Origin: Gemmatimonadota bacterium
Lineage (GTDB): Bacteria > Gemmatimonadota > Gemmatimonadetes > Gemmatimonadales > Gemmatimonadaceae
DNA: 64,000 nucleotides
Assembly: GCA_016191225.1 (NCBI GenBank)
Contig: JACPPC010000003.1
Coordinates: 1 to 64,000 of the forward strand
Reading direction: 5' to 3'
Shown here: in pieces, positions 1 through 64,000 of the stretch
Layout of the letters: each line of letters starts with the position of its first letter
How positions within the stretch are numbered: the stretch's first letter is position 1
The notes under the pieces: model-generated
Databases searched by the model: none
Told to the model about the DNA's origin: nothing
Seen by the model: the letters and a program-made list of their open reading frames with translations, nothing else
Translations under genes and position numbers: made by a program

Positions 1-1
1 C

Positions 2-1096
2 CGCCGCGTCTGGCGGCAGATGATCCGCGACACGGCGAACAGGATCTGCACGGCGCAGGACAAGTCGAGCGGCTGCCGGAACGAGGTCTCGCGCACCGTC
101 TGGGACGGCGATCAGGTGCTGTACGACGTCAAGATCGCCGCGGACACGATCGGCGAGGCGAGCGAGGGGTACCCGACGAACGCGACGTTCACGGGCAGCG
201 TCGGGTACACCCACGCCGGCGGCGTCGACACTCCCCTCGACCTGTTCAAGGGGACGGACATCGTGCTGCCCTACGCCGACTATCGCGGGCAGTTCGACAA
301 GGGGACGTGCCCGGGCACCGCGTGCAGCAACGCCTACTACTTTCCCGGCAACGGCTCGAGCGCGTTCGAGGAGCCGCCGACGCCGGCGAACGGGCCGCCG
401 AGCTGGTACGGGGAGCTGATCACGGGCATGGCCGACGGCAGCGGCTACCAGTACAAGCGGAACCGCTACTTCAATCCCTCAAGCGGGCAGTTCACGCAAG
501 AGGATCCGATCGGCTTGGCCGGGGGCCTTAGTTCCTACGGTTTCGGAGGAGGCGACCCCGTCGAGTTCAGTGACCCCTTCGGCTTGTGCCCACCAGCGGA
601 TCGCAACCCGTATGACTGTCCGGGGAAGCTCGGCGCGTTGGTGATGCTGGGCCAGGTGGCACCGCAGATCAATCGCGAGGTCGCACTGTTCATTCCCAAG
701 AACCTCGCGATGGCGGCCACGGGAATGGCACTCGAAGCGGCCGTTGCCCGAGTGGCAGTTGCGGTCCGCGCTCTGATCAGGAGGGCTACGGAGGAGGCGG
801 CCACCGCGGGCGAGGCGGCGCCGGCGACGATGTACGAGCCGGTCGCTGGTGGGCCAAGGAGCGTGCCGAACGTGAAAACGAACCTTACGGCTGAGGAGTT
901 CGGGCAGAACCTAAGCTCCACGGGCTGGTCCAGATCTGTATCCAAAGACGGCAAGGCAATTCTCTATGAGAAAGACGGCGCGAGGTACTCCGTGCGGATG
1001 AACTCGAATCAGGGATCCCCCACAGGCGAATACACACCAGCGGGCAAGACGGGCAGAGCGTCCGTGAAGATCCGGCTGAGGACCAATGACCCCTGA
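2..1096 (+). CDS. RHS repeat-associated polymorphic toxin, C-terminal part (5' end outside window)
   Basis: The frame is open from the first bases of the window, so the start lies upstream; 364 residues are visible. The first half carries the conserved RHS-core end, with the motifs YKRNRYFNPSSGQFTQEDPI and a DPFGLCP boundary near residue 195. In RHS and related polymorphic toxins this boundary separates the delivery shell from a variable toxic domain. The last ~165 residues are an alanine-rich helical stretch followed by a compact domain (about residues 285-364) with alternating charged and hydrophobic segments. I do not recognise a catalytic motif, so the toxic activity is unknown. The downstream gene overlaps it by 11 bp, as expected for a toxin with its immunity gene. 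RHS identity is firm; the toxin role is inferred. Confidence 0.85.
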   Translation, partial: RRVWRQMIRDTANRICTAQDKSSGCRNEVSRTVWDGDQVLYDVKIAADTIGEASEGYPTNATFTGSVGYTHAGGVDTPLDLFKGTDIVLPYADYRGQFDKGTCPGTACSNAYYFPGNGSSAFEEPPTPANGPPSWYGELITGMADGSGYQYKRNRYFNPSSGQFTQEDPIGLAGGLSSYGFGGGDPVEFSDPFGLCPPADRNPYDCPGKLGALVMLGQVAPQINREVALFIPKNLAMAATGMALEAAVARVAVAVRALIRRATEEAATAGEAAPATMYEPVAGGPRSVPNVKTNLTAEEFGQNLSSTGWSRSVSKDGKAILYEKDGARYSVRMNSNQGSPTGEYTPAGKTGRASVKIRLRTNDP

Positions 1097-1694
1097 CTGG
1101 GTGGTGGACGAGAATGTGTTCGTCGAAGTCTCGGAAGCCGTCGCGTTGCTGATGGACATCTCGCTCACGCTTCCGGACAGTGCGTTCGTCGCTGCGCCTA
1201 CGGCCGTGCGCTTCGGTGAGTTCGACGACTTCCTCGACGCATCGCAGTGGCCGCTGGTTCAGGAAGTGGCAATGACTTGCGGTGACGGTGCCGTCTTGTT
1301 CCTCTCGCTCGATCCGACCGCTCAATACTATCGGCGCAACTGGGGATTCTACGCGGCAGCGCGGATGAACACGCGGAGTGGTGCGCGACAACTCGTGGGA
1401 CTGATGGCATTCGAGCCGCCAGGAAGTCCGGCAGATGCGCTCGTGCACCGAGTTGAGCGCTTTGCGCTTTGCAGTCCCAGCGGAGGCTGGGCGGTTATTG
1501 CGGAGCGTGAACGGGGACTCGCAGTGGTAGCAGGATTCACGCAGGAGGCCGGCCGCATTCTGAGCGCGACACACGCGCCGCGACTGTGCAGCGCGAAGGA
1601 GGCGCTGGAGGTGCTTCTCCCGGTGACCTTCAGGGGCGGCGCCGTACCGCGTGCGTTCCGCGCGAAGTTTGTGCGCTCCTTCGGCGCTGAGTGA
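1086..1694 (+). CDS. Candidate immunity protein for the upstream RHS toxin
   Basis: This 202-residue protein has no signal peptide and no membrane segment. I do not recognise the family. It begins with ATG inside the last codons of the RHS gene (11-bp overlap), which implies translational coupling. Acidic residues are common in the N-terminal half (WVVDENVFVEVSE, FGEFDDFLD), typical of small cytoplasmic immunity proteins that mask a basic toxic domain. Position and size are the only evidence for immunity. An alternative start is GTG at 1101, a few codons downstream. Confidence 0.5.
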   Translation: MTPDWVVDENVFVEVSEAVALLMDISLTLPDSAFVAAPTAVRFGEFDDFLDASQWPLVQEVAMTCGDGAVLFLSLDPTAQYYRRNWGFYAAARMNTRSGARQLVGLMAFEPPGSPADALVHRVERFALCSPSGGWAVIAERERGLAVVAGFTQEAGRILSATHAPRLCSAKEALEVLLPVTFRGGAVPRAFRAKFVRSFGAE

Positions 1695-1798
1695 TTCCGG
1701 ATCAACTGTGCGCTCGCGAGCCGGTCGACCACGCTCACTTGTGTGCCGTGAGGCGACACAATTCTCTGCAGGCCCGCGGGGCACCGACTGACATTACG

Positions 1799-1868
1799 CC
1801 CGAATCCTGCGCCGGTGCGCATCGGTCGGTCTGACGTTTCCCCCGAATCCTGCGCCAGTTAGCATCGG
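1799..1868 (+). repeat. Two-copy 27-bp direct repeat upstream of the IS remnant
   Basis: Two near-identical 27-bp units start at 1799 and 1842 (43-bp period). Both begin cccgaatcctgcgcc and end gcatcgg; they differ in about four central bases. The second copy lies about 35 bp before the transposase-like ORF at 1903. They may be duplicated terminal sequences of the decayed insertion sequence. No matching inverted copy was found on the other side. Confidence 0.6.
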
Positions 1869-1902
1869 AGGGTTCCAACTGGCCTGAGGGCCGGGAGGAC
1901 CC

Positions 1903-2214
1903 ATGGCAAGGGGCAAGAATCAGGAGCGGTATTCGGACGAGCAGATCGTGCAGATCCTGCAAGAGCAGTCCGGCGGGGTGACCGCGGCGGAGGTGGTGCG
2001 GCGGCACGGGATCGCGCTCGACACGGTGGATCGTTGTACAGGGACGGCGAGTGGCGTCGAGCGCACCACGATCCGGAGGGTCAAGACCCTCGCTGAGGCC
2101 GAGATCCATCGCTTCAACACCGAGCGCATCCGGAATGTGGCTCATGGTAGAAGCTCGCGAAAGGAGGTGTCGCGACGCAGGAGCTGGTGGCGTGGTGCCG
2201 TAGTGAGCCTCTGA
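1903..2214 (+). pseudogene. IS3-family transposase OrfA, frameshifted
   Basis: The first ~43 residues match the helix-turn-helix start of IS3-family OrfA: RYSDEQIVQILQE, then GVTAAEVVRRHGIA. The protein then loses the expected aromatic/basic RW motif and coiled coil. In the next frame the text reads more like the family, so a frameshift near 2030 is likely. Around 2170-2210 another frame reads QELVAWCR, resembling the RELVAW-like start of OrfB. The open frame of 103 codons is therefore a fusion of real and out-of-frame sequence. Confidence 0.65.
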
Positions 2215-2358
2215 GGGGACCGCTGGGCTTCTTCGCCCCGGCGTAGAGCGAGGAGCGTGTTCACCAGTCGGCGTCCCGTAGCGGGCTGACGAGACCGAAC
2301 TGACTGAGTCGGCGAAGACCCGGGGCGGTTCACACTGGTCGGCTCGGCCGTCCCTCGG

Positions 2359-2470
2359 TGGCTAGCTCGATCCTCGCGATATCGGAAGCAACCCGCCGAC
2401 TCGGCGGCTGAGCAGCTCGCACGCCTCACCTGTGCTTGCGAAACACGCGGCTTGCGGTGGGGTGGCGCAG
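2359..2470 (+). pseudogene. Fragment of IS3-family OrfB
   Basis: One forward frame reads LARSSRYRKQPADSAAEQLA, which resembles the early OrfB segment with the ARSxxxYR motif followed by a short helix and ARL. There is no start, no DDE catalytic triad and no continuous frame to the upstream OrfA remnant. It ends at the 5' side of the dipeptidase gene. Confidence 0.4.
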
Positions 2471-2488
2471 CATGCCACGTTGCACCGA

Positions 2489-3541
2489 ATGCGCACTCCC
2501 GCCTCACCGATCGCCCGCCAGGCCGCCGCGCACCTCGCCCTGCTGCTCACCGCGCTCGCGCCGGCCTCGGGGCAGCCCGGGGCGACGCCAAAGCCGCCGC
2601 CCGTGCCATCGGTCGCGGTCGCCCGCGACCTCGGGTACTTCGAGACCTCCGCCGCGGGCTGGAAGCCGATCATCATCGCCGAGCGCGACGGCCAACTCTG
2701 GGCGCAACTGGCCGACAGCATGCCGTTGGTGCGCGTCGAGTCCAGCGGCTCGAGCCTGCGCTTCAGCAAGCAGCACGCCGTGGACGCGAGCAATGTCGGG
2801 CGGGTCGGGGGTCGGTTGATGGCCTTCACGCTCGAGGGGGCCCGCTTCACCCGCCGCCCCCTCGGCCCCGAGTCCGGCAACCAGCTCGTGGTCAAGCCGG
2901 TCCGCCCCCTCGCCGACCTGCGCCGCGAGGCGCTGGCCGCGTCGCCGCCGGTCGAGGCCAACCGCGACGCCACCCCCGACCTGGTCGAGCTCGTGAGCCT
3001 CGACCGCGCGATCCACCTCGAGATCCGCTACGCCACCACGAACAACCTCTTTGGCACGCGCTTCTACTCGCAGGCGCGCGCCTTCCTGCGGCGGCCGGCG
3101 GCGCAGGCGCTGGCCCGGGTGAACCAGTCGCTCGAGCCGTACGGCGTGGGGCTGCTCGTGCACGACGGCTACCGCCCGTGGTACGTGACGAAGATGTTCT
3201 GGGACGCCGCCGCCCCCGGGGTGCGGCCCTTCGTCGCCAACCCCGCCGAGGGCTCCAAGCACAACCGTGGCGCCGCGGTGGATCTCTCGCTCTACGACCG
3301 CCGCACCGGCGAGCCGGTCGAGATGCCGAGCACCTACGACGAGACGACCCCACGCGCCAGTCCCGACTGGCCCGGCGGCACCAGCCGCCAGCGCTGGTAC
3401 CGCGACCTCTTGCGCCGAAGCATGGAGGCGCAAGGATTCACCGTGTTCGCGCTCGAGTGGTGGCACTTCGACTTCACCGGGTGGGAGCACTACCCCATCA
3501 TGAACATCCCCTTCGAGCGACTCGGCGCCGCCGGGCGCTGA
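2489..3541 (+). CDS. ddpX: Secreted D-alanyl-D-alanine dipeptidase (VanX/DdpX, peptidase family M15D)
   Basis: The protein has 350 residues from ATG 2489; a GTG at 2432 would add 19 residues ahead of what looks like a signal peptide (hydrophobic ALLLTALAPASG), so 2489 is preferred. Residues ~45-165 form a poorly conserved domain I do not recognise. Residues ~170-350 are VanX-like: the SxHxxGxAxD motif gives zinc ligands H258 and D265, and EWWH gives catalytic E323 and zinc ligand H326. The family hydrolyses D-Ala-D-Ala, used in peptidoglycan turnover or in vancomycin resistance. No vanHA genes are nearby, so a role in wall recycling or nutrition is more likely. It lies just downstream of the IS remnant. 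Confidence 0.85.
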   Translation: MRTPASPIARQAAAHLALLLTALAPASGQPGATPKPPPVPSVAVARDLGYFETSAAGWKPIIIAERDGQLWAQLADSMPLVRVESSGSSLRFSKQHAVDASNVGRVGGRLMAFTLEGARFTRRPLGPESGNQLVVKPVRPLADLRREALAASPPVEANRDATPDLVELVSLDRAIHLEIRYATTNNLFGTRFYSQARAFLRRPAAQALARVNQSLEPYGVGLLVHDGYRPWYVTKMFWDAAAPGVRPFVANPAEGSKHNRGAAVDLSLYDRRTGEPVEMPSTYDETTPRASPDWPGGTSRQRWYRDLLRRSMEAQGFTVFALEWWHFDFTGWEHYPIMNIPFERLGAAGR

Positions 3542-3582
3542 CTGCCGCCCCTGCACACCAACCTCCACCATCACGTGATCCA

Positions 3583-4035
3583 ATGCCGATGAAGCTCAAG
3601 GACCTCCCCGACCACCACGACGCCGAGCTCGTGCTCAAGCTCTACGAGCTCCGCACCGAGCCGATCATGCGCGAGTCGCGGGGCGTGCTCAACAAGGACT
3701 TCTGGCCCACCTCGTTCGCCGACATCCAGCCGTGGCTGCAGTCGTCGCATCCCGGCAACGCCGCCTGGCGCCAGGTCACCAGCTACTGGGAAATGGCCTT
3801 CGGCATGGTGAAGCACGGCGTGCTGCACGGCGACTTCATGCTCGAGAGCAACTCCGAGGGCTTCTTCGTCTTCGCGCGGGTCAAGCCGTACCTCGCCGAG
3901 CTGCGCGCGAGCTCCTCGCCGCGGTCGTTCTTCAACGCCGAGTGGGTGTCGCAGCATTCCGAGTTCGCCAGGGACACGCTGGCGCGCTACGAGAAGGTGG
4001 TCGCCGCCCGCCTCGCCGCCCGCGCCAAGGGCTGA
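3583..4035 (+). CDS. Conserved hypothetical protein, 150 aa
   Basis: A soluble, mostly helical protein without signal peptide, membrane segment or recognised motif. It contains a tryptophan/aromatic-rich middle (WPTSFADIQPW, YWEMAFGMV). ATG 3583 is used; ATG 3589 is an alternative two codons later. It sits 3 bp upstream of the next gene and shares its direction through fumarylacetoacetase, so it is probably co-transcribed with them. Function unknown. Confidence 0.75.
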   Translation: MPMKLKDLPDHHDAELVLKLYELRTEPIMRESRGVLNKDFWPTSFADIQPWLQSSHPGNAAWRQVTSYWEMAFGMVKHGVLHGDFMLESNSEGFFVFARVKPYLAELRASSSPRSFFNAEWVSQHSEFARDTLARYEKVVAARLAARAKG

Positions 4036-4038
4036 GCG

Positions 4039-4935
4039 GTGACCGACGCCCGGCACGCGCTCCTGGCGGGCATCGTCGACTACGCGGGGCTCTTTCCCCC
4101 CGCGTCGCTCGGCATGCCGGAGGTGGTGGCCAACTACGCCTCGTACCGCGCCTCCGGCGACGCCTGGATGCTGGGGCGGCTCGTGGTGCCGGTGGCGCGG
4201 CTCCAGGAGTTCATGGCCGCGCTGGACAGCGACCGCGAGGCGGCGAAGTCCACGGAGGGCGTACCGTGGCTCCTCGCCGCCCTCGGCGGCGGCGACGTGG
4301 GGCGCGACGTGGGCGCCATTCGCAGCTTCAACGACCGGCACGGCGAACGCGCCGTGGTGGATGTGCTCGAGTGCAAGGCCGCCGACGTGCCGGCGATCGC
4401 CTCGATCGGCGCCGCCGTGGGCGGGGCGCACCTCACCACCTACGTCGAGATCCCCGCGGCATCCGACCCGGCGCTGCTGGTAGCGGCGCTCCGCGAGCAC
4501 GGGCTGCGGGCCAAGATCCGCACCGGCGGCGTCACCCCCGACGCCTTTCCGCCCGCCGCGCACGTGGCGCGATTCCTCGCCCGCTGCGTGGCGGCGCAGG
4601 TGCCGTTCAAGGCGACGGCGGGGCTCCACCACCCGGTGCGAGGCGACTTTGTCCTCTCCTACGCCGGCGACGCGCCGCGGGGCACGATGTTCGGCTTCCT
4701 CAACGTCTTCGTCGCCGCGGGGGTGCTCGTGCGCGGCGGCAGCGAGGCCGACGCCGAGCGGGTGCTCGGCGACAGCGACCCGCACGACTTCTCGATCGAG
4801 GGCGACGTGGTCCGCTGGCGTGACCAGGCGTTCTCGCTCGCCGACCTCGGCCGGCTCCGCCACGCCGCCACCGCCTTCGGCTCCTGCTCCTTCCGCGAGC
4901 CGGTGGATGACCTCGCCGCCCTCGCGCCCACCTGA
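4039..4935 (+). CDS. Conserved hypothetical protein next to fumarylacetoacetase
   Basis: This 298-residue soluble protein starts with GTG 4039. Visible motifs are DYAGLFPPASLGM near the N terminus, KIRTGG around residue 156, KATAGLHHP around residue 195 and a FGFLNVF segment. The alternation of short beta-like stretches with charged ends (VEIP, KIRTGG, FKATAGLHH) suggests a barrel-type enzyme, but I cannot name the family. It ends 10 bp before fahA, so a role linked to tyrosine/homogentisate breakdown is plausible by context only. Confidence 0.75.
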   Translation: MTDARHALLAGIVDYAGLFPPASLGMPEVVANYASYRASGDAWMLGRLVVPVARLQEFMAALDSDREAAKSTEGVPWLLAALGGGDVGRDVGAIRSFNDRHGERAVVDVLECKAADVPAIASIGAAVGGAHLTTYVEIPAASDPALLVAALREHGLRAKIRTGGVTPDAFPPAAHVARFLARCVAAQVPFKATAGLHHPVRGDFVLSYAGDAPRGTMFGFLNVFVAAGVLVRGGSEADAERVLGDSDPHDFSIEGDVVRWRDQAFSLADLGRLRHAATAFGSCSFREPVDDLAALAPT

Positions 4936-4945
4936 CCCCGGTCGC

Positions 4946-6280
4946 ATGAACCCGTTCGTGAACGAGACGCACGACGCCGCCCTCCGTTCGTGGGTCGAGC
5001 AGGCGAACGCAACGGGCACTGATTTCCCGGTGCAGAACCTCCCGTTCGGCGCCTTCAAGCGGCGCGGGTCGCAGGGGGCGCCGCACATTGGCGTCGCCAT
5101 CGGCGACCAGGTGCTCGACCTCGCCGCCGCGCTCGACGCGGGGTGCTTCACCGGCGCGGCGGCGCATGCGGCGGCGCTCTGCCGCGGGCCGGTGCTCAAC
5201 CCGTTCCTCGCGCTCGGGCAGCCGGCGTGGAGCGCGCTCCGGCTCGCCCTCTCGCGCCTGTTGCGCACCGGCGCGGGGAGCACCCAGCCGTCCGCGGACG
5301 TGGCGGCGCGCATCCTCGTGCCCATGCGCGACGCCGAGCTGCTCATGCCCGTCGCGATCGGCGACTACACCGACTTCTACGCCTCGGTGCACCACGCCAC
5401 CAACGTCGGCAGCATGTTCCGCCCCGACAACCCGCTGCTGCCCAACTACAAGTGGGTGCCGATCGGCTACCATGGCCGCGCGTCGAGCGTGGTGGTGAGC
5501 GGCGCGCCGGTCCGGCGACCGGTGGGCCAGGTCATGCCCGACGGCGCCGCCGCTCCGACCGTGGGGCCGAGCGCGCGCATGGACTACGAGCTCGAGCTCG
5601 GGGCGATCGTCGGCCCCGGCAATGCGCTTGGCGCGCCGATCCCGATCGGCGAGGCCGCCGCGCACCTGTTCGGCTTCGTACTCCTCAACGACTGGTCGGC
5701 CCGCGACATCCAGGCGTGGGAGTACCAGCCCCTCGGCCCCTTCCTCGCCAAGAACTTCGCCAGTACGATCTCGCCGTGGGTCGTCACGGCCGAGGCGCTG
5801 GCGCCCTATCGCACCGCGGCGTACGCGCGGCCGGCCGGCGACCCGGCGCCGCTCCCGTACCTCACCGACGCCACCGACCAGTCGCTCGGTGCCTTCGGCA
5901 TCACGCTCGAGGTCGCGCTGCGATCGGCGACGATGCGCGAGTCCGGTGCGTCACCGCACGTGCTCAGTCGCTCGCAGGCGACCGACCTGTACTGGACCGT
6001 GGCGCAGATGCTCGCCCACCACGCCAGCGGCGGCTGCAACCTGCAGCCGGGCGACCTGCTCGGCAGCGGCACGATCAGCGGCGCGACGAAGGAGAGCCGC
6101 GGCTGCCTGCTGGAGCTCGCGTGGCGCGGCACGGAGCCGGTGAAGCTCCCCGCTGGCGAGGAGCGGCGGTTCCTGCAGGACGGCGACGAGGTGGTGATGC
6201 GCGCCTGGTGCGAGCGCGAGGGGTCCCGGCGAATCGGCTTTGGCGAGTGCCTTGGCACGATCGTGGCCGCGACCGCGTGA
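4946..6280 (+). CDS. fahA: Fumarylacetoacetase
   Basis: A 444-residue cytoplasmic hydrolase that splits 4-fumarylacetoacetate to fumarate and acetoacetate, the last step of tyrosine degradation. The N-terminal SH3-like domain (PVQNLPFGAF) and the catalytic FAH domain are both present. Metal-site and active-site signatures include DYTDFYASVHHATNVG, the MDYELELG metal-binding segment, LLNDWSARDIQ and NFASTISPWVV. Length matches the family. ATG 4946 is chosen; the frame is open upstream but that part overlaps the preceding gene. The stop overlaps the next start. Homogentisate dioxygenase and maleylacetoacetate isomerase are not in the window. Confidence 0.95.
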   Translation: MNPFVNETHDAALRSWVEQANATGTDFPVQNLPFGAFKRRGSQGAPHIGVAIGDQVLDLAAALDAGCFTGAAAHAAALCRGPVLNPFLALGQPAWSALRLALSRLLRTGAGSTQPSADVAARILVPMRDAELLMPVAIGDYTDFYASVHHATNVGSMFRPDNPLLPNYKWVPIGYHGRASSVVVSGAPVRRPVGQVMPDGAAAPTVGPSARMDYELELGAIVGPGNALGAPIPIGEAAAHLFGFVLLNDWSARDIQAWEYQPLGPFLAKNFASTISPWVVTAEALAPYRTAAYARPAGDPAPLPYLTDATDQSLGAFGITLEVALRSATMRESGASPHVLSRSQATDLYWTVAQMLAHHASGGCNLQPGDLLGSGTISGATKESRGCLLELAWRGTEPVKLPAGEERRFLQDGDEVVMRAWCEREGSRRIGFGECLGTIVAATA

Positions 6281-6627
6281 TGTCGAAGGGGCGCGCTTCG
6301 GGCAACGCCACCGCCGCCTTCGTCGGCTTCGTGGTGGAGCAGGCGGTGACCCGGCTCGACGGCGCGGCGCCGCGCGACGAGGCGGCGACCGCCGACCTGG
6401 TGCGCAACATGCTGGCCGACATCGGCACCCGCTACGAGCCGCAGGGGGACGCCGAGCGCGAGGCGCGCGAGCGGGCGTCGCGCACGCTGGCGGCGGAGCC
6501 GGCACTGCTCGCGGCGTTCTTCCAGAACGTGGACGTGCTGTTCGTGGATGGCGCCAATTGCGCCGACGCGGTGTCGGCGGTGACGCTGCGGGCGATGGAG
6601 CTGAGCCGCGCGGGCGGCGCCGCGTGA
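6280..6627 (+). CDS. Small hypothetical protein, 115 aa
   Basis: Starts with ATG sharing one base with the fahA stop (TGATG), so it is translationally coupled. The sequence is acidic and helical with no cysteine motif, signal or membrane segment. Family not recognised. Coding is supported by the coupling and by continuous reading in the codon style of its neighbours. Confidence 0.6.
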   Translation: MSKGRASGNATAAFVGFVVEQAVTRLDGAAPRDEAATADLVRNMLADIGTRYEPQGDAEREARERASRTLAAEPALLAAFFQNVDVLFVDGANCADAVSAVTLRAMELSRAGGAA

Positions 6628-6682
6628 CGATCCACTCGCGCGCCCGCGCAGCGCCCCGCACGCACGCGGCGGTGCGACGCCG

Positions 6683-7438
6683 GTGAGCACCTTTCGCGAC
6701 CTCTTCTCCGGTCACGCCGGGGAGTACGCGCGCTACCGGCCCACCTACCCGGCGGAGCTGTTTGCCTGGCTCGCCTCGCAGGCGCCGGCGCGCGACCTGG
6801 CCTGGGACTGCGGCACCGGTTCCGGGCAGGCGGCGGTGGCGCTGGCGGAGCTCTTCGCGCGGGTGATCGCGACCGACGCGAGCCGCGAGCAACTCTCCAA
6901 GGCCACACCGCACCCCCGCGTGGAGTACGCGCAGGCGACCGCCGAGTCGCCCGGGCTGCGCGACGGGAGCGTGGACCTCGGCACGGTGGCGCAGGCCTTT
7001 CACTGGTTCGACGCGCCGAAGTTCTTCGCCGCCGCCGCTGCGGCGCTCAAGCCGGGGGGCATGCTCGCCCTCTGCACCTATCGCGGGGCCAGGGTGTCGC
7101 CCGAGATCGACGTACTGGAGCTGGACCTGTACGGCAACATTCTCGGACCGGACTGGCCCGGGGAGCGCAAGCTGGTCGAGACGGGCTACGCCACGGTCGT
7201 GATCCCGCCGCCGTTCGTCGAGTGCGCGGCGCCGACGTTCACGTTGTCCGCGCGCTGGACGCGCGACGACTACGTGGGCTACGTGGGCACCTGGAGCTCG
7301 GTGCACCGGCATCGCGCGCGCACGGGGGTCGATCCGCTGGCGCCGTTCGAGCGCGCGATCGCGCCGCTGTGGCCGGGCAACGAAGCGCGCGACGTACGGT
7401 GGGACCTGTCGCTGCGGGTGATGCGGCGCGCGTCCTGA
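6683..7438 (+). CDS. Class I SAM-dependent methyltransferase
   Basis: A 251-residue protein starting at GTG 6683. SAM-binding motif I is WDCGTGSGQAAVAL, followed by the acidic strand end VIATDAS, motif QATAES, and AQAFHWFD typical of the UbiE/type-11 methyltransferase group. The GGMLAL strand closes the fold. Substrate unknown; it lies 55 bp after the small gene and may belong to the same transcript. The gene ends facing the cytochrome operon on the other strand. Confidence 0.85.
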   Translation: MSTFRDLFSGHAGEYARYRPTYPAELFAWLASQAPARDLAWDCGTGSGQAAVALAELFARVIATDASREQLSKATPHPRVEYAQATAESPGLRDGSVDLGTVAQAFHWFDAPKFFAAAAAALKPGGMLALCTYRGARVSPEIDVLELDLYGNILGPDWPGERKLVETGYATVVIPPPFVECAAPTFTLSARWTRDDYVGYVGTWSSVHRHRARTGVDPLAPFERAIAPLWPGNEARDVRWDLSLRVMRRAS

Positions 7439-7507
7439 CGCCGGCGCCGTCGCCGCCGGTATCGGCTCCATCGTGAGTCGCCCGGGCGCCTGGCCCGACG
7501 CAACCGG

Positions 7508-9058
7508 CTAGCCCCCCGGTATCGCCCGCCCGTGGCACGCCACGCACACCGACGGGTTCTTGGCCTTCGCCGTCGCGGCGTTGAACCCTGGCCCATGCGG
7601 ATTGAACCGGTAGCCGCCGCCCACCGCCGAGTGACAGGCGGTGCAGTCGCGCTCGGCGTGGCACGAGGCGCACGACTCGAGACTCTGCCGCGCCGCTTGG
7701 CCGTGCCCCAGGCTGAAGCCGCGAAACGCGTCGTGGTACCCCGTACGCCCGATCCGCCGCCTCGCCACGAGCCCCGACTGCTGGTGGCACGCCTGGCAGA
7801 ACTGCGCGGGGTTGTGGCACTCGCTGCAGTTCATCTCGCGCGAGTACGCCGAGGCCGGATGGCGCGTGAGGAACCCCTGCGCGTGGTATCGTGCCTGGCG
7901 GCTCCCCTCGGGGCGGTGGCACTCGAGGCAGGTCGAGCGCAGGTGACAGCTCTCGCAGGTGGCGGGGCGGGCGCTCGCCTGCGGCCCATGGCGCTCCTTG
8001 AAGTCGCTGGTGTGGCTCGCCGGCGGCACCCGCTTGAGGTGCGCCCCCGGCGCGCGCCCGGGGCCCGCGGTGGGCATCGTGGTCACGGCGCGCGGCGGGA
8101 TCCCGACATGGCAGCTGAAGCAGCTTTCGCGCGAGTGGCAGCTCGAACAGGTGGCCGTCGACCGCTCGGCATCGCGGCCATGGAAGCCAAGCCAGCCCGC
8201 CGCGCGGTGCGTGGGCGGCACCGGCTGCGTGCCCGTGTACACCGGCGGCCGGTCGTCGAGCGCGAGTGACAGGATCACCGGCGATTCGGCGGCGTTCACG
8301 TGGCAGCTCATGCACAGGTTGCGCGAGTGGCAGGTGGCACAGCTCGCCGCCACGGTGGGGTGCTCTCCCGGCAAGCGCCCCGGCACCTTGGCCGCCCTCC
8401 CGTGCCCGCCGAGCACGAAGTCGGCCGCGGCATGCGACTGCGGCTTGGGGAAGGTCTTGATCCATTCGCGGGTAAGGCTCGGCGCGTCGGTGAGGCGCAC
8501 GTGGCAGGTGGCGCAGACCTCGTTGCCGTTGTCCACGTGCGGCGCCTTGAGCCCGTGGCACTGCAGGCAGTTGCCGACCACCGCATTGCGCACCGCCATG
8601 CGCGGCGCCCCGGGCTCGGTGTGGCAGCCGGCGCAGTTGCGCATCATCGCGCTGTCGGCGGGGTTCCTGGCCGCGGCGGCCTTGCCGTGCGCCTCGTGCG
8701 TGAACCGGCGGTTCCCGGCGCGCGGCCCCACCCGCGGCTCCCATGTGATGCGCGGCTTGACCGTGCCGTCGTGGCACGACGCGCACCCCTGCGCCGTGGG
8801 CCACATCGACTGTCCCGGATCCACCACGCCGGCGTGGCACGAGGTGCAGACCGGGAAGACCTTGGCGTGCTTGTCGTGCGGGAACCGCGTCGGCGAGGCT
8901 GCGCGGGGCTGGGACACCGTCGCCACCTGCGGCAGCGCGAACGCCGCGCGCCACGGCAGGGCGAGGGCGAGCACGGCGCTCGCGACGAGCGCCATCGGCG
9001 CGATCGCCCCTCCCACGCGCGCCATCCTCGCGGCCCCCGCTCCCAGGCTCGGGCTCAT
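7508..9058 (-). CDS. Exported 16-heme cytochrome c
   Basis: A 516-residue protein with an N-terminal signal peptide (hydrophobic MALVASAVLALAL ending near AFA) and sixteen CxxCH heme-attachment motifs: CTSCH, CASCH, CAGCH, CLQCH, CATCH (twice), CMSCH, CSSCH, CFSCH, CESCH, CLECH, CSECH, CQACH, CASCH, CTACH and CVACH. Extra histidines between motifs (FPHDKH, FTHEAH) could be distal ligands. No lipobox or C-terminal membrane anchor is seen, so it is periplasmic or outer-face. ATG 9058 overlaps the stop of the barrel gene (ATGA). It is the last gene of the cytochrome operon. By analogy with porin-cytochrome conduits it could be the heme wire associated with the barrel. There is no CxxCK, so it is not NrfA. 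Confidence 0.9.
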   Translation of the reverse strand: MSPSLGAGAARMARVGGAIAPMALVASAVLALALPWRAAFALPQVATVSQPRAASPTRFPHDKHAKVFPVCTSCHAGVVDPGQSMWPTAQGCASCHDGTVKPRITWEPRVGPRAGNRRFTHEAHGKAAAARNPADSAMMRNCAGCHTEPGAPRMAVRNAVVGNCLQCHGLKAPHVDNGNEVCATCHVRLTDAPSLTREWIKTFPKPQSHAAADFVLGGHGRAAKVPGRLPGEHPTVAASCATCHSRNLCMSCHVNAAESPVILSLALDDRPPVYTGTQPVPPTHRAAGWLGFHGRDAERSTATCSSCHSRESCFSCHVGIPPRAVTTMPTAGPGRAPGAHLKRVPPASHTSDFKERHGPQASARPATCESCHLRSTCLECHRPEGSRQARYHAQGFLTRHPASAYSREMNCSECHNPAQFCQACHQQSGLVARRRIGRTGYHDAFRGFSLGHGQAARQSLESCASCHAERDCTACHSAVGGGYRFNPHGPGFNAATAKAKNPSVCVACHGRAIPGG

Positions 9059-10536
9059 CGCGGCAAGGGCCGCGCGCGCGGCAGTGGCGTGCGGTCCGCT
9101 CCCGAGCCGACCGCCACGCTGAACCCGGCGCGCAGCCGGAGTTGCGAAAGCGACGACGCGCTCGCGTCGGGGCGGTACCGGTCGTCGCTCACGAGCGCGG
9201 CGTCGCACCACACCCGGTGCTGGGGCGAGAACTGCCATTCGCCGCGGCCGCCGATCCAGCGGCTCGTGGCGTCGTAGTAGCGCAGTTCGAGGGGGCGGGC
9301 CAGGCTCCCGGCGTACAGGTCGACCGAGAACACCGCGCTCGGCGCCCACGTCACCGACGCGTCGGTGAACCGCCCCGCGGCGCCGGGGCCGCGCTCCAGG
9401 CCGAAGCTTCCCTCGAGGGTCCATGCGGTGCCCACCGTCGCCGTCGCGCCCGTGCTCATGCGCCACCCACCGGCTTCGAGGCGCGGCACGATCGACGTGT
9501 TGATTTCCGCGTTGTCATAGCGGTACGACTCGCCGCGGGCGTTGAGCGAGAGCCAGCCGTTGGGCCGCACCTGCGCCGAGGCCGTGACCGCGTTGTAGGG
9601 CACGGGGCTGAAGGCGCCCCATAGCGTCCAGAGGCTGAAGTAGGGGACGTAGCGACGCGCGCCGACGGTCACCGCGTACCGCGGCTGAACGTACGTGAGC
9701 GCGAGTTCGGTGGTGCCCATCTTCCCCTCGGCCATGTTGTACTGCGTGCCGCCGCTGGCGCGGAACGGTCCGACCTGTGCGCCCAGCGACAGCGCCGTCC
9801 GCTCCGACACGAAGTTTCCGTCCTCGGGGTCGATCTCGCGGCGGTACTCGGCCCGGGCGTCGATCCACCGGAAGCGCCAGGTCGCCTCGGCGCCGCCGAG
9901 GATCTGGCGATCGCGCGGGCGCCATTCGTCGAGCGGGTTGAGCGCCGGATTGCTCGCCGTGACCGCGGCCGCCTGCCCAAGCCCCCAGCCGCCGTAGCCG
10001 GTGAGCTCCAGCGCGGCGTCGTCCCACCGCACCTTGAGCCACCCGCCGTCAAAGCCGATCGGCTCGAGCCGCGACGCCACGAGCTGCCGCCCCACGCGCA
10101 GCGTGACCGGCGACCGCTGGTACTCGACGTAGCCCTCGAGGAGCTGCGCGTTGGGCGTCGTCCCCGGCCAGGGGGCGTCGCCGCCGGCGTCGGTCACGAG
10201 CCGACCGGTGGCGCGAACGGCGAGTCCCTCGACGCCGAGGCCCCACAGCACCATGCTCGCCGAGACAGCCACCGGGAGGGCGCGCAGCTCGGGGCCCGGC
10301 CGCAGGTAGTAGCAGTATGGCCCGTTGTTGCAGCGCAGGGCGAAGCCATCGGGCGTCACGAGCCCGCCGCTCGCCGTCGGCACCGCGAGCGCGGCGTCGA
10401 TGCTGTCGGGCGCGAGCCCGCGATACGAGATGGCCTGTGCCCTCGCGTCGAGGCGAATGCGGTAGTCCTGCGCCGCGGCGGGAAGGGTCCACGCCGCCAG
10501 CGCCAGGGCGGCCACGAGGGCGCGGAGCGCGGTCAT
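9055..10536 (-). CDS. Outer-membrane beta-barrel protein of the cytochrome operon (porin-cytochrome type)
   Basis: A 493-residue protein with a signal peptide ending PAAAQ and then long runs of alternating polar/hydrophobic residues rich in Gly, Tyr, Trp and Arg. This is the pattern of amphipathic strands of an outer-membrane barrel. Near residue 70 a CxxxxxxC pair (CNNGPYC) could form a disulfide. The start overlaps the stop of the 20-heme cytochrome gene and its stop overlaps the 16-heme gene start, so the three products are made together. Family resemblance to MtrB/PioB or Geobacter Omb barrels is by context and architecture; I see no diagnostic motif. It could instead be a general substrate porin. 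Confidence 0.75.
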   Translation of the reverse strand: MTALRALVAALALAAWTLPAAAQDYRIRLDARAQAISYRGLAPDSIDAALAVPTASGGLVTPDGFALRCNNGPYCYYLRPGPELRALPVAVSASMVLWGLGVEGLAVRATGRLVTDAGGDAPWPGTTPNAQLLEGYVEYQRSPVTLRVGRQLVASRLEPIGFDGGWLKVRWDDAALELTGYGGWGLGQAAAVTASNPALNPLDEWRPRDRQILGGAEATWRFRWIDARAEYRREIDPEDGNFVSERTALSLGAQVGPFRASGGTQYNMAEGKMGTTELALTYVQPRYAVTVGARRYVPYFSLWTLWGAFSPVPYNAVTASAQVRPNGWLSLNARGESYRYDNAEINTSIVPRLEAGGWRMSTGATATVGTAWTLEGSFGLERGPGAAGRFTDASVTWAPSAVFSVDLYAGSLARPLELRYYDATSRWIGGRGEWQFSPQHRVWCDAALVSDDRYRPDASASSLSQLRLRAGFSVAVGSGADRTPLPRARPLPR

Positions 10537-12611
10537 CGCGGCACCCGCGAAACCAGCTTCGCCTTGTGCGCCTCGGGCTCGGCGAGGAAGTGGCAGCTGG
10601 TGCACTCGCGCTGGTCGTTGTGTCCCTGCGCCTTGCTCGCGTGGCAGGTGGCGCAGAAGCTGCGCGTCGGCACGAGCCGTGCGATCGTGGTGGCGGTGTG
10701 GCAGGCATCGCAGCGCTGGTGCGTGACGTCGGCGGGGGCGTGGGCGGCCTTGGGATCGGGAATCTTGTGGCACCCCGAGCAGTCGCGGCGGGCCGAGTGA
10801 TGGTCGCTGTGGCAGTCCTTGCACGTGACCGTGGTCGGCGCGGGCGCCATCGTGACCGGCGTGACGTGGCAGTCCGTGCAGGCCTTGGAGACGTGCTTCT
10901 CGTGCAGGAAGCCCACCGTGCGCGCGTTGGCCGGCCGGCCCGGCACGGTCACCGTCACGGTCACGCGCCGCACCGCGCCGTACTTCTCCTTGTGGTGGCA
11001 GCTGGCGCACTTGTCGGGCGTCGGCGACTGGTGGTGGCAGATCGCGCAGCCGCGCGGCCGCTCGAAAGTGAGCCGGCCGTGCCCCGACCCGGTCTGATGG
11101 CATTCCAGGCACGCCCGTTTCGCGTGCCTCGCATGGGGAAAGCTGTCGGTGGGGGAGGGCGGGGGGGGGCGCGCGGCGACGGCCCGTCCTTGCGGCGATC
11201 GCGGCGTCCCCCGGGCCGGTTCGGGGAGGGACTCCGCGGCCGGCCCGTCGCCGCCCGTTGGGAGCTCGGCGCGGCCGGCGTCGTCGTCGGCGGCGAGGAA
11301 TGGCCCGTGCCAACGCCCCTCGCGCGGCGCCACGCCCGCCGCCGGCCCCGCGCCCCTCGGAGGCCTGGGGGTCGCGGCCGGAGCCGGGGCGGCCGGGCGC
11401 AGCGCCTTGACGGTGTCGAAGGCAACCGGTGGCCTGGGCCCGCCGCTCTCCCGCACGCGCGTGTGGCACCCCTGGCACTCGCTCGCGTCCACTCCCGCGC
11501 GGTGAGGCACGTGGCAGGTGAGGCAGCTCGAGGCGACCTTGCGGTGGTTCTCGCCGGCGTGGAACGGCTTCTCGCGATAGTCGTCATGGCACCCCGAGCG
11601 GGCGCAGCTCTTGGCCGCGGCCGCCGGGGTCTTCTGCGTGTGCGGGTTGTGGCAGGCGCCGCACTTGCCGCCGTGCGGGTCGCGCCCCTCGTCGAAGTCC
11701 TTGAGGACCTTCTGCATCTCGTGGCAGCCCAGGCACTGGGGCTTGCCGGGCACGAGCGTCCCGCGCGCCGAGTCGCGCGTGGCGAGGGCGGGGACGTCCT
11801 CGGTGAAGCCGTGGCAGCTCGTGCAGTGGCGCACCGTCTGGGTTTCCATCTTGCCCAGCACGACCGTCGTGTTCCTGGCGTCGTGGCAGTTGCTCTGGCC
11901 GCAGGTCTTCTCCACCGGCCGGAACTGGTGCACCTCGACGCCGTGGCAGGTCACGCACTGCAGGTTCTTGAGCACCGCCGAGTCCGACTCGAGGTGCACG
12001 CGATGGCCGGCGGTGCCGGCGATCCGCTTCCACTTGGCGGTGTCGCCGGTGACGTGGCAGGTGCGGCAGACCTCGTTGGGCACCTTGGCGTGCTTGCCGA
12101 TCTCCCTCGGCCGGTTGGCGACCCACAGGTAGAGCTGCCGCATGCTGGCGTAGAGCGGCTGCTGGTGGCAGTTGTGGCACGACAGCTTGCCGTGCTTGTT
12201 CTCGGCGTTCGAGAAGCGCTGGAACGCCTGGTTCATCACGTGGCAGCCGGTGCAGAAGTCGTTGTCGTTCTGCGTGTAGTTCCAGGTCGCGGCGCCGGCG
12301 CCGCCCACGGTGGCGAGCACCAGCACGCCGGCGAGCGCCAGCCCCCAGCGCATCGCCAGCTCGCTGGCGCCGAGCCAGGCGGCGATCCTCGCGCGCCGCA
12401 GCCACACCCAGCGCACGGCGAGGAGGCCGACGACGCAGGCGACGGCGAACAGCGTGATCTGCAGCCACGTGGGAATGCTGTTCAGCAGGAAGCGCACGAC
12501 CACCGCCACGCCGCCCGGGAGGGGCGACGTGACGACGGTCGAGTCGACCAGGGCGCCGTGCGATTGCCCGAGCGCCGCTGCCGGGTGCGCTACCCCGGCA
12601 ACGGCGCTCAT
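10533..12611 (-). CDS. Membrane-anchored NapC/NirT-type 20-heme cytochrome c
   Basis: A 692-residue protein from ATG 12611 (ATG 12623 is also possible). Two membrane segments lie at about 48-70 and 88-110, then a NapC-like start (NDNDFCTGCHVMNQAFQRF, first Cys 120). There are 18 CxxCH and two CX4CH motifs (CGQSNCH and CARSGCH). Eleven motifs precede and nine follow a heme-free Pro/Ala-rich linker of about 100 residues. NapC-type proteins take electrons from menaquinol, so this protein probably links the quinone pool to periplasmic carriers. The linker codons contain a run of nine G on the plus strand at 11161-11169. It follows the lipoprotein gene by 34 bp and overlaps the barrel gene. Confidence 0.88.
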   Translation of the reverse strand: MSAVAGVAHPAAALGQSHGALVDSTVVTSPLPGGVAVVVRFLLNSIPTWLQITLFAVACVVGLLAVRWVWLRRARIAAWLGASELAMRWGLALAGVLVLATVGGAGAATWNYTQNDNDFCTGCHVMNQAFQRFSNAENKHGKLSCHNCHQQPLYASMRQLYLWVANRPREIGKHAKVPNEVCRTCHVTGDTAKWKRIAGTAGHRVHLESDSAVLKNLQCVTCHGVEVHQFRPVEKTCGQSNCHDARNTTVVLGKMETQTVRHCTSCHGFTEDVPALATRDSARGTLVPGKPQCLGCHEMQKVLKDFDEGRDPHGGKCGACHNPHTQKTPAAAAKSCARSGCHDDYREKPFHAGENHRKVASSCLTCHVPHRAGVDASECQGCHTRVRESGGPRPPVAFDTVKALRPAAPAPAATPRPPRGAGPAAGVAPREGRWHGPFLAADDDAGRAELPTGGDGPAAESLPEPARGTPRSPQGRAVAARPPPPSPTDSFPHARHAKRACLECHQTGSGHGRLTFERPRGCAICHHQSPTPDKCASCHHKEKYGAVRRVTVTVTVPGRPANARTVGFLHEKHVSKACTDCHVTPVTMAPAPTTVTCKDCHSDHHSARRDCSGCHKIPDPKAAHAPADVTHQRCDACHTATTIARLVPTRSFCATCHASKAQGHNDQRECTSCHFLAEPEAHKAKLVSRVPR

Positions 12612-12645
12612 CTTCGGGACCATCGGCAGGTGGGGCGTAATCGGC

Positions 12646-14223
12646 TTACCTGCGCGGAGGCAAGGATGCGGTGTGCAGCGTGGCGTTGAACGGCCCGCCA
12701 ATCCTGGGGCCGCCCAGATTGGCCGGCATCACCGCGGAGGCGACCGGCAGCCCGTAGTAGGTCTTGACGTAACTGATCGTGGCCACGAGCAGGGCTTCGC
12801 AGAGGAACGGATTGTGCACGCCCTTCGAGCTGTCGGTGTTCGACTGGCCGTACTCGCCGCACAGCCGGGCGTTGAACTCCGCGCCCTCGGCCGGCGTGAT
12901 CTTGCCGTCGGTATTGCTCCACTCGCCCGGCATGGTGCTCTTGAGCGTGGCGAGCAGGCCGCCGTCGGCCGGGGCCGCCGTGATCGAGAGACTGCCGTTC
13001 GCGTCCACCCAGAGCTGGTCCGTGTAGAACTTCATGCGGGCGCGCACGGTGGCGAAGGCCGAGGCGGCCACGGCCGCGGTCGCGTGGCACCCGGACTGCG
13101 TGCACGACTTCCACGACCGGGCGGTCTCGGAGTAGGCGCAGGTCTTGTCGGCGGTCGGCTTGCCCGTGGCGTCCAGGCAGGGAATCGGCCGGAAGAGGTG
13201 GCCGGTGGACTGGAACGTGAACGCACCGGTCGCCGCGTCGGTCACGGTCAGCCGCGTCACGTGGCAGCCGGCGCAGAGGCGCGGGTTCGCGCCCGTCGCG
13301 TGCGAGCCATAGATCGCCGTCGTGTCGTAAATGAAGCCCGGCGGCCGCCAGCCGGCCTCGCCCAGCAGCACCGCGCCCTGCGGTGCGTGCGGCGAACTGC
13401 TGGTGACCAGCGGCTCGCTGCGCCGCATGTGGCACTGCATGCACAGGTTCTGCGACGGGTCGTTCGAGGTGATCGAGAGCCGCAGCTGGCGCGTGTTTTC
13501 CGAGCCATGCGGCGCATGGCAGACGGCGCAGGTCGTCGGCTGGTAGGCCGTGGCCGAGTCACGCTCGGCGTAGTTGGTGCCGCCGTCCCATCGCTCCAGC
13601 GCCTTGCGGCCGTCGTGGCAGGCGGCGCAGCCGGACGACACGTTGCTCGCCGCCGGGATGTACACGACGTTGTGCCCCGATGCGGCCCACTCCTCGGCGA
13701 ATGGCGAGTGCGTTCCGGTGTGACAGTCACCGCAGTTGCCCTTGCCCGTCATGGCGAGGCGGGCCAGCGGCCGCACGATCGAGGCGGCCCCAACCCCTTC
13801 CACATGCGCCTGGCCGGGGCCGTGGCAGTTCTCGCACTGCACGTCATAGTAGGTCGAGTCCTTGACCGCCTGATACCCGACCACCGTGCCCTGCAGCTTG
13901 TTGCCGTTGCCCGTCACCGCGTGGCACTCGAAGCAGCTCGCCGCCTTGCCGGGACTGTTGTTCGCGTCGGTCCACGCACTGGCATGCTTGGTCGTCACCC
14001 AGCTGGCCTGGAGCTCGGCGTGACAGTTGCCGCAGGTCGTCCGCTTCGTCGACGCCTGGTAGTAGCCCAGGAATCCGCTCGCCGCGTCCTTCGGCGGGTT
14101 GAACGGGGCCCGGTCCCTGTAGACGATCTTGTCGCTGGTATTGCACCCGGCGAGCGTGAGGGCCGCCACGGCGGCGGCCGTCAGGAGCCGATTGATCCGG
14201 GTGGTCGCTCGATCTTTGCGCAT
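12646..14223 (-). CDS. Nine-heme lipoprotein cytochrome (cytochrome c554-like N terminus)
   Basis: A 525-residue lipoprotein: a short signal ends in the lipobox LAGC. Eight CxxCH motifs and one CX4CH (CTQSGCH) are present. The order CGNCH, tryptophan/TKHASAW, CFECH, then VQCENCHGPGQAH is the pattern of the cytochrome c554-like family. About 150 C-terminal residues lack heme motifs. The lipid anchor suggests attachment to the outer membrane, possibly exposed at the surface as a terminal reductase or contact site. It is the first gene of the minus-strand operon, divergent from the Mo-enzyme operon. Confidence 0.88.
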   Translation of the reverse strand: MRKDRATTRINRLLTAAAVAALTLAGCNTSDKIVYRDRAPFNPPKDAASGFLGYYQASTKRTTCGNCHAELQASWVTTKHASAWTDANNSPGKAASCFECHAVTGNGNKLQGTVVGYQAVKDSTYYDVQCENCHGPGQAHVEGVGAASIVRPLARLAMTGKGNCGDCHTGTHSPFAEEWAASGHNVVYIPAASNVSSGCAACHDGRKALERWDGGTNYAERDSATAYQPTTCAVCHAPHGSENTRQLRLSITSNDPSQNLCMQCHMRRSEPLVTSSSPHAPQGAVLLGEAGWRPPGFIYDTTAIYGSHATGANPRLCAGCHVTRLTVTDAATGAFTFQSTGHLFRPIPCLDATGKPTADKTCAYSETARSWKSCTQSGCHATAAVAASAFATVRARMKFYTDQLWVDANGSLSITAAPADGGLLATLKSTMPGEWSNTDGKITPAEGAEFNARLCGEYGQSNTDSSKGVHNPFLCEALLVATISYVKTYYGLPVASAVMPANLGGPRIGGPFNATLHTASLPPRR

Positions 14224-14637
14224 AGCGTGATCCCCGAGTGTGAGCGGAGCCGGGCGGCCGGCCTGTCCTCCGTGCCGCGAAACCTCGCAATCGACAGCCG
14301 TTGCAGGCATGGTCCACATCGCGTGCTCTCGTGACGGTTGCCTTCGGAATGGAGTTCGTTCCGTCGCTTGCTGGTTCTTCGTTCGTAGGTACAATTACGG
14401 CAACGTCCAGAACGTGAGCAGTCAGGGAATCGCCCCCGGGGTGTCAGGCGATCGCCCGCTGAAATGTGGGGCTGTCGGTGCGACAGGGGAATACCTGACG
14501 CGCTGTCAGGATATCGGCCCTGTTCCGTGGGGATTTGCGGGACTCCCCATTGGAGCCGGCGGCGTTATCCCTGTCCCCGCTCCGATTCGCGCAAGGGGAT
14601 GCCGCCCCACGGCATGCGTTTCCCGCACAGGCTGCCG
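14224..14637. other. 413-bp divergent control region between the two electron-transfer operons
   Basis: No gene is supported here. The segment is less G+C-rich than its surroundings around 14330-14410 and contains a plus-strand promoter candidate at 14368-14395. A short perfect hairpin (cctgac/gtcagg, 14494-14510) lies in the leader of the Mo-enzyme gene, which would be about 235 nt long. I looked for an FNR-type TTGAT-N4-ATCAA box and found none. No convincing minus-strand promoter was identified. Confidence 0.6.
14368..14395 (+). promoter_or_regulatory. Candidate sigma-70-type promoter for the Mo-enzyme operon
   Basis: TTGCTG at 14368-14373 and TACAAT at 14390-14395 are separated by 16 bp and stand out in G+C-rich DNA. 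They point toward the molybdoenzyme gene at 14638. Confidence 0.45.
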
Positions 14638-16983
14638 ATGAGTCCGGTCGACCGCAGGACGTTCCTGAAGGGAATCGCCACCATCTCGGCGGCGACCGCC
14701 GGCTCGGCGGTGGCTCCGGCCCTCGGCCTGCCCGTGGCCGGGGACCTCGTTGCCGCCGCCGAGCCCGCACCCTCCTGGAAGCGGACGCCCTGTCGCATGT
14801 GCGGCGTCGGCTGCGGTCTCCTGGTGGGAATCGAGAATGGCCGCGCCGTGGCCGTGCGGGGCGATCCCGATTCGCCGGTGAGCAAGGGGCTCGCCTGCGC
14901 CAAGGGCTACTATGCCGTGCAGGCCCTCTATGCCCGCGACCGGATCACCCGCGCGATGGTCCGCACCAATGGCACGCTCGCCCCGGTGCCGGTGGCCGCC
15001 GCCCTCGACCTCGTGGCCCGCCGCCTGCGCGAGACGGTGGAGCGGCACGGCAAGGACAGCGTCGCGCTGTACGGCTCGGCGCAGTGGACCGTCCCCGATG
15101 CCTACGTCGCCTCGAAGCTCTTCAAGGGTGCCCTCGGCACCAACAACGTCGAGAGCAGCTCGCGCCTCTACGCCGCGAGCGCCATGGCCGGCCTGCAGGG
15201 GACCTTCGGCCTCGACGGCGCGATCGGCTGCTACGAGGACATCGAGCACGCCGACGTCTTCGTGCTCTGGGACGAAAACCTCGCCGAGACCGAGCCCGTG
15301 CTCTTCTCGCGCATGCTCGACCGGCGGCGGCGCGACCCCGCCGTGCGCATCGTCGACCTCGCCACGCGCACCACCCGCACCAGCTACGCCGCCGACGCCT
15401 CGCTGCTCCTCGCGCCGCACTCGGCGTCGGCGGTCGCGAACGCGATCTGCAACGAGCTGGTCGAGCGGCGGTGGGTGCGCCGCGAGTTCGTCGACCGGCA
15501 CGTGGCCTTCAAGCGGGGCCCGGAAGGGATCGGTCACGGGCTGGCGAGCGACGCCCTCGTGCCCGACGACGCCTCCAGCGCCACGTGGGACCAGTACGTG
15601 AAGTTTCTCGGCGACTACTCGCCGGAGCATGCGGCGCGCGTCTCGGGACTCGCCGCCGATCGCATTCGCTGGCTGGCGTCGCTCTATGGCGATCCGCAGC
15701 GCCGCGTCATGTCCGTCTGGGGCGGCAACGCCAACCGCCACTCGCGCGGGACCTGGCTCAACAACCTGCTCTACAACATCCACCTGCTCGTGGGGAAGGT
15801 CGCCTCGCCCGGCAACAGCCCGTTCTGCACCACCGGGCAGCCGGGGGGGGGCAGCGCCGTGCACGACGCCGGCACCCTCTCCCACACGCTCCCCCGCGGC
15901 GTGGTGACCGACGAGCGCGACCGGCGCCGCGCCGCCGGGATCTGGGGTGTGCCCGCCGACCGCATCGATCCCAGGCCCGCAGGCCACGCGCTCGCCATGT
16001 ATCGCGCCCTCGAGCGCGGCGACATCCGCTTTCTCTGGATCCAGGCCACCAACCCGATGGTCAGCCTGCCCAACGTGGATCGCTACCGCGGCGCCGCGGG
16101 CCGCGACGACCGGTTCATCGTCGTCTCGGAGGCGTACCCCACCGCCACCACCGACGTCGCCGACGTGGTGCTGCCGGCGGCCCTCTGGTTCGAGCGCGAG
16201 GGGGTCTTCGCGAGCATGGAGCGTCGCCTGCAGCACTTCGAGCGCATGACCGCGCCCCCCGGCGACGCGATGGGCGACGCCTGGCAGATGATCGAGGTCG
16301 CCCGCCGGCTCGGGCACGCGTCGCTCTTCCCGTGGGACCGTCGCGACCACGCCGCGAAGGCCTGGGAGGAGTACTCCCGCTTCCACGACGACGCCGGCAG
16401 CGCGCTCCCGGCGCTCGCCGCCCTGCAGGCGAAGCCCGGCCTGCAATGGCCGTTCACCGGCGCGCGCGAGACCCGCTGGCGCTACAACACGGCGCACGAC
16501 CCCCGCGCCGACCGTGCCCGCGGCGACTTCGACTTCTACGGGCACGCCGACGGCCGCGCCTGGGTCTGGCTCCGCCCGCACGACGCCCCCGCCGAGGCGC
16601 CCGATCGCGCCTATCCCCTCTGGCTCGTCTCGGGCGCGGTGCTCGAGCACTCCGGCGCGGGAGCGCTCACGCAGCGCATCCCCACGCTCCATCGGGCGGT
16701 CCCGCGCGCGTACGTGGAGGTCAACCGCGACGACGCCGCGCGGCTCGGCATTCGCGACGGCGAGCGGGTGCTCGTGCGGAGCCGCCGCGGTGCCCTCGAG
16801 CTCGATGCCCGCATCGACTACCGCTCCCAGCCCCCGGCCGGCCAGCTCTTCATTCCCTCGTTCGACGAGTCCATGCCGGTCAACCGGCTGATGCTCGACG
16901 CGAGCTGCCCCGTGTCGGGACAGCCGGCCACGAGCACCTGCGCCGTGCGCCTCGAGCGGCTGGGTGCGGGCGGCGGCGCATGA
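14638..16983 (+). CDS. Tat-exported NapA-like molybdopterin oxidoreductase lacking the Mo-ligand Cys
   Basis: A 781-residue protein with a twin-arginine signal (VDRRTFLKG). The [4Fe-4S] site is C52-x2-C55-x3-C59...C87. The whole chain aligns by eye with periplasmic nitrate reductase NapA (GCYEDIEHAD, GTWLNNLLYNIHLL, TGQPGGGSAV, then a C-terminal molybdopterin dinucleotide domain with VLEHSGAGALTQRIP). NapA has a Cys in RxCMASA that binds Mo. Here the same place reads RLYAASA, so the ligand is Tyr178 or absent. An extra Cys397 replaces the usual Ser in PFSLTGQP. Substrate is therefore uncertain; ordinary nitrate reduction is doubtful. It overlaps the next gene by ATGA. ATG 14638 is chosen because it gives the Tat signal. 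Confidence 0.88.
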   Translation: MSPVDRRTFLKGIATISAATAGSAVAPALGLPVAGDLVAAAEPAPSWKRTPCRMCGVGCGLLVGIENGRAVAVRGDPDSPVSKGLACAKGYYAVQALYARDRITRAMVRTNGTLAPVPVAAALDLVARRLRETVERHGKDSVALYGSAQWTVPDAYVASKLFKGALGTNNVESSSRLYAASAMAGLQGTFGLDGAIGCYEDIEHADVFVLWDENLAETEPVLFSRMLDRRRRDPAVRIVDLATRTTRTSYAADASLLLAPHSASAVANAICNELVERRWVRREFVDRHVAFKRGPEGIGHGLASDALVPDDASSATWDQYVKFLGDYSPEHAARVSGLAADRIRWLASLYGDPQRRVMSVWGGNANRHSRGTWLNNLLYNIHLLVGKVASPGNSPFCTTGQPGGGSAVHDAGTLSHTLPRGVVTDERDRRRAAGIWGVPADRIDPRPAGHALAMYRALERGDIRFLWIQATNPMVSLPNVDRYRGAAGRDDRFIVVSEAYPTATTDVADVVLPAALWFEREGVFASMERRLQHFERMTAPPGDAMGDAWQMIEVARRLGHASLFPWDRRDHAAKAWEEYSRFHDDAGSALPALAALQAKPGLQWPFTGARETRWRYNTAHDPRADRARGDFDFYGHADGRAWVWLRPHDAPAEAPDRAYPLWLVSGAVLEHSGAGALTQRIPTLHRAVPRAYVEVNRDDAARLGIRDGERVLVRSRRGALELDARIDYRSQPPAGQLFIPSFDESMPVNRLMLDASCPVSGQPATSTCAVRLERLGAGGGA

Positions 16984-17813
16984 CGGCCGCTCCCCGCGGG
17001 CGCTCCGCCCTGCCGATGCGCCTCTTCCTCGCCGCCTCGGCGGTGGTGGCGACCGCGGCGCTCGTCGTCGGTGGCCGTCGGGTGGCCTCCGGCCGCGCGG
17101 CCGCCGCGCGCGCGCTGGCCGACCGGCTGCCCGTGGCCGTGGTCGTGGCCGAGCCCCCCGCCGAGCCGATCGCCGCCGAGGCGCAGGTGTTCCGCACCCG
17201 GGCGGCCGCGCTCGCGATCGAGCCGTCCACGGAGCGGCGGCGGCCGGCGCATCCGCGATCCCTCGCGACCTGGCGCTCGCTGCGCGCCTATCCCGGGGCG
17301 CCGCCGCGCGTGCCGCACGGGCTCACCCCGGCCGAGTTCCGCACCGGCGGCTGCAAGACCTGTCACGAGCGCGGCGGCTTCTCCGAGCGCTTCGGCGCCT
17401 ACGTGCCCCTCACGCCGCATCCGCAGATGGGGGCCTGCCTGCAGTGCCACGTCGGCAACGCCACGCTGATGGCGATCGCGCTCCCCAGCACCGAGCCGAG
17501 CGCGCGCTGCCGCCAGTGCCACGCCCCGGGCGCCATGAAGTGGCGCGACTCGTCGCTCGCCTGGGCGCCGATGGCGTGGCCGAAGCTGGCGCCGGTCACC
17601 AGCGGGCGCACGCCGCCGCCCATCCCCCACCGGCTGCAGATGCGCGAGAACTGCCTCTCCTGCCACTCCGGCCCGTCCGGTGTCATGGAAATCCAGACCA
17701 GGCACCCCGAACGCGCCAACTGCCGGCAGTGCCATGTGCCTTCGACCGGCGACGTCGCGCCCTTCGTTCGCGTCGCACAGGGTGGCGGCCTCCGTCCCGG
17801 GTTCGCGCCATGA
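16980..17813 (+). CDS. Five-heme NapB-like cytochrome c
   Basis: A 277-residue exported or N-terminally anchored protein (hydrophobic LFLAASAVVATAALVV near residues 15-30). Five CxxCH motifs: CKTCH, CLQCH, CRQCH, CLSCH and CRQCH. The pattern PHGLTPAEFRTGGCKTCH, the PLTPHP motif and RENCLSCH...ANCRQCHVP resembles NapB, the diheme partner of NapA, extended by three hemes. It probably receives or delivers electrons for the molybdoenzyme, whose gene it overlaps by 4 bp. The following gene also overlaps. Confidence 0.85.
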   Translation: MTAAPRGRSALPMRLFLAASAVVATAALVVGGRRVASGRAAAARALADRLPVAVVVAEPPAEPIAAEAQVFRTRAAALAIEPSTERRRPAHPRSLATWRSLRAYPGAPPRVPHGLTPAEFRTGGCKTCHERGGFSERFGAYVPLTPHPQMGACLQCHVGNATLMAIALPSTEPSARCRQCHAPGAMKWRDSSLAWAPMAWPKLAPVTSGRTPPPIPHRLQMRENCLSCHSGPSGVMEIQTRHPERANCRQCHVPSTGDVAPFVRVAQGGGLRPGFAP

Positions 17814-18565
17814 CCGGGCGATCGCTGCGTCTCGGCGCCGCCGGCCTCGCCGCCGCGTTCCTGGCCCTCGGCTGCGGCCAGCGCGGTGGCGCGCCGGCGC
17901 GTGAGCGCGATGGGGGCGAGCGCGTGCACAACATTCCGTCGTCGGGGGCGGCGATCGCGCACGTCGACTCCGAGCAGGCGGCGCGCAACGCGACCCGCGA
18001 GCCGGGCGCGCTCGAGACCGTCACCGCGGGACCGGTCGCCCCGTGGAAGGGGCCCGGTGGCAAGCCGTTCGAGGTCGCCCTCCGCACCGCCGACCCGACC
18101 ACCGCCCTCGCCCGCAAGTTCGGCACGATCACCCTGCAGACGTCGGCCCGGGCGCGCGCCCCCGACCTCGGGCAGTATCCCTGCACCTCGTGCCACCTCG
18201 GCCGAAAGATCACCCTCGCCGAGAAGCGCATTCCCGACGCCCACCAGAACATCAAGCCGCAGCACCCCAGGCAGACGGGAGGTGCCTGCAAGACCTGCCA
18301 CGCGCCCGACAACGTCGAGCTGCTCGCGCTCCAGAGCGGCGAGCGGGCGACCCTCGACCACACCTACCGCGTGTGCGCCCAGTGCCACTTCGCGCAGGCC
18401 AACGCCTGGGCCGGCGGCGGCCACGGCAAGCGGCTCGACGGCTGGCAGGGGCGCCGCGTGCTGATGGGCTGCGCCGACTGTCACGACCCGCACAAGCCCG
18501 CGCTCGAGCGGCGCATCCCCTTCCGCGCGCCGGTACTGGCGCGACCGAGAGCCGACGACCCATGA
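17810..18565 (+). CDS. Tetraheme cytochrome c lipoprotein
   Basis: A 251-residue protein with a lipobox (LALGC) after a short signal. Four CxxCH motifs: CTSCH, CKTCH, CAQCH and CADCH. The first ~100 mature residues carry no heme and are Ala/Gly/Arg-rich, a likely spacer from the membrane. Both ends overlap neighbours by ATGA. A role as an electron shuttle subunit of the Mo/Fe-S/NrfD complex is inferred from the operon. Confidence 0.82.
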   Translation: MTGRSLRLGAAGLAAAFLALGCGQRGGAPARERDGGERVHNIPSSGAAIAHVDSEQAARNATREPGALETVTAGPVAPWKGPGGKPFEVALRTADPTTALARKFGTITLQTSARARAPDLGQYPCTSCHLGRKITLAEKRIPDAHQNIKPQHPRQTGGACKTCHAPDNVELLALQSGERATLDHTYRVCAQCHFAQANAWAGGGHGKRLDGWQGRRVLMGCADCHDPHKPALERRIPFRAPVLARPRADDP

Positions 18566-19539
18566 GCGACGCCCGCCTGACGGACCCTGCCGTGGATGCC
18601 GCCGACGCCACGCTCCTGCAGAAGCGCGTCGACCGGCGGCGTGCCCTCGGGATCCTGCTCGGCGGCGCGGCCGTCGCCACGCAGGCGGCGGCGGCCTGCT
18701 CGCCCGTCGCGCCCCTCTCCGACGAGGAGCGCGAGGTCAAGCTCCTCGCCTGGCGCGAGTACATCAAGGGGAACTACCGCTTCATGACCGAGGCCGAGCG
18801 CGCCGAGACCATCGCCCGGCTCGAGCGCATCGCCAAGGTCAAGCGCGGCGTCGACGTCCGCATCCAGTCCACCGGCGCCCAGCCGGGGGTGGAGTTCGGC
18901 TACGCCTTCAACATCTCCAAGTGCAAGGGCTTCCGCAGCTGCGTCCAGGCCTGCATCAACGAGAACAACCTCGACCGGCGCGCGGCCACCCAGTACATCC
19001 GCATCTTCGAGATGGAGAACGGCGTCGTGGACCTCGAGGAGGCCGACGCGACCTTCCAGCACGAGGTGCCCGCCGAGGGGCACTTCTACATGGGCACGCA
19101 GTGCTTCCAGTGCGCCAACCCGCCATGCGTCAAGGTCTGCCCCGTTGGCGCCACCTGGCAGGAGCCCGACGGCATCACCGTGATCGACTACGACTGGTGC
19201 ATCGGCTGCCGCTACTGCATGGCGGCCTGCCCGTACTGGGCCCGGCGCTTCAACTGGAGCGAGCCCGAGGTGCCGGTCGACCAGCTGAACCCGAACCAGC
19301 ATTACCTCGGCAACCGCGCCCGCAAGACCGGCGTGGTGGAGAAGTGCACCTTCTGCATTCACCGCACGCGGCAGGGCCGGCTCCCGGCGTGCGCCGAGGC
19401 GTGCCCGACCGGGGCGCGCGTGTTCGGCAACCTGCTCGACCCCGACTCGGAGATCCGCTGGGTGCTGGCGAACAAGAAGGTCTTCCGGCTCAAGGAAGAC
19501 CTGAATACCGAGCCGCGTTTCTGGTACTTCACCGACTGA
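18562..19539 (+). CDS. Tat-exported 4Fe-4S dicluster (DmsB/NrfC-like) subunit
   Basis: A 325-residue iron-sulfur protein with a twin-arginine signal (VDRRRALGILLGG) and a Cys at 46 that may be a lipid site. Four cluster sites are visible. Site 1 reads C121-KGF-RS-C127-VQA-C131: the usual second Cys is Phe124, so it has only three Cys and may hold a [3Fe-4S] or altered cluster. Sites 2-4 (CFQCANPPCVKVCP, CIGCRYCMAACP, CTFC...CAEACP) look complete. The family carries electrons between a catalytic molybdo-subunit and an NrfD-type membrane subunit. Both neighbours fit this. Confidence 0.9.
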   Translation: MSDARLTDPAVDAADATLLQKRVDRRRALGILLGGAAVATQAAAACSPVAPLSDEEREVKLLAWREYIKGNYRFMTEAERAETIARLERIAKVKRGVDVRIQSTGAQPGVEFGYAFNISKCKGFRSCVQACINENNLDRRAATQYIRIFEMENGVVDLEEADATFQHEVPAEGHFYMGTQCFQCANPPCVKVCPVGATWQEPDGITVIDYDWCIGCRYCMAACPYWARRFNWSEPEVPVDQLNPNQHYLGNRARKTGVVEKCTFCIHRTRQGRLPACAEACPTGARVFGNLLDPDSEIRWVLANKKVFRLKEDLNTEPRFWYFTD

Positions 19540-19546
19540 GGCCAAC

Positions 19547-20836
19547 GTGCACTTGTGGGCATTCGGGTTGAGCGCGCTGCGGTCGGCCACCACCGGGGGC
19601 CGGCGCTACCATGTGTGGATGGGCACCCTCACGCTCATCATGCTCGTTGGCGCGTACGCCTACTCGCTGCAGCTCCGCCATGGCCTCGGCGTCACCGGCC
19701 TGAGCGACCACGTGAGCTGGGGACTGTACATCTCCAACTTCACCTTCCTCGTCGGCCTCGCCGCGGCCGCGATGATGCTCGTCCTCCCCGCGTACATCCT
19801 GCACGACGTGGATTTCAGCCGTGCCGTGCTCATGGCCGAGGCGGTGGCCGTCTCGGCGCTCGTGATGTGCCTCTCGTTCGTGGTCGTGGACATCGGCAAC
19901 CCGCTCGGCGGCTGGCACCTCCTGCCCGGCATCGGCTACCTGAACTGGCCGCGGTCGCTCCTCGCCTGGGACGTGCTCGTGCTGAACGGCTACCTGGCGA
20001 TCAACCTCGCCATCCCGTTCTACATCCTCTACAGCCGCTACTGCGGCCGCGCCCCCGACAAGCGCAAGTACCTCCCCTGGATGTACCTCGCGGTGATGTG
20101 GGCGGTGAGCATCCACCTCGTCACGGCCTTCCTCCTCGCCGGCCTCCCCGCGCGGCCGTTCTGGAACACTGCGCTCCTCGGCCCCCGCTTCCTCGCCTCG
20201 GCCTTCACCGCCGGCCCCGCCTTCGTCATCCTCCTCCTCTCGTTCATCAAGCGGGAGACGAGCTACCCGATCGCCGAGGGCGCCTTCACCAAGCTGGCGC
20301 TGATCACCACCGTCGCGGCGCAGATCAACTTCGTCATGCTCGGCTCGGAACTGTTCTACAAGTTCTACTCGCCCACGCTCCACGGCATCAACGCCCGGTA
20401 CCTCTTCTTCGGCGTCCACGGCCACCACGCGCTCGTGCCGTGGATCTGGACCGCGATCGGGCTCGGCGCCGCCGCGACGCTGGCGCTCATGATCCACCCC
20501 ATCCGGCGCAACCCGCGCTACCTGGCGATCGCCTGCGCCGCCCTGTTCGTCGGCATCTGGGTGGAGAAGGGGATCGGCCTCGTCGTGCCGGGCTTCGTCC
20601 CGTCACCGCTCGGCGAGCTCGTCGAGTACACCCCGAGCCTCGTGGAGCTGGGTGTCACCGCCGGCATCTGGGCGCTCGGCATGTTCGTCCTGACCGTGCT
20701 GGTCCGTGTGGCACTCCCGATCGAGCTCGGCCAGGTGCGCAGTCCGTACCTGGACGACACCCCCGCCGCGCCGATCGTGCGCCCGCGCAGTTCCCGCGTG
20801 GCCGCCCGCGACACCGGGCCGGTGCGCACCCGCTGA
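19547..20836 (+). CDS. NrfD/PsrC-type integral membrane quinone-interacting subunit
   Basis: A 429-residue protein with about ten hydrophobic segments. GTG 19547 is 7 bp after the Fe-S gene. Features of the NrfD family include an N-terminal helix pair, DHVSWGLYISNFTFLVGLAAAA and a repeated eight-helix core, followed by an Arg/Pro-rich tail. NrfD proteins oxidise or reduce menaquinone on the outer side of the membrane and pass electrons to the Fe-S partner. Together with genes 14638-18565 it predicts a quinone-linked molybdenum complex. Confidence 0.9.
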   Translation: MHLWAFGLSALRSATTGGRRYHVWMGTLTLIMLVGAYAYSLQLRHGLGVTGLSDHVSWGLYISNFTFLVGLAAAAMMLVLPAYILHDVDFSRAVLMAEAVAVSALVMCLSFVVVDIGNPLGGWHLLPGIGYLNWPRSLLAWDVLVLNGYLAINLAIPFYILYSRYCGRAPDKRKYLPWMYLAVMWAVSIHLVTAFLLAGLPARPFWNTALLGPRFLASAFTAGPAFVILLLSFIKRETSYPIAEGAFTKLALITTVAAQINFVMLGSELFYKFYSPTLHGINARYLFFGVHGHHALVPWIWTAIGLGAAATLALMIHPIRRNPRYLAIACAALFVGIWVEKGIGLVVPGFVPSPLGELVEYTPSLVELGVTAGIWALGMFVLTVLVRVALPIELGQVRSPYLDDTPAAPIVRPRSSRVAARDTGPVRTR

Positions 20837-20885
20837 TGCGACCGCCGGCAACCGGCCGGCCGACTTTCCCCTTGAGGTGATGACC

Positions 20886-21821
20886 ATGTCCCGACATGCC
20901 CCGAACGACACCCGGTACTCGATCGCCGCCCTCGCCGCCGGGGCGGTGGGCGCGGCCGGCATTGCCGGCGCGCTCTTCCTGCTGGGCGCCCCCCTTCCCC
21001 TCGTGGCCGGCGTGGGGCTGGTGGCGGGCGTCTTCGTCGCCGCCGCCATCAAGTACACCGACCAGTGGGAGAAGGCGGTGCTGATGCGGCTCGGCAGCTA
21101 CCGCGGCCTGCGCGGCCCCGGCTACTTCGCCGTGGTGCCGATCATCGACCGCGTGGCCTACACCATCGACCAGCGCATCCGCACCACCGCCTTCGGCGCC
21201 GAGTCGTGCCTCACCCGCGACACCGTGCCGGTGAACGTCGACGCGATCGCCTTCTGGATCGTGCGCGACGCCGAGCGCGCCGCCCTCGAGGTGCAGGACT
21301 ACGACGAGGCCGTGATCCTCTCCGCCCAGACCGCCCTCCGCGACGCGATCGGCAAGCATGACCTCGCCGAGCTCATCCAGTCGCGGGTGGAGCTCGGCCA
21401 CGGGCTCAAGGAGGCGCTCGAGCAGAAGATGATGACCTGGGGAATCCAGGTGCAGTCGGTCGAGATCCGCGACGTCATCATCCCGGCGGCGCTCGAGGAC
21501 GCGATGTCGCGCCAGGCGCAGGCCGAGCGCGAGCGGCAGGCCCGCATCATCCTCGGCACGGCGGAGACCGAGATCGCCCACAAGTTCGTCGAGGCGGCGG
21601 CGGCGTACAAGAACCACCCCGAGGCGATGAACCTGCGGGCGATGAACATGCTCTACGAGAGCATCGTCAAGCGCGGCTCGCTGATGGTGGTCCCGTCGGG
21701 GCTGTCCGACTCGCTCAACGTGCCGTCGCTGATGGGGCTCGCGGGGGCCGCGAAGCTGGCGCCCCACGACGCCCTCGCCGCCGCCACGGTCGCACCGGTC
21801 AAGGCGGGCGCGGCGCAGTAG
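20886..21821 (+). CDS. Slipin/stomatin-like SPFH-domain membrane protein
   Basis: A 311-residue protein with two hydrophobic segments near the N terminus (residues ~15-55) and a complete SPFH/Band-7 domain (KYTDQWEKAVLMRLG, VPIIDRV, SCLTRDTVPVNVDA, ALRDAIGKHDLAELI, QVQSVEIRDVIIP). ATG 20886 is chosen because a GAGGTG lies 6 bp upstream; an ATG at 20880 directly abuts that motif. Family members scaffold membrane complexes and help quality control. It is 49 bp downstream of the NrfD gene and could organise that complex. Confidence 0.85.
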   Translation: MSRHAPNDTRYSIAALAAGAVGAAGIAGALFLLGAPLPLVAGVGLVAGVFVAAAIKYTDQWEKAVLMRLGSYRGLRGPGYFAVVPIIDRVAYTIDQRIRTTAFGAESCLTRDTVPVNVDAIAFWIVRDAERAALEVQDYDEAVILSAQTALRDAIGKHDLAELIQSRVELGHGLKEALEQKMMTWGIQVQSVEIRDVIIPAALEDAMSRQAQAERERQARIILGTAETEIAHKFVEAAAAYKNHPEAMNLRAMNMLYESIVKRGSLMVVPSGLSDSLNVPSLMGLAGAAKLAPHDALAAATVAPVKAGAAQ

Positions 21822-21831
21822 CGCCGCGCCC
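21806..21831. terminator. Bidirectional hairpin between convergent genes
   Basis: A perfect 11-bp stem (21806-21816 with 21821-21831) and 4-base loop agta cover the slipin stop codon and the short gap before the convergent zinc-ribbon gene. No T-run follows, so the call rests on stability and position. Confidence 0.5.
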
Positions 21832-21843
21832 GCACGGCGGGGC

Positions 21844-22566
21844 TCAGGCCTTCGGCTTCTTTGCCTGCCCCGCCGCCGCCTTGATGTCGGCGTCGTGGTC
21901 GGTGTACTCCGGCAGCGCCTTCGCCCGCTCGGCCTTCTCCGCGGCCACGAGCTTCTCGCGGAACTGCTGCGCCTTGGCGGCGCTGCCGCTCGCCTCGGCC
22001 GCACGCGCGGCGAGCACGTACCCCAGCAGGTGGTTCGGGCTCCTGGCCAGGATCGTGTCGGCCTCGGCGGCCGCCTTCTTCACGTCGCCGCCCACGAGGG
22101 CCACCAGCCCCATGTCGTAGCGACGGTGCGCGTTGAGCGGGGCGAGGGCCTCGATCGCCCCCATCGCCATCGGCGCGAAGAAGGCCGCGCTGTCCGCCCT
22201 CCCCTCGCCCCAGAGGCGCATCACCCGGTTGAACAGGCGATCGGCGCGCTCCTCCGGCGACATCGACCCGATGTCCATCGACTTGGCGCCCCCCAGGCCG
22301 CCAGCGGCGCCAAGGGGCATCGCCGTCGCCCCGTCGGGGGCCGCCACGGTCGCACCCGACCTGGCGTAGATCACCGCCGCGAGCGCGAGCACGGCGAGGG
22401 CGGGCACGCCCCAGCGAAGGGCGCCCCACATGCCGGGCGCTGCCGCCCCCGGCACGCTCCCCTCGACGGGGGCGGCACAGTTGTGGCAGAACTTGGCGTT
22501 GGGATTGAGCGGGGTGGCGCACTCGGAGCAGAATTTCGCGCTGGCGGGCGGAGTATTGGTGGTCAT
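21844..22566 (-). CDS. Zinc-ribbon membrane protein
   Basis: A 240-residue protein beginning with a double CxxC zinc ribbon (FCSECATPLNPNAKFCHNC, residues ~12-30), then a single membrane helix (about 50-66) and a helical, Ala-rich C-terminal part that looks TPR-like (repeat-length helices, LLGYVLAARAAEASG). Function unknown. It lies 53 bp upstream of ccmH in the same direction as the ccm genes but on their 3' side, so it may be read from the end of that operon. Confidence 0.8.
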   Translation of the reverse strand: MTTNTPPASAKFCSECATPLNPNAKFCHNCAAPVEGSVPGAAAPGMWGALRWGVPALAVLALAAVIYARSGATVAAPDGATAMPLGAAGGLGGAKSMDIGSMSPEERADRLFNRVMRLWGEGRADSAAFFAPMAMGAIEALAPLNAHRRYDMGLVALVGGDVKKAAAEADTILARSPNHLLGYVLAARAAEASGSAAKAQQFREKLVAAEKAERAKALPEYTDHDADIKAAAGQAKKPKA

Positions 22567-22619
22567 GGCTGGGTGAGTTGAGCGGCGGGCGGCGAGCGCG
22601 CCGCCACATGGGGAATGGG

Positions 22620-23150
22620 TCAGGGAGCGGGCGGGGACGGCGGCGGGGACGCCGCGGTTCCGGTCCAGCGCCGCACGAGCATGGCGACGAACGCCAGCCC
22701 GCCGATGACGAGGAGCACCGGGAAGGCGTACAGCAACTTGTTGAGGCCGGTCATCGACGGCTCGAGCAAAATCCACTCGCCGTACTTCGACACGAAGTAG
22801 GCACGCACCTGGTCCGGGCTCTCGCCCGCGCGCAGCCGGTCCTTGACCAGGGTGCGCATCTGCTGCGCGAGCTCCGAGGGCGACGCCTGGATCGACTCGC
22901 CCTGGCAGACCGGGCAGCGCAGGGTGCGCGCCACGGCGGCCGTCCGCTCGTCGAGCGCCGAGTCGGCGGCCGAGTTGGCGGCCGAGTTGGCGGCCGAGTT
23001 GCTGGTGCCGGCGGCGGTTGGAGCCGATGCGGGGGCGCTCGTGGCGGCCGGCGCAGTCCCTTGCGCCGCGCGGTCCTGTGCCCGCGCGGGGCCCGCCAGG
23101 CACAGCGCGGCGCCCAGCGCCGCCAGCGTGGCGATCGTGCGCCGGCTCAC
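22620..23150 (-). CDS. ccmH: Cytochrome c maturation protein CcmH
   Basis: A 176-residue periplasmic thioredox protein anchored by a C-terminal membrane helix (LLYAFPVLLVIGGLAFVAMLV). The LRCPVCQG motif supplies the Cys pair that keeps apocytochrome CxxCH thiols reduced. A signal peptide (ALGAALCLAGPARA) and an Ala/Ser/Asn-rich spacer, partly coded by a 12-bp repeat, precede it. GTG 23150 overlaps the ccmG stop (GTGA). No CcmI-type TPR extension is attached. Confidence 0.92.
   Translation of the reverse strand: MSRRTIATLAALGAALCLAGPARAQDRAAQGTAPAATSAPASAPTAAGTSNSAANSAANSAADSALDERTAAVARTLRCPVCQGESIQASPSELAQQMRTLVKDRLRAGESPDQVRAYFVSKYGEWILLEPSMTGLNKLLYAFPVLLVIGGLAFVAMLVRRWTGTAASPPPSPPAP
22957..23001. 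repeat. 12-bp tandem repeat inside ccmH
   Basis: About 3.75 copies of gccgagtyggcg in tandem. They encode a repeated Ser-Ala-Ala-Asn/Asp spacer in CcmH. Copy number is a multiple of three bases, so expansion or loss keeps the frame. Confidence 0.8.
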
Positions 23151-23740
23151 CGGCCCGATCCCCGCGACGCGGGCGCTCGCGTCGCCTTGTCGGACACCAG
23201 CGAGTCGATCCATGTGTGCAGCACCGCCCGCGTGATCGCCCCGGTGTGCTTGTAGGTGATCCGCCCCGCGGGATCGATGATGAACGTCTCGGGGACGCCG
23301 TACACACCGTAGTCGATCGCCATTCGCGCCCCGGGGTCCAGCAGCGCCGGGTAGCTCTGGCCCCCCAGCCCGGCGATCCATCGCAGTGCGTCGGCGGGGC
23401 GGTCGTTGTACAGCACGCCCACGAACTGCACCGGCCGGCCGATGTAGTCGCGCGCCGACGTGGTGAGCGCCTCGTGCTCCTCGCGGCAGGGAATGCACCA
23501 CGACGCCCAGAAGTTCACCACCAGCACCTTGCCGCTGAACTCCCGCAGCCGCAGCGTGTCGCCCACCGTTCGCGCCAGCGGCCCCTCGCCGGTCGCAAAC
23601 ACCGGCAGGGCGAACGCCGGCGCCGGGCGCCCGGGGAGCGGCGACGGGATGTCCGCGGGGTTGCGCGTGAACCCGAACTTGAACAGCCACAGCAGCGGCA
23701 GCGCCGCCACCACGGCCACGAAGGCGCGCTTCCAGTTCAT
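23147..23740 (-). CDS. ccmG: Thiol:disulfide interchange protein CcmG/TlpA family
   Basis: A 197-residue membrane-anchored thioredoxin-fold protein. An N-terminal helix (residues ~6-20) is followed by NFWASWCIPCREE, whose WCxxC motif is the redox site, and the cis-Pro segment GVPETFIID. It supplies reductant to CcmH or the apocytochrome. The start overlaps the ccmF stop (ATGA) and the stop overlaps ccmH. Confidence 0.92.
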   Translation of the reverse strand: MNWKRAFVAVVAALPLLWLFKFGFTRNPADIPSPLPGRPAPAFALPVFATGEGPLARTVGDTLRLREFSGKVLVVNFWASWCIPCREEHEALTTSARDYIGRPVQFVGVLYNDRPADALRWIAGLGGQSYPALLDPGARMAIDYGVYGVPETFIIDPAGRITYKHTGAITRAVLHTWIDSLVSDKATRAPASRGSGR

Positions 23741-25707
23741 CGGGCGCTCGCCGCCAGCCGGCGGCCCCGCTGGAACATCCCGATCGCCGCCCCCAGCACG
23801 ACCACGCCGCCGCCGAACCAGATCCACGGCACGAGCGGCTCGACGATCACCTTCACCGTCGCGTTCCTGCCGCTCTGCTCGAAGGCCATCAGGTTGGCGT
23901 ACAGGTCGCCCTTGAGGCTGCTGCGCACGTCGGGGGTCGGCACGGGCTGGTCCGACACGCGGTAGTAGTTCATGCGCGGCGTGATCGTGCCGATCACCGA
24001 GCTGTCGGCGCCGAGCACCTCGAGGGTGGCGCCGATCACCGACCGCTGCGGCTCCTCGCGCCCCCACACGTCCTTGAGCCGCACCGTGTGCCCGCTCACG
24101 GTGAGCCGCTCGCCCGGCACCAGCGTGGCCTCGCGCTCGGTCCGCCACGTCGCCGACGCGGCGATGCCGAGCGTGACGATCAGGATGCCGACATGGGCCA
24201 CGTAGCCGCCGTACCGACGCGGGTTGGCGGACATCACCCCGGCCAGCGCCCGCACGTAGTTCTCGCCGTGCGCCGCGTGCCGGGCGCGCATCGCGATCCA
24301 GTACTCGCGCAGGTTGCCCACCACCGCGTAACCGACGAAGGCGAAGGCGATGATCGCCCACGGCGCGCGCGCCCCCGCCACCAGCGCGATCGCCCCGAGG
24401 AGCACCGCGCCGATCACGCCGGGCATGAGCCGCTTCCGCGCGTCGGCCCACGATGTGCTCCCCCACGGGAGCGCCGGGCCCACCCCCATCAGGAAGACCA
24501 GCGCCACCATCGCCGGCACCGCCATCCGGTTGAAGAACGGCTCCCCCACGCTCACCTTCACCCCACGCACCGCCTCCGCCACCAGCGGGTAGAGCGTCCC
24601 CACGAGCACCGTCAGCATCACCGCGGTGAGGAACAGGTTGTTGAGCAGGAACACCGTCTCGCGCGACGCCGCCCCGCCCAGCGTCCCCGCCGTGCGGATC
24701 TTGTCCGAGTTGCCGGCCACCAGCACCAGCGTCGCCAGCAGCACCAGCGCGATGAACCCCAGGAAGTAGTAGCCGATCGTGCCGGTGGTGAAGGCGTGCA
24801 CCGACGACAGGATCCCCGACCGCGTGAGGAAGGTGCCAAGGATCGTCAGCACGAACGTCGCCACGCACAGGTTGAGCGTCCACAGCCGCAGCATGTTGCG
24901 CCGCTCCTGCACCATCACCGAGTGCAGGTACGCGGTGGCCGTGAGCCACGGCAGGAACGACGCGTTCTCCACCGGGTCCCACGCCCAGTAGCCGCCCCAC
25001 CCCAGCACCTCGTACGACCACCACATCCCGGCGATGATCGCCGCGCTCAGGAAGGCCCACGACCCGAGCATCCAGCGCCGCGACAGGATCGCCCAGTCGT
25101 TGGTGGCCGCCTCGCCGGAGAAGATCGCCCCCGCCGCGAACGCGAACGGCACCGACATCCCCACGTAGCCGAGGTAGAGCAGGGGCGGGTGTACCGCCAT
25201 CAGGATGTGGTTCTGCAGCAGCGTGTTCGGCCCCGGGCCGTCGGCCGGCACCGGCGACACCGGCAGGAACGGGTTGGCCGGTCCCACCAGCAGGATCGCG
25301 AAGAAGGCCGACACCGCGAGCAGCGTCATCGCCGCGTACGGCACCAGGTTCCCCGGCCGCCGCTGGTGCAGCCAGACCACCGCCGCCGCGTACAGCGCCA
25401 GCACCCAGGCCCAGAACAGGATCGAGCCCTCGAGCGCCCCCCACAGCGAGATGATCGTGAACAGGAGCGGCGTCGAGCGGCTCCCCACCGCCGCCACGTA
25501 CGACACCGAGAAGTCGTGCGTGACGAGCGCCACGAGCATCGCCCCGGTGGCGATGCTGACGAGCAGGAAGTTGGTGTAGACGGCGCCGTACGACAGCTGC
25601 AGCCACTCGCGCCGGCCGGTGCGGATTGCCACCGGCGTGACCACGACGCCCAGCGCGACCACCACCACCGACACCAGCAGGGCACCCTGCGCGAGGAGTC
25701 CGGTCAC
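23737..25707 (-). CDS. ccmF: Cytochrome c heme lyase subunit CcmF
   Basis: A 656-residue polytopic membrane protein with many helices. The heme-handling WWD signature is present (GGYWAWDPVENASFLPWL), together with the WGALEGSILFWAWVL segment. CcmF works with CcmH to attach heme to CxxCH. GTG 25707 overlaps the ccmE stop (GTGA). Length fits the family. Confidence 0.96.
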   Translation of the reverse strand: MTGLLAQGALLVSVVVVALGVVVTPVAIRTGRREWLQLSYGAVYTNFLLVSIATGAMLVALVTHDFSVSYVAAVGSRSTPLLFTIISLWGALEGSILFWAWVLALYAAAVVWLHQRRPGNLVPYAAMTLLAVSAFFAILLVGPANPFLPVSPVPADGPGPNTLLQNHILMAVHPPLLYLGYVGMSVPFAFAAGAIFSGEAATNDWAILSRRWMLGSWAFLSAAIIAGMWWSYEVLGWGGYWAWDPVENASFLPWLTATAYLHSVMVQERRNMLRLWTLNLCVATFVLTILGTFLTRSGILSSVHAFTTGTIGYYFLGFIALVLLATLVLVAGNSDKIRTAGTLGGAASRETVFLLNNLFLTAVMLTVLVGTLYPLVAEAVRGVKVSVGEPFFNRMAVPAMVALVFLMGVGPALPWGSTSWADARKRLMPGVIGAVLLGAIALVAGARAPWAIIAFAFVGYAVVGNLREYWIAMRARHAAHGENYVRALAGVMSANPRRYGGYVAHVGILIVTLGIAASATWRTEREATLVPGERLTVSGHTVRLKDVWGREEPQRSVIGATLEVLGADSSVIGTITPRMNYYRVSDQPVPTPDVRSSLKGDLYANLMAFEQSGRNATVKVIVEPLVPWIWFGGGVVVLGAAIGMFQRGRRLAASAR

Positions 25708-26144
25708 GGGCCCGTCTGCTTGATGAGGGTCTTGTACTTCTCGTGCGCTTCCTCACCCGGCTTGGGCGCCCGGTACTCGTTCGAGTGCTTCACCATCAGG
25801 TTCGTCGCCTCGAACACGCCGCCGGCGCCCACCCGCCCCTCGACGATCACCCCCATCCCGTCGCGGAACATCTGTGGCGGCGCCCCCGTCGAGCGCACCG
25901 CCATCTCCCTGGCGCCGTCGGTGACCGTGAAGCGCAGGTCGAGCGTCTTGGCGTCCCATTGCACCGAGCCGGGCTTGACCTGCCCGCCGAGGCGCACCGC
26001 CACCCCCACGCCGTCCGTCCCCTTGGCCAGCAGCTCCTTGGGGGTCAGGAAGAAGACCACGTTCTTCTCGAGGCCGCCGAACAGCAGCCACCCGAACACG
26101 CCGGCCATCACCACCAGCGCGGCGATCACCCGGTTGCGCTTCAT
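25704..26144 (-). CDS. ccmE: Heme chaperone CcmE
   Basis: A 146-residue periplasmic OB-fold protein with one N-terminal membrane helix. The HxxxY motif (KHSNEY) contains the His that binds heme covalently. The upstream strand signature (FFLTPKELL) also fits. It carries heme from CcmC to CcmF. Overlaps both neighbours by 4 bp. Confidence 0.94.
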   Translation of the reverse strand: MKRNRVIAALVVMAGVFGWLLFGGLEKNVVFFLTPKELLAKGTDGVGVAVRLGGQVKPGSVQWDAKTLDLRFTVTDGAREMAVRSTGAPPQMFRDGMGVIVEGRVGAGGVFEATNLMVKHSNEYRAPKPGEEAHEKYKTLIKQTGP

Positions 26145-26317
26145 CGTGCCCCCTCCCCGCCCGCGCCCGGCACGAGGCGCGCGTAGTCGGCGTTCGCCCG
26201 GGCCCCGGCGCGCACGAGCCGCACCAGGTAGCCGAGGATCACCACCCACGTCACCCCGTACGCGGCGTAAATGAAGCTCCAGTTCGATGCGACGATGTCG
26301 TCCACGATCCCCGTCAT
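26141..26317 (-). CDS. ccmD: Small membrane protein CcmD
   Basis: A 58-residue protein with one membrane helix (FIYAAYGVTWVVILGYLV) flanked by a short acidic N terminus and a basic C terminus, as in CcmD. It stabilises the CcmABC release complex. Position between ccmC and ccmE, with ATGA overlaps on both sides, decides the identity, since CcmD sequences vary. Confidence 0.85.
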   Translation of the reverse strand: MTGIVDDIVASNWSFIYAAYGVTWVVILGYLVRLVRAGARANADYARLVPGAGGEGAR

Positions 26318-27030
26318 GGTGCCCCCAGGGCGGCCGCCTCGGCCGCGTGCTCGGCCGCCCGCTCGAGGCGGGCGATTTCGTACCGCTTGCGAATGAAGAA
26401 TATCATCACGAACAGCAGCGCGAACGCGTTGATGCGCAGCCCCATCGTGTACGCCGGGTCGAGGGTCGCCGGGCTCGACGGCGGCTGGTGCAGCGTCCGC
26501 CACCACTTCACCGACATGTACACGATCGGCACGTTGATCGCCCCGATCGCCCCCACCGCCGCGCTCCACCGCGCCCTCTGCTGCTCGTCGTCCACGAACG
26601 CCCGCAGCGCCAGGTAGCCCGCGAAGATCAGGAACAGCACCAGCGTCGAGGTCAGCCGCGCGTCCCACACCCACCAGACCCCCCACGCCGGCCGCCCCCA
26701 GATCATTCCCAGCACCAGCGTCAGCCCGTTGAGGGTCGCCCCCACCTCCGCCGCCGACGCCGCCACCAGGTCGTCGTCCTCGCGCCCCTTCCACAGGTAC
26801 TTCACGCTGAACACCAGCACCACGAAGAAGGCGAGGAAGGTCATCCACGCCGCCGGCACGTGCACGTACATGATCTTCTGCAGGTGACCCATGTCCCCCT
26901 CGGCGGGGGAGGTCGAGATCGAATACGCCTGCGTGGCGGCCAGCACGAGGATGGCGGCGACGCCCATCCAGGGGCTGGTGCGCGGCGGGCGCGCGGGACG
27001 CGCGTCGAGGGAGCGGTCGGGGGCGGGCAT
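26314..27030 (-). CDS. ccmC: Heme exporter/loader CcmC
   Basis: A 238-residue six-helix membrane protein with the WWD motif (WGVWWVWDARLTS) and conserved flanking His (YVHVPAAW). It loads heme onto CcmE. ATG 27030 is chosen; upstream codons in the frame overlap the spacer and ccmB end. Gap to ccmB is 10 bp. Confidence 0.95.
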   Translation of the reverse strand: MPAPDRSLDARPARPPRTSPWMGVAAILVLAATQAYSISTSPAEGDMGHLQKIMYVHVPAAWMTFLAFFVVLVFSVKYLWKGREDDDLVAASAAEVGATLNGLTLVLGMIWGRPAWGVWWVWDARLTSTLVLFLIFAGYLALRAFVDDEQQRARWSAAVGAIGAINVPIVYMSVKWWRTLHQPPSSPATLDPAYTMGLRINAFALLFVMIFFIRKRYEIARLERAAEHAAEAAALGAP

Positions 27031-27040
27031 CAGTGGGCCT

Positions 27041-27727
27041 TCACGATTCGATGACGTGCTCAAAGGCGACGAAGGTGGCAATCAGGAACACCAGGTCGTA
27101 GGCGGCGAGGAGCCGGATCCAGGCCCCCGCCTCGTGCATCAGGTCCGCGCCGAGCAGCGCCTTCGACGCCGTCGTCGCCCCCAGCAGCACCGGCACCAGC
27201 ATCGGGAACAGGAGCATCGGGAGCAGCACCTCGCGGGCGCGGCTGCGGCTCGACATCGACGCGTAGAACGTCCCCAGCACCACGAGGCCGACCACGCCGA
27301 GCGCGATCACCCCCACCAGCGTCGGCCAGGTGGCGGGAATCCCCACGCCGAACAGCACCACCCCCGCCGCCACCACGATCGCCACCATCGCCGTCACGAA
27401 CACGAGGTTGCCGAGCAGCTTGCCGGCGAAGATCGTCCACCGCGGGCCGGGATACTGCAGCAGCGGCTCCAGCGCGCCGCTCTCCAGCTCCACCTGGAAC
27501 GAGCGGTTGAACGCCAGGACGCCGGCGAACAGCGTCGCCAGCCAGACCGCCCCCACCGCCGCGTTGCGGAGCGCCGCCCCGTCGGGACCGAGGGCGAGGC
27601 CGAGCAGGATCAGGATCGTGACGCCGAGCGCGGCCACGCCGTTGAACCCCGCCTTCGTGCGCAGCTCCGTCGTGAGGTCCTTGCGGGCGATCGCCCGCAC
27701 CCGCCGCCAGTCGTCGCGCCACGCCAT
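27041..27727 (-). CDS. ccmB: Heme exporter permease CcmB
   Basis: A 228-residue membrane protein with six hydrophobic segments and the N-terminal KDLTTELRT motif typical of CcmB. Forms the ABC complex with CcmA. The start shares one base with the ccmA stop (TGATG). Confidence 0.94.
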   Translation of the reverse strand: MAWRDDWRRVRAIARKDLTTELRTKAGFNGVAALGVTILILLGLALGPDGAALRNAAVGAVWLATLFAGVLAFNRSFQVELESGALEPLLQYPGPRWTIFAGKLLGNLVFVTAMVAIVVAAGVVLFGVGIPATWPTLVGVIALGVVGLVVLGTFYASMSSRSRAREVLLPMLLFPMLVPVLLGATTASKALLGADLMHEAGAWIRLLAAYDLVFLIATFVAFEHVIES

Positions 27728-28416
27728 CAGGCGACCCCCGCGGCGGCGCCGACGAGGTTGGGGCGCGCCGCGTCGATCCGGCCCTCCACCAGCGTGAGCG
27801 TGCGGTCGATCAGCCCGCGGGCCGGCGCCAGTTCGTGCAGTGCCACCAGCGCCGCCCCCCCGGTGCGCACGATGCCGCCGATCAGCGAGTTGATGAGCTC
27901 GACCCCGGCGGCGTCGAGGTTGCTGTAGGGCTCGTCGAGCAGCAGCACGGTGGGAGTGCGAAGGAAGAGCCGCGCCAGCGCCAGCCGGCGCTCCATCCCC
28001 GCCGAGAAACCGCGCACGCGCTCGTGGGCCACGCGCGCGAGCCCCACCCGCTCCAGGCTCGCGTCCACCACCGTAGCCGGCATTCCCAGCATGTCGGCGG
28101 CGAACTTCAGGTTCTCGCGCGCTGTGAGGTCGTCGTACAGCCCCGGCGTGTGGGCCAGGTAGCCCACCTGCGCGCGCACCGCGGTCGCGTCGCGAACCAC
28201 GTTCAGCCCGTTCACCTGCGCCGTGCCCGCGTTCGGCTTGAGCAGCGTCGCCACGATGCGCAGGATCGTGCTCTTGCCGCTGCCGTTCTGGCCCATCAGC
28301 CCCACCACCTCGCCCGGCCGGACCGCGAGCGTGGTGCCGCGCAGCACCCAGCGGGCGCCGAAGCGCTTGCCGAGTCCGCTGACATCGATCGCTCGGTCGC
28401 TCTGGCCATTGGACAT
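27727..28416 (-). CDS. ccmA: Heme exporter ATPase CcmA
   Basis: A 229-residue ABC ATPase: Walker A GQNGSGKST, signature GFSAGMERR, Walker B VLLLDEPY and the H-loop ALHE. It drives release of holo-CcmE. First gene of the complete ccmABCDEFGH operon, which reads down to 22620. Its promoter must lie in 28417-28694, where nothing distinctive was seen. Confidence 0.95.
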   Translation of the reverse strand: MSNGQSDRAIDVSGLGKRFGARWVLRGTTLAVRPGEVVGLMGQNGSGKSTILRIVATLLKPNAGTAQVNGLNVVRDATAVRAQVGYLAHTPGLYDDLTARENLKFAADMLGMPATVVDASLERVGLARVAHERVRGFSAGMERRLALARLFLRTPTVLLLDEPYSNLDAAGVELINSLIGGIVRTGGAALVALHELAPARGLIDRTLTLVEGRIDAARPNLVGAAAGVA

Positions 28417-28611
28417 CGATCGGCGCGGTTGCGTGGAGGGGGCGCGCCAGGCGCGCGTGGTATCGGCGAACCCGGTGCCGGCGCGGTGCCGGCAGGCGTC
28501 GGTGAAACTGCCGAGGGAGGGCGCCCGGTGCCGTCGGGCGAAGCGACCCCGGGTGTAGTGCTTTCCCCTACGTCCCCGGCAGAAGATGACGCCGCCGGCA
28601 CCTCTATGGAA

Positions 28612-28641
28612 GGAGCCGCCGGTGCGGGTGCCGGCGGCTCC
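28612..28641. terminator. Terminator-like hairpin
   Basis: A perfect 11-bp stem (28612-28622 with 28631-28641) and 8-base loop lie 53 bp past the stop of the minus-strand gene at 28695, before ccmA. No T-run is present. The rest of 28417-28694 is G+C-rich spacer without a supported gene. Confidence 0.4.
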
Positions 28642-28694
28642 GCGGCCGACGGTTGTGCTGCCGCCGGGAAGGCCCGGGCGCGCTGCCGTCGGGG

Positions 28695-29489
28695 CTACTT
28701 CAGAAGCGCGATCCTGACCGCCGACGTCTGCGTGATCGGGATGACGAGCCCCTGCGCCTCGACGGTGACCGTGAGGTTGCTCTCCTCGCTCCCCTCTCGC
28801 CCCAGGTACTGCCCCGACGACGACAGGAGCGCGATGCCGACCCCCTTGGACTTCCCCTCGATCGAGTAGTCGGAGCCCTGCATGTTGCCGGTGCCGTTGA
28901 GGGCGGTGTTGGCCTCGTACCGTACCTTGAGCGCCCTGGTGCCGTTCACGGCGGTGTCGCCGGCGAAGGTGTACGTGAAGACGATCAGCTGCTTGAGCTT
29001 CGAGCCGTTCGGCTGCACGACGTCGGCCCTCACCGTGTCGTTCCAGGTGCCGCCGACCTTCGCGCCCTCCAGCAGGATCGGGAGGAAGGTGCGCAACCCG
29101 TTGGCCTGTGGAGCCAGCGTGTCGCCCCCCGTGGGCACCGTCACCGAGCCCGACACGATCCGGCCGTTGGTGCCGATCACGCCGGCGAACTTCGTGCCGA
29201 TCATCTTCGAGACGTCGGGGGACATTCCCATGCTCTGCGTGATCGCCAGCGTGTCGAGCGACAGGGAGACGTCGAGCTGGCCGTGCGACCTGGCGGTGGC
29301 CTGCAGCGAGAGGCGCTGCTCGTAGCTGGCGTCGACCTCCTGCTTCTGGCCCATCACTTCCTGGACCGTGTGAATCCTGCTCGTGACCACGTACCTGGCG
29401 CTCTGCGGTGTGTAGGCGAGTCCCTGTGCGCCGGCGAGGGGGGGCAGGGTCGCGATCGCGAGCAGGGCGGTCGTGAGGCGGCGGGTCAT
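28695..29489 (-). CDS. Exported hypothetical protein, 264 aa
   Basis: A signal peptide (LTTALLAIATLPPLAGAQG) is followed by a beta-rich domain with a GxIxxG-type segment (GTNGRIVSGSVTVP) and a long central FLPILLEGAKVGGTWNDTV. Family not recognised; it resembles periplasmic DUF proteins of about 260 residues. It is read away from the divergent glycosyltransferase gene at 29667. Confidence 0.75.
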   Translation of the reverse strand: MTRRLTTALLAIATLPPLAGAQGLAYTPQSARYVVTSRIHTVQEVMGQKQEVDASYEQRLSLQATARSHGQLDVSLSLDTLAITQSMGMSPDVSKMIGTKFAGVIGTNGRIVSGSVTVPTGGDTLAPQANGLRTFLPILLEGAKVGGTWNDTVRADVVQPNGSKLKQLIVFTYTFAGDTAVNGTRALKVRYEANTALNGTGNMQGSDYSIEGKSKGVGIALLSSSGQYLGREGSEESNLTVTVEAQGLVIPITQTSAVRIALLK

Positions 29490-29666
29490 GCGTGAACTCC
29501 AGGGGGGAGGCGGCGGTCTCGGCGGCGTGCCTGCGGGAGGCTCAAACTTACGGGGACCGGGGGTCATACGGTACACCGGCGGGGGCTGTTTCGCGCCGGT
29601 CGTGGTGCGTCCGCGGATTGGGCGGCCGTTACCTTCCCGCCCTATGCCAACGCGGACCCGGCTCCC

Positions 29667-30842
29667 GTGACACCGTCGCCGGCGCTCGCCTGGTGGCTGC
29701 TCGCCGCGGCGCAGCTCGCCGCCCTCGCCGTCCTCCTCGTCCGCCTCGCGCCGGGCCGGCACCGCCGGCCGCCGGTTGCACCGGTCACCGATGCGCCCTC
29801 GAGCCCCACGGTCTCCGTGATCGTCGCCACGCTCAACGAGGCGCGACGCATCGGCCCCTGCCTCGATGGGCTCGCCCGGCAGGGTTCCCTCGTGCGCGAG
29901 ATCCTCGTCGTCGACTCCGACTCGACCGACGGCACGCGCGAGCTGGTGGAGCGGGCGGCCACGCGCGATCCGCGCATTCGCCTGCTCGCCGACCCCCCCC
30001 TGCCGCCGGGGTGGGTGGGCAAGGTCTGGGCGCTGCAGCACGGGCTCGCCCACGCCCGCGGCGACTGGGTGCTTGGCGTCGACGCCGACATCTCGCCGCA
30101 CCCGGGACTCGCTGCCGGTGCCGTCGCCGCGGCCTCCGCGCTCGGGTTCGACGTCTGCTCCTTCTCGCCACGCTTTCTCGTCTCCGGGGCCGGCGAGGCC
30201 TGGCTGCAGCCGGCGCTGCTCACGACACTCGTGTACCGGTCGGGCGCGGCCGGCGCCGACTCGCCGCCCCCGGACCGGGTGCTGGCCAACGGGCAATGCT
30301 TCCTCGCCCGGCGCGCCGTACTCGAGGCCCACGGCGGGTACGCGCTCGCCGCGCGCTCCCTTTCCGACGACGTGACCCTCGCCCGCGCCCTCGCCCGCCG
30401 CGGCGTGCGCGTGGGCTTCATGGACGGCGCCGCGCTCTACACCGTGCGCTCGTACACCTCCATGCGTGAGGCCTGGCGCGAGTGGGGGCGCTCGCTCGAC
30501 CTGCGCGACGCGACCGGCCGCGCCCGCCAGTGGGGCGACATCGCCGAGCTGGTGCTCGCGCAGGCCCTGCCGCTGCCCCTGCTCGTGCTGCTCGCGGCCG
30601 CGCCGGCGCGCACCGCGCCCGGCACCGCGCCCTGGCTGGCGCTCGCTGCCACGAATGCGGCGCTGCTCGCGGTCCGGCTTCTCCTCCTTGGCCCCCTGCG
30701 CGGCAGCTACGAGCGCGTGGGGCCCGCCTTCTGGCTGTCACCCCTGGCCGACGTGCCGGCGGTGCTGCGGATCGTCATCTCCACGCTGCATCCGCGCCGT
30801 ACCTGGCGCGGGCGATCGTACCGGTCGAGCGCGAGCCCCTGA
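29667..30842 (+). CDS. Membrane glycosyltransferase, GT2 family (CruC/CrtQ-like)
   Basis: A 391-residue protein from GTG 29667. One N-terminal helix, a GT-A domain (VSVIVATLNEARRI, VVDSDSTDGT, the DVDAD-like LGVDADISPHP motif, then a SLSDDVTLARAL acceptor segment with a WREWGRSLDLRD motif) and C-terminal membrane helices. This layout fits carotenoid/hydroxychlorobactene-type glucosyltransferases and other lipid-linked sugar transferases. Pigment genes are not in the window, so the acceptor is unknown. Confidence 0.82.
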   Translation: MTPSPALAWWLLAAAQLAALAVLLVRLAPGRHRRPPVAPVTDAPSSPTVSVIVATLNEARRIGPCLDGLARQGSLVREILVVDSDSTDGTRELVERAATRDPRIRLLADPPLPPGWVGKVWALQHGLAHARGDWVLGVDADISPHPGLAAGAVAAASALGFDVCSFSPRFLVSGAGEAWLQPALLTTLVYRSGAAGADSPPPDRVLANGQCFLARRAVLEAHGGYALAARSLSDDVTLARALARRGVRVGFMDGAALYTVRSYTSMREAWREWGRSLDLRDATGRARQWGDIAELVLAQALPLPLLVLLAAAPARTAPGTAPWLALAATNAALLAVRLLLLGPLRGSYERVGPAFWLSPLADVPAVLRIVISTLHPRRTWRGRSYRSSASP

Positions 30843-31002
30843 GCCGCGCGCGGCGCGGGGGCCGGGGCGTGCCCGGGTCGCCGTCGCGGGCAACCTCACC
30901 GCCACACCTTGCCGGTCCCGCCGCGCGCATGCACCGTTTGTAGGGGTTTTCCCGGCCCGCGTGGGGTTCCCGGGAGCCCGACCCGAGCCGGGAGCGACCG
31001 CG

Positions 31003-31905
31003 ATGAAGTGGCTCAAGTGGATTGGCATCGTGCTGGGCGTGCTGGTGGTCGTTCTCTGCGCCGCGATCGGCACCGTGTTCGCCGTCAGCCAGCGCCGGTT
31101 CGACCGCAGGTGGGACGTGGCGGGCCACGCGCTCACGATCAACCACGACTCCGCCACCGTCGCGCGCGGGCGGCACCTCGTGCAGGCCGTGGTCAAGTGC
31201 GTGGACTGCCACGGCCCGGACCTCGCGGGCACGCGCTTCATCGACGACCCGGCGCTGGGACTCGTCGTCGCCAGCAACCTCACCTCCGGCCAGGGGGGGG
31301 TCGGCAAGATGTACGACGACGTCGCCTTCGAGCGGGCGCTCCGGCACGGCGTCCGGAGGGACGGCGCCGGCCTGCGCGTCATGCCGTCGTTCGAGATGCA
31401 GAACATGGCCGACGACGACGTGGCCGCGATCATCGCCTACCTTCGCGCCGTTCCCCCGGTCGACAAGATCCTCCCCGCGACGAGCCTCCGGCTCCTCGCG
31501 CGCGTGCTCTACGTCGCCGGCGAGCTGCCGATCATCGATGCCGAGCGGATCGACCAGGCCGCCAGGCCGCCCGCATCGATGCCGTTCGCGCCGACCAGGG
31601 AGTACGGCGCCTACTTCGCGCGCATCAACGGGTGCCTCGGCTGCCACGGCGAGGGGCTGAGCGGCGGCAAGATCCCCGGCACTCCCCCGGACTGGCCGCC
31701 GGCGGCGAACATCACGCCCACCGGGCTCGCGCAGTACCAGGAGGCGGACTTCATGAAGCTGCTGCGCACGGGCGTGCGACCAAGCGGAGTGAAGGTGAGC
31801 GACGTGATGCCGTGGCGGCTCGCCAAGGACCTCACCGACGACGAGATCCACGTGCTCTGGCTCTACCTGCAGGGCGTGCCGAAGAGGGAGTTCGGAGGGC
31901 ACTGA
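31003..31905 (+). CDS. Membrane-anchored diheme cytochrome c
   Basis: A 300-residue protein with an N-terminal helix (IGIVLGVLVVVLCAAIGTVFAV) and two class-I cytochrome domains, each with CxxCH (KCVDCHG and GCLGCHG) and a later Met (RVMPSFEM and DVMPW) as likely sixth ligand. Typical of small electron carriers or of gluconate/alcohol dehydrogenase cytochrome subunits; no dehydrogenase is adjacent. A run of eight G lies at 31293-31300. It would rely on the ccm system. Confidence 0.87.
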   Translation: MKWLKWIGIVLGVLVVVLCAAIGTVFAVSQRRFDRRWDVAGHALTINHDSATVARGRHLVQAVVKCVDCHGPDLAGTRFIDDPALGLVVASNLTSGQGGVGKMYDDVAFERALRHGVRRDGAGLRVMPSFEMQNMADDDVAAIIAYLRAVPPVDKILPATSLRLLARVLYVAGELPIIDAERIDQAARPPASMPFAPTREYGAYFARINGCLGCHGEGLSGGKIPGTPPDWPPAANITPTGLAQYQEADFMKLLRTGVRPSGVKVSDVMPWRLAKDLTDDEIHVLWLYLQGVPKREFGGH

Positions 31906-31971
31906 GCCGGTCGTCAAGAGCGAGGCGAGGGACCTCCGTCTCCCGCACCGCGCCCGGTCGCTCCCCCCGGC

Positions 31972-32019
31972 GCGTCCCGCCGCGCGGGCCGCCGCGCGTC
32001 CCGCCGCGCGGGCCGCCGC
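31972..32019. repeat. Two-copy 24-bp tandem repeat in the convergent spacer
   Basis: Two perfect copies of a 24-bp G+C-only unit starting gcgtcccgccgcgcggg. They lie between the diheme cytochrome gene and the convergent nitronate monooxygenase-like gene. Confidence 0.8.
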
Positions 32020-32022
32020 CCG

Positions 32023-32043
32023 GGCCCCGGCGCGCCCGGGGCC
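32023..32043. terminator. Hairpin at the 3' end of the nitronate monooxygenase-like gene
   Basis: A perfect 8-bp stem (32023-32030 with 32036-32043) and 5-base loop sit directly after the stop of the minus-strand gene, in a convergent spacer. Likely a two-way terminator; no T-run. Confidence 0.45.
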
Positions 32044-32044
32044 G

Positions 32045-33046
32045 TCAGTCGAGCGCCGCTCGCGCCTCGCGCGTCAGCCGCCGCACGATCTCGCCCGCCG
32101 GCTCGATCGTGTCGATCGCGTGCACGCTCCGCCCGGCCTGCCAGTAGTCCTTTTCGCCCGTCTCGTCGAGCGAGCTCCGCTTGAGCTGCCACAGCGATCG
32201 CAGCCCGTAGAAGGTGCGCATCCAGTGCTTTGTCCTGCGCCCCCTGAACAGCCACCGCGCCACCGGCCCGACCGTCGTGCCGAGCCGGGTGATGTACGGC
32301 GTGCGGATCACCGACACCGGCACCCCCGTGATCCGCTCGGTGAGCACGATGTCATCCTCCTCCGCCCTGAGGATCGCCTCCTTGTACACGCCGCTGGCGC
32401 GGCATTCGGGCGTGGCGATGAACCGCGTGCCGAGCTGCACCCCCACGTACCCGATCCTCAGCGCCTCGGCCACCTCGGCGCCGGTGGCGATCCCGCCCGC
32501 GCAGACCACCGGCAGCCCGAGGGGCGCGAGCTCGTCGAACAGCTCCTGCGGTGTGCGCGAGCCGGTGTGGCCCCCGGCCCGCCGATTGACGGCGATCAGG
32601 CCGTGCGCCCCGCCGTCGCGCCCCTTGGCCCCCCACTTGAGCTCGGTCACGTCGTGGAACACGAGCCCGCCGTGCGGCGCCACCGCGTCCACGACCCAGC
32701 GCGGGTTCCCCAGCGAGGTGATGAAGAACCGCACCCCCTCCTCGAGGGCCACGTCCACCCAGCGCCGCATTCGCTCGAGGTAGGTCCTGCTCGACGCCTC
32801 GATCAGCGCGTTGAAGCCGTACGGCCGGCCGCCGCTGAGCTCGCGGATCAGCCTGAGCCCCGCGCGGAACTCGTGCCCGTGCACGTAGGTGAGCGAGATC
32901 GGCTGCACCACGCCGATGCCCCCCGCCGCCGAGACGGCGGCCACCAGTTCGGGGTTGCTGCAGGGGTACAGCGGCCCGCAAATGATCGGGGTCGCGATCC
33001 CCAGGTGCCGCGTGAGGGGCGTGGCGATCCCGGCCGGCTCGCTCAC
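32045..33046 (-). CDS. Nitronate monooxygenase/2-nitropropane dioxygenase-family FMN protein
   Basis: A 333-residue TIM-barrel flavoprotein. FMN/phosphate-binding features are [15 protein letters not shown] and [10 protein letters not shown], and the HTG segment (GGHTG) corresponds to the catalytic His region of the family. It could detoxify nitronates or act as an enoyl reductase-like (FabK group) enzyme. GTG 33046 overlaps the thioesterase-like gene by GTGA, pointing to lipid metabolism as an alternative. Confidence 0.85.
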
Positions 33047-33531
33047 GCGACCTTCGGCGGCGCGAGGCGCCAGCGCGCCGTCACCCGTGCCACTTCCTCG
33101 CCCGCGCCATCGCGAATGTGCGCCACCACGTCGTGGTCCATCGGCGCCGTGACCTGCGGCAGCGTGGTGTGCGTCTCCGCCGTGAGCGTGCCCCGCGCCT
33201 TCTTCAGGTACTCGCAGCTCAGGTTCGTCACGATCCCCCGCACCCCCGCCGGCAGCGCCGACATCATGGCCAGCCCGCTCACCATCTCCCCCAGGTTCAC
33301 CAGCGCCACCGCGTGCACCGAGTTGAGGTGGTTGCGCACGCCGCGACGGTCACGCAGGGTGACCACGGCATGCCCGTCGCCGAAGTCCCGCACCCGCGCG
33401 CCGATCGTCCCGGTGTACGGCGCGGTGCGGCCCGCGAGCACGCTGAAGAGCCAGCGTCCGCCGGGGAGGCCGTTCAACCGGTCCCACATCGCGGTGACCT
33501 TCGCCCCCGGTGCGTCGAGTGAAGCGGCCAT
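33043..33531 (-). CDS. Hotdog-fold thioesterase-like protein (DUF4442 type)
   Basis: A 162-residue hotdog-fold protein. The [21 protein letters not shown] helix and later [12 protein letters not shown] strands fit the DUF4442/PaaI-like family, which hydrolyse or bind acyl-CoA. The active-site Asn/His (N-x-L-N-S-V-H) is visible. Overlaps the next gene by 4 bp, suggesting a shared role. Confidence 0.8.
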
Positions 33532-33607
33532 CGTGTCGTCCTCGTGTGTGACGCGCCGCGCGCGGGCGCGAAGGGGCGCGGCGAATCCGGCGCTCCCCGC
33601 CGTCAGG

Positions 33608-33949
33608 TCAGGTGGACGCGCCGCGCAGCGCGCTCGTCACGCCGGCCGCGCTCGCCGCCAGCGCGAGCGGGAAGAGCAGCATCAGCGCGAGAAAGCCCGC
33701 CGTACCCGCCTTCATGATCGTGCCCACCGCGGTCGCGACTTCCATCGCCGACCCGTACGACGCGGTCAGCGCAAACAGCGCGCACCAGCCGAGCGCGGCG
33801 GAGAGCCCGGCCACCCGCGCCGGGCGCCGGTCGGGCGTCGCGGCGAGCCCCCATGCCGCGCCAAGCACCGGCACGGCCCACCAGCCCACCGTGTACGTGC
33901 CGACGGCGAACGCCGCCGACAGCATCAGGATGCCAAGGAGCGCCTTCAC
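33608..33949 (-). CDS. Small integral membrane protein, 113 aa
   Basis: Three to four hydrophobic helices with short loops and no motif I recognise. GTG 33949 overlaps the penicillin acylase stop (GTGA), so the two are coupled and it may be expressed with the acylase. Confidence 0.65.
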
Positions 33950-36438
33950 CTGGACCCCGCCGGGACAAGGGTGAGTGTCGCGATCGTGCGATTCGGCGGG
34001 ACGGCGCCGAACAGCGCGCTGTCGAGCCCCCCGCTCGCCCACTGGGGGACCCGGTTCTTGTAGTACCGGCTGAACGGGTTCCCCGACTGGCCGCCGGGGT
34101 ACGTGGTCCATGCGTGCAGCTCGGGGCCGGTCTCGACGAGCAGCCGCTCGCTCGAGCTGTGGGTGCCATTCGCCGCGCGCGGCGCGATCGTCTCGGGGCC
34201 GCTGCGGGCCTGCACGCCATGCTCGCCGAACGGCGCCAGCCGCAGCAGGTGGTTGATCTCGATCGGGCCGCGCCGTCCCCACTGCCAGGCCTCGCCGTTC
34301 TCGTCGCCGTACTTCTTCGTCAGGTCGTTCAGCGCCCCCACCAGCGCCGCGGCGAGCATGTCGTCCCTCGACTCCACCACGCCCGGCGTCCGCTTGTCGT
34401 CCCACCACGGGCTCGCGGGGTCGCGCATCAGCCGTGCAAGCGCCATCGCCCCCGGCACCGGCGGTCGCAGCGGCGACAGCGAGTCGGCCGGAATGAGCTC
34501 GTCCCAGACGCCGCGCGACAGGAACTCCATCGCGCTCTCGAACAGCACCGCCCGCTTGTCGCCGGGAGTGTAGCTCCGCGACCACTCGGCCAGCAGCGCC
34601 GCGGCGTGCGTCAGCTCCGGCGCGCCATGCCCCCCCTTGGCCAGCCGCTCCGCCGCCCCCAGGAACTCGGGCACGAACAGGTCCGCCCGCGCGCTCCCGC
34701 TGTCGACCTGCATCCGGCGAATCGCATCGGGGGTCCACGCCGAGTCGGCGCGCAGCCGCTGGTTGATGCGCATGGCGCGGAACGGCGCCGGCCAGCTCGC
34801 GCCGAGGTAGCGCTTGTTGACCTTTGGGTCGATCGGCTGCTGGTTGGCGCTCGCCAGGAACCCCTGCGCCGGGTTCACCGACTGCGGGTACTGGTCGAGC
34901 GGCCAGTAGCCCGTCCAGTCGCTGGCCCGCGTCGACCCGTCGCGGACCTCGATGCCGGAGCCGTTCCCCGGGCGGATCGGGTAGCGCCCGGTGGAGCGGA
35001 TGCCGATCGAGCCGGCGCGATCGGCCATGATGAAGTTCTGCGCCGGTGCGACATACCCCTCCATCGCCGTCATCAGCGTCGCCACCGAGGTCGCCCGCTG
35101 GGCCCTCTGGAAGACCGCGATCGACGCCGCGGCGTTCGTGGTGTCGAGCGCCGTCCACCGCATCGACACCCACGCGCCCCGGAGCGAGCGCATCGGGCCG
35201 CGGTGCGTGAAGTACAGCGTGTCGAGCTGCAGCCGTCGGCCGCCGGGGCCCCGGTACACCTCCTCGTGCACCTCGAGCGGCACCCAGGCGCCGTCGAGCT
35301 TGTACTTCGTGGGGTGCCTGCCGTCGTCCACCGTCTCGCGATACAGGTCGAGCACGTCGGCGCCGGTGTTCGTCGCCGACCAGGCCACGTCGCGGTTGAA
35401 GCCCAGCACGATCGATGGCGTTCCCGCGAAGGTGAAGCCGTACGCGTCGAGCTCGCCCTTCACGGTCAGGTGCGCCTCGTACCAGATGCTCGGCAGCGAC
35501 AGGTCGAGGTGCGGGTCGCCGGAGAGGATCGCGTAGCCGTGCTTCGTGCGCCGCGGCGAGACCGCCCAGTTGTTGCTCGCCTCGCGCCACTCCGGGTCGC
35601 CCGCCGTCGCGCCGCCGACGGCGCTCGCCGCGAGTGCCACCGTCCCCGCCGCCGAGAGGATCGCGGTGTCGGGTGCGCCCGGCGGTGGCAGCTTCCGCAG
35701 GTCGAACCGCGTCGCCTTCTGCCCGTTGGGCTGGATCGGCTCCTGGATCGGCGCCTCGGCGGCGTACAGCTGCTCCGCGGCGGCGCGCCCCACGAGGGCC
35801 CCCGCCAGCACCACGCTGTACTCGGGCACCTGGAACGACAGCGTCTGGTTCATGCGGCTCAGCAGGTACATCGTGTGCTTCGGCTCCCAGCGCATCGGCA
35901 GGCGGCCCAGGAGCCGGTACTCGATCGGCAATTCCCACGGCTGCATCTGCGCCACGTACGCGTTCACCCCGTCGGCGTAGGCGTCGAGCGACCGCCGCTC
36001 GGGGCCGCCTTCCTTGAGGAGCGCGAACTTGCGCTCGGCGGCCCAGCCCAGCCCGATGCGGCGCGCCACCGTGTCGAGGCGCAGCAGCTGCGGGTTGAGC
36101 TCGCTCAGCGTGCCGGCGGCGGCGCGCGTCTGCAGCTCGAGCTGGAACAGGCGGTCGCGCGCCACCACCCAGCCCAGCGCGCGGTAAGCGTCCTCGGGGC
36201 TGCCGGCGACCACGTGCGGCACCGCCCGATCGTCATAAGTGATGGTCACCGCGCCGGCGAGGCCGGGCACGATCCCCTTCATCCGTGGCGGGATCCGCGC
36301 CGCCCGCGCGGCCCCGACGGCGCCGTTCGCCGGGTCGAGGAGCGGCCCCAGTGGCGGCAGGGGGCCCGAGCGGCGCGCCCCCACCCAGCAGAGCGCGAAG
36401 GCGAGGATCGCGGAACAGGTGAGCCGGATGGGGCGCAT
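33946..36438 (-). CDS. Penicillin acylase-family N-terminal-nucleophile amidase
   Basis: An 830-residue exported precursor with an N-terminal hydrophobic signal. The autoprocessing site reads A287-S288-N-N-W, the family signature in which Ser becomes the N-terminal nucleophile of the beta chain. The preceding alpha part and spacer are of usual length. Further family motifs are WSATNTGADV and a late NGSGIEV region. Likely acts in the periplasm on acyl-homoserine lactones, acyl-amino acids or beta-lactams; the substrate is not predictable. Start is ATG 36438. Confidence 0.9.
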   Translation of the reverse strand: MRPIRLTCSAILAFALCWVGARRSGPLPPLGPLLDPANGAVGAARAARIPPRMKGIVPGLAGAVTITYDDRAVPHVVAGSPEDAYRALGWVVARDRLFQLELQTRAAAGTLSELNPQLLRLDTVARRIGLGWAAERKFALLKEGGPERRSLDAYADGVNAYVAQMQPWELPIEYRLLGRLPMRWEPKHTMYLLSRMNQTLSFQVPEYSVVLAGALVGRAAAEQLYAAEAPIQEPIQPNGQKATRFDLRKLPPPGAPDTAILSAAGTVALAASAVGGATAGDPEWREASNNWAVSPRRTKHGYAILSGDPHLDLSLPSIWYEAHLTVKGELDAYGFTFAGTPSIVLGFNRDVAWSATNTGADVLDLYRETVDDGRHPTKYKLDGAWVPLEVHEEVYRGPGGRRLQLDTLYFTHRGPMRSLRGAWVSMRWTALDTTNAAASIAVFQRAQRATSVATLMTAMEGYVAPAQNFIMADRAGSIGIRSTGRYPIRPGNGSGIEVRDGSTRASDWTGYWPLDQYPQSVNPAQGFLASANQQPIDPKVNKRYLGASWPAPFRAMRINQRLRADSAWTPDAIRRMQVDSGSARADLFVPEFLGAAERLAKGGHGAPELTHAAALLAEWSRSYTPGDKRAVLFESAMEFLSRGVWDELIPADSLSPLRPPVPGAMALARLMRDPASPWWDDKRTPGVVESRDDMLAAALVGALNDLTKKYGDENGEAWQWGRRGPIEINHLLRLAPFGEHGVQARSGPETIAPRAANGTHSSSERLLVETGPELHAWTTYPGGQSGNPFSRYYKNRVPQWASGGLDSALFGAVPPNRTIATLTLVPAGSR

Positions 36439-36468
36439 CGGGAGTCCTGGTGGACGGTGCAGGGAGCG

Positions 36469-37260
36469 CTAGTTGTCGCCGCCGATGAGGCCGCCGAGGC
36501 CGCCGAGCAGCCCCCCTTCCTCGCGGCGACGACCGCCACCGCGAGGCGCCGAGGCGAGAATCTTGTCGGCGAGCCGCGAGAAGGGGAGGGTCTGCAGCAG
36601 CACGCGCCCCGGACCGGAGAGCTTCGCGAAGAACAGCCCCTCGCCGCCGAACAGCGCCGTCTTCACGCCGGGCACCATCTCGATGTCGTAGTCCACCGAC
36701 TCCTGCATCGCCACCAGGCAGCCGGTGTCGACGCGCAGCACCTCGCCCGGCTTGAGGTCCACCACGTGGATCGTGCCGCAGGCGTGCAGGAAGGCGAGCC
36801 CGTCGCCCTCGATCCGCTGCAGGATGAACCCCTCGCCACCGAAGAACCCGGCGCCGATGCGCCTGGTGAAGGCGATCGTGACGTTGATGCCGCGGGCCCC
36901 GCACAGGAACGAGTCCTTCTGGCAGATGATCCGGCCCTGCCATTGCGCGAGGTCCACCGGCAGGATCTTGCCGGGGTAGGGCGACGCGAAGGCCACGTCG
37001 CGGCGCACCGCCGCCTCGTTGCCGAAGAGCGTGACGAAGAACGAGTCGCCCGAGAGGAGCCGCTTCCCCCCCGCCAGCAGCTTGCTGAACATCGACCCGC
37101 CGCTCCCCGTCATGTCGAGCGTGGTCGCCATCCGGATGCCGTCCTGCATGAACATCATGGCGCCCGCCTCGGCGACCACCGCCTCGCCGGGGTCGAGGGT
37201 CACGATGACGCCCTGGAGGTCGTCGCCGATGATCTGGTAGTCGATGACGTCGGCTGGCAT
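36469..37260 (-). CDS. AIM24/TIGR00266-family protein
   Basis: A 263-residue soluble beta-rich protein: YQIIGDDLQGVIVTLDPGE, EAGAMMFM, repeated GGEG(F/L) turns and a Gly-rich acidic tail. These are hallmarks of the AIM24 (TIGR00266) family, whose biochemical role is unknown. No signal peptide. Ends 30 bp before the penicillin acylase start and may share its transcript. Confidence 0.88.
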   Translation of the reverse strand: MPADVIDYQIIGDDLQGVIVTLDPGEAVVAEAGAMMFMQDGIRMATTLDMTGSGGSMFSKLLAGGKRLLSGDSFFVTLFGNEAAVRRDVAFASPYPGKILPVDLAQWQGRIICQKDSFLCGARGINVTIAFTRRIGAGFFGGEGFILQRIEGDGLAFLHACGTIHVVDLKPGEVLRVDTGCLVAMQESVDYDIEMVPGVKTALFGGEGLFFAKLSGPGRVLLQTLPFSRLADKILASAPRGGGRRREEGGLLGGLGGLIGGDN

Positions 37261-37484
37261 GACGGGGTCCGCGTGTCGGGGTTTGGGGAGGAGGGGAAGG
37301 TCGCCCCGGGGCCCGGTGCGGCGAAAGGGGGACTCCGTGGCGTCGCCGGTCGTGGACGATGGCACTTTGCGCCGGCTCGGGAGTAGTTTAGCGCGTTGAG
37401 GTGAGCGGCCGTTCCCGCGCTGGCGCGGGACCTGCCCTCTGTGCTGGCCACGAGCAATCACCGATGCCACGCGCCGGAGTCCAC

Positions 37485-38117
37485 ATGCCGTCCCCGTCCT
37501 TCCGCTCGCGCGCGGGGCGCGCCGCCCGCTGGGGCGCCGCCGCCACCGCCGCGCTCGCGCTCGCCGCCTGCTCGAGCACGCGCGTCTCGCGCATCGACCC
37601 CAACGCCGTCACCGACCTCTCGGGGCGCTGGAACGACGCCGACTCGCGCCTCGTCGCCAACGCGCTCATCCAGCAGTCGCTCGGGAACCCGTGGGCGCGG
37701 AACTTCGCGCAGGCCAACGGCGGCCGGCAGCCGACGGTGATCATCGGCTCGATCCGCAACAAGTCGATGGAGCACATTCCCGTCGGCACCTTCGTGGCCG
37801 ACCTCGAGCGCGCCCTCGTCAACTCGGGGCAGGTGCAGGTGGTGGCGAGCAAGGCCGAGCGCGGCCAGCTGCGCGACGAGCGCGCCGACCAGCAGCAGAA
37901 CGCCGCCGCCGACTCCCGCGCCCGGCTCGCCCGCGAGCAGGGGGCGCGCTACATGCTGCAGGGCGACGTCCAGACGATCGAGGATTCCGAGGGAAAGGAG
38001 AAGGTCGTGTTCTACCAGGTGGACGCGGCGCTGATCGACCTCGAGACGAACGCCAAGGTCTGGATCGGCCAGCACAAGATCAAGAAGTACATCGAGCGTC
38101 GCGGCATCGGACTCTGA
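37485..38117 (+). CDS. lpoB: Penicillin-binding protein activator LpoB-like lipoprotein
   Basis: A 210-residue lipoprotein (lipobox LAAC). The LpoB fold motifs are RLVANALIQQSL, VIIGSIRNKSMEHIPVGTF and ARYMLQGDVQTIED. In Enterobacteria LpoB activates the peptidoglycan synthase PBP1B from the outer membrane. ATG 37485 is chosen because GGAG lies 7 bp upstream; ATG 37464 is an alternative. First of three consecutive lipoprotein genes. Confidence 0.85.
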   Translation: MPSPSFRSRAGRAARWGAAATAALALAACSSTRVSRIDPNAVTDLSGRWNDADSRLVANALIQQSLGNPWARNFAQANGGRQPTVIIGSIRNKSMEHIPVGTFVADLERALVNSGQVQVVASKAERGQLRDERADQQQNAAADSRARLAREQGARYMLQGDVQTIEDSEGKEKVVFYQVDAALIDLETNAKVWIGQHKIKKYIERRGIGL

Positions 38118-38130
38118 GCGGGGGCACACC

Positions 38131-38955
38131 ATGCGAACCAGGACCCTGACCGTCGTCGCCTGCCTCGCGCTGGCCGCCGTCGCCGCCTGCGCATCGCGGC
38201 GCGTGCGCGAGCGGCCGATTTCGGTGAACGGCGACAAGATGCCCAACCCCGACTCGATCGCCGCCAGCTATGCCGTGCGCGGCGAGGCCGAGCGGGCCCG
38301 CCTCGCCGCCCGGCGCGACTCGATCGCGGCGGTGGCCGCGGCCTCGTGCAGCGGCGAAACCTGCGCGGCGATGACCCGTGGCGAGGTCGTGCTCGGCATG
38401 AACGACGCCCAGGTCATGACCGCCACCCGCACCAGCGCCGACGCCTGGTCGGTGCGCCGCGCCGGCACGGCCACGGTCATGGTGGCCGCCCGGCCGCAGT
38501 TCCAGCCCCGCGACGCCACCGGCGAGCTGGCGATGGTGCAGCTGGTGGACGGCCGCGTCACCACCTACGCCTACCGCGAGCCGCAGGGACTGCGGGTGGT
38601 CAGCGCCGGCGCCGACGCCACCGACGCCGCGCGGGCCAGGGCGCAGGCCGCCTCGCTGATCAGGGAGGGCGACGACTTCAACGCCGCCGGCCGCCGCGCG
38701 GAGGCCCTCGACCGCTACGATCGCGCCCTCCTCCTCGACGGTGACAACCCGATGCTGCAGTACAAGGTCGCCACCCTGCTCGACCTCCAGTTGCGGCCGC
38801 AGGAGGCGCTGATGCGCTACCAGCGCTTCGTGCAGCAGATACGGCTGCAGGAGATTCAGGCCTCGGGCGAGGCGGCGGCGAAGCAGGCGGAGGCGATCGC
38901 GATGGCCCAGCAGCGCATCGTGATCCTGCAGCAGAAGGCCGCGCCGTCGCCCTGA
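38131..38955 (+). CDS. Lipoprotein with C-terminal TPR-like helices
   Basis: A 274-residue protein with lipobox VAAC. Residues ~75-160 are a compact domain with CSGETC (possible disulfide) and GxxxxDAQVMTATRTS. The C-terminal ~90 residues are TPR-like (AGRRAEALDRYDRALLLDGD) and then a Gln-rich helix. Position just after lpoB (13 bp gap) suggests the same envelope role. Family not named. Confidence 0.75.
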   Translation: MRTRTLTVVACLALAAVAACASRRVRERPISVNGDKMPNPDSIAASYAVRGEAERARLAARRDSIAAVAAASCSGETCAAMTRGEVVLGMNDAQVMTATRTSADAWSVRRAGTATVMVAARPQFQPRDATGELAMVQLVDGRVTTYAYREPQGLRVVSAGADATDAARARAQAASLIREGDDFNAAGRRAEALDRYDRALLLDGDNPMLQYKVATLLDLQLRPQEALMRYQRFVQQIRLQEIQASGEAAAKQAEAIAMAQQRIVILQQKAAPSP

Positions 38956-38972
38956 GCCGCCGCGCGGAAGTC

Positions 38973-40532
38973 GTGCCGCGGAGGATCGGTCCCGCCCTGG
39001 TGGCGGTGCTCGCGCTCACGGGATGCGCGGTCGCCGCCACCTTGCGCTCGTATGACGTCACCCCGAGCGGGCTCGAGCGCACCGAGCAGCGGCTCCGCGT
39101 CTGGTTGTCGCGCGCCCGATCCGACTCCGCCGCCTGGCCGGCGGCCAGCGCCCTCCCCGGCGATCAGCTGCTCCGCACGCTCTACGAGGGAACCTTCGCC
39201 TTCTACAACCGGAAGTTCCGGCAGGCCGGCGAGAAGTTCGACGAGGCCGACCGGATCACCGAGGCGCGGTACACCAGGAGCCTGTCGCAGAACGCGCTGG
39301 CGATGCTCACCAACGACCGCGAGCTCGACTTCGAGCCGGGGATCAACGAGCGGCTGTTGATCCACTACTACGGCGCCTTGTCGTTCATCGGCGCCGGCGA
39401 CCTCGAGGGGGCCGCCGTCGAGGCCCGCAAGCTCGGCTACCTGCTCGAGAAGTTCGGCGGCGACCTCACCGACCGCGACCGGTCCTCGCGCACGATGCTG
39501 CGCTGGTTTGCCGGTGCGGTGTTCGAGGCGGCGGGGGAGCGCAACGACGCCCTCGTCAGCTACCGCAATGCCCGTGCCCTCGCCGGCGACAGCGTGCGCG
39601 GTGCCGACGACGATCGGCTGCCGGTGGACGGCCTGGTGGCCGACAGCGGCGACGTGCTGGTGGTGGTGGAGCAGGGCTTCGTCGCCTTTCCCGTTCCCTT
39701 CGACATCTCGATTCCCCTCTACCAGCACGAGGCCCGGTACTACGACAGCGACGCCGACCGGTCGCGGCAAGCCTGGATGTCCGGGCGGGTGGGGCTTCGC
39801 ATGCGGGCGCAGCTGGCGGGGATGCCGGGGGGCGGGCTCTACTGGGGCCAGACGCCGGGCTCCCTCGTCGTCGCCAACGAGTTCGGGATGATGACCGCCG
39901 TCGACCCCGACTCGGTGAGCATGGCGTACCGCGGGGGGCACCGGTACAACTATCGCTACGACCCGCGGTGGGGCGGGCTCCCCGTGCGCGCGGCGGTCGC
40001 CGACCGCATCCTCAAGCTCTCGATTCCCGTGTACCGCGTGCCGCGCGGGGCGGGGACGCCGCGCGTCGCGACGGCGGCTGGTGCCGCCGCCCCCTTTGCG
40101 TGGGGCAATCTCTCCGAGGCCGAGGTCGCCGACTTCGACCGCGAGCGCGCCTGGACCTACACCCGCGCCGTGCTGCGAGTGGCGGTGAAGGCGATCGCCG
40201 CCGAGGCCGCCGAGCAGGCGGCGCGGAAGGCGGCCGAGGGGAAGAAGGGGGGCAAGAAGGACGAGGCGAACGCCGCGCGCTGGGGGCGCTTCTTCGGCTT
40301 CCTCACCAGCGCAAGCGGCGCGATCCTCGAGCGCGCCGACACCCGGAGCTGGAACCTCCTGCCCCATAGCGTGAGCCTGGTGCGCGTGCGCCTTCCGGCC
40401 GGACGGCAGACGGTGCGCCTCACCGCCCCCGGCGGCGCGGACGGCACGATCGAGGTGCCCGACGTGCTGGTGCGGGCGGGGCAGCTCACCTTCGCCTCGC
40501 GGCGGTTCTGGGGGTCGGAGGCGGAGTGGTGA
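38973..40532 (+). CDS. COG3014-like lipoprotein downstream of LpoB
   Basis: A 519-residue lipoprotein from GTG 38973 (lipobox LTGC). The N-terminal half is helical and TPR-like with a long AEAR/KLGYLLEKFG segment; the central region has a repeated tyrosine-rich strand pattern. In other bacteria COG3014 proteins sit beside lpoB, which supports the family guess; I do not recall a known biochemical function. Confidence 0.7.
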   Translation: MPRRIGPALVAVLALTGCAVAATLRSYDVTPSGLERTEQRLRVWLSRARSDSAAWPAASALPGDQLLRTLYEGTFAFYNRKFRQAGEKFDEADRITEARYTRSLSQNALAMLTNDRELDFEPGINERLLIHYYGALSFIGAGDLEGAAVEARKLGYLLEKFGGDLTDRDRSSRTMLRWFAGAVFEAAGERNDALVSYRNARALAGDSVRGADDDRLPVDGLVADSGDVLVVVEQGFVAFPVPFDISIPLYQHEARYYDSDADRSRQAWMSGRVGLRMRAQLAGMPGGGLYWGQTPGSLVVANEFGMMTAVDPDSVSMAYRGGHRYNYRYDPRWGGLPVRAAVADRILKLSIPVYRVPRGAGTPRVATAAGAAAPFAWGNLSEAEVADFDRERAWTYTRAVLRVAVKAIAAEAAEQAARKAAEGKKGGKKDEANAARWGRFFGFLTSASGAILERADTRSWNLLPHSVSLVRVRLPAGRQTVRLTAPGGADGTIEVPDVLVRAGQLTFASRRFWGSEAEW

Positions 40533-40763
40533 GCGTCCCGGAGGGGAAGGGCGAGGAAGGCGAGGCCGGCGCAACCACAACGCCGCCGAGGCGCACGGAA
40601 ACGCACGAAGGGGCACGACTTGCCCACGGCGGGCGATTCAGGGCGCGAAGACGGGCACTCGGCCGCCGCCCCGAGCCCCGCCCTTAACGTCGCAGCGCGC
40701 CGGTCGTCTCCCGCCGCATCGCGAGGGGAGCGCGAGACGACCCGAACCACATGGAGACCGGCA

Positions 40764-41351
40764 ATGCGATCGTTGCACCGACTGCGTCACCTCGCGCTCA
40801 CGGGAACGCTGGCCATCGTCGCCGCCTGCGACAGCGAGCGGGCCACCTCGTCCACCGCCGACGCGCGGCTCGCCGAGGACCTCATGCTCGGCGTCGGCAC
40901 CAGCACCAGCGCCCAGCAGCTGCGAGGCGGCGGACCGCCCGACATCAACCACCTCCTCCGCAACGCCCCCGACTCGATCAAGCCCACCGCCGACCAGGTC
41001 GCCGCGATCGCCGCCCTGCAGGCGGCATTCGAGACGGCCAGCGCAGCCGACCTCACCCTCCTCCGGCAGCTGCACGATTCGGCCATGGCGCTGCGTGGCG
41101 CCGGTGCCTCGCGCGATGACGTGCGCGCCGTGCTCGCGACCGGCGACGCGGCCCGCACCCGGCTGCGCGCCGCACAGGACGCGCTGCGCGACGCGATCGA
41201 CGCGGTGCTCACCGATGCGCAAAAGGCGTGGCTCAAGGCCAACCTGCCGCCACCGTTCGCCGGTGGGCCGTTTGGCCCGGGCGAGCGTCGCCGTGGTCCG
41301 GGCGGCATGGGTGGTCCGCCCGCCGGTGGCCCGCCCCCCGGCGGCCCGTAG
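40764..41351 (+). CDS. Spy/CpxP-like periplasmic lipoprotein
   Basis: A 195-residue lipoprotein (lipobox VAAC). Helical DQVAAIAALQAAFE and LTDAQKAWL segments fit the LTxxQ-type repeats of Spy/CpxP stress chaperones. The C terminus is Gly/Pro-rich. A GGAG lies 7 bp before ATG 40764. The 230-bp gap before it holds no other gene. Confidence 0.65.
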   Translation: MRSLHRLRHLALTGTLAIVAACDSERATSSTADARLAEDLMLGVGTSTSAQQLRGGGPPDINHLLRNAPDSIKPTADQVAAIAALQAAFETASAADLTLLRQLHDSAMALRGAGASRDDVRAVLATGDAARTRLRAAQDALRDAIDAVLTDAQKAWLKANLPPPFAGGPFGPGERRRGPGGMGGPPAGGPPPGGP

Positions 41352-41504
41352 GTTTGCATCGCCCGTGAAATCGATGGGGCGCCGGTCGCGCGAGTGGCCG
41401 GCGCCCCTCGCCGTTCCCGGTGGAGGCGGCTCCCCCCGGCGCCGCCGGGCGCAGGGACCGCGGCGCCTTGGCGCGGCCGGGCGACGCGAGGCAAATTCCC
41501 CGCC

Positions 41505-42734
41505 ATGCGCACACTCGCCGCCGCACGCGCCCGCCGCGTCCTCGCCCTCGCCGTCCTCGCCCTCGCCGTCCTCGCCGTCGCGCCCGCCGCCGTCGTGCGC
41601 GCGCAGCTCATGACCATCGACACGTCCGGCGATGCCGGCATCCATCAGCTCGTCGCCCGCCTCGACCTCGAGAAGTACAAGGCCACCATCAAGGGGCTCA
41701 CGAAGTTCGGCGACCGACGCCAGGGCACGAAGCGCAATCGCGACGCCGTCGACTGGATCGAGGCGCAGCTCAGGAGCTACGGCTGCGGCGACGTCGAGCG
41801 CATCAGGTACGACTACCAGCCGCCGCCGCCATCGCCGCGGCGCGTGCCCCTCGCTCCCGATCAGGGCCAGGGTGGCAGCCGCCTGCGCGGCAACCGCGTT
41901 CGCACCGGCGTGAACATGGACTCGCTGCGCCAGCCCGATCCCGCCATTCGCGCCACCGACGCCGAGCCCACGACCCCGGGGCCGCGCGAGCAGGTGGTGT
42001 GCACCAAGGTCGGCAGCACGCACCCCGAGGAGATGTATATCGTGGGCGGGCACATGGACGGCCACGGCTGGAACGAGGCCGCCAACGACGACGGCAGCGG
42101 CACCGCGCTCGTCATGGAGCTGGCGCGCATCTTCAGCTCCCCCGACGTGCGGACCGACCGCACGATCCGCTTCGCCCTCTGGAACAACGAGGAGACCGGC
42201 CTCAACGGCGCCCGCGCCTACGTCGCCCAGCGACAAGCCCTGCAGGGCAAGGAAGATCCGCCGGGCTCGGGCAAGTACCCCGAGCCCCGGTGGCTCGGCA
42301 TGATCCAGCACGACATGATGCTCTGGGACCACGGCATGCCCCTCGCCGACGGCACGCTCCCCAGGGAGCAGCGCCCCGAGGCCGACGTGAACATCGAGTT
42401 CCAGTCCCGGTCGGCAATGGCCGAGCCCAGCGCCAGGCTCGCCTGGTTCTTCCACGCCGCCAACGAGCGATTCGCGACCGACTATCCGGCCACGGTCGGG
42501 CCGCACATGACCAACACCGACTCGGAGCCCTTCCAGAACCTGGTCCCCAGCATCAGCCTGCGGGAAAACGAGCGCGGCAGGGAGATCGGCGCCGGCTGGG
42601 ATCCGAACTGGCACCAGCCGTCGGACGTGTTCGCCACCTACAGCGACAAGGACTTCCGGCTCGGGCTCAACGCGGCCCAGACCACGCTTGGTGCCGTGGC
42701 GCGCCTCGTTGGCGCGAAGCTCGTGATGAAGTAG
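41505..42734 (+). CDS. Secreted M28-family zinc aminopeptidase-like peptidase
   Basis: A 409-residue exported peptidase. The signal peptide is an Ala/Leu/Val repeat coded by a 15-bp tandem repeat (41538-41567). Zinc and catalytic motifs are GGHMDGHG, NDDGSG, the NNEETG acid pair and WHQPSD. A mid-length domain between the first two sets carries a VCTKVGSTHPEEMYIVG strand. Likely a periplasmic or secreted exopeptidase. Confidence 0.88.
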   Translation: MRTLAAARARRVLALAVLALAVLAVAPAAVVRAQLMTIDTSGDAGIHQLVARLDLEKYKATIKGLTKFGDRRQGTKRNRDAVDWIEAQLRSYGCGDVERIRYDYQPPPPSPRRVPLAPDQGQGGSRLRGNRVRTGVNMDSLRQPDPAIRATDAEPTTPGPREQVVCTKVGSTHPEEMYIVGGHMDGHGWNEAANDDGSGTALVMELARIFSSPDVRTDRTIRFALWNNEETGLNGARAYVAQRQALQGKEDPPGSGKYPEPRWLGMIQHDMMLWDHGMPLADGTLPREQRPEADVNIEFQSRSAMAEPSARLAWFFHAANERFATDYPATVGPHMTNTDSEPFQNLVPSISLRENERGREIGAGWDPNWHQPSDVFATYSDKDFRLGLNAAQTTLGAVARLVGAKLVMK

Positions 42735-42752
42735 CGCCCGGCTGCCGCACCG

Positions 42753-42774
42753 GCGCCCGCCCGCCGCCGGGCGC
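42753..42774. terminator. Hairpin between convergent genes
   Basis: A 7-bp stem (42753-42759 with 42768-42774) and 8-base loop lie between the M28 peptidase and the convergent PEP-CTERM gene. No T-run. Confidence 0.35.
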
Positions 42775-42783
42775 GGTCGCGCG

Positions 42784-43470
42784 CTACCGCGCGCCGCGCC
42801 GCCGCACGAGCAACACCGCCGCCAACCCCGCCGGCATGAGCAGCAGCGTGGTGGGCTCGGGCACCGTCGACACGCCGGATGCGTCGCGAATCGTGATCGT
42901 CCCCGACTCGAGCGGGTCGTACGACTGCAGCGACTCGGGGTCCTGGAAGGGGTCGTGCACCGGGTCGCCCGACGCGAAGCTCTGGCCGGCGTAGCTCGCG
43001 TAGTTGCACCCCGTCCACCAGAAGCAGTGCTCGCTCGGGGCCACCGCGTACACGCCGTCCACGAGCGTCGGGGCGCCGAGCCCGCCCGCGAACAGCATCG
43101 CGGCGCCGATCTTGAAGCCGAGCCGGTTGAGGCCGAGGTCGTTCTGGTAGAGCGCGAAGCCGCCCCCCTGGCCGCCGTCGAACAGCAGCACCGACGGCGC
43201 CTCTGCCGTCGCCAGCATCACGTCGAGCGGGCCGTTCAGGTAGCGCACGCTGGTCACGCCGCACACGAGCACCGCGCCCGTGCCGCCGCCGCACACGGCC
43301 GGCGATCGGTCCAGCTCGAACGACAGCCTGAAGCTGGCCGTCGGACTCGGCGCATTGCCGGTGTAGCGGTAGATCCCGTCGAGGGTCAGCGACACGCGTT
43401 GCGCGCTCGCGGTGCCGGTGGAGGCGACGAGCGCAGTGGCGATGAACAACCGATGGATGTTCCGTATCAT
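42784..43470 (-). CDS. PEP-CTERM sorting-domain protein
   Basis: A 228-residue secreted protein with a signal peptide (ATALVASTGTASAQ) and a C-terminal VPEPTTLLLMPAGLAAVLLV segment followed by Arg residues: the PEP-CTERM signal cut by an exosortase. The body is beta-rich with two Cys pairs. No exosortase is in the window. An imperfect dyad (43551-43565, gtagcaacgtgttac) lies upstream of its start. Confidence 0.85.
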   Translation of the reverse strand: MIRNIHRLFIATALVASTGTASAQRVSLTLDGIYRYTGNAPSPTASFRLSFELDRSPAVCGGGTGAVLVCGVTSVRYLNGPLDVMLATAEAPSVLLFDGGQGGGFALYQNDLGLNRLGFKIGAAMLFAGGLGAPTLVDGVYAVAPSEHCFWWTGCNYASYAGQSFASGDPVHDPFQDPESLQSYDPLESGTITIRDASGVSTVPEPTTLLLMPAGLAAVLLVRRRGAR

Positions 43471-43658
43471 GCTGGCTCCGGAGGTGGTCTGGCCATCCGG
43501 CTGAAACGCAAGATGTGTGCACGACCGCGCGCGACAACATAACTGGCTGTGTAGCAACGTGTTACGACATGCAGTCCGGGCAGCTCCCCTGTGGCTTTCG
43601 GGCCCGGTTGTGGCACCAGGGGCTCCTCCCCCTCGCACCGCTCGTCGGGCGGCCGGGG

Positions 43659-44189
43659 TCAGGCCGGTCGCCCGCGGCGACCCAGCCACTCCACGATCGC
43701 CGCGCCGAATGGTGGGAGGTCCTTCGGCACGCGGCTGCTCACGATGTTGCCGTCCACAACCACCGGGGCGTCGACCCAGGTGGCGCCGGCATTGGTCACG
43801 TCGTCGCGGATGCCGACCGTGCTGGTGAGCTTCCGACCGCGCACGATGCCCGCCGAGATGAGGATCCAGGGGCCATGGCAGATGGTGGCGATCAGGCCGC
43901 CGGCCTCGTGCACCTCGCGCACAAGGCGCAGCACGTCGGCGTCGCGCCGCAGCTTGTCGGGGGCCCATCCGCCCGGGGCGACGATGCCCGCCAGCGACGA
44001 CGCCTTCACGTCGCGCACCTGCAGGTCCATCGTGGCGGGGTAGCCGTGCTTGCCGCGGCAGCTCGCCTCGCCCATGCCGGCCAACGGGGCGGCGTAGCCA
44101 GCCTCCTCGAGCCTCAGCTTCGGGTACCAGACTTCGAGGTCCTCGTACTCGGGACCGCACAGGACGAGGACGGTGCCCGTGGCGCTCAC
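43659..44189 (-). CDS. PfpI/DJ-1-family protein
   Basis: A 176-residue protein from GTG 44189. The nucleophile elbow ATICHGPW contains the family Cys, with VLVLCGPEYEDLEVWYP at the N terminus and APGGWAPDKLR before it. These proteins act as protein deglycases, chaperones or glyoxalases; which one is not determined. A short membrane-protein gene lies 23 bp upstream. Confidence 0.85.
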   Translation of the reverse strand: MSATGTVLVLCGPEYEDLEVWYPKLRLEEAGYAAPLAGMGEASCRGKHGYPATMDLQVRDVKASSLAGIVAPGGWAPDKLRRDADVLRLVREVHEAGGLIATICHGPWILISAGIVRGRKLTSTVGIRDDVTNAGATWVDAPVVVDGNIVSSRVPKDLPPFGAAIVEWLGRRGRPA

Positions 44190-44212
44190 TTCCGGAATGC
44201 CGCGCGGCGTGG

Positions 44213-44380
44213 CTACTTCCCCTTGCGCGCCGCCATCGCGTCCTGCGCCCACGTGAGCGGAATGATGAACAGCGGCGTGAGGAAGACGCCCAGCAGCGAG
44301 TTGATCCAGATGAGCGCGAGGTAGAAGGCGCCCATGCCCAGACCTGCCCACAGCGTGCCAAGGGGACCATGCGTTTCCAC
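44213..44380 (-). CDS. Small two-helix membrane protein
   Basis: A 55-residue protein from GTG 44380 with two hydrophobic helices (GLGMGAFYLALIWINSLLGV and FLTPLFIIPLTW) and a basic tail. Family not recognised. Same direction as the PfpI gene and 23 bp upstream of it. Confidence 0.55.
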   Translation of the reverse strand: METHGPLGTLWAGLGMGAFYLALIWINSLLGVFLTPLFIIPLTWAQDAMAARKGK

Positions 44381-44445
44381 GCGGCTTCTCCGTGCGAGGG
44401 GGAACGAGTGCGAAGTGTAGCCGTGCGTTCCGGCAGGCGCCAGCA

Positions 44446-45483
44446 GTGACGATCGCCGCGGGGAGCCGGCCCGCGAATCTCCCTCGGTCGGGTCGCGTGG
44501 TGCCGCCCCTCGTCGCCCGGGTGCGCGAGGCGCTGTCGGGCGAGCGCGACGGTGAGGCGCGGCGATTCGTGCTCGCCGTGTCGGGGGGACTGGACTCGAT
44601 GGCCCTCCTGCGGGCGTCGATCCGGGCCGGCATGCGCGGCCGCATCGCCGCGGTGGCCACCTTCGACCACGGCACCGGCAGGTCCGCGACCGCGGCGGCG
44701 GCGCTGGTGGCACGCGTCGCCGACGCGAACGGGGTCCGCTGCGAGTCGGGGCGCGCCCCCCCGGGCACGGTGCGCACCGAGGCGGCGTGGCGCGACCTGC
44801 GGCACGGCTTCCTGCGTGACGTCGCGCGCCGTCACCGCGCCGAAGTCGCCACCGCGCACACGCGCGACGACCAGGTCGAGACCGTCGCCATGCGCATCCT
44901 GCGCGGGTCGGGCGCGCGCGGCCTCGCGGGGCTCGACGCCGACGGCGACGTGGTTCGTCCCCTGCTCACGAGCACGCGCGCCGAGCTCGCCGCCTTCGCC
45001 GCGGCCGAGGGCCTCGCGTTCGCCCACGACCCGACAAACGACGACCGCCGCTATTTCCGGAACCGGATGCGCCTCGAGCTCCTCCCGGCGCTCTGCGCGG
45101 CCAATCCCGGCTTCGACCGGTGGCTGCTCGTCCTCGCCGGCCGCGCGGCGGCGCTCCGCCGCGACATCGAGGCGCTCGCGGCGCGCATTCCGATGCGGTA
45201 CGAGCCGTTCGGCACCTGGCTCGTCGATCGCGGCGCCCTGACCGGGCTCGGTGCCGAGGCGCTCGCCACCCTCTGGCCGGCGGTGGCGGCCCGGGCCGGG
45301 ATCACCCTCGACCGGCGCGGAACCGCCCGGCTGGCCCGGTTTACGGAAACCGGGAGCACGGGGGGGCGCGTCCAGCTCTCGGGAAGGCACGAGGTCGTGC
45401 TCCGCCGGAACGAGGTCGCGCTCGGACCGCTCGGGGCGCCGGGACAGAGCCGGCGCAAGGCGCCGCGCCGGGGACCGCGATAG
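44446..45483 (+). CDS. tilS: tRNA(Ile)-lysidine synthase
   Basis: A PP-loop ATPase of 345 residues that makes lysidine in the tRNA(Ile) CAU anticodon. The P-loop SGGLDS, the HTRDDQVET segment, the RPLL motif and DPTNDDRRYFRNRMR are diagnostic. The C-terminal TilS domain is short. GTG 44446 is the assumed start; GTG 44497 is nearer the usual start and fits equally well. First gene of a plus-strand housekeeping run. Confidence 0.9.
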   Translation: MTIAAGSRPANLPRSGRVVPPLVARVREALSGERDGEARRFVLAVSGGLDSMALLRASIRAGMRGRIAAVATFDHGTGRSATAAAALVARVADANGVRCESGRAPPGTVRTEAAWRDLRHGFLRDVARRHRAEVATAHTRDDQVETVAMRILRGSGARGLAGLDADGDVVRPLLTSTRAELAAFAAAEGLAFAHDPTNDDRRYFRNRMRLELLPALCAANPGFDRWLLVLAGRAAALRRDIEALAARIPMRYEPFGTWLVDRGALTGLGAEALATLWPAVAARAGITLDRRGTARLARFTETGSTGGRVQLSGRHEVVLRRNEVALGPLGAPGQSRRKAPRRGPR

Positions 45484-45602
45484 CCGCGTGGGGGTACCCC
45501 GGAGGGGCGGCGCTCGGTAGCCTTCGAGGGTGGGCGTAGCGCAGGTCGCCGCACTCACGCGGCAAGCGCCCGGCCCGGATGGCCGGTGGTTGGGGAGCAT
45601 CA

Positions 45603-46154
45603 GTGACCGCAGCGGCGGCCGATCCGCGCCTCCTCGGGCGCACCGTCAAGCGAGTGCCGTTTTCGGCGGCGCAGATCGCGACCCGCGTGGCCGCGCTGGG
45701 CGCCGAAATCACGGCGGCCTACCCGGACGGCGAGCTGCTCGTGCTCGGGTTGCTCAAGGGGAGCTTCATCTTCCTGAGCGACCTGGTGCGGCAGATCGAG
45801 CGCCCGCTGCAGGTCGACTTCCTGGTGGCGTCGAGCTACGGCGACGCCACCGAGTCGAGCGGGCTGGTGCGGCTCGTGTACGATCCGGAAACCCGGCTGG
45901 AGGGCAGGAACATTCTGTTGGTGGAGGACATCGTGGACTCGGGGCGCACCCTCACCCGGCTCATGGACCTCCTGCTCCAGCGCCAGCCGAAGTCGCTCGA
46001 GATCTGCGCCCTGCTCGACAAGCACGTCGCCCAGCACCTGCGCTACCCGGTCAAGTTCACCGGCTTCGACGCCCCCAACGAGTTCCTCGTCGGATACGGG
46101 CTCGACCATGCCGAGAACTTCCGTCATCTGCCATACATCGCCAGCCTGCAATAA
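45603..46154 (+). CDS. hpt: Hypoxanthine phosphoribosyltransferase
   Basis: A 183-residue enzyme. The PRPP loop is VLLVEDIVDSGRTL and the purine-contact loop is ALLDKHVA...FTGFDAPN. It salvages hypoxanthine and guanine. GTG 45603 is chosen over ATG 45579 because GGGGAG lies 6 bp upstream. tilS-hpt-ftsH order is common in many bacteria. Confidence 0.95.
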   Translation: MTAAAADPRLLGRTVKRVPFSAAQIATRVAALGAEITAAYPDGELLVLGLLKGSFIFLSDLVRQIERPLQVDFLVASSYGDATESSGLVRLVYDPETRLEGRNILLVEDIVDSGRTLTRLMDLLLQRQPKSLEICALLDKHVAQHLRYPVKFTGFDAPNEFLVGYGLDHAENFRHLPYIASLQ

Positions 46155-46166
46155 GATCAACCAGCC

Positions 46167-48179
<2,013 letters not shown>

Positions 48180-48202
48180 CGGGGGCCTCGAGGGACGCCC
48201 GG

Positions 48203-48249
48203 GGGCGGCGGGGTGCGGCATCTGGTCGCGCCCGCCGCCCTTCCTTATT
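48203..48249 (+). terminator. Rho-independent-type terminator after ftsH
   Basis: A perfect 10-bp G+C stem (48203-48212 with 48231-48240), 18-base loop, followed by a T-rich ttccttatt tract. The best terminator in the window. Confidence 0.7.
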
Positions 48250-48251
48250 GC

Positions 48252-48280
48252 TTGTGTGAGTCCCGAACCGCCAGTAATTT
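48252..48280 (+). promoter_or_regulatory. Candidate promoter for yggS-divIVA
   Basis: TTGTGT (48252-48257) and TAATTT (48275-48280) with a 17-bp spacer. The expected transcription start lies within about two bases of the yggS ATG at 48289, so the message would be nearly leaderless. The segment is unusually A+T-rich. Confidence 0.4.
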
Positions 48281-48288
48281 TGCCTGCT

Positions 48289-48969
48289 ATGCCGTTTCCG
48301 GCCCTGCCCGCGGCCCTCGCCGACGTGCGGCGCCGGATCGCGGCGGCCGCGGCGCGTGGCGGGCACGGGCAGTCGGTCACCATCATCGCGGTGACCAAGT
48401 CCTTCGGGCCCGGGGCGCCGGCGGCCGCGTACGAGGCGGGACTCGCCGATGTTGGCGAGAACAAGGTGCAGGAAGCGCTCGACAAGATGGCCCGCGTCAC
48501 GGTGCCGGTGCGGTGGCACCTGATCGGCCACCTGCAGCGCAACAAGGTGAAGTTCACGGACCCGTTCGTGCTGGTGCACGGCATGGACTCGGCCCGGCTC
48601 GCCGACGCGCTGCATGCGCACGGGGTGTCGCGGGGCAAGCCGGTGCCGGCGCTGTTGCAGGTGAACGTGACGGGCGAGGCGACCAAGGGGGGCTACACGC
48701 CCCCCGACATCGCCGCGGAAGCGAGGCGGTTGCGGGCGCTGGACGGGCTGCACGTGGGCGGCGTCATGACCATGGCGCCGTTCGACGCACCGGAGCCGGT
48801 GCTGCGGGCGGCCTTTGGCGGGGCGCGGGAGGCACGATCCCGGCTGGCCGATGCGGGCCTGCCGGCCACGGAGCTGAGCATGGGAATGTCGGGAGACTTC
48901 GAGATCGCGGTCGAGGAGGGCGCCACGATGGTGCGCCTTGGCACGATCCTGTTCGGCACGAGGGGCTGA
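48289..48969 (+). CDS. yggS: PLP homeostasis protein (YggS/PROSC family)
   Basis: A 226-residue PLP-binding barrel protein. Lys37 in AVTKSFGP is the PLP-binding residue; IGHLQRNK, LQVNV and MGMSGDFE are family motifs. It buffers PLP and affects amino-acid metabolism. Its stop shares one base with the divIVA start. Confidence 0.95.
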   Translation: MPFPALPAALADVRRRIAAAAARGGHGQSVTIIAVTKSFGPGAPAAAYEAGLADVGENKVQEALDKMARVTVPVRWHLIGHLQRNKVKFTDPFVLVHGMDSARLADALHAHGVSRGKPVPALLQVNVTGEATKGGYTPPDIAAEARRLRALDGLHVGGVMTMAPFDAPEPVLRAAFGGAREARSRLADAGLPATELSMGMSGDFEIAVEEGATMVRLGTILFGTRG

Positions 48970-49550
48970 TGATCGACGAATCCTTCCACCTGACACCGCT
49001 CGACGTGCGTCGCTACGAGTTCGCGACGCAGATGCGCGGCTACGAGAAGGCGCGCGTGGACCAGTTCCGCGAGCAGGTGGCCGACGAGCTGGAGCGCCTC
49101 ACCCGCGTGAACCAGGAGCTCGACGCCAAGGCCAAGGGGCTCGCCGAGCAGCTCAAGGCCTTCCGCGACCGCGACAAGGCGCTCAACGACGCGCTCGTGA
49201 GCGCGCAGCAGCTGCGGGCCGAGATCCGCGAGCAGGCCGACCGCGAGTCGCAGCTCATCCTGCGCGAGGCCCGCGCCGAGGGGGACAAGCTGCTCGACCA
49301 GGCCCGCGCCGAGATCCGCAAGCTGCAGGTCGAGGTCGACAACCTCGAGCGGGTGCGCCGCACCTACCTGCTCTCGCTCCGCACGATCGCCGAGAAGCAG
49401 CTCGCCGAGGTCGAGGCGCTTGCCGGCGCGCCGCCGGTGGGCGGGGCCGCCGCGACCGGCGCCGACGCCGCCAACGGCGCGAAGGCCCCGAAGAGCGAGA
49501 CCCCCGCCCGCGGCAGCGGCTCCTGGCTCGACCAGATGGTCCGCGAGTAG
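48969..49550 (+). CDS. divIVA: DivIVA-domain coiled-coil protein
   Basis: A 193-residue protein. The N-terminal DivIVA lipid-binding segment (HLTPLDVRRYEF, RGYEKARVDQF) is followed by a long coiled coil (about residues 35-145) and a flexible Ala/Gly tail. DivIVA proteins mark cell poles or growth zones. Such proteins are unusual outside Gram-positive bacteria but occur in several diderm groups. Confidence 0.85.
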   Translation: MIDESFHLTPLDVRRYEFATQMRGYEKARVDQFREQVADELERLTRVNQELDAKAKGLAEQLKAFRDRDKALNDALVSAQQLRAEIREQADRESQLILREARAEGDKLLDQARAEIRKLQVEVDNLERVRRTYLLSLRTIAEKQLAEVEALAGAPPVGGAAATGADAANGAKAPKSETPARGSGSWLDQMVRE

Positions 49551-49557
49551 GAACGGC

Positions 49558-50415
49558 GTGACGGTTTCGCGCGACCGGCCGGTCACCGAGGGTCCCCTGC
49601 ACAGCCGCGCGCGCATCGACGCCGCGGCGTCGCTGGTGCGCATGCGCTGGCCGCAAGTGCCCGAGGTCGCGATCGTGCTCGGCACGGGGCTCGGCGCGCT
49701 GGCCCGCGAGATCGCGGTCGAGGCGCAGGTGCCCTACGGCGAGATTCCCGGCTTTCCCCTCAGCACGGTGGAGTCGCACGCCGGCCGGCTCGTCTGCGGC
49801 ACCCTCGAGGGGAAGCGGGTGATCGCGATGGAGGGGCGCTTCCATCGCTACGAGGGCTACTCGCTGCAACAGGTGACCTTCCCGGTGCGCGTGCTGCGCG
49901 CGCTCGGGGCGCCGGTGCTGGTCGTGTCGAACGCCTGCGGCGGGATGCACCCCCGATGGCAGGCGGGGGACCTGATGCTGATCGCCGACCACATCAACCT
50001 CACCGGCGACAGCCCCCTCATCGGGCCGAACGACGACAGCCTCGGGCCGCGCTTTCCCGACATGTCGGCCGCGTACGACGAGCCGCTGCGCGCGCTCGCG
50101 CGCGCGGTGGCGCGCGAGCGCGGCCTCGTGCTGCGCGAGGGAGTGTACGTCGCGGTCGCCGGCCCGAACCTCGAGACGCGCGCCGAGTACCGGATGCTGC
50201 GCGGCTTCGGCGCCGACGTGGTGGGCATGAGCACCGTCCCGGAGGTGACGGTCGCGGTGCACGGCGGGATGCGCGTGCTCGGCCTGTCGATCGTGACCGA
50301 CATGTGCCTCCCCGACGCCCTCGAGCCGGCGAGCCTCGAGAAGATCATCGCCACGGCGATGGGCGCGGAGCCGCACCTCGCGACGCTGGTGCGTGGCGTG
50401 CTGGGGCGCCTGTGA
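49558..50415 (+). CDS. punA: Purine nucleoside phosphorylase (PunA type)
   Basis: A 285-residue trimeric-type phosphorylase. The phosphate loop GTGLGALA, EGRFHRYEGY, SNACGGMHP and the GPNLETRAEYRM and VGMSTVPEV motifs are all present. It splits guanosine/inosine to base plus ribose-1-phosphate, complementing hpt upstream. GTG 49558; the stop overlaps the ileS start. Confidence 0.95.
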   Translation: MTVSRDRPVTEGPLHSRARIDAAASLVRMRWPQVPEVAIVLGTGLGALAREIAVEAQVPYGEIPGFPLSTVESHAGRLVCGTLEGKRVIAMEGRFHRYEGYSLQQVTFPVRVLRALGAPVLVVSNACGGMHPRWQAGDLMLIADHINLTGDSPLIGPNDDSLGPRFPDMSAAYDEPLRALARAVARERGLVLREGVYVAVAGPNLETRAEYRMLRGFGADVVGMSTVPEVTVAVHGGMRVLGLSIVTDMCLPDALEPASLEKIIATAMGAEPHLATLVRGVLGRL

Positions 50416-53400
50416 CCTCCACCCTGCCGGCCGCCGCGGCGCCGCGCTTCCGGCCGCTGCCCCCCGAGCGCGCCGCCGACGAGCTCGAGACGGAACTCCT
50501 CGCGCTCTGGGAGCGGGAGGGGCTCTTCGAGCGCTCGCTCGAGGCCCGCGCGGGCGCCACGCCGTGGGTCTTCTACGAGGGACCGCCGACGGCCAACGGG
50601 CGTCCCGGCATCCACCACGTCTTCGCCCGCACCCTTAAGGATCTCTTCTGCCGGCACCGTGCGATGCTGGGGTACGACGTCGCCCGCAAGGCGGGGTGGG
50701 ACACGCACGGCCTCCCGGTCGAGATCGAGGTCGAGAAGGCCCTCGGCATCAGCGGCAAGCAGGAGATCGAGCGGGTGGGCGTGGCGGCCTTCAACCAGAA
50801 GTGCCGCGAGAGCGTCTTCACCTACCGCGCCGAGTGGGAGAGGCTCTCGGCGCGCATCGGCTACTGGCTCGACTACGCCCGGCCGTACGTCACGTACAGC
50901 AACGAGTACGTGGAGAGCGTCTGGTGGGCGCTCAAGGCGTTGCACGGCAAGGGGCTGCTCACGCGCGGGCACAAGATCCTCCCCTACTGCCCCCGCTGCG
51001 GCACCGCCCTCTCGAGCCACGAGGTCGCCCTCGGCTACAAGGACGTCGAGGACCCGAGCGTGTACGTGGCCCTCGACCTCGTGGCCGACGAGAGCGGGGC
51101 GATGCCCGTGCAGGCGTCGGTCGACGGGCCGGGCTCCAATGCGTCGCATGCCGATGCCGGTGCCAGGGTCGCGCCGCGCGGCGGGCGGCGACGGATCCTC
51201 GTCTGGACCACCACGCCGTGGACCCTCGTGTCGAACGTGGCGCTGGCGGTGAATGCCGATCTCGCCTACCTCGAGGTGCGCAAGAAGTCGGGGGCCGCGT
51301 TCACGCTCATCCTCGCCGAGGGGCGGTGCCCCGGCGTGCTCGGCGCCGACTGGGCCGACCGCTGGGATGTGGTGGCGCGGCTCGCGGGGTCGCAGCTGGC
51401 GGGCCAGCGGTACCGGCGCCCGCTCGACTGGGCGGAGCTCCCCGCCGACGGGCGCCGCGAGGTGATCGTGGCCGAGTCGTTCGTGAGCGCCGACGACGGC
51501 AGCGGCGTGGTGCACATGGCCCCCGCCTTCGGTGCCGACGACTACGCCGCCGGCCAGCGCCACGGGCTCGCCTTCGCGCAGCCGGTGGACGGGCGCGGGC
51601 GCTTTCCCGAGGGGATGCCGGTGGTGGGCGGCCGGTTCGTGAAGGATGCCGACGCCGACATCGTGCACGAGCTCGAGCGGCGCGACGTGCTGTGGAAGGC
51701 GGGGAAGTTCCTCCATGCCTACCCCCACTGCTGGCGCTGCCAGACGCCGCTGCTGTACTACGCCCGCACCAGCTGGTTCGTGCGCACGAGCGCCTACAAG
51801 GACGACATGCTGGCGCGCAGCGCGGCGATGAACTGGAACCCGCCCGAGGTCGGGGCGGGACGGTTCGGCGAGTGGCTGGCGAACAACATCGACTGGGCGA
51901 TCAGCCGCGATCGCTACTGGGGCACGCCGCTGCCGGTCTGGGTGAACGACGCGAACCCCGACGAGGTCGAGGTGCTGGGCTCGTACGCCGAGCTCGCGGC
52001 GCGGGTCGGCCGGCCCCTCCCGGCCGACTTCGACCCGCACAAGCCGCACATCGACCAGTACACCTGGCCGGCTCCCTCCGGCACCGGGACGATGCGCCGC
52101 GCGAGCGAGGTGGTCGACACCTGGTTCGACTCGGGGTCGATGCCGTTCGCGCAGTGGCACTACCCGTTCGAGAACCGGAACGAGTTGCCGAGGGCCTTCC
52201 CGGCCGACTTCATCGCCGAGGGGGTGGACCAGACGCGGGGCTGGTTCTACTCCCTGCTGGCGATCGCCACCGGACTCGGCGACGCGCTGCCGAACAACGC
52301 GGCCGGCTCGGCGGCGCCGTACCGCGCGGTGGTGGTGAACGACATGGTGCTCGACGCCGAGGGGCTGAAGATGTCGAAGAGCCGCGGCAACATCGTGAAC
52401 CCGTGGGAGGTCGTGCCGCGCCACGGCGCCGACGCGGTGCGGCTCTTCCTGGTGCTGTCGAGCCAGGTCTGGGTGCCGCGGCGGTTCGACGAGCACGCGA
52501 TCCGCGAGACGGCGGGGCGCTTCCTCGTGACGCTCAAGAACGTCTACCACGGGATCTTCCGGCAGTTCGCGAACTTCGGGTGGGCGCCGGGGCCGCTCGA
52601 TCCGGCGATCGCCGACCGGCCGCTGCTCGACCGCTGGATCCTGTCGCGGTTCACGAGCGTGGAGCGCGAGGTGAACGGGCTGCTCACCGCGTTCGACGCC
52701 ACCGCCGCCGCGCGCGCGCTGGTGGAGTTCGTGGACGGGGACCTCTCGCGCTGGTACGTGCGGCTGTCGCGGCACCGCTTCTACGAGGTGGGCGAGGCCG
52801 ACAATCGCGCCGCCTTCGCCACGCTGCACGCGGTGCTGACGGGCTGCTGCCGGCTGCTCGCCCCGTTCGCGCCCTTCGTCACCGACTGGCTGCACCGCGA
52901 GCTGACGGGCACGAGCGTGCACCTGGCGGCGTTCACGGGAGCGGTGCCGGCCGCCGCGCACGATGCCGGCCTCGAGGCGGCGATGGCCGAGACGCGGGCG
53001 CTGGCCAACCTCGGCCGGGCGGCGCGCGAGGAGGCGAAGATCAACGTTCGGCAGCCGCTGGCGACCCTCACCTGCGTGGCGCCGTCGATGGCCGGGCAGG
53101 CGGCGAGCCTGCCCGCGGGGGAGCGGGCGCGGCTGATGGCCGACCTGCTGCGAGCCGAGCTGAACGTGAAGGAGGTGAAGTTCGTCGAGAACTCGGACGC
53201 CTTCGTCTCGCTCAAGGCGAAGCCGAACTTCCGCACGCTGGGGAAGGTCTTCGGCAAGCAGACGAACGCGGCCGCCGCGCAGGTGTCTAAGTTGAGCGGC
53301 GCGGACCTGCACGCCTTCCAGGCGGGCCGTCCGAGGGAAATCCGGGTCGGCGACCTGGTGCATGTGCTGACGGCCGACGACTTGACTATCGTTGCGGAGC

Positions 53401-53741
53401 CGGTCGGCACGATGGTGGTGAAGCAGGACGGCGGGCGGTTCGCGGCCATCGACCCGGTGGTCACGCCCGCGCTCAAGCAGGAGGGCACGGCGCGCGAGCT
53501 CGTCAGTCGCGTGCAGCGCCTGCGGAGGGACCTCGGCTTGGCGGTCAGCGATCGCGTGCGGCTCGCGCTCGCCTCCGTGCCCGAGGTGGAGGCGGCGGCC
53601 CGGGCGCACGCGCGCTGGATTGCCGACGAAGTGCTGGCCCGCGAGTTCGCCATTGGCGGCGCGCTCGATGGACACAACCCGGCGGTGCGCACCCTCGATC
53701 TCGACGGGATCGAGGTGCGCGTCGCCCTGACCCGGGAATAG
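50412..53741 (+). CDS. ileS: Isoleucyl-tRNA synthetase (type 2, eukaryote-like)
   Basis: A 1109-residue class I synthetase. The HIGH-box region reads GPPTANGRPGIHH (residues 57-69), the form of type 2 IleRS; the KMSKS motif is at 653-657. The CP1 editing domain and anticodon domain are present; there is no C-terminal zinc-finger pair of type 1. Type 2 enzymes are known to be intrinsically mupirocin-resistant. GTG 50412 overlaps punA (GTGA). Confidence 0.95.
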   Translation: MTSTLPAAAAPRFRPLPPERAADELETELLALWEREGLFERSLEARAGATPWVFYEGPPTANGRPGIHHVFARTLKDLFCRHRAMLGYDVARKAGWDTHGLPVEIEVEKALGISGKQEIERVGVAAFNQKCRESVFTYRAEWERLSARIGYWLDYARPYVTYSNEYVESVWWALKALHGKGLLTRGHKILPYCPRCGTALSSHEVALGYKDVEDPSVYVALDLVADESGAMPVQASVDGPGSNASHADAGARVAPRGGRRRILVWTTTPWTLVSNVALAVNADLAYLEVRKKSGAAFTLILAEGRCPGVLGADWADRWDVVARLAGSQLAGQRYRRPLDWAELPADGRREVIVAESFVSADDGSGVVHMAPAFGADDYAAGQRHGLAFAQPVDGRGRFPEGMPVVGGRFVKDADADIVHELERRDVLWKAGKFLHAYPHCWRCQTPLLYYARTSWFVRTSAYKDDMLARSAAMNWNPPEVGAGRFGEWLANNIDWAISRDRYWGTPLPVWVNDANPDEVEVLGSYAELAARVGRPLPADFDPHKPHIDQYTWPAPSGTGTMRRASEVVDTWFDSGSMPFAQWHYPFENRNELPRAFPADFIAEGVDQTRGWFYSLLAIATGLGDALPNNAAGSAAPYRAVVVNDMVLDAEGLKMSKSRGNIVNPWEVVPRHGADAVRLFLVLSSQVWVPRRFDEHAIRETAGRFLVTLKNVYHGIFRQFANFGWAPGPLDPAIADRPLLDRWILSRFTSVEREVNGLLTAFDATAAARALVEFVDGDLSRWYVRLSRHRFYEVGEADNRAAFATLHAVLTGCCRLLAPFAPFVTDWLHRELTGTSVHLAAFTGAVPAAAHDAGLEAAMAETRALANLGRAAREEAKINVRQPLATLTCVAPSMAGQAASLPAGERARLMADLLRAELNVKEVKFVENSDAFVSLKAKPNFRTLGKVFGKQTNAAAAQVSKLSGADLHAFQAGRPREIRVGDLVHVLTADDLTIVAEPVGTMVVKQDGGRFAAIDPVVTPALKQEGTARELVSRVQRLRRDLGLAVSDRVRLALASVPEVEAAARAHARWIADEVLAREFAIGGALDGHNPAVRTLDLDGIEVRVALTRE

Positions 53742-53743
53742 CG

Positions 53744-54169
53744 ATGGCGACCTCGAAGGCCGCAGGTGAGGCCACTCCGAAGGTGAAGTCGATGACCAAG
53801 AAGCAGCTGCAGCACTTCGAGAAGCGGCTGATGGAGGAGCGCCGGCGCGTGCTGAAGGAGCTCGGGCACCACGACGAGACGTTCGAGGGCGGCGACCGCG
53901 AGCAGAGTGCCTACTCGTTCCACATGGCCGACCAGGGCACCGACGCCATGGAGCGCGAGAAGGCCTTCCTCTTCGCCAGCCAGGAGGGGCGCTTCCTCTG
54001 GCACATCGACGAGGCCCTGCGCCGCCTCTACCGCACCCCGGACTCGTTCGGCACCTGCCACTCCTGCGGCAAGATGATCGCCTACGACCGACTCGACGCC
54101 CTGCCGCACGCGCGCTACTGCATCGACTGCAAGCAGAAGGAAGAGGATGACAAGCAGAAGAAGGGGTGA
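53744..54169 (+). CDS. DksA/TraR-family zinc-finger protein
   Basis: A 141-residue protein: coiled-coil region, then a C4 zinc finger (CHSCGKM...YCIDC). Members bind RNA polymerase through the secondary channel or act as general regulators; the DxxDxA-type tip needed by DksA is not clear here. Two bp after ileS; its end overlaps the first lspA by 23 bp. Confidence 0.9.
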   Translation: MATSKAAGEATPKVKSMTKKQLQHFEKRLMEERRRVLKELGHHDETFEGGDREQSAYSFHMADQGTDAMEREKAFLFASQEGRFLWHIDEALRRLYRTPDSFGTCHSCGKMIAYDRLDALPHARYCIDCKQKEEDDKQKKG

Positions 54170-54704
54170 CCGCTCGCGCTTCTGGTCCGTCGTCGGCGCC
54201 GTCGTGGCCGCCGATGTGGCCAGCAAGGCGGTCGCCGTCGCCACCCTCGCGCCGATCGGGCTCGAGCGCCCCGTGCTCGGGGACTGGCTTCGCTGGAAGC
54301 TCGTCTACAACCCGGGGGCGGCCTTCGGGCTGCACCTCGGCGCCTGGTCCCGCCCCGTCTTCATCCTCCTCAGCCTCGTCGCCCTCGGCATCCTCTGGCG
54401 CGTCTACGCCGGCGCGCGCGCCGGCGACCGGGCGCGGGTGCTCGCCGTCGCCCTCGTGGGCGGCGGCGCGATCGGCAACCTCCTCGACCGGCTGCGCGCG
54501 TCGCAGGGTGTGGTGGACTTCATCGACGTCGGCATCGGCAGCGCGCGCTGGCCGACCTTCAACGTGGCCGACATCGCCGTGAGCTGCGGCGCGATCCTCC
54601 TCGCCTGGGTGCTGTGGACGGAGGAGGAGGCCGCCAGCGAGCCCGCGGGGGCGCCCGCCGGCGGCAGGGCCGAGCCGGCCGCCAACGTGGTCAACACGCC
54701 GTGA
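54147..54704 (+). CDS. lspA: Lipoprotein signal peptidase (first copy)
   Basis: A 185-residue four-helix protease. Catalytic Asp114 (GNLLDRL) and Asp142 (FNVADIA) are present, with the NPGAAFG motif. It cuts prolipoproteins after lipid addition. ATG 54147 overlaps the DksA/TraR gene in another frame. The C-terminal Ala/Pro tail is cytoplasmic. Confidence 0.93.
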   Translation: MTSRRRGDRSRFWSVVGAVVAADVASKAVAVATLAPIGLERPVLGDWLRWKLVYNPGAAFGLHLGAWSRPVFILLSLVALGILWRVYAGARAGDRARVLAVALVGGGAIGNLLDRLRASQGVVDFIDVGIGSARWPTFNVADIAVSCGAILLAWVLWTEEEAASEPAGAPAGGRAEPAANVVNTP

Positions 54705-54720
54705 CCCGGGACCGCGCCGC

Positions 54721-55266
54721 ATGCCGATGAACCCCCTCCGCGCGCAGCTCGCCGCCGTGGCGGCGATCGTGGTCGCCGGCGACGTGCTCACCAAGCAGGT
54801 GGCCCTCGCGTCGCTTCCCGCCGCCGGGATGCCCGTGGAAGTGCTGGGCGAGGTGGTGCGCTTCACCCTCGCCTTCAACAAGGGCGCCGCCTTCGGCATG
54901 CACGTGGGGGGCTGGTCGCGGGTGATCTTCTCGCTGATCGCCTTCGGCATGGTGGGCGCGCTGTGGGTGATCGCCGGGCGCCTCCAGGCCCCCGCCACCC
55001 GGATGGTGATCGCGATGGGGCTCGTGTGCGGCGGCGCCCTCGGCAACCTGCTCGACCGCCTCCGCTGGGACCGCGGCGTCGTGGATTTCATTGACATCGG
55101 CATGGATGCCTGGCGCTTCTGGACCTTCAACCTCGCCGACTCGGCGATCACGGTCGGCGCGATCCTGCTCCTGCTGCCCGCGAGCGAGTCGCCGCCGGCG
55201 CGGGTCGCGTCGCCCGCCGCCCCGCCGGCACCCCCCGCCGGCGACTCGAGCGGCCAGGCCGCGTGA
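54721..55266 (+). CDS. lspA: Lipoprotein signal peptidase (second copy)
   Basis: A 181-residue paralog of the preceding gene, 16 bp after it. Catalytic Asp112 (GNLLDRL) and Asp140 (FNLADSA) and NKGAAFG are intact. The two copies differ in many loop positions, so this is not a recent duplication. Both may be active; specialisation is possible. Its stop overlaps the rluD start. Confidence 0.92.
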   Translation: MPMNPLRAQLAAVAAIVVAGDVLTKQVALASLPAAGMPVEVLGEVVRFTLAFNKGAAFGMHVGGWSRVIFSLIAFGMVGALWVIAGRLQAPATRMVIAMGLVCGGALGNLLDRLRWDRGVVDFIDIGMDAWRFWTFNLADSAITVGAILLLLPASESPPARVASPAAPPAPPAGDSSGQAA

Positions 55267-56270
55267 CGCCGGGCGCCGCGGCCGATCCCGCGCCGGGGCG
55301 TCACTTCCTCACGGTCCCCGCGCCGGGGGGCGAGCGGCTCGACCTCTTCGTCGCCGCCACCCTCCCCACGTCGCGCACCCGCGCCGCGACGCTGATCGCG
55401 ACCGGAGCGGTGACGGTCGGCGGCAGGGCGGAGAAGGCGAGCTACCGGGTCGTGGCGGGCGAGGTCGTGGCCGTCGTCGTGCCGGCCCCGATGGAGCGGC
55501 CGGTCCTGGGCGAGTCGATCCCCCTCGAGATCTGCTTCGAGGACGACGAGGTGCTGGTGGTCAACAAGCCCGCCGGCATGGTGGTGCACCCCGCGCCGGG
55601 GAACTGGTCGGGGACGCTCGTCAACGCGCTCAAGGGCCGCGGCGGGGCGCTCGCCCCCGCCGGCGATCCCGAGCGGGCGGGGATCGTGCACCGGCTCGAC
55701 AAGGAGACCTCGGGACTGCTGCTCGTCGCCCGCACCGAACGCGCCCACCGTGTGCTCGCCACGGCGCTGGCCGAGCGGCGGATCTCGCGGCTCTACGCCA
55801 CCTGCTGCTGGGGGCACCTCGAGGGCGACGCGCTCACGGTCGACAGACCCCTGGCCCGGGCGCCGCACGACCGGCAGCGGATGGTGGTCGTGGCCGGCGG
55901 GCGACCGGCGCGCACCGACTTCCGGCGGCTGGCCCGGTTTGCCTCGTCCGACCTGTTGCGGGCCCGGCTGCACTCCGGGCGCACCCACCAGATCCGGGTC
56001 CACCTGGCGAGCGAGGGGCACCCGGTGCTCGGGGACGATACTTACGGCGGGGGAGGGGCGCGGCGCCTCGCGGGGCTTCCCGCCCGGCGGCACTGGCTCC
56101 ACGCCGCCTGGCTGCGCTTTCCGCACCCGGCCACCGGCCTGGTGGTCGACGTGCGGGCGCCCCTGCCCGAGGACCTGCGCCACTCGCTCGCCACCCTGGC
56201 CGAGCGGCCGGATTTGATTGCCGACCCTAACGCGTTGTCGTATTTTGGGTTCTATCACGACGCCGATTGA
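55263..56270 (+). CDS. rluD: 23S rRNA pseudouridine synthase, RluD/RluA family
   Basis: A 335-residue enzyme with an N-terminal S4 RNA-binding domain and the catalytic RLDKETSG motif (Asp146). VNKPAGMVVHP and GRTHQIRVHL are family motifs. Targets are 23S rRNA uridines near helix 69 if RluD proper. GTG 55263 overlaps lspA; the 3' end overlaps cheW. Confidence 0.92.
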   Translation: MTPGAAADPAPGRHFLTVPAPGGERLDLFVAATLPTSRTRAATLIATGAVTVGGRAEKASYRVVAGEVVAVVVPAPMERPVLGESIPLEICFEDDEVLVVNKPAGMVVHPAPGNWSGTLVNALKGRGGALAPAGDPERAGIVHRLDKETSGLLLVARTERAHRVLATALAERRISRLYATCCWGHLEGDALTVDRPLARAPHDRQRMVVVAGGRPARTDFRRLARFASSDLLRARLHSGRTHQIRVHLASEGHPVLGDDTYGGGGARRLAGLPARRHWLHAAWLRFPHPATGLVVDVRAPLPEDLRHSLATLAERPDLIADPNALSYFGFYHDAD

Positions 56271-56742
56271 TCGTGCACCCGCAGCCGACCCCGTCGGCGG
56301 GACGCGCTGCCTGCTGTTTGCGGCGGGTGGGCGATTGTTCGGCTGTGAGATCGCGGTGGTGCGGGAGATCATCCCCGCCCGTCGCGCGACACGGCTCCCC
56401 GGCTCGCCGGGGTACGTGCTCGGATTGATCAACCTGCGGGGAACGGTCGTCACGGTGATCGACCTGGTGCAGCGCCTCGGCGCCGGCTCGGCCGATTCCC
56501 GCGAGGGGTCGTTCATCCTCGTGGCGTTCGGCAAGGGCGCGGTGGGGCTGGCGGTGGACGAGGTGCGCGATGTGCAGTCGGTGGTCTCGCAGCGGGTGGA
56601 GACGGCCGGCGTGAACGTGGTGGACGGACTGCCGGCGGCGATCGTGCGCGGGTTGGCGCGAACGGCCGACGGATTGGTGACACTGCTCGACGTGCGCGCG
56701 GTGCTGCGGCAGGTGATGTCTTCTGTGGAGGAAGAGTCTTGA
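56245..56742 (+). CDS. cheW: Chemosensory coupling protein CheW
   Basis: A CheW domain protein of about 165 residues (RCLLFAAGGRLFGCEIAVVREI, PGYVLGLINLRGTVVTVIDL). It links receptors to CheA. No ATG or GTG precedes the domain in frame; TTG 56245 (or 56218) is the likely start, inside the end of rluD. The stop overlaps the cheY start (TTGA). Confidence 0.9.
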   Translation: MGSITTPIDRAPAADPVGGTRCLLFAAGGRLFGCEIAVVREIIPARRATRLPGSPGYVLGLINLRGTVVTVIDLVQRLGAGSADSREGSFILVAFGKGAVGLAVDEVRDVQSVVSQRVETAGVNVVDGLPAAIVRGLARTADGLVTLLDVRAVLRQVMSSVEEES

Positions 56743-57101
56743 GCCACACGGTCCTGATTTGCGACGATGCGATCTTCATGCGCACGATGGTCGGCGACAT
56801 CCTGCAACAGGCGGGATTCGAGATCGTGGGCGAGGCGGAGACGGGCATCCAGGCGGTCGAGAAGTACAAGGCGCTGAAGCCCGATCTCGTCACGATGGAC
56901 ATCGTGATGCCCGACATGGGGGGCATCGACGCCGTTCGAGAGATCACCAGGTTCGACCCCGCGGCCAAGGTCCTCATGTGCAGCGCGATGGGGCAGCAGG
57001 CGCTGGTGGTGGAGGCGATCCAGGCGGGGGCGAAGGACTTCGTCGTCAAGCCATTCCAGCCGAGCCGCGTGCTCGAGGCGGTGCAGCGCGTCCTCGGCTG
57101 A
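56739..57101 (+). CDS. cheY: Response regulator CheY
   Basis: A 120-residue single-domain receiver. Acid pocket D9/D10, phosphorylation site D54, S82 and K104 are all in place. TTG 56739 is used as start with a GGAAG-like site upstream. Signals to a motor or motility apparatus; no flagellar genes are in the window. Confidence 0.93.
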   Translation: MSHTVLICDDAIFMRTMVGDILQQAGFEIVGEAETGIQAVEKYKALKPDLVTMDIVMPDMGGIDAVREITRFDPAAKVLMCSAMGQQALVVEAIQAGAKDFVVKPFQPSRVLEAVQRVLG

Positions 57102-57202
57102 GCGGCCGGGCGCGCGCCGGCCCGGTGGCGCGCCAGGCCATTGCCCGAGTTCCTGCCGCCCGGCGCGGTGACCGGGCGCGATTCCCTCACCCCCGAGCCG
57201 TC

Positions 57203-59161
57203 GTGGACGCGTCCCGCTATGCCGAGCTGTTCCTGACGGAGAGCCAGGAGCACGTCTCGGCGATCAACCACTCCCTCCTCACCCTCGAGCGTGCCCCGGG
57301 CGCGAGCGAGCCGGTCGCCGCGCTCTTTCGCGGGGTCCACACGATCAAGGGAATGGCGGCGACGATGGGCTACCAGGCGGTCACCGACCTGTCGCACGAG
57401 ATGGAGACCCTGCTCGACAACGTGCGCAAGCAGGCGGTGCGGGTCGACGCGGGGGTGATGGACGTGCTGTTCAAGGGGGCCGACGCCCTCGAGCGCACGA
57501 TCGAGGCCGAGACCAAGGGGCGGCCGGCCGCCGATACCGGCGCCCTGCTGGCGCGGATGCGCGAGATCTCCGCCGCCGCGCGCCCCACGCCGGCGGCGGG
57601 GGCAACCGCGGTTGGCGAGGTCCCGTCGGCGGTGGGCGGCGTGACGGTGCGCGTGCGCCTCGAGCCCGACACGCCCCTCAAGGGGGTGCGGGTCTTCATG
57701 ATCCTGCAGAAGGCACGGACCCTGGGCACCCTCCTCGCCACGGAGCCGGCCGAGGCGGTGCTGCAGAGCGGGGAGTTCGAGGGGGACTTCCGGCTGGTCA
57801 TCGACTCGCACGCCGGCGCCGGCGAGATCGAGGGCGCGATCAAGGCCGCCGGCTTCGTGCAGGAGGCGCACGTGCTCGCCCCCGCGGGCGGGATCGAGGG
57901 CCCGCGGTCGAGTGCCGCGCTGCGCCAGTCCGGCGCGATCAGCCCCGACACCGCCGAGATGCGCGTCAGTGGCACCTTTCCGGTTCCCGACGCCGGCACC
58001 GCCGCCGAGGGGGCGGTGCAGCACAAGCACAAGAACATCCGCATCGACCTGCGGCGCCTCGACACGCTCATGAACCTCATCGGCGAGCTCGTGATCTCGC
58101 GCGGGCGGCTGCAGGCGATCGCGGCCGAGGTGCGGAGCCCGGTCCTCGACGAGACCCTCGCCCTCGCCTCGCGCCTCGTGAGCGACCTGCAGGACGAAAT
58201 CATGACGAGTCGCCTCGTCCCGGTGTGGCAGGTCTTCGACCGGTTCCCGCGCCTCGTGCGCGACGCCGCGCGGTCGACCGGCAAGGACGTGGACTTCGTG
58301 ATCGAGGGCAAGGAGATCGAGCTCGACCGGTCGATGCTCGACGAGATCGGCGAGCCGGTGGTGCACCTGCTGCGGAATGCCGTGGACCACGGGCTCGAGC
58401 CCCCCGACGAGCGCCGCGCGGCGGGGAAGCCGCCGGTGGGGCGGCTGCGGCTCGCCGCCCTGCGCGACCGCGCCAGCGTGCTGATCCGCGTGAGCGACGA
58501 CGGCCGCGGCATCGACCGCTCGCGCGTGCTGGCCAAGGCCAAGCGGCAGGGGCTGGTCGAGGAGTCGCGCGAGGAGCTCACGGACGACGAGATGTACCAC
58601 CTGGTCGCTCGCCCGGGCTTCTCCACGACGGAGCAGGTGACCGACCTCTCGGGGCGCGGCGTGGGCATCGACGCCGTTGCCACGCGGGTGCGGTCCCTCG
58701 GCGGGTCGCTCGAGCTGCGGTCGGTGGAGGGGGAGGGAACCACGGTCACGGCGCGGCTGCCGGTGACGCTGGCGATCGTGCGCGCGGTGCTCGCCAAGGT
58801 GAACGACGAGACCTACGCGGTGCCGATGACGCACGTGAGCGAGACCATGGAGCTGGCGGCCGGCGTGCACGAGACGGTGAAGGGGCGCGAGGTGCTGTCG
58901 CTCCGCGACGACGTGCTGCCGCTCGTGCACCTGCGCGACCTGGTGAAGCTCCCGCGCCAGCCCGACCGGCTGTCGCACGTGATCGTGCTCGAGATGGCCG
59001 AGCGGCGGGCGGGGATCCTCGTCGACCGGCTGCTCGGGCAGCAGGACATCGTGGTCAAGCAGTTCGACGGGGTTCGCGACGGGCTGCCGCTGTTCAGCGG
59101 CGCCACGATCCTCGGGGACGGCGCGCCGGCGCTGATCCTCGACGTGAGCACGCTTCTCTAG
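57203..59161 (+). CDS. cheA: Chemosensory histidine kinase CheA
   Basis: A 652-residue kinase from GTG 57203. HPt domain with His46 (FRGVHTIKGMAATMGY), a P2-like region (about 150-240), dimerisation domain (KHKNIRIDLRRLDTLMNLIG), ATPase with N-box HLLRNAVDHGLE and G boxes DDGRGI and GRGVGIDAV, and a CheW-like P5 domain. The 101 bp before it hold no other gene. Confidence 0.95.
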   Translation: MDASRYAELFLTESQEHVSAINHSLLTLERAPGASEPVAALFRGVHTIKGMAATMGYQAVTDLSHEMETLLDNVRKQAVRVDAGVMDVLFKGADALERTIEAETKGRPAADTGALLARMREISAAARPTPAAGATAVGEVPSAVGGVTVRVRLEPDTPLKGVRVFMILQKARTLGTLLATEPAEAVLQSGEFEGDFRLVIDSHAGAGEIEGAIKAAGFVQEAHVLAPAGGIEGPRSSAALRQSGAISPDTAEMRVSGTFPVPDAGTAAEGAVQHKHKNIRIDLRRLDTLMNLIGELVISRGRLQAIAAEVRSPVLDETLALASRLVSDLQDEIMTSRLVPVWQVFDRFPRLVRDAARSTGKDVDFVIEGKEIELDRSMLDEIGEPVVHLLRNAVDHGLEPPDERRAAGKPPVGRLRLAALRDRASVLIRVSDDGRGIDRSRVLAKAKRQGLVEESREELTDDEMYHLVARPGFSTTEQVTDLSGRGVGIDAVATRVRSLGGSLELRSVEGEGTTVTARLPVTLAIVRAVLAKVNDETYAVPMTHVSETMELAAGVHETVKGREVLSLRDDVLPLVHLRDLVKLPRQPDRLSHVIVLEMAERRAGILVDRLLGQQDIVVKQFDGVRDGLPLFSGATILGDGAPALILDVSTLL

Positions 59162-59173
59162 CGAGGCAGATTG

Positions 59174-59794
59174 ATGAACGACCTCCGCACCCTCAGCCCC
59201 GCCCAGCTCGACGCCCTGCGCGAAGTCGCGAACATCGGCGCCGCGCACGCCGCCACCGCGCTGTCGCAGATGACGAACGCGACGATCATGATCAGCGTGC
59301 CGCGGATCAACATCGCCCCGCTCGAGGAGGTGCCGCCGCAGCTGTCGGCCCCCGAGGAGCCGGTGGCGGCGGTGCTGATGCAGATGCTCGGCGACCTCGC
59401 CGGCCGCACCCTGCTGGTCTTTCCCAAGCCGACCGCGCTGCGCCTGTCGGAGCTGATGCTGCGGCGGCCCAAGGGCTCCAGCACCGACCTCGGGGAGATG
59501 GAGCAGTCGGCGATCAAGGAGGCCTCCAACATCCTCAGCGGCGCGTACATGAACGCGCTCAGCGACTTCATGGGGATGATGCTGCTCCCGTCGCCCCCGT
59601 CGATGGCGATCGACATGTCGGAGGCGGTGCTCACCAGCACCTACCTCCAGTTCGGCAGCGACTACGACCTCGTGTTCTGCGTCGAGAGCGCGTTCTACAT
59701 GAAGGACTTCGACGAGCACCTGCGCGGCTTCTTCCTGCTCCTCCCCGACGGGGCGTCGCTGCAGGCGATCCTGCGCGCCGTGCGGATGGCGTGA
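59174..59794 (+). CDS. cheC: CheY-P phosphatase CheC
   Basis: A 206-residue protein with two CheC active sites, each E-x2-N type (LREVANIG and AIKEASNIL). Removes phosphate from CheY. ATG 59174 follows GAGG by 7 bp. CheC without CheZ fits the Bacillus/Thermotoga type of system. Confidence 0.93.
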   Translation: MNDLRTLSPAQLDALREVANIGAAHAATALSQMTNATIMISVPRINIAPLEEVPPQLSAPEEPVAAVLMQMLGDLAGRTLLVFPKPTALRLSELMLRRPKGSSTDLGEMEQSAIKEASNILSGAYMNALSDFMGMMLLPSPPSMAIDMSEAVLTSTYLQFGSDYDLVFCVESAFYMKDFDEHLRGFFLLLPDGASLQAILRAVRMA

Positions 59795-59804
59795 CCGCCG
59801 GCCC

Positions 59805-62561
59805 GTGACCAGCCCCGCGCTCACGTCCGAACGCGACCGCGAGGTCCTGCGGTCGTTCGCCCGACGGATCGACCCGTCGGACGCGGGCGCGCACAACAAC
59901 CTCGGCGTCCTCTACTACAACCGCGGCCTCCACGACGAGGCGGTGCACGCGTTCATGCGCGCCCTCGAGCTCGACCCCAGGATGCAGGTCGCGCAGCGCA
60001 ACCTGGAGATCGCGTACTTCCAGACCGGCTACTACGACCGCCGCGTCGGCGAGCTGCGCGACATCCTCCGCCACGCCCCCGCCGACCGCGAGGCCCGCTG
60101 GGAGCTCGGCCGCACCTCCGCCCTCCTTGGCGAGCACGCCGCCGCCGTGGCCGAGTTCACCGAGCTCCTCCGCCACCACCCCGACGACCTCAGCACCCTC
60201 GTGCAGCTCGGCCTCGCCGAGAAGGCCGGCGGCGACCTCGACGACGCCCTGCGCTGGTTCGACCGCGCCCTCGCCGTCGAGCCCGCCAGCTCGCTCGTCC
60301 ACCTGCACCGCGGCGAGGTGCTCTACAACCGCGGCATGAACGAGGACGCCCTCGCCTCGCTCCACCGCGCCACCGAGCTCAGCCCCGACAACGCCGACGC
60401 CCACTACCTGATGGGCTTCGTGCTCGGCGACATGGGGCGCCACCACGAGGCGCGCGCCGCGCAGCGGCGCGCCATGCAGCTCAACCCGTCCCTCGGCCGC
60501 GTGCAGGCCAACCTCTCCATCGACCGCTACAGCGACCAGAAGTACCAGGAACTCGCCCCCGCCGGGGCGCAGCGCCGCTCGCAGCAGATGATGGCCGTGG
60601 CCGAGGAGGGGCAGCTCGCCCACTACAACCTCGGCGTCGCCTTCCGCCAGAAGGGCTACTACCAGGACGCGCTGCGCGAGTATCGCATCGCCCTCGAGCG
60701 CGGCGAGGACCGCGACCTCGTGCGCCAGGCGATGGCCGAGGTCTTCCTCCTCTCCCGCGACACTGCGCAGGCCGTGGCGATGTACGAGGAGGCGCTGCGC
60801 GCGCAGCCCGGCTCGCCCAAGCTCTGGAACGAGCGCGGGGTCGCCCTGCACCAGGACGGCAAGTTCGAGGACGCCGCCCAGAGCTACCGCCAGGCGATCG
60901 AGGCCGACCGCCGCTACGCCCTCGCCTGGAACAACCTTGGCGTCTCGCGCTACCACGCCGGCGCCGGCGAGGAGGCGATCGACGCCTTTCGCACCGCCCT
61001 CGACATCCAGCCGGGATTCGTGAAGGCGCGGCTCAACCTCGCCCTGCTGCTCTACAAGGGCAAGCGCCTCCAGCTCGCCCTCGAGGCCTACCGCACCGTG
61101 CTCGAGAGCGAGCCGGAGCATCCCGTGGCGTGGAACGGCATCGGCCTCGTGCTCGCCGAGCTCCGGCGCCATGAGGAGGCGCGGGCCAGCTTCGCCCGCG
61201 CCATCCAGGCCCGCCCGGAGTTCGCCGAGGCCCACTACAACCTCTCGTTCTGCCTCTCCAACCTCGGCGACTTCGAGGGGGCCCTGCGCGAGACCAAGCG
61301 CGCCCTCGAGCTCGACCCCTACTACGTGGCGCAGAAGTTCGAGCTCGCGATCGACCTCCAGCACGAGGATCCCGACTTCTCGATCGTCCCCGACCTCGGG
61401 GGCGAGCACCGGAGCTCGGCGCCGGTGCACGAGTTCTCGTTCGACCCACGGCTCCTCGACTCGGTCTTCAGCACCCTCGCCACCCCGGCCGCGGCGCCCG
61501 CCCCGGCGGAGGCCCCCGACGCCCGGCCGTACGCGATGGCCGCCGAGTTCCTCGCCCAGCATGCGTACGACCGCGCCTCGGCCGAGGTCAGCCGCGCCCT
61601 GTCGCGCGGTGCCGACCGGGCCGAGGGGCTCACCCTCCTCGGCGAGATCTTCGCCACCCGCGGCCTGCACGGCGAGGCGCTCGAGCGGTTCGGCGAGGCG
61701 CTCGCCCTCGCGCCCGATCGCGTGGGTGCCCTTGCCGGGCGGGCCCGCTCGCTCCTCGCCCTCGGACGGGCCGAGGCCGCCCGCGAGACCGCCGACGCCC
61801 TGGTCGGCATCGTGCGCGACGACGTCGCCACGCTGATCCTCGCCGCCGACGCGCGCATCGCCTCCGACGACCCCGCCGCCGCCCTCGAGGCGCTCGCCCA
61901 GGCCGGGGCCATGGCGCCGCGCCGCGCCGACATCCACGCCCGCACCGGCGACGTCTTTCGCGCGCTCGACGACCCGCGGAACGCCGCCGCCGCCTACCGC
62001 CGGGCCCTCGACCTCGACGCGGGGTACGGCGCCGTGCGCCTGTCGCTGGCGCGCCTGCTCAGCGCACAGGGCGAGGGCGCGGGGGCCGAGGAGCAGCTCC
62101 TCGCCGCGATCGATGCCGTGCCCACGTGGGACGAGCCCCAGCTCGAGCTGGCGAGGCTGCGTCGCCACCTCGACCGGCCGCACGAGGCGATGGACCTGCT
62201 GATCGCGGTGCTGCGGCGCGACCCGTACCACTTCGAGGCCCTGCTCACCCTTGGCGAGTCACTCCTCGACACCGGCGAGGTGCGCGACGCGGCGACCGCC
62301 TTCGCCCGCATCCTGCGCTTCGACCCGTCGCACGCCGGGGCGCTGTACTACAGCGGCACGCTGCTGGCCCGCCAAAGCCGCTGGCGCGACGCGATCATCG
62401 CCTGGCACCGCGTGACGGAGGTCGAGCCCGCCGGCGAGTGGGCGCGCCGCGCCCGCAAGGAGGCGCGCACCGCCGCCGAGCTGTCGCACATCTTCACCCA
62501 GCCCGGCGACCCGGGCGTGACGCCGGTGGGCTCGCCCGCCCTTCCCTCCGGGGCGCGCTAG
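59805..62561 (+). CDS. Large TPR-repeat protein
   Basis: A 918-residue protein from GTG 59805 made of about 20 TPR-like helix pairs (for example HNNLGVLYYNRGLHDEA and WNNLGVSRYHAGAGEEA), with a Pro/Ala-rich hinge around residues 560-575. No signal peptide; a cytoplasmic scaffold. It follows cheC by 10 bp and overlaps the next gene by one to three bases. Confidence 0.9.
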   Translation: MTSPALTSERDREVLRSFARRIDPSDAGAHNNLGVLYYNRGLHDEAVHAFMRALELDPRMQVAQRNLEIAYFQTGYYDRRVGELRDILRHAPADREARWELGRTSALLGEHAAAVAEFTELLRHHPDDLSTLVQLGLAEKAGGDLDDALRWFDRALAVEPASSLVHLHRGEVLYNRGMNEDALASLHRATELSPDNADAHYLMGFVLGDMGRHHEARAAQRRAMQLNPSLGRVQANLSIDRYSDQKYQELAPAGAQRRSQQMMAVAEEGQLAHYNLGVAFRQKGYYQDALREYRIALERGEDRDLVRQAMAEVFLLSRDTAQAVAMYEEALRAQPGSPKLWNERGVALHQDGKFEDAAQSYRQAIEADRRYALAWNNLGVSRYHAGAGEEAIDAFRTALDIQPGFVKARLNLALLLYKGKRLQLALEAYRTVLESEPEHPVAWNGIGLVLAELRRHEEARASFARAIQARPEFAEAHYNLSFCLSNLGDFEGALRETKRALELDPYYVAQKFELAIDLQHEDPDFSIVPDLGGEHRSSAPVHEFSFDPRLLDSVFSTLATPAAAPAPAEAPDARPYAMAAEFLAQHAYDRASAEVSRALSRGADRAEGLTLLGEIFATRGLHGEALERFGEALALAPDRVGALAGRARSLLALGRAEAARETADALVGIVRDDVATLILAADARIASDDPAAALEALAQAGAMAPRRADIHARTGDVFRALDDPRNAAAAYRRALDLDAGYGAVRLSLARLLSAQGEGAGAEEQLLAAIDAVPTWDEPQLELARLRRHLDRPHEAMDLLIAVLRRDPYHFEALLTLGESLLDTGEVRDAATAFARILRFDPSHAGALYYSGTLLARQSRWRDAIIAWHRVTEVEPAGEWARRARKEARTAAELSHIFTQPGDPGVTPVGSPALPSGAR

Positions 62562-63706
62562 TGGCGATCGAGGGCCCCCTCCGCGAGCTCGGCATCCACG
62601 ACGTCTTCCAGCTCCTCGACCTGAGCCGGAAGACGGGGACGCTGGCCGTCACGTCGGAGCTGCGCGACAACGAGGGGACGGTCTACTTCGACGCCGGCAA
62701 GGTCATCTACGCCACCATCAAGTCGAACCCGCATCCCCTCGGGCTGATGCTGGTCAAGTCGGGGAGGGTGACGGAGGCCGACCTCGACCGCGCCCTCCTC
62801 GCCCAGAAGTCCCGCCCCGGCGTGAAGTTCGGCGCAATCCTCGTCGAGATGGGGGTGATCACCCCGCGCGAGCTCGAGCGGCAGGTCAAGCTGCAGATCG
62901 AGGAGGTCGTCTTCGAGCTGATGTCGTGGCGCGAGGGCTTCTTCTCCTTCACCGAGCGCGACATGACCGACGTCCCCGCCGGCGCGACGGTGCAGGTGAG
63001 CACCGAGTCGCTGCTCATGGAGGGGGCGCGCCGCATCGACGAGTGGAGCCGCATCGCCGACAAGGTGCCGCACCTCGCCGTCATCCCCGTCCTCGCCGAC
63101 GTCTCCGACGCCCACTCGGCGCAGCTCGAGCTCCTCCCCAACGAGTGGGAGATGCTGAGCATGATCGACGGAGGAGCCGACCTCCGCGAGATCGCCGCCG
63201 CCCTCGTCCGCAGCGAGTTCGACGTCGCCCGCATCGCCTACGGCCTCGTCAGCACCGGCATCGTGACGCTGCGCATGCCGTCGCGGGTCAGCACCCGCGC
63301 CCTCCTCCCCGTGGACGACGCCACGCCGCACCTCACGGCGGCCAGCGCGGCGCTGGCGGAGAACCAGCTCGAGGCCGCGCTGGTGGCGGCGCGGCAGGCG
63401 ATCGCCGCCGACCCCGGGTCCGTCGACGGGCGCCTCCTCGCCGGCCGGGCCCTGCTGCGGCTGGGCCACCTGGGCGAGGCCGTGGACGAGCTGCGCCGCG
63501 GCGCGCAACTGGATCCCTCGAACCCGGCGATGTCGCTGGAACTGGCGTTCGCGGCCGCCCGGGCAGGACATTTCGCGGAGGCGCTGGAGCGGTGGCAGCG
63601 GTATCTCGCCGAGATGCCCGCCTCGCCCCTCGGCCCGCGCGTGCGCGCGGCCATCGAGGCCACGCGCCGGCTCACCGCCCTGATCGAGGAACACGCGAGT
63701 GTCTGA
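62561..63706 (+). CDS. DUF4388 (PATAN-like) domain protein with TPR
   Basis: A 381-residue protein from GTG 62561 (TAGTG overlap). The N-terminal GPLRELGIHDVFQLLDLSRKTGTLAV is the DUF4388/PATAN type seen in signal-output proteins of the Myxococcus/cyanobacterial kind; the middle is helical; the last ~90 residues are TPR-like. Likely downstream of the chemosensory pathway. Confidence 0.85.
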   Translation: MAIEGPLRELGIHDVFQLLDLSRKTGTLAVTSELRDNEGTVYFDAGKVIYATIKSNPHPLGLMLVKSGRVTEADLDRALLAQKSRPGVKFGAILVEMGVITPRELERQVKLQIEEVVFELMSWREGFFSFTERDMTDVPAGATVQVSTESLLMEGARRIDEWSRIADKVPHLAVIPVLADVSDAHSAQLELLPNEWEMLSMIDGGADLREIAAALVRSEFDVARIAYGLVSTGIVTLRMPSRVSTRALLPVDDATPHLTAASAALAENQLEAALVAARQAIAADPGSVDGRLLAGRALLRLGHLGEAVDELRRGAQLDPSNPAMSLELAFAAARAGHFAEALERWQRYLAEMPASPLGPRVRAAIEATRRLTALIEEHASV

Positions 63707-64000
63707 CGACATCGCCCGCCTGAGTGAAGCGCTGGCCCGCGATCCCGCGAGCCTCGCCTTCATCGAGCTCGCCGAGGCGCTGCGCAAGCGCGGCGATGTC
63801 GAGGTGGCGACCAAGGTCGCGCTCCGGGGCCTCGAGCGGCACCCCCACCTCGGCGCGGCGCACGACGTCCTCGCCCGCCTCTACGCGGACGCGGGGGACC
63901 TCGAGCGCGCCTTCGACGAGTGGGACATGGTGCTGCGCTTCACCCCCGGGCACGCCGGCGCGCTCAAGGGGCTCGGCTTCGTGCGCTTCCACCAGGGGCA
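63699..64000 (+). CDS. TPR protein, 5' part (runs out of the window)
   Basis: GTG 63699 overlaps the DUF4388 gene by 8 bp. The ~100 visible residues are TPR-like (DPASLAFIELAEALRKRGD). No signal peptide. Its end is beyond 64000. Confidence 0.8.
   Translation, partial: MSDDIARLSEALARDPASLAFIELAEALRKRGDVEVATKVALRGLERHPHLGAAHDVLARLYADAGDLERAFDEWDMVLRFTPGHAGALKGLGFVRFHQG

Follow-up and report, generated by a model that had tools for sequence, protein, structure and literature searches.

How electrons cross a periplasm of roughly 200 Angstrom is an open problem of extracellular electron transfer, and to our knowledge the crossing is split among separate proteins in known bacteria. In Shewanella, the distance from CymA in the inner membrane to MtrCAB in the outer one is too great, and soluble shuttles are needed (PMC5971433). 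The locus described here raises the question of whether a single chain could cover this distance: in the 64,000-nt stretch of Gemmatimonadota DNA that we analysed (the window), one gene encodes a membrane-anchored cytochrome with 20 heme motifs, located beside a gene for a putative outer-membrane barrel.

A 20-heme cytochrome built from two modules

The gene (10533..12611, minus strand) is a single ORF of 692 aa whose frame is uninterrupted from an ATG at 12611 to 10533. The 20 motifs comprise 18 CXXCH and two CX4CH (CGQSNCH, residue 237, from position 11903; CARSGCH, residue 336, from position 11606), with motifs 1–11 starting at residues 120–379 and motifs 12–20 at residues 501–670. The N module (the head; 11463..12254, minus strand) holds 11 hemes, with the CX4CH motifs at hemes 5 and 9, and the C module (the tail; 10536..11111, minus strand) holds nine. 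Two membrane helices are predicted by hydropathy at about residues 48–66 and 85–108 (12288..12470, minus strand); both hydrophobic segments lie upstream of heme 1 and are separated by an Arg-rich loop, and the positive-inside rule predicts a periplasmic N-terminus. One family (f3) has one helix instead of two. Hydropathy revealed no membrane helices downstream of the hemes, and the C-terminal six-helix b-type cytochrome region of CbcL/MtrH/MtoC type is absent from the protein. AlphaFold2, run with a three-sequence input, returned pLDDT values of 30 for this protein and 27 for the barrel, and gave no usable model. All of the motif and helix counts of a preliminary description (11 + 9 hemes, two helices, two CX4CH) were thus recovered in one open frame. 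The heme-free linker between the modules (11112..11462, minus strand; residues 384–500) is Pro/Ala-rich as described, and its 117 aa slightly exceed the ~100 residues given there.

The same description had raised the possibility that a frameshift or assembly join at a run of nine G residues had merged two genes. The run (11161–11169) does sit at the boundary of linker and tail, forming the Pro codons directly before the tail in '...AARPPPPSPTDSFPHARHAKRACLECH', and GC at codon position 3 remains the highest value across the whole linker. However, fused homologs from independent Gemmatimonadota genomes, 36 distinct sequences in all and mostly 36–62 % identical to the window protein, each have exactly 20 motifs arranged 11+9 in one frame, which rules out such a join and leaves the chance of an artefact negligible. 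Heme spacing is near-fixed across these sequences, arguing against a chance pattern; the linker alone varies, from 56 to 170 residues, and this threefold range is more in keeping with a flexible tether than with a continuous wire. The 36 sequences also share nine conserved non-motif His residues and three conserved Met for the 11 hemes of the head, and ten such His for the nine hemes of the tail, enough to supply nearly every heme with a second axial ligand. The head module was present in 44/249 genomes sampled from Gemmatimonadota, and a scan of named genomes returned two relatives, both Gemmatimonadota MAGs.

The head was expected to be a NapC-type quinol dehydrogenase, and its membrane-proximal part is consistent with this. 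A head profile matched NrfH (2j7a_C, E = 2.9e-7), with the second helix aligning with the NrfH anchor, and a CXXCHxM motif directly follows the membrane helix at heme 1, its Met conserved in 94 % of the 36 sequences. This likeness is limited to the membrane helix and first hemes. Against Pfam PF03264 (NapC/NirT; gathering cut-off 24.1), the window protein alone scored 19.2–22.3 bits, rising to 25.2 bits when frame neighbours were included, and 9/14 family members returned hits (best E = 2.1e-6). Lys82 and Asp89, the quinol-site residues of NrfH near hemes 1 and 2, are not kept in the profile alignment to 2j7a_C: Gln replaces Asp89, and Lys82 belongs to an 8-residue stretch absent from the family. 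Because the likeness is partial, below cut-off for the protein alone and accompanied by the absence of both residues, we infer a quinol dehydrogenase rather than assign one. The domain search of the two halves that the preliminary description had proposed led from the head to NrfH and from the tail to c7/c3-type, nonaheme and 16-heme cytochromes. Hemes 7–11 also matched 6r2q_A (E = 5e-5); the aligned positions are spread across recurring CXXCH intervals, and we do not count the match as evidence of MtrA ancestry.

Split, deleted and recombined forms

Head and tail are real modules, judging by the homologs in which they occur apart. Nine loci encode the 9-heme tail on its own, six of them (L077, L078, L079, L080, L081 and L084) in the cassette slot otherwise taken by the 20-heme gene, and the stand-alone tail of L077 is the sister of the window's own tail (tree support 98/89). 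L080 (genome G111) has lost the 11-heme head by an in-frame excision but retains the same leader and flanking DNA, together with a partial helix scar. In genome G214, a single contig carries one gene for the 11-heme head and another for the 9-heme tail, and L049 is a stand-alone version of the N module with a Pfam NapC score of 28.4. On account of contig ends, L085 and L083 were left out of the split forms, although the tree marks L085 as 'alone'; a contig end likewise truncates L019. The split homologs anticipated for a genuine fusion of two heme modules therefore exist as tails, as a head and as an in-frame head deletion.

The C module also occurs behind two other N-terminal parts, a 5-heme part and a 13-heme NapC head; the latter 13+9-heme fusions have a different and better-scoring NapC domain (Pfam NapC 35.9 and 44.3 bits). 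Several cassette genomes with the tail alone are not among the head-bearing genomes, which indicates that the conduit does not depend on the head. It is possible, and we put it forward tentatively, that the tail serves as a detachable arm, functioning by itself or joined to the 11-heme head, a 13-heme NapC head or a 5-heme part, that one protein so closes the periplasmic gap from the quinone pool to the outer-membrane conduit with no soluble shuttle, and that the head has been lost or exchanged repeatedly in lineages that retained the arm.

The four-gene cassette and its neighbours

The 20-heme gene belongs to a cassette in the order 9-heme lipoprotein, 20-heme protein, putative beta-barrel and 16-heme cytochrome, which is kept in distant genera and several families and is the likely functional unit, one that the preliminary description does not cover. 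The lipoprotein (12646..14223, minus strand; lipobox LAGC) is presumed to be the terminal cytochrome and probably resides on the cell surface. Its profile matched 6i5b_A (E = 2.5e-15), the structure of a terminal reductase, and weakly matched hydroxylamine oxidoreductase (1fgj) and cytochrome c554.

The putative outer-membrane barrel, or porin (9055..10536, minus strand; 493 aa), has a signal peptide and weak beta-barrel Pfam matches; its gene adjoins the 20-heme gene in the cassettes read, with a 4-nt ATGA overlap in the window. Amphipathic alternation was above that of shuffled sequences in 17/17 putative barrels (z 1.5–4.8; controls −0.8 to 0.7). Pfam gave no confident match for the barrel, nor a match to MtrB, and a 17-sequence barrel profile found no homolog at E up to 1 in the PDB, in which the MtrCAB entry 6r2q includes MtrB. 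The 16-heme periplasmic cytochrome (7508..9058, minus strand), whose gene has an ATGA overlap with that of the barrel, matched the 16-heme cytochrome 2e84_A in a profile comparison (E = 5.5e-12). Taken on sequence, these genes appear to encode an outer-membrane porin-cytochrome conduit of the general kind, with a putative barrel and a probable surface cytochrome. No account of the fusion or cassette was found in a literature search on Gemmatimonadota and porin-cytochrome systems that covered open-access journal papers.

Divergent to the cassette lies an operon (14587..21821, plus strand) encoding NapA-like, 5-heme NapB-like, tetraheme lipoprotein, DsrO-like, DsrP/NrfD-like and SPFH proteins, of which the DsrP-like NrfD protein scored above its NCBIfam cut-off. 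Such a Nap-like operon is often, but not always, beside the cassette: it lies next to the cassette, or next to the tail gene, in the window and at L052, L058, L077, L078, L079, L082 and L089, and none was present in the stretch read at L053–L057, L059, L061, L062, L065 and L066. The window's genome also encodes heme-copper oxidase-type enzymes.

A proposed tethered carrier across the periplasm

We consider it probable that the 20-heme protein supplies the inner-membrane and periplasmic portion of a porin-cytochrome conduit that serves extracellular electron transfer in Gemmatimonadota. The two N-terminal helices would anchor it in the inner membrane, where the quinone pool, or a different inner-membrane donor, would exchange electrons with the 11-heme head, whose hemes would relay them. 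The flexible Pro/Ala-rich linker would tether the c7/c3-like tail, which could swing back and forth from the head to the outer-membrane components (barrel, 16-heme cytochrome and 9-heme surface lipoprotein), the tether taking the place of the soluble shuttle used by other bacteria. The fusion, its modules, the cassette and the split and deleted forms are seen directly in the sequences, whereas the reaction with quinone, the route taken by the electrons, the placement at the cell surface and the direction, for which outward flow is favoured, are proposed. That one protein spans from membrane to barrel, as suggested in the preliminary description, is possible, with the reservations that the linker varies threefold in length and that the barrel also has the gene of a separate 16-heme cytochrome beside it.

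The arrangement combines features of several known systems. As in PCC3 of Fe(II) oxidisers, a porin is accompanied by extracellular (here presumably so) and large periplasmic multiheme cytochromes. PCC3 has a separate five-helix inner-membrane protein of ~300 aa that carries two HX13H motifs (PMC5566968), of a type absent from the four genes of the cassette, and its periplasmic cytochrome of 21–27 hemes is proposed to span the periplasm (PMC5566968, PMC10734462); that cytochrome is not reported to be membrane-anchored, whereas here the inner-membrane part is NapC-like and fused within the 20-heme protein, and there is an additional 16-heme protein. The N-terminal helix, with CXXCHxM and a series of hemes behind it, and the NrfH profile match recall CymA/NapC/NrfH; however, those proteins usually have 4–5 hemes and one helix, as opposed to 11 hemes, two helices and a fused 9-heme tail, and the quinol-site residues differ from those of NrfH. 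ImcH of Geobacter likewise starts with several helices, the last of which is NapC/NirT-like together with the first hemes, and continues with more hemes, but its helices are three in number, it opens with a CX3CH motif and has 6–10 hemes, lacks the 9-heme tail and is not beside mtrAB/mtoAB (PMC6295460), in contrast to the two helices, CXXCHxM first motif and 11+9 hemes found here. Shewanella MtrCAB with CymA and STC/FccA (PMC5971433) offers the same succession of inner-membrane input, periplasmic carrier, barrel and surface cytochrome, except that its carrier is separate and soluble rather than tethered and that our barrel has no sequence match to MtrB. Geobacter Pcc (OmbB-OmaB-OmcB) also clusters a barrel other than MtrB with multiheme cytochromes of the periplasm and the outer membrane, but with 8- and 12-heme partners and no reported fused inner-membrane module (PMC4245776).

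The same architecture could run in reverse, with Fe(II), a mineral or a partner cell as donor to the surface cytochrome and with tail and head passing the electrons inward, either into the quinone pool or to the neighbouring NapA-like periplasmic reductase. Conduits of like type are reported to be reversible (PMC10734462; PMC6295460), the Nap-like operon accompanies the cassette, or the tail gene, in the window and at seven loci, and the heme-copper oxidase-type enzymes are possible sinks; however, many cassettes have no Nap operon in the stretch read, and the structure matched by the surface protein is a terminal reductase. We regard uptake as unlikely. Alternatively, the head may not be a quinone enzyme at all but a membrane-anchored relay, NrfH-like in sequence frame only and fed by another inner-membrane complex such as a DsrOP/NrfD-type module. 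The missing Lys82 and Asp89, the adjoining DsrP-like protein that passes its NCBIfam cut-off and the cassettes that do without a head are in keeping with a relay, which we nevertheless judge unlikely given the CXXCHxM retained at heme 1 beside the membrane helix, the frequent lack of a nearby Nap/DsrOP operon in head-bearing genomes and the fusion of a like tail to a better-scoring NapC head (13+9). The matches of the lipoprotein to 6i5b_A and, weakly, to 1fgj and cytochrome c554 might instead mark it as the catalytic subunit of a surface enzyme for a soluble acceptor (an N- or S-oxide) rather than minerals or electrodes. For such an enzyme, the usual trans-outer-membrane layout of a barrel with three large multiheme proteins (45 hemes) would be needless, making this improbable.

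Under the favoured conduit for extracellular electron transfer, the shuttle is seemingly covalently bound to the inner-membrane module, and a single molecule may bridge both membranes. The natural matched forms (fused, head excised and fully split) make tether versus free shuttle directly testable. Gemmatimonadota are abundant in soil, and extracellular electron transfer has been little studied in them; if the proposal is true, this would be a widespread conduit for the phylum.

Architecture of the 20-heme cytochrome

The 20-heme cytochrome gene (10533–12611, minus strand) is one open frame of 692 codons with its ATG at 12611. Its product carries 18 CXXCH and two CX4CH motifs, as the preliminary description had it, with 11 motifs within residues 120–383 (the head) and nine from residue 501 onward (the tail); upstream of heme 1 lie two hydrophobic segments separated by an Arg-rich loop. 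The linker between motifs 11 and 12 is heme-free as described, at 117 rather than ~100 residues.

A frameshift or assembly join at a run of nine G residues (11161–11169) had been raised as grounds for reading two separate genes. The run forms Pro codons in the 20-heme frame, the third-position GC excess is maintained across the linker, and the same protein is present in a single frame in the genomes of relatives. All 36 distinct fused sequences (loci pooled, every tail counted a single time) have one frame and exactly 20 motifs; an artefact was therefore rejected. Motif spacings are near-fixed, with wide variation in the linker only (56 to 170 residues, median 80), and the split between CXXCH and CX3-4CH motifs varies (19+1, 18+2 or 17+3) around a constant sum of 20.

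Separate modules and head loss

The gene belongs to a four-gene cassette whose order is constant in distant genera (9-heme lipoprotein, 20-heme protein, barrel candidate, 16-heme cytochrome). Independent searches of 249 Gemmatimonadota genomes detected the head in 44 and the tail in 67, and split homologs of both halves were found. Besides being joined to the 11-heme head, the tail stands alone with 9–10 motifs in nine loci that no contig end truncates, where it occupies the cassette slot (loci L077, L078, L079, L080, L081 and L084), adjoins a Nap-like operon (L082 and L089) or is a lipoprotein form next to a complete cassette (L066). The tail also follows a 5-heme part (L020/L063, L086 and L090) or a different, 13-heme NapC/NirT head (L063, 11082–13250, minus strand; L083, 2619–4742; L087, 5742–7868; L088, 5829–8333; L090, 6416–8485). 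This second fusion always has 22 motifs and mostly lies close to conduit genes.

A tail-less 11-heme head occurs at L049 (8083–9501, minus strand) in genome G214, ~14 kb from a tail-only cassette on the same contig. Its C-terminus has several LPxGHP-type repeats where the tail would be, a possible docking sequence. Elsewhere, L050 of genome G151 (3612–4838, minus strand) encodes a version of the head with four hemes and, after it, more hydrophobic segments, outside any conduit cassette.

Fused and stand-alone forms are intermixed in the tree built from 54 tails; of nine changes between them, well-supported branches force at least three. The sister of the window's fused tail is a stand-alone one, that of L077 (98/89), and the pair lies inside a fused clade. 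Comparison of L080 (G111; 3888–4769, plus strand) with the fused L095 (G084; 2876–4972, plus strand), from the same genus, revealed similar flanking DNA, a shared leader and a partly kept first helix. The eleven head hemes and the linker are all missing from L080, whose sequence picks up again at the 9-heme tail, behind a half-helix scar. On this sequence comparison, the head was lost in frame at least in the L080 lineage, and repeated head loss from a fused ancestor, rather than repeated gain, is the simplest reading.

Predicted roles of head and tail

Over the helix and the first hemes, the head profile matches the quinol dehydrogenase NrfH (2j7a_C, E = 2.9e-7), and the Met of the heme-1 CXXCHxM is conserved in 94 % of the 36 fused sequences, which together support a role as inner-membrane electron-input module. 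At the column of NrfH Asp89 the head alignment has Gln, and Lys82 is missing (both belong to the quinol site of NrfH); since the Pfam NapC score of the window protein is also marginal, the likeness falls short of proof of quinol oxidation. The likeness to a NapC-type quinol dehydrogenase thus extends to the helix, first hemes and heme-1 motif and not to these two residues, and the head may react with quinone.

The tail profile matches c7/c3-type and nonaheme cytochromes. With nine conserved non-motif His in the head, ten in the tail and a further three conserved Met in the head, nearly every heme could have a second axial ligand. The tail could continue a rigid wire or act as a tethered swinging carrier; the threefold variation in linker length and its poor conservation imply that the linker does not hold hemes 11 and 12 at a fixed tunnelling distance, and we prefer the swinging carrier. 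Since tails also occur on their own in this cassette, the outer-membrane part is the likelier partner of the tail. Of the suggested union of quinol dehydrogenase and periplasmic shuttle, the two modules and their split forms are borne out; the shuttle's role as a tethered swinging carrier is what we infer.

The cassette as a probable electron conduit

Within the window's cassette, neighbouring genes share ATGA overlaps at two junctions, 20-heme/barrel and barrel/16-heme, so these three genes probably form a single transcript. The 16-heme protein profile matches the 16-heme cytochrome 2e84_A. The protein after the 20-heme gene, ~470–510 residues across cassettes, is a candidate beta-barrel on account of its signal peptide, its position, weak Pfam beta-barrel matches and an amphipathic alternation exceeding shuffles in 17/17 candidates and absent in four control proteins; its profile returned no match among PDB sequences, and a relationship to MtrB was not detectable. 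All 14 aligned cassette lipoproteins have nine motifs, 13 with a recognisable lipobox, and would lie at the cell surface. Their profile matches 6i5b_A (E = 2.5e-15, C-terminal region included), the entry for OcwA, a terminal reductase with nine hemes from a metal-reducing bacterium. By this match, the window's lipoprotein (12646–14223, minus strand) may itself be a terminal reductase at the cell surface.

The cassette probably belongs to the known porin-cytochrome conduits, and the 20-heme fusion is a variant for which we found no earlier description; neither fusion nor cassette appeared in the literature searched, and the homolog search covered Gemmatimonadota plus one pattern scan beyond the phylum. 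The window comes from a Gemmatimonadota genome, and the named relatives returned by that scan are Gemmatimonadetes MAGs. In Shewanella, the CymA–MtrCAB gap requires soluble shuttles (PMC5971433), whereas here the shuttle would be tied to the head. The nearest design is PCC3, with a 21–27-heme periplasmic cytochrome described as long enough to cross the periplasm (PMC5566968, PMC10734462); there, however, the inner-membrane protein is separate and has five helices. The 20-heme protein fits none of the inner-membrane families ImcH (three helices, CX3CH, 6–10 hemes), CbcL (six C-terminal helices) and CymA (four hemes) (PMC6295460).

Outward electron flow is favoured, by the similarity of the surface lipoprotein only. 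Inward flow is possible too, since a Nap-like operon lies beside the cassette or a tail gene in eight loci (the window, L052, L058, L077, L078, L079, L082 and L089), in many genera and regardless of head fusion. In the window, this operon (14587–21821, plus strand) encodes NapA-like, 5-heme NapB-like, tetraheme lipoprotein, DsrO-like, DsrP-like and SPFH proteins, the NapA-like protein scoring 708.7, below the NapA equivalog cut-off of 904. Three heme-copper oxidase-type genes elsewhere in the same genome, G000 (C1, 31461–32765; C3, 365472–366761; C22, 73673–75010), point to a host that probably also uses oxygen or NO for respiration.

Follow-up and report, generated by a model that had tools for sequence, protein, structure and literature searches.

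Three independent Mo cofactor losses have been counted among MopB proteins, all of them in old and distantly related lineages (PMC10100899). Among the known complexes in which a MopB protein serves electron transfer, the QrcABCD menaquinone reductase joins a molybdoenzyme-like subunit thought to be cofactor-free to FeS, NrfD-type, and multiheme cytochrome subunits; alternative complex III (ACIII), a quinol:cytochrome c oxidoreductase, uses the MopB domain B1 of ActB as a scaffold; and NuoG/Nqo3 of complex I is Mo-free. AioA and IdrA represent another solution, in which Mo-bisPGD and catalysis are kept and the metal is held without a protein ligand. We analyzed a stretch of 64,000 nucleotides (the window) from a soil bacterium of the Gemmatimonadota, in which MopB, FeS, NrfD-type, and multiheme cytochrome genes likewise stand within one operon (Table 1). 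Its MopB protein, encoded at 14638-16983, has its nearest homologues in NapA (TIGR01706 / NF010055), and its sequence points to a NapA-derived pseudoenzyme, Mo-free or at least unligated, that was probably retained as a [4Fe-4S] relay and scaffold between a quinone module and multiheme cytochromes.

Homology to NapA extends over the full length of the protein and includes the domain order, the [4Fe-4S] motif, the bridging Lys, and the Tat signal. NapA crystal structures also match, and an AF2 model (mean pLDDT 89) superimposes on Cupriavidus NapA 3ml1 with a TM of 0.91. The NCBIfam NapA models were the top matches, yet both scored below their cut-offs (709 vs. 904 and 697 vs. 930.55 bits). Unlike NapA, the protein lacks the Cys ligand, bis-MGD contacts, and NapD, and its quinone module is of the DsrO/DsrP type, whereas classical Nap uses NapC/GH. 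The other systems differ as well. QrcB belongs to a separate lineage and holds no redox cofactor, whereas the NapA-like protein keeps its [4Fe-4S] ligands and is by sequence not QrcB-type (66 bits against a cut-off of 440). ActB is a fusion from the ArrAB lineage whose B1 domain has no prosthetic group, whereas the present protein is NapA-derived, unfused, and equipped with FeS ligands; NuoG/Nqo3 is cytoplasmic, of another lineage, and has other partners. The AioA model scored 95.8 bits (cut-off 359), compared with 697-709 bits for NapA, and the MGD site is eroded here, unlike in AioA/IdrA.

Table 1. Features of the NapA-like operon and the adjacent cytochrome cluster, in window coordinates.
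Feature	Position	Strand	Remarks
NapA-like subunit without Mo ligand	14638..16983	+	781 aa, Tat-type N-terminus MSPVDRRTFLKG
[4Fe-4S] C52, C55, C59, C87, then K89 (E. coli K83)	14791..14898	+	kept in all covering clade members
Tyr178, codon TAC, NapA Mo-ligand Cys position (E. coli C179)	15169..15171	+	from alignment
Cys397 codon, PFCTTGQP	15826..15828	+	Cys in 6/16 core members only
Pentaheme c-type cytochrome, weakly NapB/NrfH-like	16980..17813	+	5 CXXCH
Tetraheme c-type cytochrome, probable lipoprotein	17810..18565	+	4 CXXCH
DsrO/QrcC/NrfC-like ferredoxin subunit, Tat-like N-terminus	18562..19539	+	cluster Cys kept in all compared operons
DsrP/NrfD-like membrane quinone subunit	19547..20836	+	above NCBIfam DsrP cut-off
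Octaheme cytochrome lipoprotein, DmsE/MtrA-like	12646..14223	-	divergent; start assigned from lipoprotein signal
18-heme cytochrome, NapC/NrfH-like membrane N-terminus	10533..12701	-	start uncertain
Probable outer-membrane beta-barrel	9055..10536	-	signal peptide, no heme motif, no family match
16-heme cytochrome	7508..9058	-	

An earlier note on this DNA had proposed that Tyr replaces the Mo-ligand Cys. Indeed, HMMER pairs RLYAASA with the RHCMASA motif of NapA from Cupriavidus, E. coli, and Rhodobacter, which places Tyr178 at the position of the NapA Cys (E. coli C179); the second substitution described in the note, Cys397 at the Ser of PFSLTGQP, was likewise borne out by the alignment (PFCTTGQP). 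Its statement that the remaining motifs persist held for the four [4Fe-4S] Cys (CX2CX3CX27C) and GQP, and only partly for the cofactor motifs, with several bis-MGD contacts lost too. The same change was sought in relatives drawn from GTDB contigs and from family-wide and phylum-wide genome searches, most of these genomes being MAGs, and a non-Cys residue was found in 16 further sequences. All 17 non-Cys sequences sampled are from Gemmatimonadota, except for one on a MAG contig labelled Zixiibacteriota, and on the tree they require a single change; the 16-row core clade has a support of 100, and the sequence L074 is basal to it (94). Within the core, the ligand site is Tyr in 12 members and Phe, His, Thr, and Glu in one each, and Cys in none. 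Tyr is thus not a fixed or conserved substitute ligand.

Several observations accompany this survey. The non-Cys operon on the contig binned as Candidatus Zixiibacteriota (L008) may reflect misbinning or horizontal transfer. Selenocysteine, or a stop codon read through, at the ligand position was rejected, since the aligned genes contain no internal stop and the only one found lies past the gene end. The source genome encodes further MopB proteins (C3:122609, C11:54075, and C12:106643-108532), none of them NapA; the protein on C3 carries the motif STCRECAAACG and may be an ActB-type subunit.

For the wider cofactor site, we used the bis-MGD contact positions annotated for E. coli NapA in UniProt/HAMAP. 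Their numbering was checked on the PDB alignment, and both pterin patches were confirmed from a study in which G213, N215, E218, R720, V721, H724, W725, and H726 are conserved pterin contacts of NapA, G213 lying in the other patch from R720 and H726 (PMC13223375). All core rows covering these positions lack counterparts of N175, C179, G213, D264, R720, H726, and K819, which are present in all Cys-type NapA, as well as in three NasA-like enzymes that are only ~30% identical. Among the other pterin contacts, N215 and E218 are kept in the core, V721 and H724 mostly kept, and W725 lost in about half of the members; the equivalents of E. coli M180 and D. desulfuricans Glu156 are gone in all of them. 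Across columns near-invariant in 57 Cys-type NapA, the mean loss was 0.46 at MGD contacts vs. 0.21 elsewhere, with a p-value (0.0017) that is only indicative because the rows are related. Relative to the rest of the protein, MGD positions were better retained by a factor of 1.4-1.9 in Cys enzymes, 1.6 in L074, and 1.0-1.3 in the core.

Other parts of the site persist. The four FeS Cys, K89, and Q149 are fully retained throughout the clade, R370, whose NapA counterpart lies over the active site, persists too, and W211, N214, E217, G666, and E670 of the pterin patches remain. L186, G194, D212, D219, and D410 are newly conserved in and around the pocket, a pattern that suggests remodelling under selection rather than decay alone. 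The basal L074 (L074 / L098, G385:C51) has Tyr at the ligand (RLYTASA) and retains the equivalents of WGAN, NQHTRG, R720, and K819, together with NapD, which suggests that the ligand and a few neighbours were lost first, with most MGD contacts and NapD still in place. Structure prediction, which the earlier note had recommended for the Mo pocket, supported the NapA fold and did not separate the pocket state from that of a Cys-type control model (L083). Residues 401-410 and 671-680 had equally low pLDDT in both models, so that pocket confidence does not discriminate and was rejected as a sign of an empty pocket.

Nap activity in E. coli requires NapD, which binds the Tat signal of NapA (PMC4159696). 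We found napD immediately before napA in 46 of the 48 Cys-type operons whose upstream sequence was long enough, the exceptions being L073 and a broken gene in L048, and in one of 15 non-Cys operons, the sole case being the basal, transitional L074. Neither the Pfam NapD model nor an operon-tuned profile detected NapD in 13 core genomes (the source genome G000 and 12 others). Since the clade has a single origin, this loss is one evolutionary correlation rather than 14 independent ones. A Cys-type NapA with an intact pocket (L102 / G189) was also observed in a 99% complete genome in which no NapD was detected; there, a multiheme/barrel cluster lies upstream on the same strand. The source genome is able to make the Mo cofactor, and its MoaC and MobA-like genes led us to reject missing Moco synthesis as proof of a Mo-free state. 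Weak MobA scores occur in some clade genomes and in Cys-type genomes as well.

The rate of change set the NapA-like subunit apart from its partners: the NapA-like/ferredoxin divergence ratio was 1.78 in the non-Cys clade vs. 0.97 and 0.84 in Cys-type groups. Pairwise dN/dS of the subunit in this clade was 0.08-0.17, and it is therefore still under purifying selection. Losses of conserved columns in the two quinone-module subunits of the clade were 3.2% and 2.4%, and the DsrO-like subunit, whose score in the window is just below the cut-off, retained every aligned cluster Cys. Heme counts in non-Cys operons equal those of the nearest Cys-type operons, and Cys-type operons with the same five-gene set occur in Desulfobulbales, Bacteroidota, Acidobacteriota, and Gemmatimonadota. 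The order NapD-NapA-cytochrome-cytochrome-DsrO/DsrP-like was seen in Cys-type operons of Desulfobulbales, Acidobacteriota, and Bacteroidota (for example L012, L022, and L030), a Nap architecture in which a DsrOP-type quinone module takes the place of NapC or NapGH.

The adjacent 8/18/16-heme and barrel cluster resembles a porin-cytochrome conduit, which would be its putative role. It was rejected as a feature specific to the non-Cys clade, since such a cluster adjoins the Cys-type L102 and L108 too. A few kilobases from the multiheme cytochrome operons lie genes for cytochrome c maturation on the minus strand (22620-28416: CcmH, CcmF, a CcmC-like assembly protein, CcmB, and, where CcmA would stand, an ABC ATPase), and an SPFH/Band 7 protein (20706-21821, plus strand) immediately follows the DsrP-like gene.

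Because both NapD and the residues that hold the Mo cofactor have been lost, the NapA-like protein is probably a retired enzyme rather than a nitrate reductase; the absence of Mo itself is what the lost site residues would predict. The ancestor was presumably a Cys-ligated NapA in a five-gene membrane complex with two multiheme cytochromes, a DsrO-like and a DsrP/NrfD subunit, and NapD encoded upstream. In one Gemmatimonadota lineage, the Mo ligand would have been lost, later followed by most of the specific bis-MGD contacts and NapD, with no loss of fold, Tat export, the N-terminal [4Fe-4S] site and its lysine, or any partner subunit. As for the electron route and its direction, we infer that electrons are exchanged between DsrP/NrfD and the quinone pool, that DsrO carries them outward, and that the NapA-like subunit would relay them through its [4Fe-4S] site and serve as a docking scaffold for the penta- and tetraheme cytochromes. 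These may in turn connect to the 8/18/16-heme and beta-barrel cluster and through it, probably, to extracellular acceptors or donors. In the simplest account, the NapA complex lost oxyanion reduction while its quinone/cytochrome electron transfer survived, similarly to Qrc and ACIII from other MopB lineages.

The earlier note had offered a new substrate or a non-catalytic role as outcomes of the altered Mo site. The latter is better supported, by the variable ligand (Y/F/H/T/E), the losses on the pterin and guanine sides, and the missing NapD, and a new catalytic activity is compatible with the sequence. Against a pseudoenzyme speak the Moco synthesis genes, the pterin-patch residues and R370 that remain, the newly conserved positions, and the likeness of the AF2 models of the protein and a Cys-type relative; the NapD argument is weakened by the Cys-type operon L073, and the QrcB/ActB B1 precedent by the FeS site, which is lost there but kept here.

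The main rival is an active Mo/W enzyme without a protein metal ligand, in the manner of AioA/IdrA, acting on a new substrate through the same quinone module. We regard it as unlikely but a serious possibility: the metal of AioA/IdrA needs no residue ligand (PMC10100899), and Tat export, the FeS site with its Lys, R370, the new pocket conservation, and the Moco synthesis genes all agree with it, but the pterin and nucleotide contacts R720, H726, K819, and D264 are gone with mixed replacements, NapD is lost, and the faster rate is confined to the NapA-like subunit. More doubtful is a repurposed pocket, in which D212, D219, D410, G194, and L186 would line a site holding some other cofactor, a metal, or a small molecule, or else unligated Mo/W with new chemistry, within a quinone-to-outer-membrane pathway. 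It appears very improbable that the protein is an ordinary nitrate reductase tolerant of these changes. Campylobacter jejuni NapA C176D does reduce nitrate, with reduced activity (PMC12769810), and the overall fold match is high; however, the core has lost the M180 and Glu156 equivalents along with the ligand, several pterin contacts, and the NapD that E. coli requires, and the protein scores under both NapA cut-offs.

Slighter still is the chance that Mo is bound by Tyr178, alone or together with Cys397, in a tuned NapA. Tyr is the most frequent residue at the site and could in principle bind metal, but close relatives carry Phe, Thr, His, or Glu, further MGD contacts are lost, and the far longer Tyr would probably require the pocket to shift by several angstroms. 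Residue 397, the candidate for a compensating ligand, is Cys in only 6 of 16 core members; as neither residue is conserved in the clade, their role as Mo ligands is unsupported. A sequencing error at 15169-15171, which the earlier note had considered, or an assembly error or decaying pseudogene can practically be dismissed, for although L069 and L086 sit on long branches and their pockets diverge further, one Gemmatimonadota clade of 17 sequences lacks the Cys, independent genomes share this state in full-length frames, and dN/dS is low.

Among open-licence papers, which cover the literature in part, we found no description of this non-Cys clade. If Mo-free, this clade would represent a younger, NapA-derived loss with close Cys-type relatives. 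These relatives, the transitional L074, and an operon shared by both types would make the change from enzyme to electron-transfer scaffold traceable stepwise and experimentally testable. In the Gemmatimonadaceae, the family of the source genome, all napA matches found (8/8) lack the Cys, a caution against calling nitrate reduction from such matches in Gemmatimonadota.

Follow-up and report, generated by a model that had tools for sequence, protein, structure and literature searches.

A conserved three-cysteine site I in the iron-sulfur subunit of a predicted NrfD-type quinol dehydrogenase of Nap-like operons

Four-site iron-sulfur (Fe-S) subunits of NrfD-type complexes are expected to carry sixteen ligand Cys residues. 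The one encoded in the window, i.e., the whole stretch of 64,000 nucleotides of a Gemmatimonadota draft genome analyzed here, has fifteen: codon 124 (18931-18933) is TTC and places Phe at the second Cys of site I. Sites II (CFQCANPPCVKVCP), III (CIGCRYCMAACP) and IV (CTFC...CAEACP) are complete, as judged by translation and alignment. An earlier sequence-only reading had described this protein as an Fe-S subunit with one Cys of site I replaced by Phe and the other three sites seemingly intact, beside a molybdenum (Mo) enzyme that has also lost a ligand. The translation and the alignments bear out each of these points, and the protein belongs, with its four sites and its NrfD neighbor, to a membrane oxidoreductase; in the neighboring subunit, Tyr178 occupies the column of the Mo-ligand Cys of solved NapA. 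The locus raises the question of whether Phe124 is a peculiarity of a single sequence, a response to the loss of the Mo ligand or a property of a larger group of proteins, and of which cluster such a site would hold.

The Fe-S gene belongs to an operon (Table 1) in which the genes of the NapA-like subunit, the pentahaem cytochrome, the tetrahaem cytochrome and the Fe-S subunit are joined in series by four-base overlaps. The top NCBIfam match of the Fe-S subunit was DsrO (NF045797; 193.7 bits, below the cut-off of 200), and the two relatives scanned with the same model, L101 and L141, also remained below this value (198.8 and 197.4 bits, i.e., 3/3 proteins fail). A DsrO identity was ruled out by the score, by the operon, which is not dsrMKJOP, and by site I. 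The score with the NrfC model TIGR03149 was 121.5 bits (cut-off 377.6). The pentahaem cytochrome scored 22.3 bits with NapB PF03892, below the cut-off of 25.1, compared to 37.9 bits for its counterpart in L101. The lipobox-like Cys46 of the Fe-S subunit is kept in 72 of 84 aligned relatives. An AlphaFold2 model of this subunit, built from 47 aligned sequences, was set aside (mean pLDDT 40.7, pTM 0.28).

Table 1. Genes and motifs of the operon and the adjacent multihaem block, with positions in the window.
Feature	Position	Strand	Basis and remarks
Multihaem cytochrome, 16 CxxCH	7508..9025	-	MtrC/MtrF-like domain 59 bits, cut-off 30
Probable outer-membrane beta-barrel	9055..10536	-	Predicted from sequence; no Pfam match; flanked by multihaem genes in the window and in related loci
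Membrane-anchored multihaem cytochrome, 18 CxxCH	10533..12503	-	Cytochrome_C7 46 bits; NapC/NirT N-terminal domain 19.4 bits, below cut-off 24.1
Multihaem cytochrome, 8 CxxCH	12646..14223	-	MtrC/MtrF-like domain 50.1 bits, cut-off 30
NapA-like molybdopterin subunit, 781 aa	14638..16983	+	NapA NF010055 708.7 bits, below cut-off 904
Pentahaem c-type cytochrome, 5 CxxCH	16980..17813	+	Cytochrome_C7 36.9 bits; corresponds to the NapB-like cytochromes in related operons
Tetrahaem c-type cytochrome, 4 CxxCH, lipoprotein-like N-terminus	17810..18565	+	Cytochrome_C7 25.0 bits, cut-off 24.8
Fe-S subunit, 325 aa	18562..19539	+	Tat motif RRRALGILLGG; lipobox-like Cys46; four sites with 15 ligand Cys in all
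Site I of the Fe-S subunit, C121-KGF124-RS-C127-VQA-C131	18922..18954	+	Translation; alignment of relatives
NrfD-family membrane subunit (quinone-binding type), GTG start	19547..20836	+	DsrP NF045798 394.2 bits, cut-off 350; Pfam NrfD 103.9 bits
SPFH/Band-7 protein	20886..21821	+	Pfam Band_7 127.4 bits; downstream of the operon in several relatives

The distribution of residue 124 was followed in two sets of genomes. Among 395 genomes of the same phylum, not counting that of the window, at least 23 close orthologues (66-86% identity) were identified; up to five candidates were scored per genome, so 23/395 is a lower bound. Position 124 is Phe in 11 and Tyr in 13 of these proteins with the window protein included (n=24), and Cys in all ten of the more distant relatives (53-60% identity). 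A scan of the genomes of 84,980 species, using search patterns that did not include residue 124, yielded 313 relatives. In the best 80 of these 313 loci, some of which are the same contigs as those of the 23 orthologues, the position is occupied by Tyr (68), Phe (10) or Ser (2), and never by Cys. With duplicates removed, the second Cys of site I was found to be missing in 84/84 distinct proteins (Tyr 67, Phe 15, Ser 2), while the remaining 15 ligand Cys are invariant throughout the alignment (site IV in 83/84, with one gap). Throughout the clade this position is Tyr, Phe or Ser, and Phe124 of the window protein is a local form of it.

A compensating Cys in homologues had been named beforehand as an outcome that would overturn the observation, which stands: a compensating Cys or a shifted motif was sought in the 84 proteins, and none is conserved. 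Past residue 56 and outside the Cys columns of the window protein, 78 of them have no additional Cys, five have one, and one has two. Besides site I, 22 columns are specific to the clade, which can be defined by a site I of the form C-x2-[YFS]-x2-C-x3-C, the other 12 Cys and common descent; the window protein has all three attributes. The two proteins with Ser at the site I position come from Kiritimatiellales (L105 and L113). In one Cys-type relative (L064:9181-9909), the first of the site III Cys residues is replaced by Gly, possibly a base error.

To reconstruct the history of the site, a tree of the Fe-S proteins was computed by a quick search with SH-aLRT support only. Removal of near-identical rows reduced 143 proteins to 112; those shorter than 230 aa were omitted, and the column of residue 124 was retained. 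The 84 non-Cys proteins form one clade (SH-aLRT 100), separated by a single change from Cys; each of the 21 remaining four-site proteins of the tree has Cys at position 124. The ancestor of the clade therefore lost this Cys once, after which Tyr, Phe and, in rare cases, Ser took its place. Within the Tyr clade, five label changes on the tree indicate several origins of Phe. According to the record labels, which are doubtful for some of the draft genomes (e.g., L070), the clade includes Gemmatimonadota, Bacteroidota, Thermodesulfobacteriota, Acidobacteriota, Myxococcota, Kiritimatiellota, Calditrichota and others. When site I was scored as aromatic-or-Ser, Cys or none, two changes sufficed for the whole tree. 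The third state is that of true DsrO: in all seven proteins above the DsrO cut-off with a readable N-terminus (L148-L154) the site I CxxCxxC is gone, three of its four Cys being missing. Sister groups thus differ in having a complete, a three-Cys or no site I.

What would a three-Cys site hold? In this fold, the cluster farthest from the membrane is ligated by Cys 1-3 of site I together with the final Cys of site IV. NarH, which has Trp in place of a second Cys, contains a natural [3Fe-4S] cluster at its membrane-near site, and replacement of Cys102 of DmsB by Trp, Ser, Tyr or Phe reportedly gave [3Fe-4S]. Site III of ActB from alternative complex III reads CIGTRYC, with Thr at the second Cys. 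Since the natural [3Fe-4S] sites of the superfamily likewise lack the second Cys of CxxCxxCxxxC, a [3Fe-4S] cluster in site I is likely. The ActB precedent concerns site III, near the membrane, as opposed to site I in the window clade; by analogy, the distal (site I) cluster is probably [3Fe-4S], bound by three Cys of site I plus one of site IV at the membrane-distant end of the chain. As the change is common to relatives from many phyla, this would probably be a built-in, three-iron version of the cluster and not a mistake.

Two other states of the site were considered. Site I might instead hold a [4Fe-4S] cluster with its fourth iron on a Tyr or Ser oxygen or on water, and both the commonest residue (Tyr, 67/84) and the rarest alternative (Ser, 2) do carry an oxygen. 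Phe, however, is unable to bind iron, and it is present in 15/84 proteins and arose several times in the Tyr clade. Tyr and Phe are exchanged as if the ring, and not the oxygen, were conserved, which suggests that the ring fills the empty corner rather than acting as a ligand, and we regard this arrangement as unlikely. It is even less probable that site I is a relic without any cluster, as in true DsrO. The fold does tolerate such a loss, as seen in 7/7 DsrO proteins, but C121 and C127 are invariant in 84/84 proteins from many phyla, which is not expected of a relic. We therefore favor, with good though not full confidence, an Fe-S subunit of a periplasmic NrfD-type quinol dehydrogenase for Nap-like operons, whose three-Cys site I most likely carries [3Fe-4S].

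The association with Nap was examined in the best 80 of the 313 loci. A NapA homologue is present in 73 of them, and the gene order of the Nap-linked loci is NapA - NapB-like - tetrahaem c - FeS - NrfD. Seven loci are without NapA; in six, the contig ends upstream of the Fe-S gene. The seventh, L125, is an uncut locus on the chromosome of a Flavobacteriaceae MAG, where NapA was found neither within 6 kb nor, above the cut-off, anywhere in the genome. L125 retains a Tyr-type Fe-S gene, NrfD and a tetrahaem-like gene. All three Cys-ligated NapA partners that were scanned exceed the NF010055 cut-off of 904 (1002, 948 and 947 bits), and one of the three passes the older TIGR01706 model (cut-off 930.55). 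The second gene of L101 is NapB according to Pfam PF03892. In ten loci with Cys-type Fe-S proteins, the tetrahaem, Fe-S and NrfD genes are present, and no match to the window NapA-like or pentahaem protein was found (0/10). In our reading of these operons, the clade Fe-S subunit would be part of a quinol-dehydrogenase module serving a Nap system.

In such a module, electrons would pass from quinol at NrfD to the membrane-near cluster and along the chain to the [3Fe-4S] cluster of site I, and from there through the tetrahaem cytochrome and the NapB-like cytochrome to NapA. At the far end, a cluster with a higher potential would be well suited to passing electrons on to c-type haems. In alternative complex III, according to the available part of PMC5928083, electrons exit at the membrane-near cluster, so the distal cluster may also be a side branch. 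A clade that spans many phyla and has a non-Cys residue at the distal site would offer a natural experiment on where a high-potential cluster is placed in an electron wire. In the branch of the window, the NapA-like end would be without Mo chemistry, and the electrons would probably be routed elsewhere.

The NapA-like subunit of the window departs from NapA in both its NF010055 score (Table 1) and the Cys ligand to Mo. In the alignment with solved NapA, not only is the ligand Cys replaced, but the next residue, Met, is Ala179 and a conserved Arg is His409; the Cys residues of its own [4Fe-4S] site (52, 55, 59 and 87) are intact. Two branch mates scored 728.2 and 677.2 bits with NF010055 (cut-off 904). 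When 92 NapA partners were reduced to 77 distinct proteins by dropping near-identical rows, the Mo-ligand position was found to be Cys in 64 and another residue in 13 (Tyr 9; Thr, Glu, His and Phe 1 each). These 13 form one branch, mostly from Gemmatimonadota, with support of 100 and one change. Of 263 columns conserved at ≥97% in the 64 Cys-type proteins, 52 differ in half or more of the 13, including the Met that follows the ligand as well as Arg409 and His219 (64/64 in the Cys group). Several of the new residues are invariant among the 13 (e.g., Gly194 and Gly362, each 13/13), and all four [4Fe-4S] Cys are present in every member that covers them. Divergence of the NapA-like subunit relative to the Fe-S subunit is 1.65× in the 13-member branch (46 pairs), compared to 0.92 in the Cys group (244 pairs). 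These features suggest that the NapA-like subunit of the window branch has probably ceased to reduce nitrate. Mo itself may be retained, since in arsenite oxidase the metal is bound although no protein ligand is present. Missing molybdopterin synthesis was considered as proof of a Mo-free enzyme and found uninformative, as the window genome contains moaA (352 bits, cut-off 284) and five PF00384 matches.

The sequence-only reading had hinted at a link between the change in the Fe-S subunit and the loss of the Mo ligand in the same operon. The window has both changes, and among the 14 Fe-S rows of the Mo-loss branch Phe is frequent (11, against 3 with Tyr). However, 64/77 NapA partners keep the Mo Cys beside three-Cys Fe-S subunits, and the loss of the Fe-S Cys spans 84 proteins, whereas that of the Mo ligand is a single later change (13/77). 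Moreover, Phe also occurs with Cys-ligated NapA (L089, L093 and L074) and Tyr with Mo-less partners (L051, L083 and L085). The Fe-S change is thus older and mostly paired with Cys-ligated NapA, which argues that it was not caused by the Mo loss; a causal tie is not supported, and a response of this kind is very improbable. The Mo-ligand loss would add a second, dated step to the history of a molybdoenzyme that is decaying or being put to another use. A sequencing, assembly or frameshift error, which had been raised as a caveat and could be imagined in a draft assembly of 23 contigs, has a negligible chance of explaining Phe124, since 84/84 distinct relatives are without Cys and without a substitute, among them independent genomes that include those of the cultured type strains L134, L141, L101 and L106.

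Upstream of the operon and divergently oriented, the block at 7508-14223 resembles a porin-cytochrome conduit. Matches to this multihaem block were found in 8/8 Mo-less loci that hold the Mo gene (partial in L051, with one gene only) and in 4/13 Cys-type loci, one of them weak, many contigs being too short to judge. This suggests a possible link of the block to outward electron transfer. A more tentative scenario, which we consider possible but doubtful, is that in this mostly Gemmatimonadota branch a Nap operon has turned into a new quinol:cytochrome complex, in which NapA would have kept its [4Fe-4S] site, lost Mo chemistry and acquired residues conserved across the branch, the distal cluster would be [3Fe-4S], and electrons would go to the porin-multihaem conduit and not to nitrate, independently of alternative complex III.

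The module shares features with several known systems. Subunits of the NrfC/PsrB/DmsB type have the same order of four sites, Tat export and an adjoining NrfD gene, and differ from the window clade in retaining the second Cys of site I; Table 1 of PMC8076601, a source available in part, lists them with four [4Fe-4S] clusters. DsrO and DsrP of DsrMKJOP are the top family matches, the membrane partner scoring above the DsrP cut-off, but the Fe-S gene of the window lies beside Nap partners instead of dsrMKJ. The Desulfobulbales DsrO proteins (L148-L154) lack the site I CxxCxxC, although the same table gives DsrO four [4Fe-4S] clusters. In cable bacteria, a DsrOh-DsrPh-tetrahaem cassette is proposed to transfer electrons from quinol to the periplasm (PMC13047784, available part). 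Its arrangement, FeS - NrfD - tetrahaem c, resembles that of the ten Cys-type relatives found near a tetrahaem gene without NapA; unlike the window clade it has no NapA/NapB, and the available part does not deal with its cluster ligands.

Alternative complex III also combines an NrfD subunit, a Mo-type protein without Mo chemistry and a pentahaem cytochrome, as in the window. Its clusters are one [3Fe-4S] (+140 mV, in ActB) and three [4Fe-4S], according to the available part of PMC5928083. ActB is, however, a fused Mo-like/Fe-S protein with its [3Fe-4S] at the membrane-near site, and its Mo-like domain contains no cofactor, whereas the window NapA-like subunit retains four [4Fe-4S] Cys.

Published Nap systems use NapC or NapGH with NapM or NapB (PMC5317091 and PMC5276818, available parts). 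In the window clade, Nap would instead be fed by a DsrOP/NrfCD-type module, and the Mo-Cys partners pass the NapA cut-off. The available parts of PMC5317091, PMC5276818, PMC5928083, PMC5516251, PMC11896075, PMC13047784 and PMC8076601 contain no description of this Nap-NrfD operon or of the Tyr/Phe site, the subscription literature lying mostly outside this coverage. Judging from the sequences, this would be a Nap variant linked to a DsrOP/NrfCD-like quinol module whose site I has three conserved Cys, and it occurs in cultured, workable bacteria such as Winogradskyella jejuensis DSM 25330, Aquimarina latercula DSM 2041 and Sulfidibacter corallicola.

Two further observations concern the genome of the window. 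It encodes a second, ActB-like Fe-S protein (L002, on C3), in which site III reads CVGTRYC, the pattern of alternative complex III. On the minus strand at 22620-28416 of the window, frames resembling cytochrome c maturation (Ccm) genes were recognized by eye.
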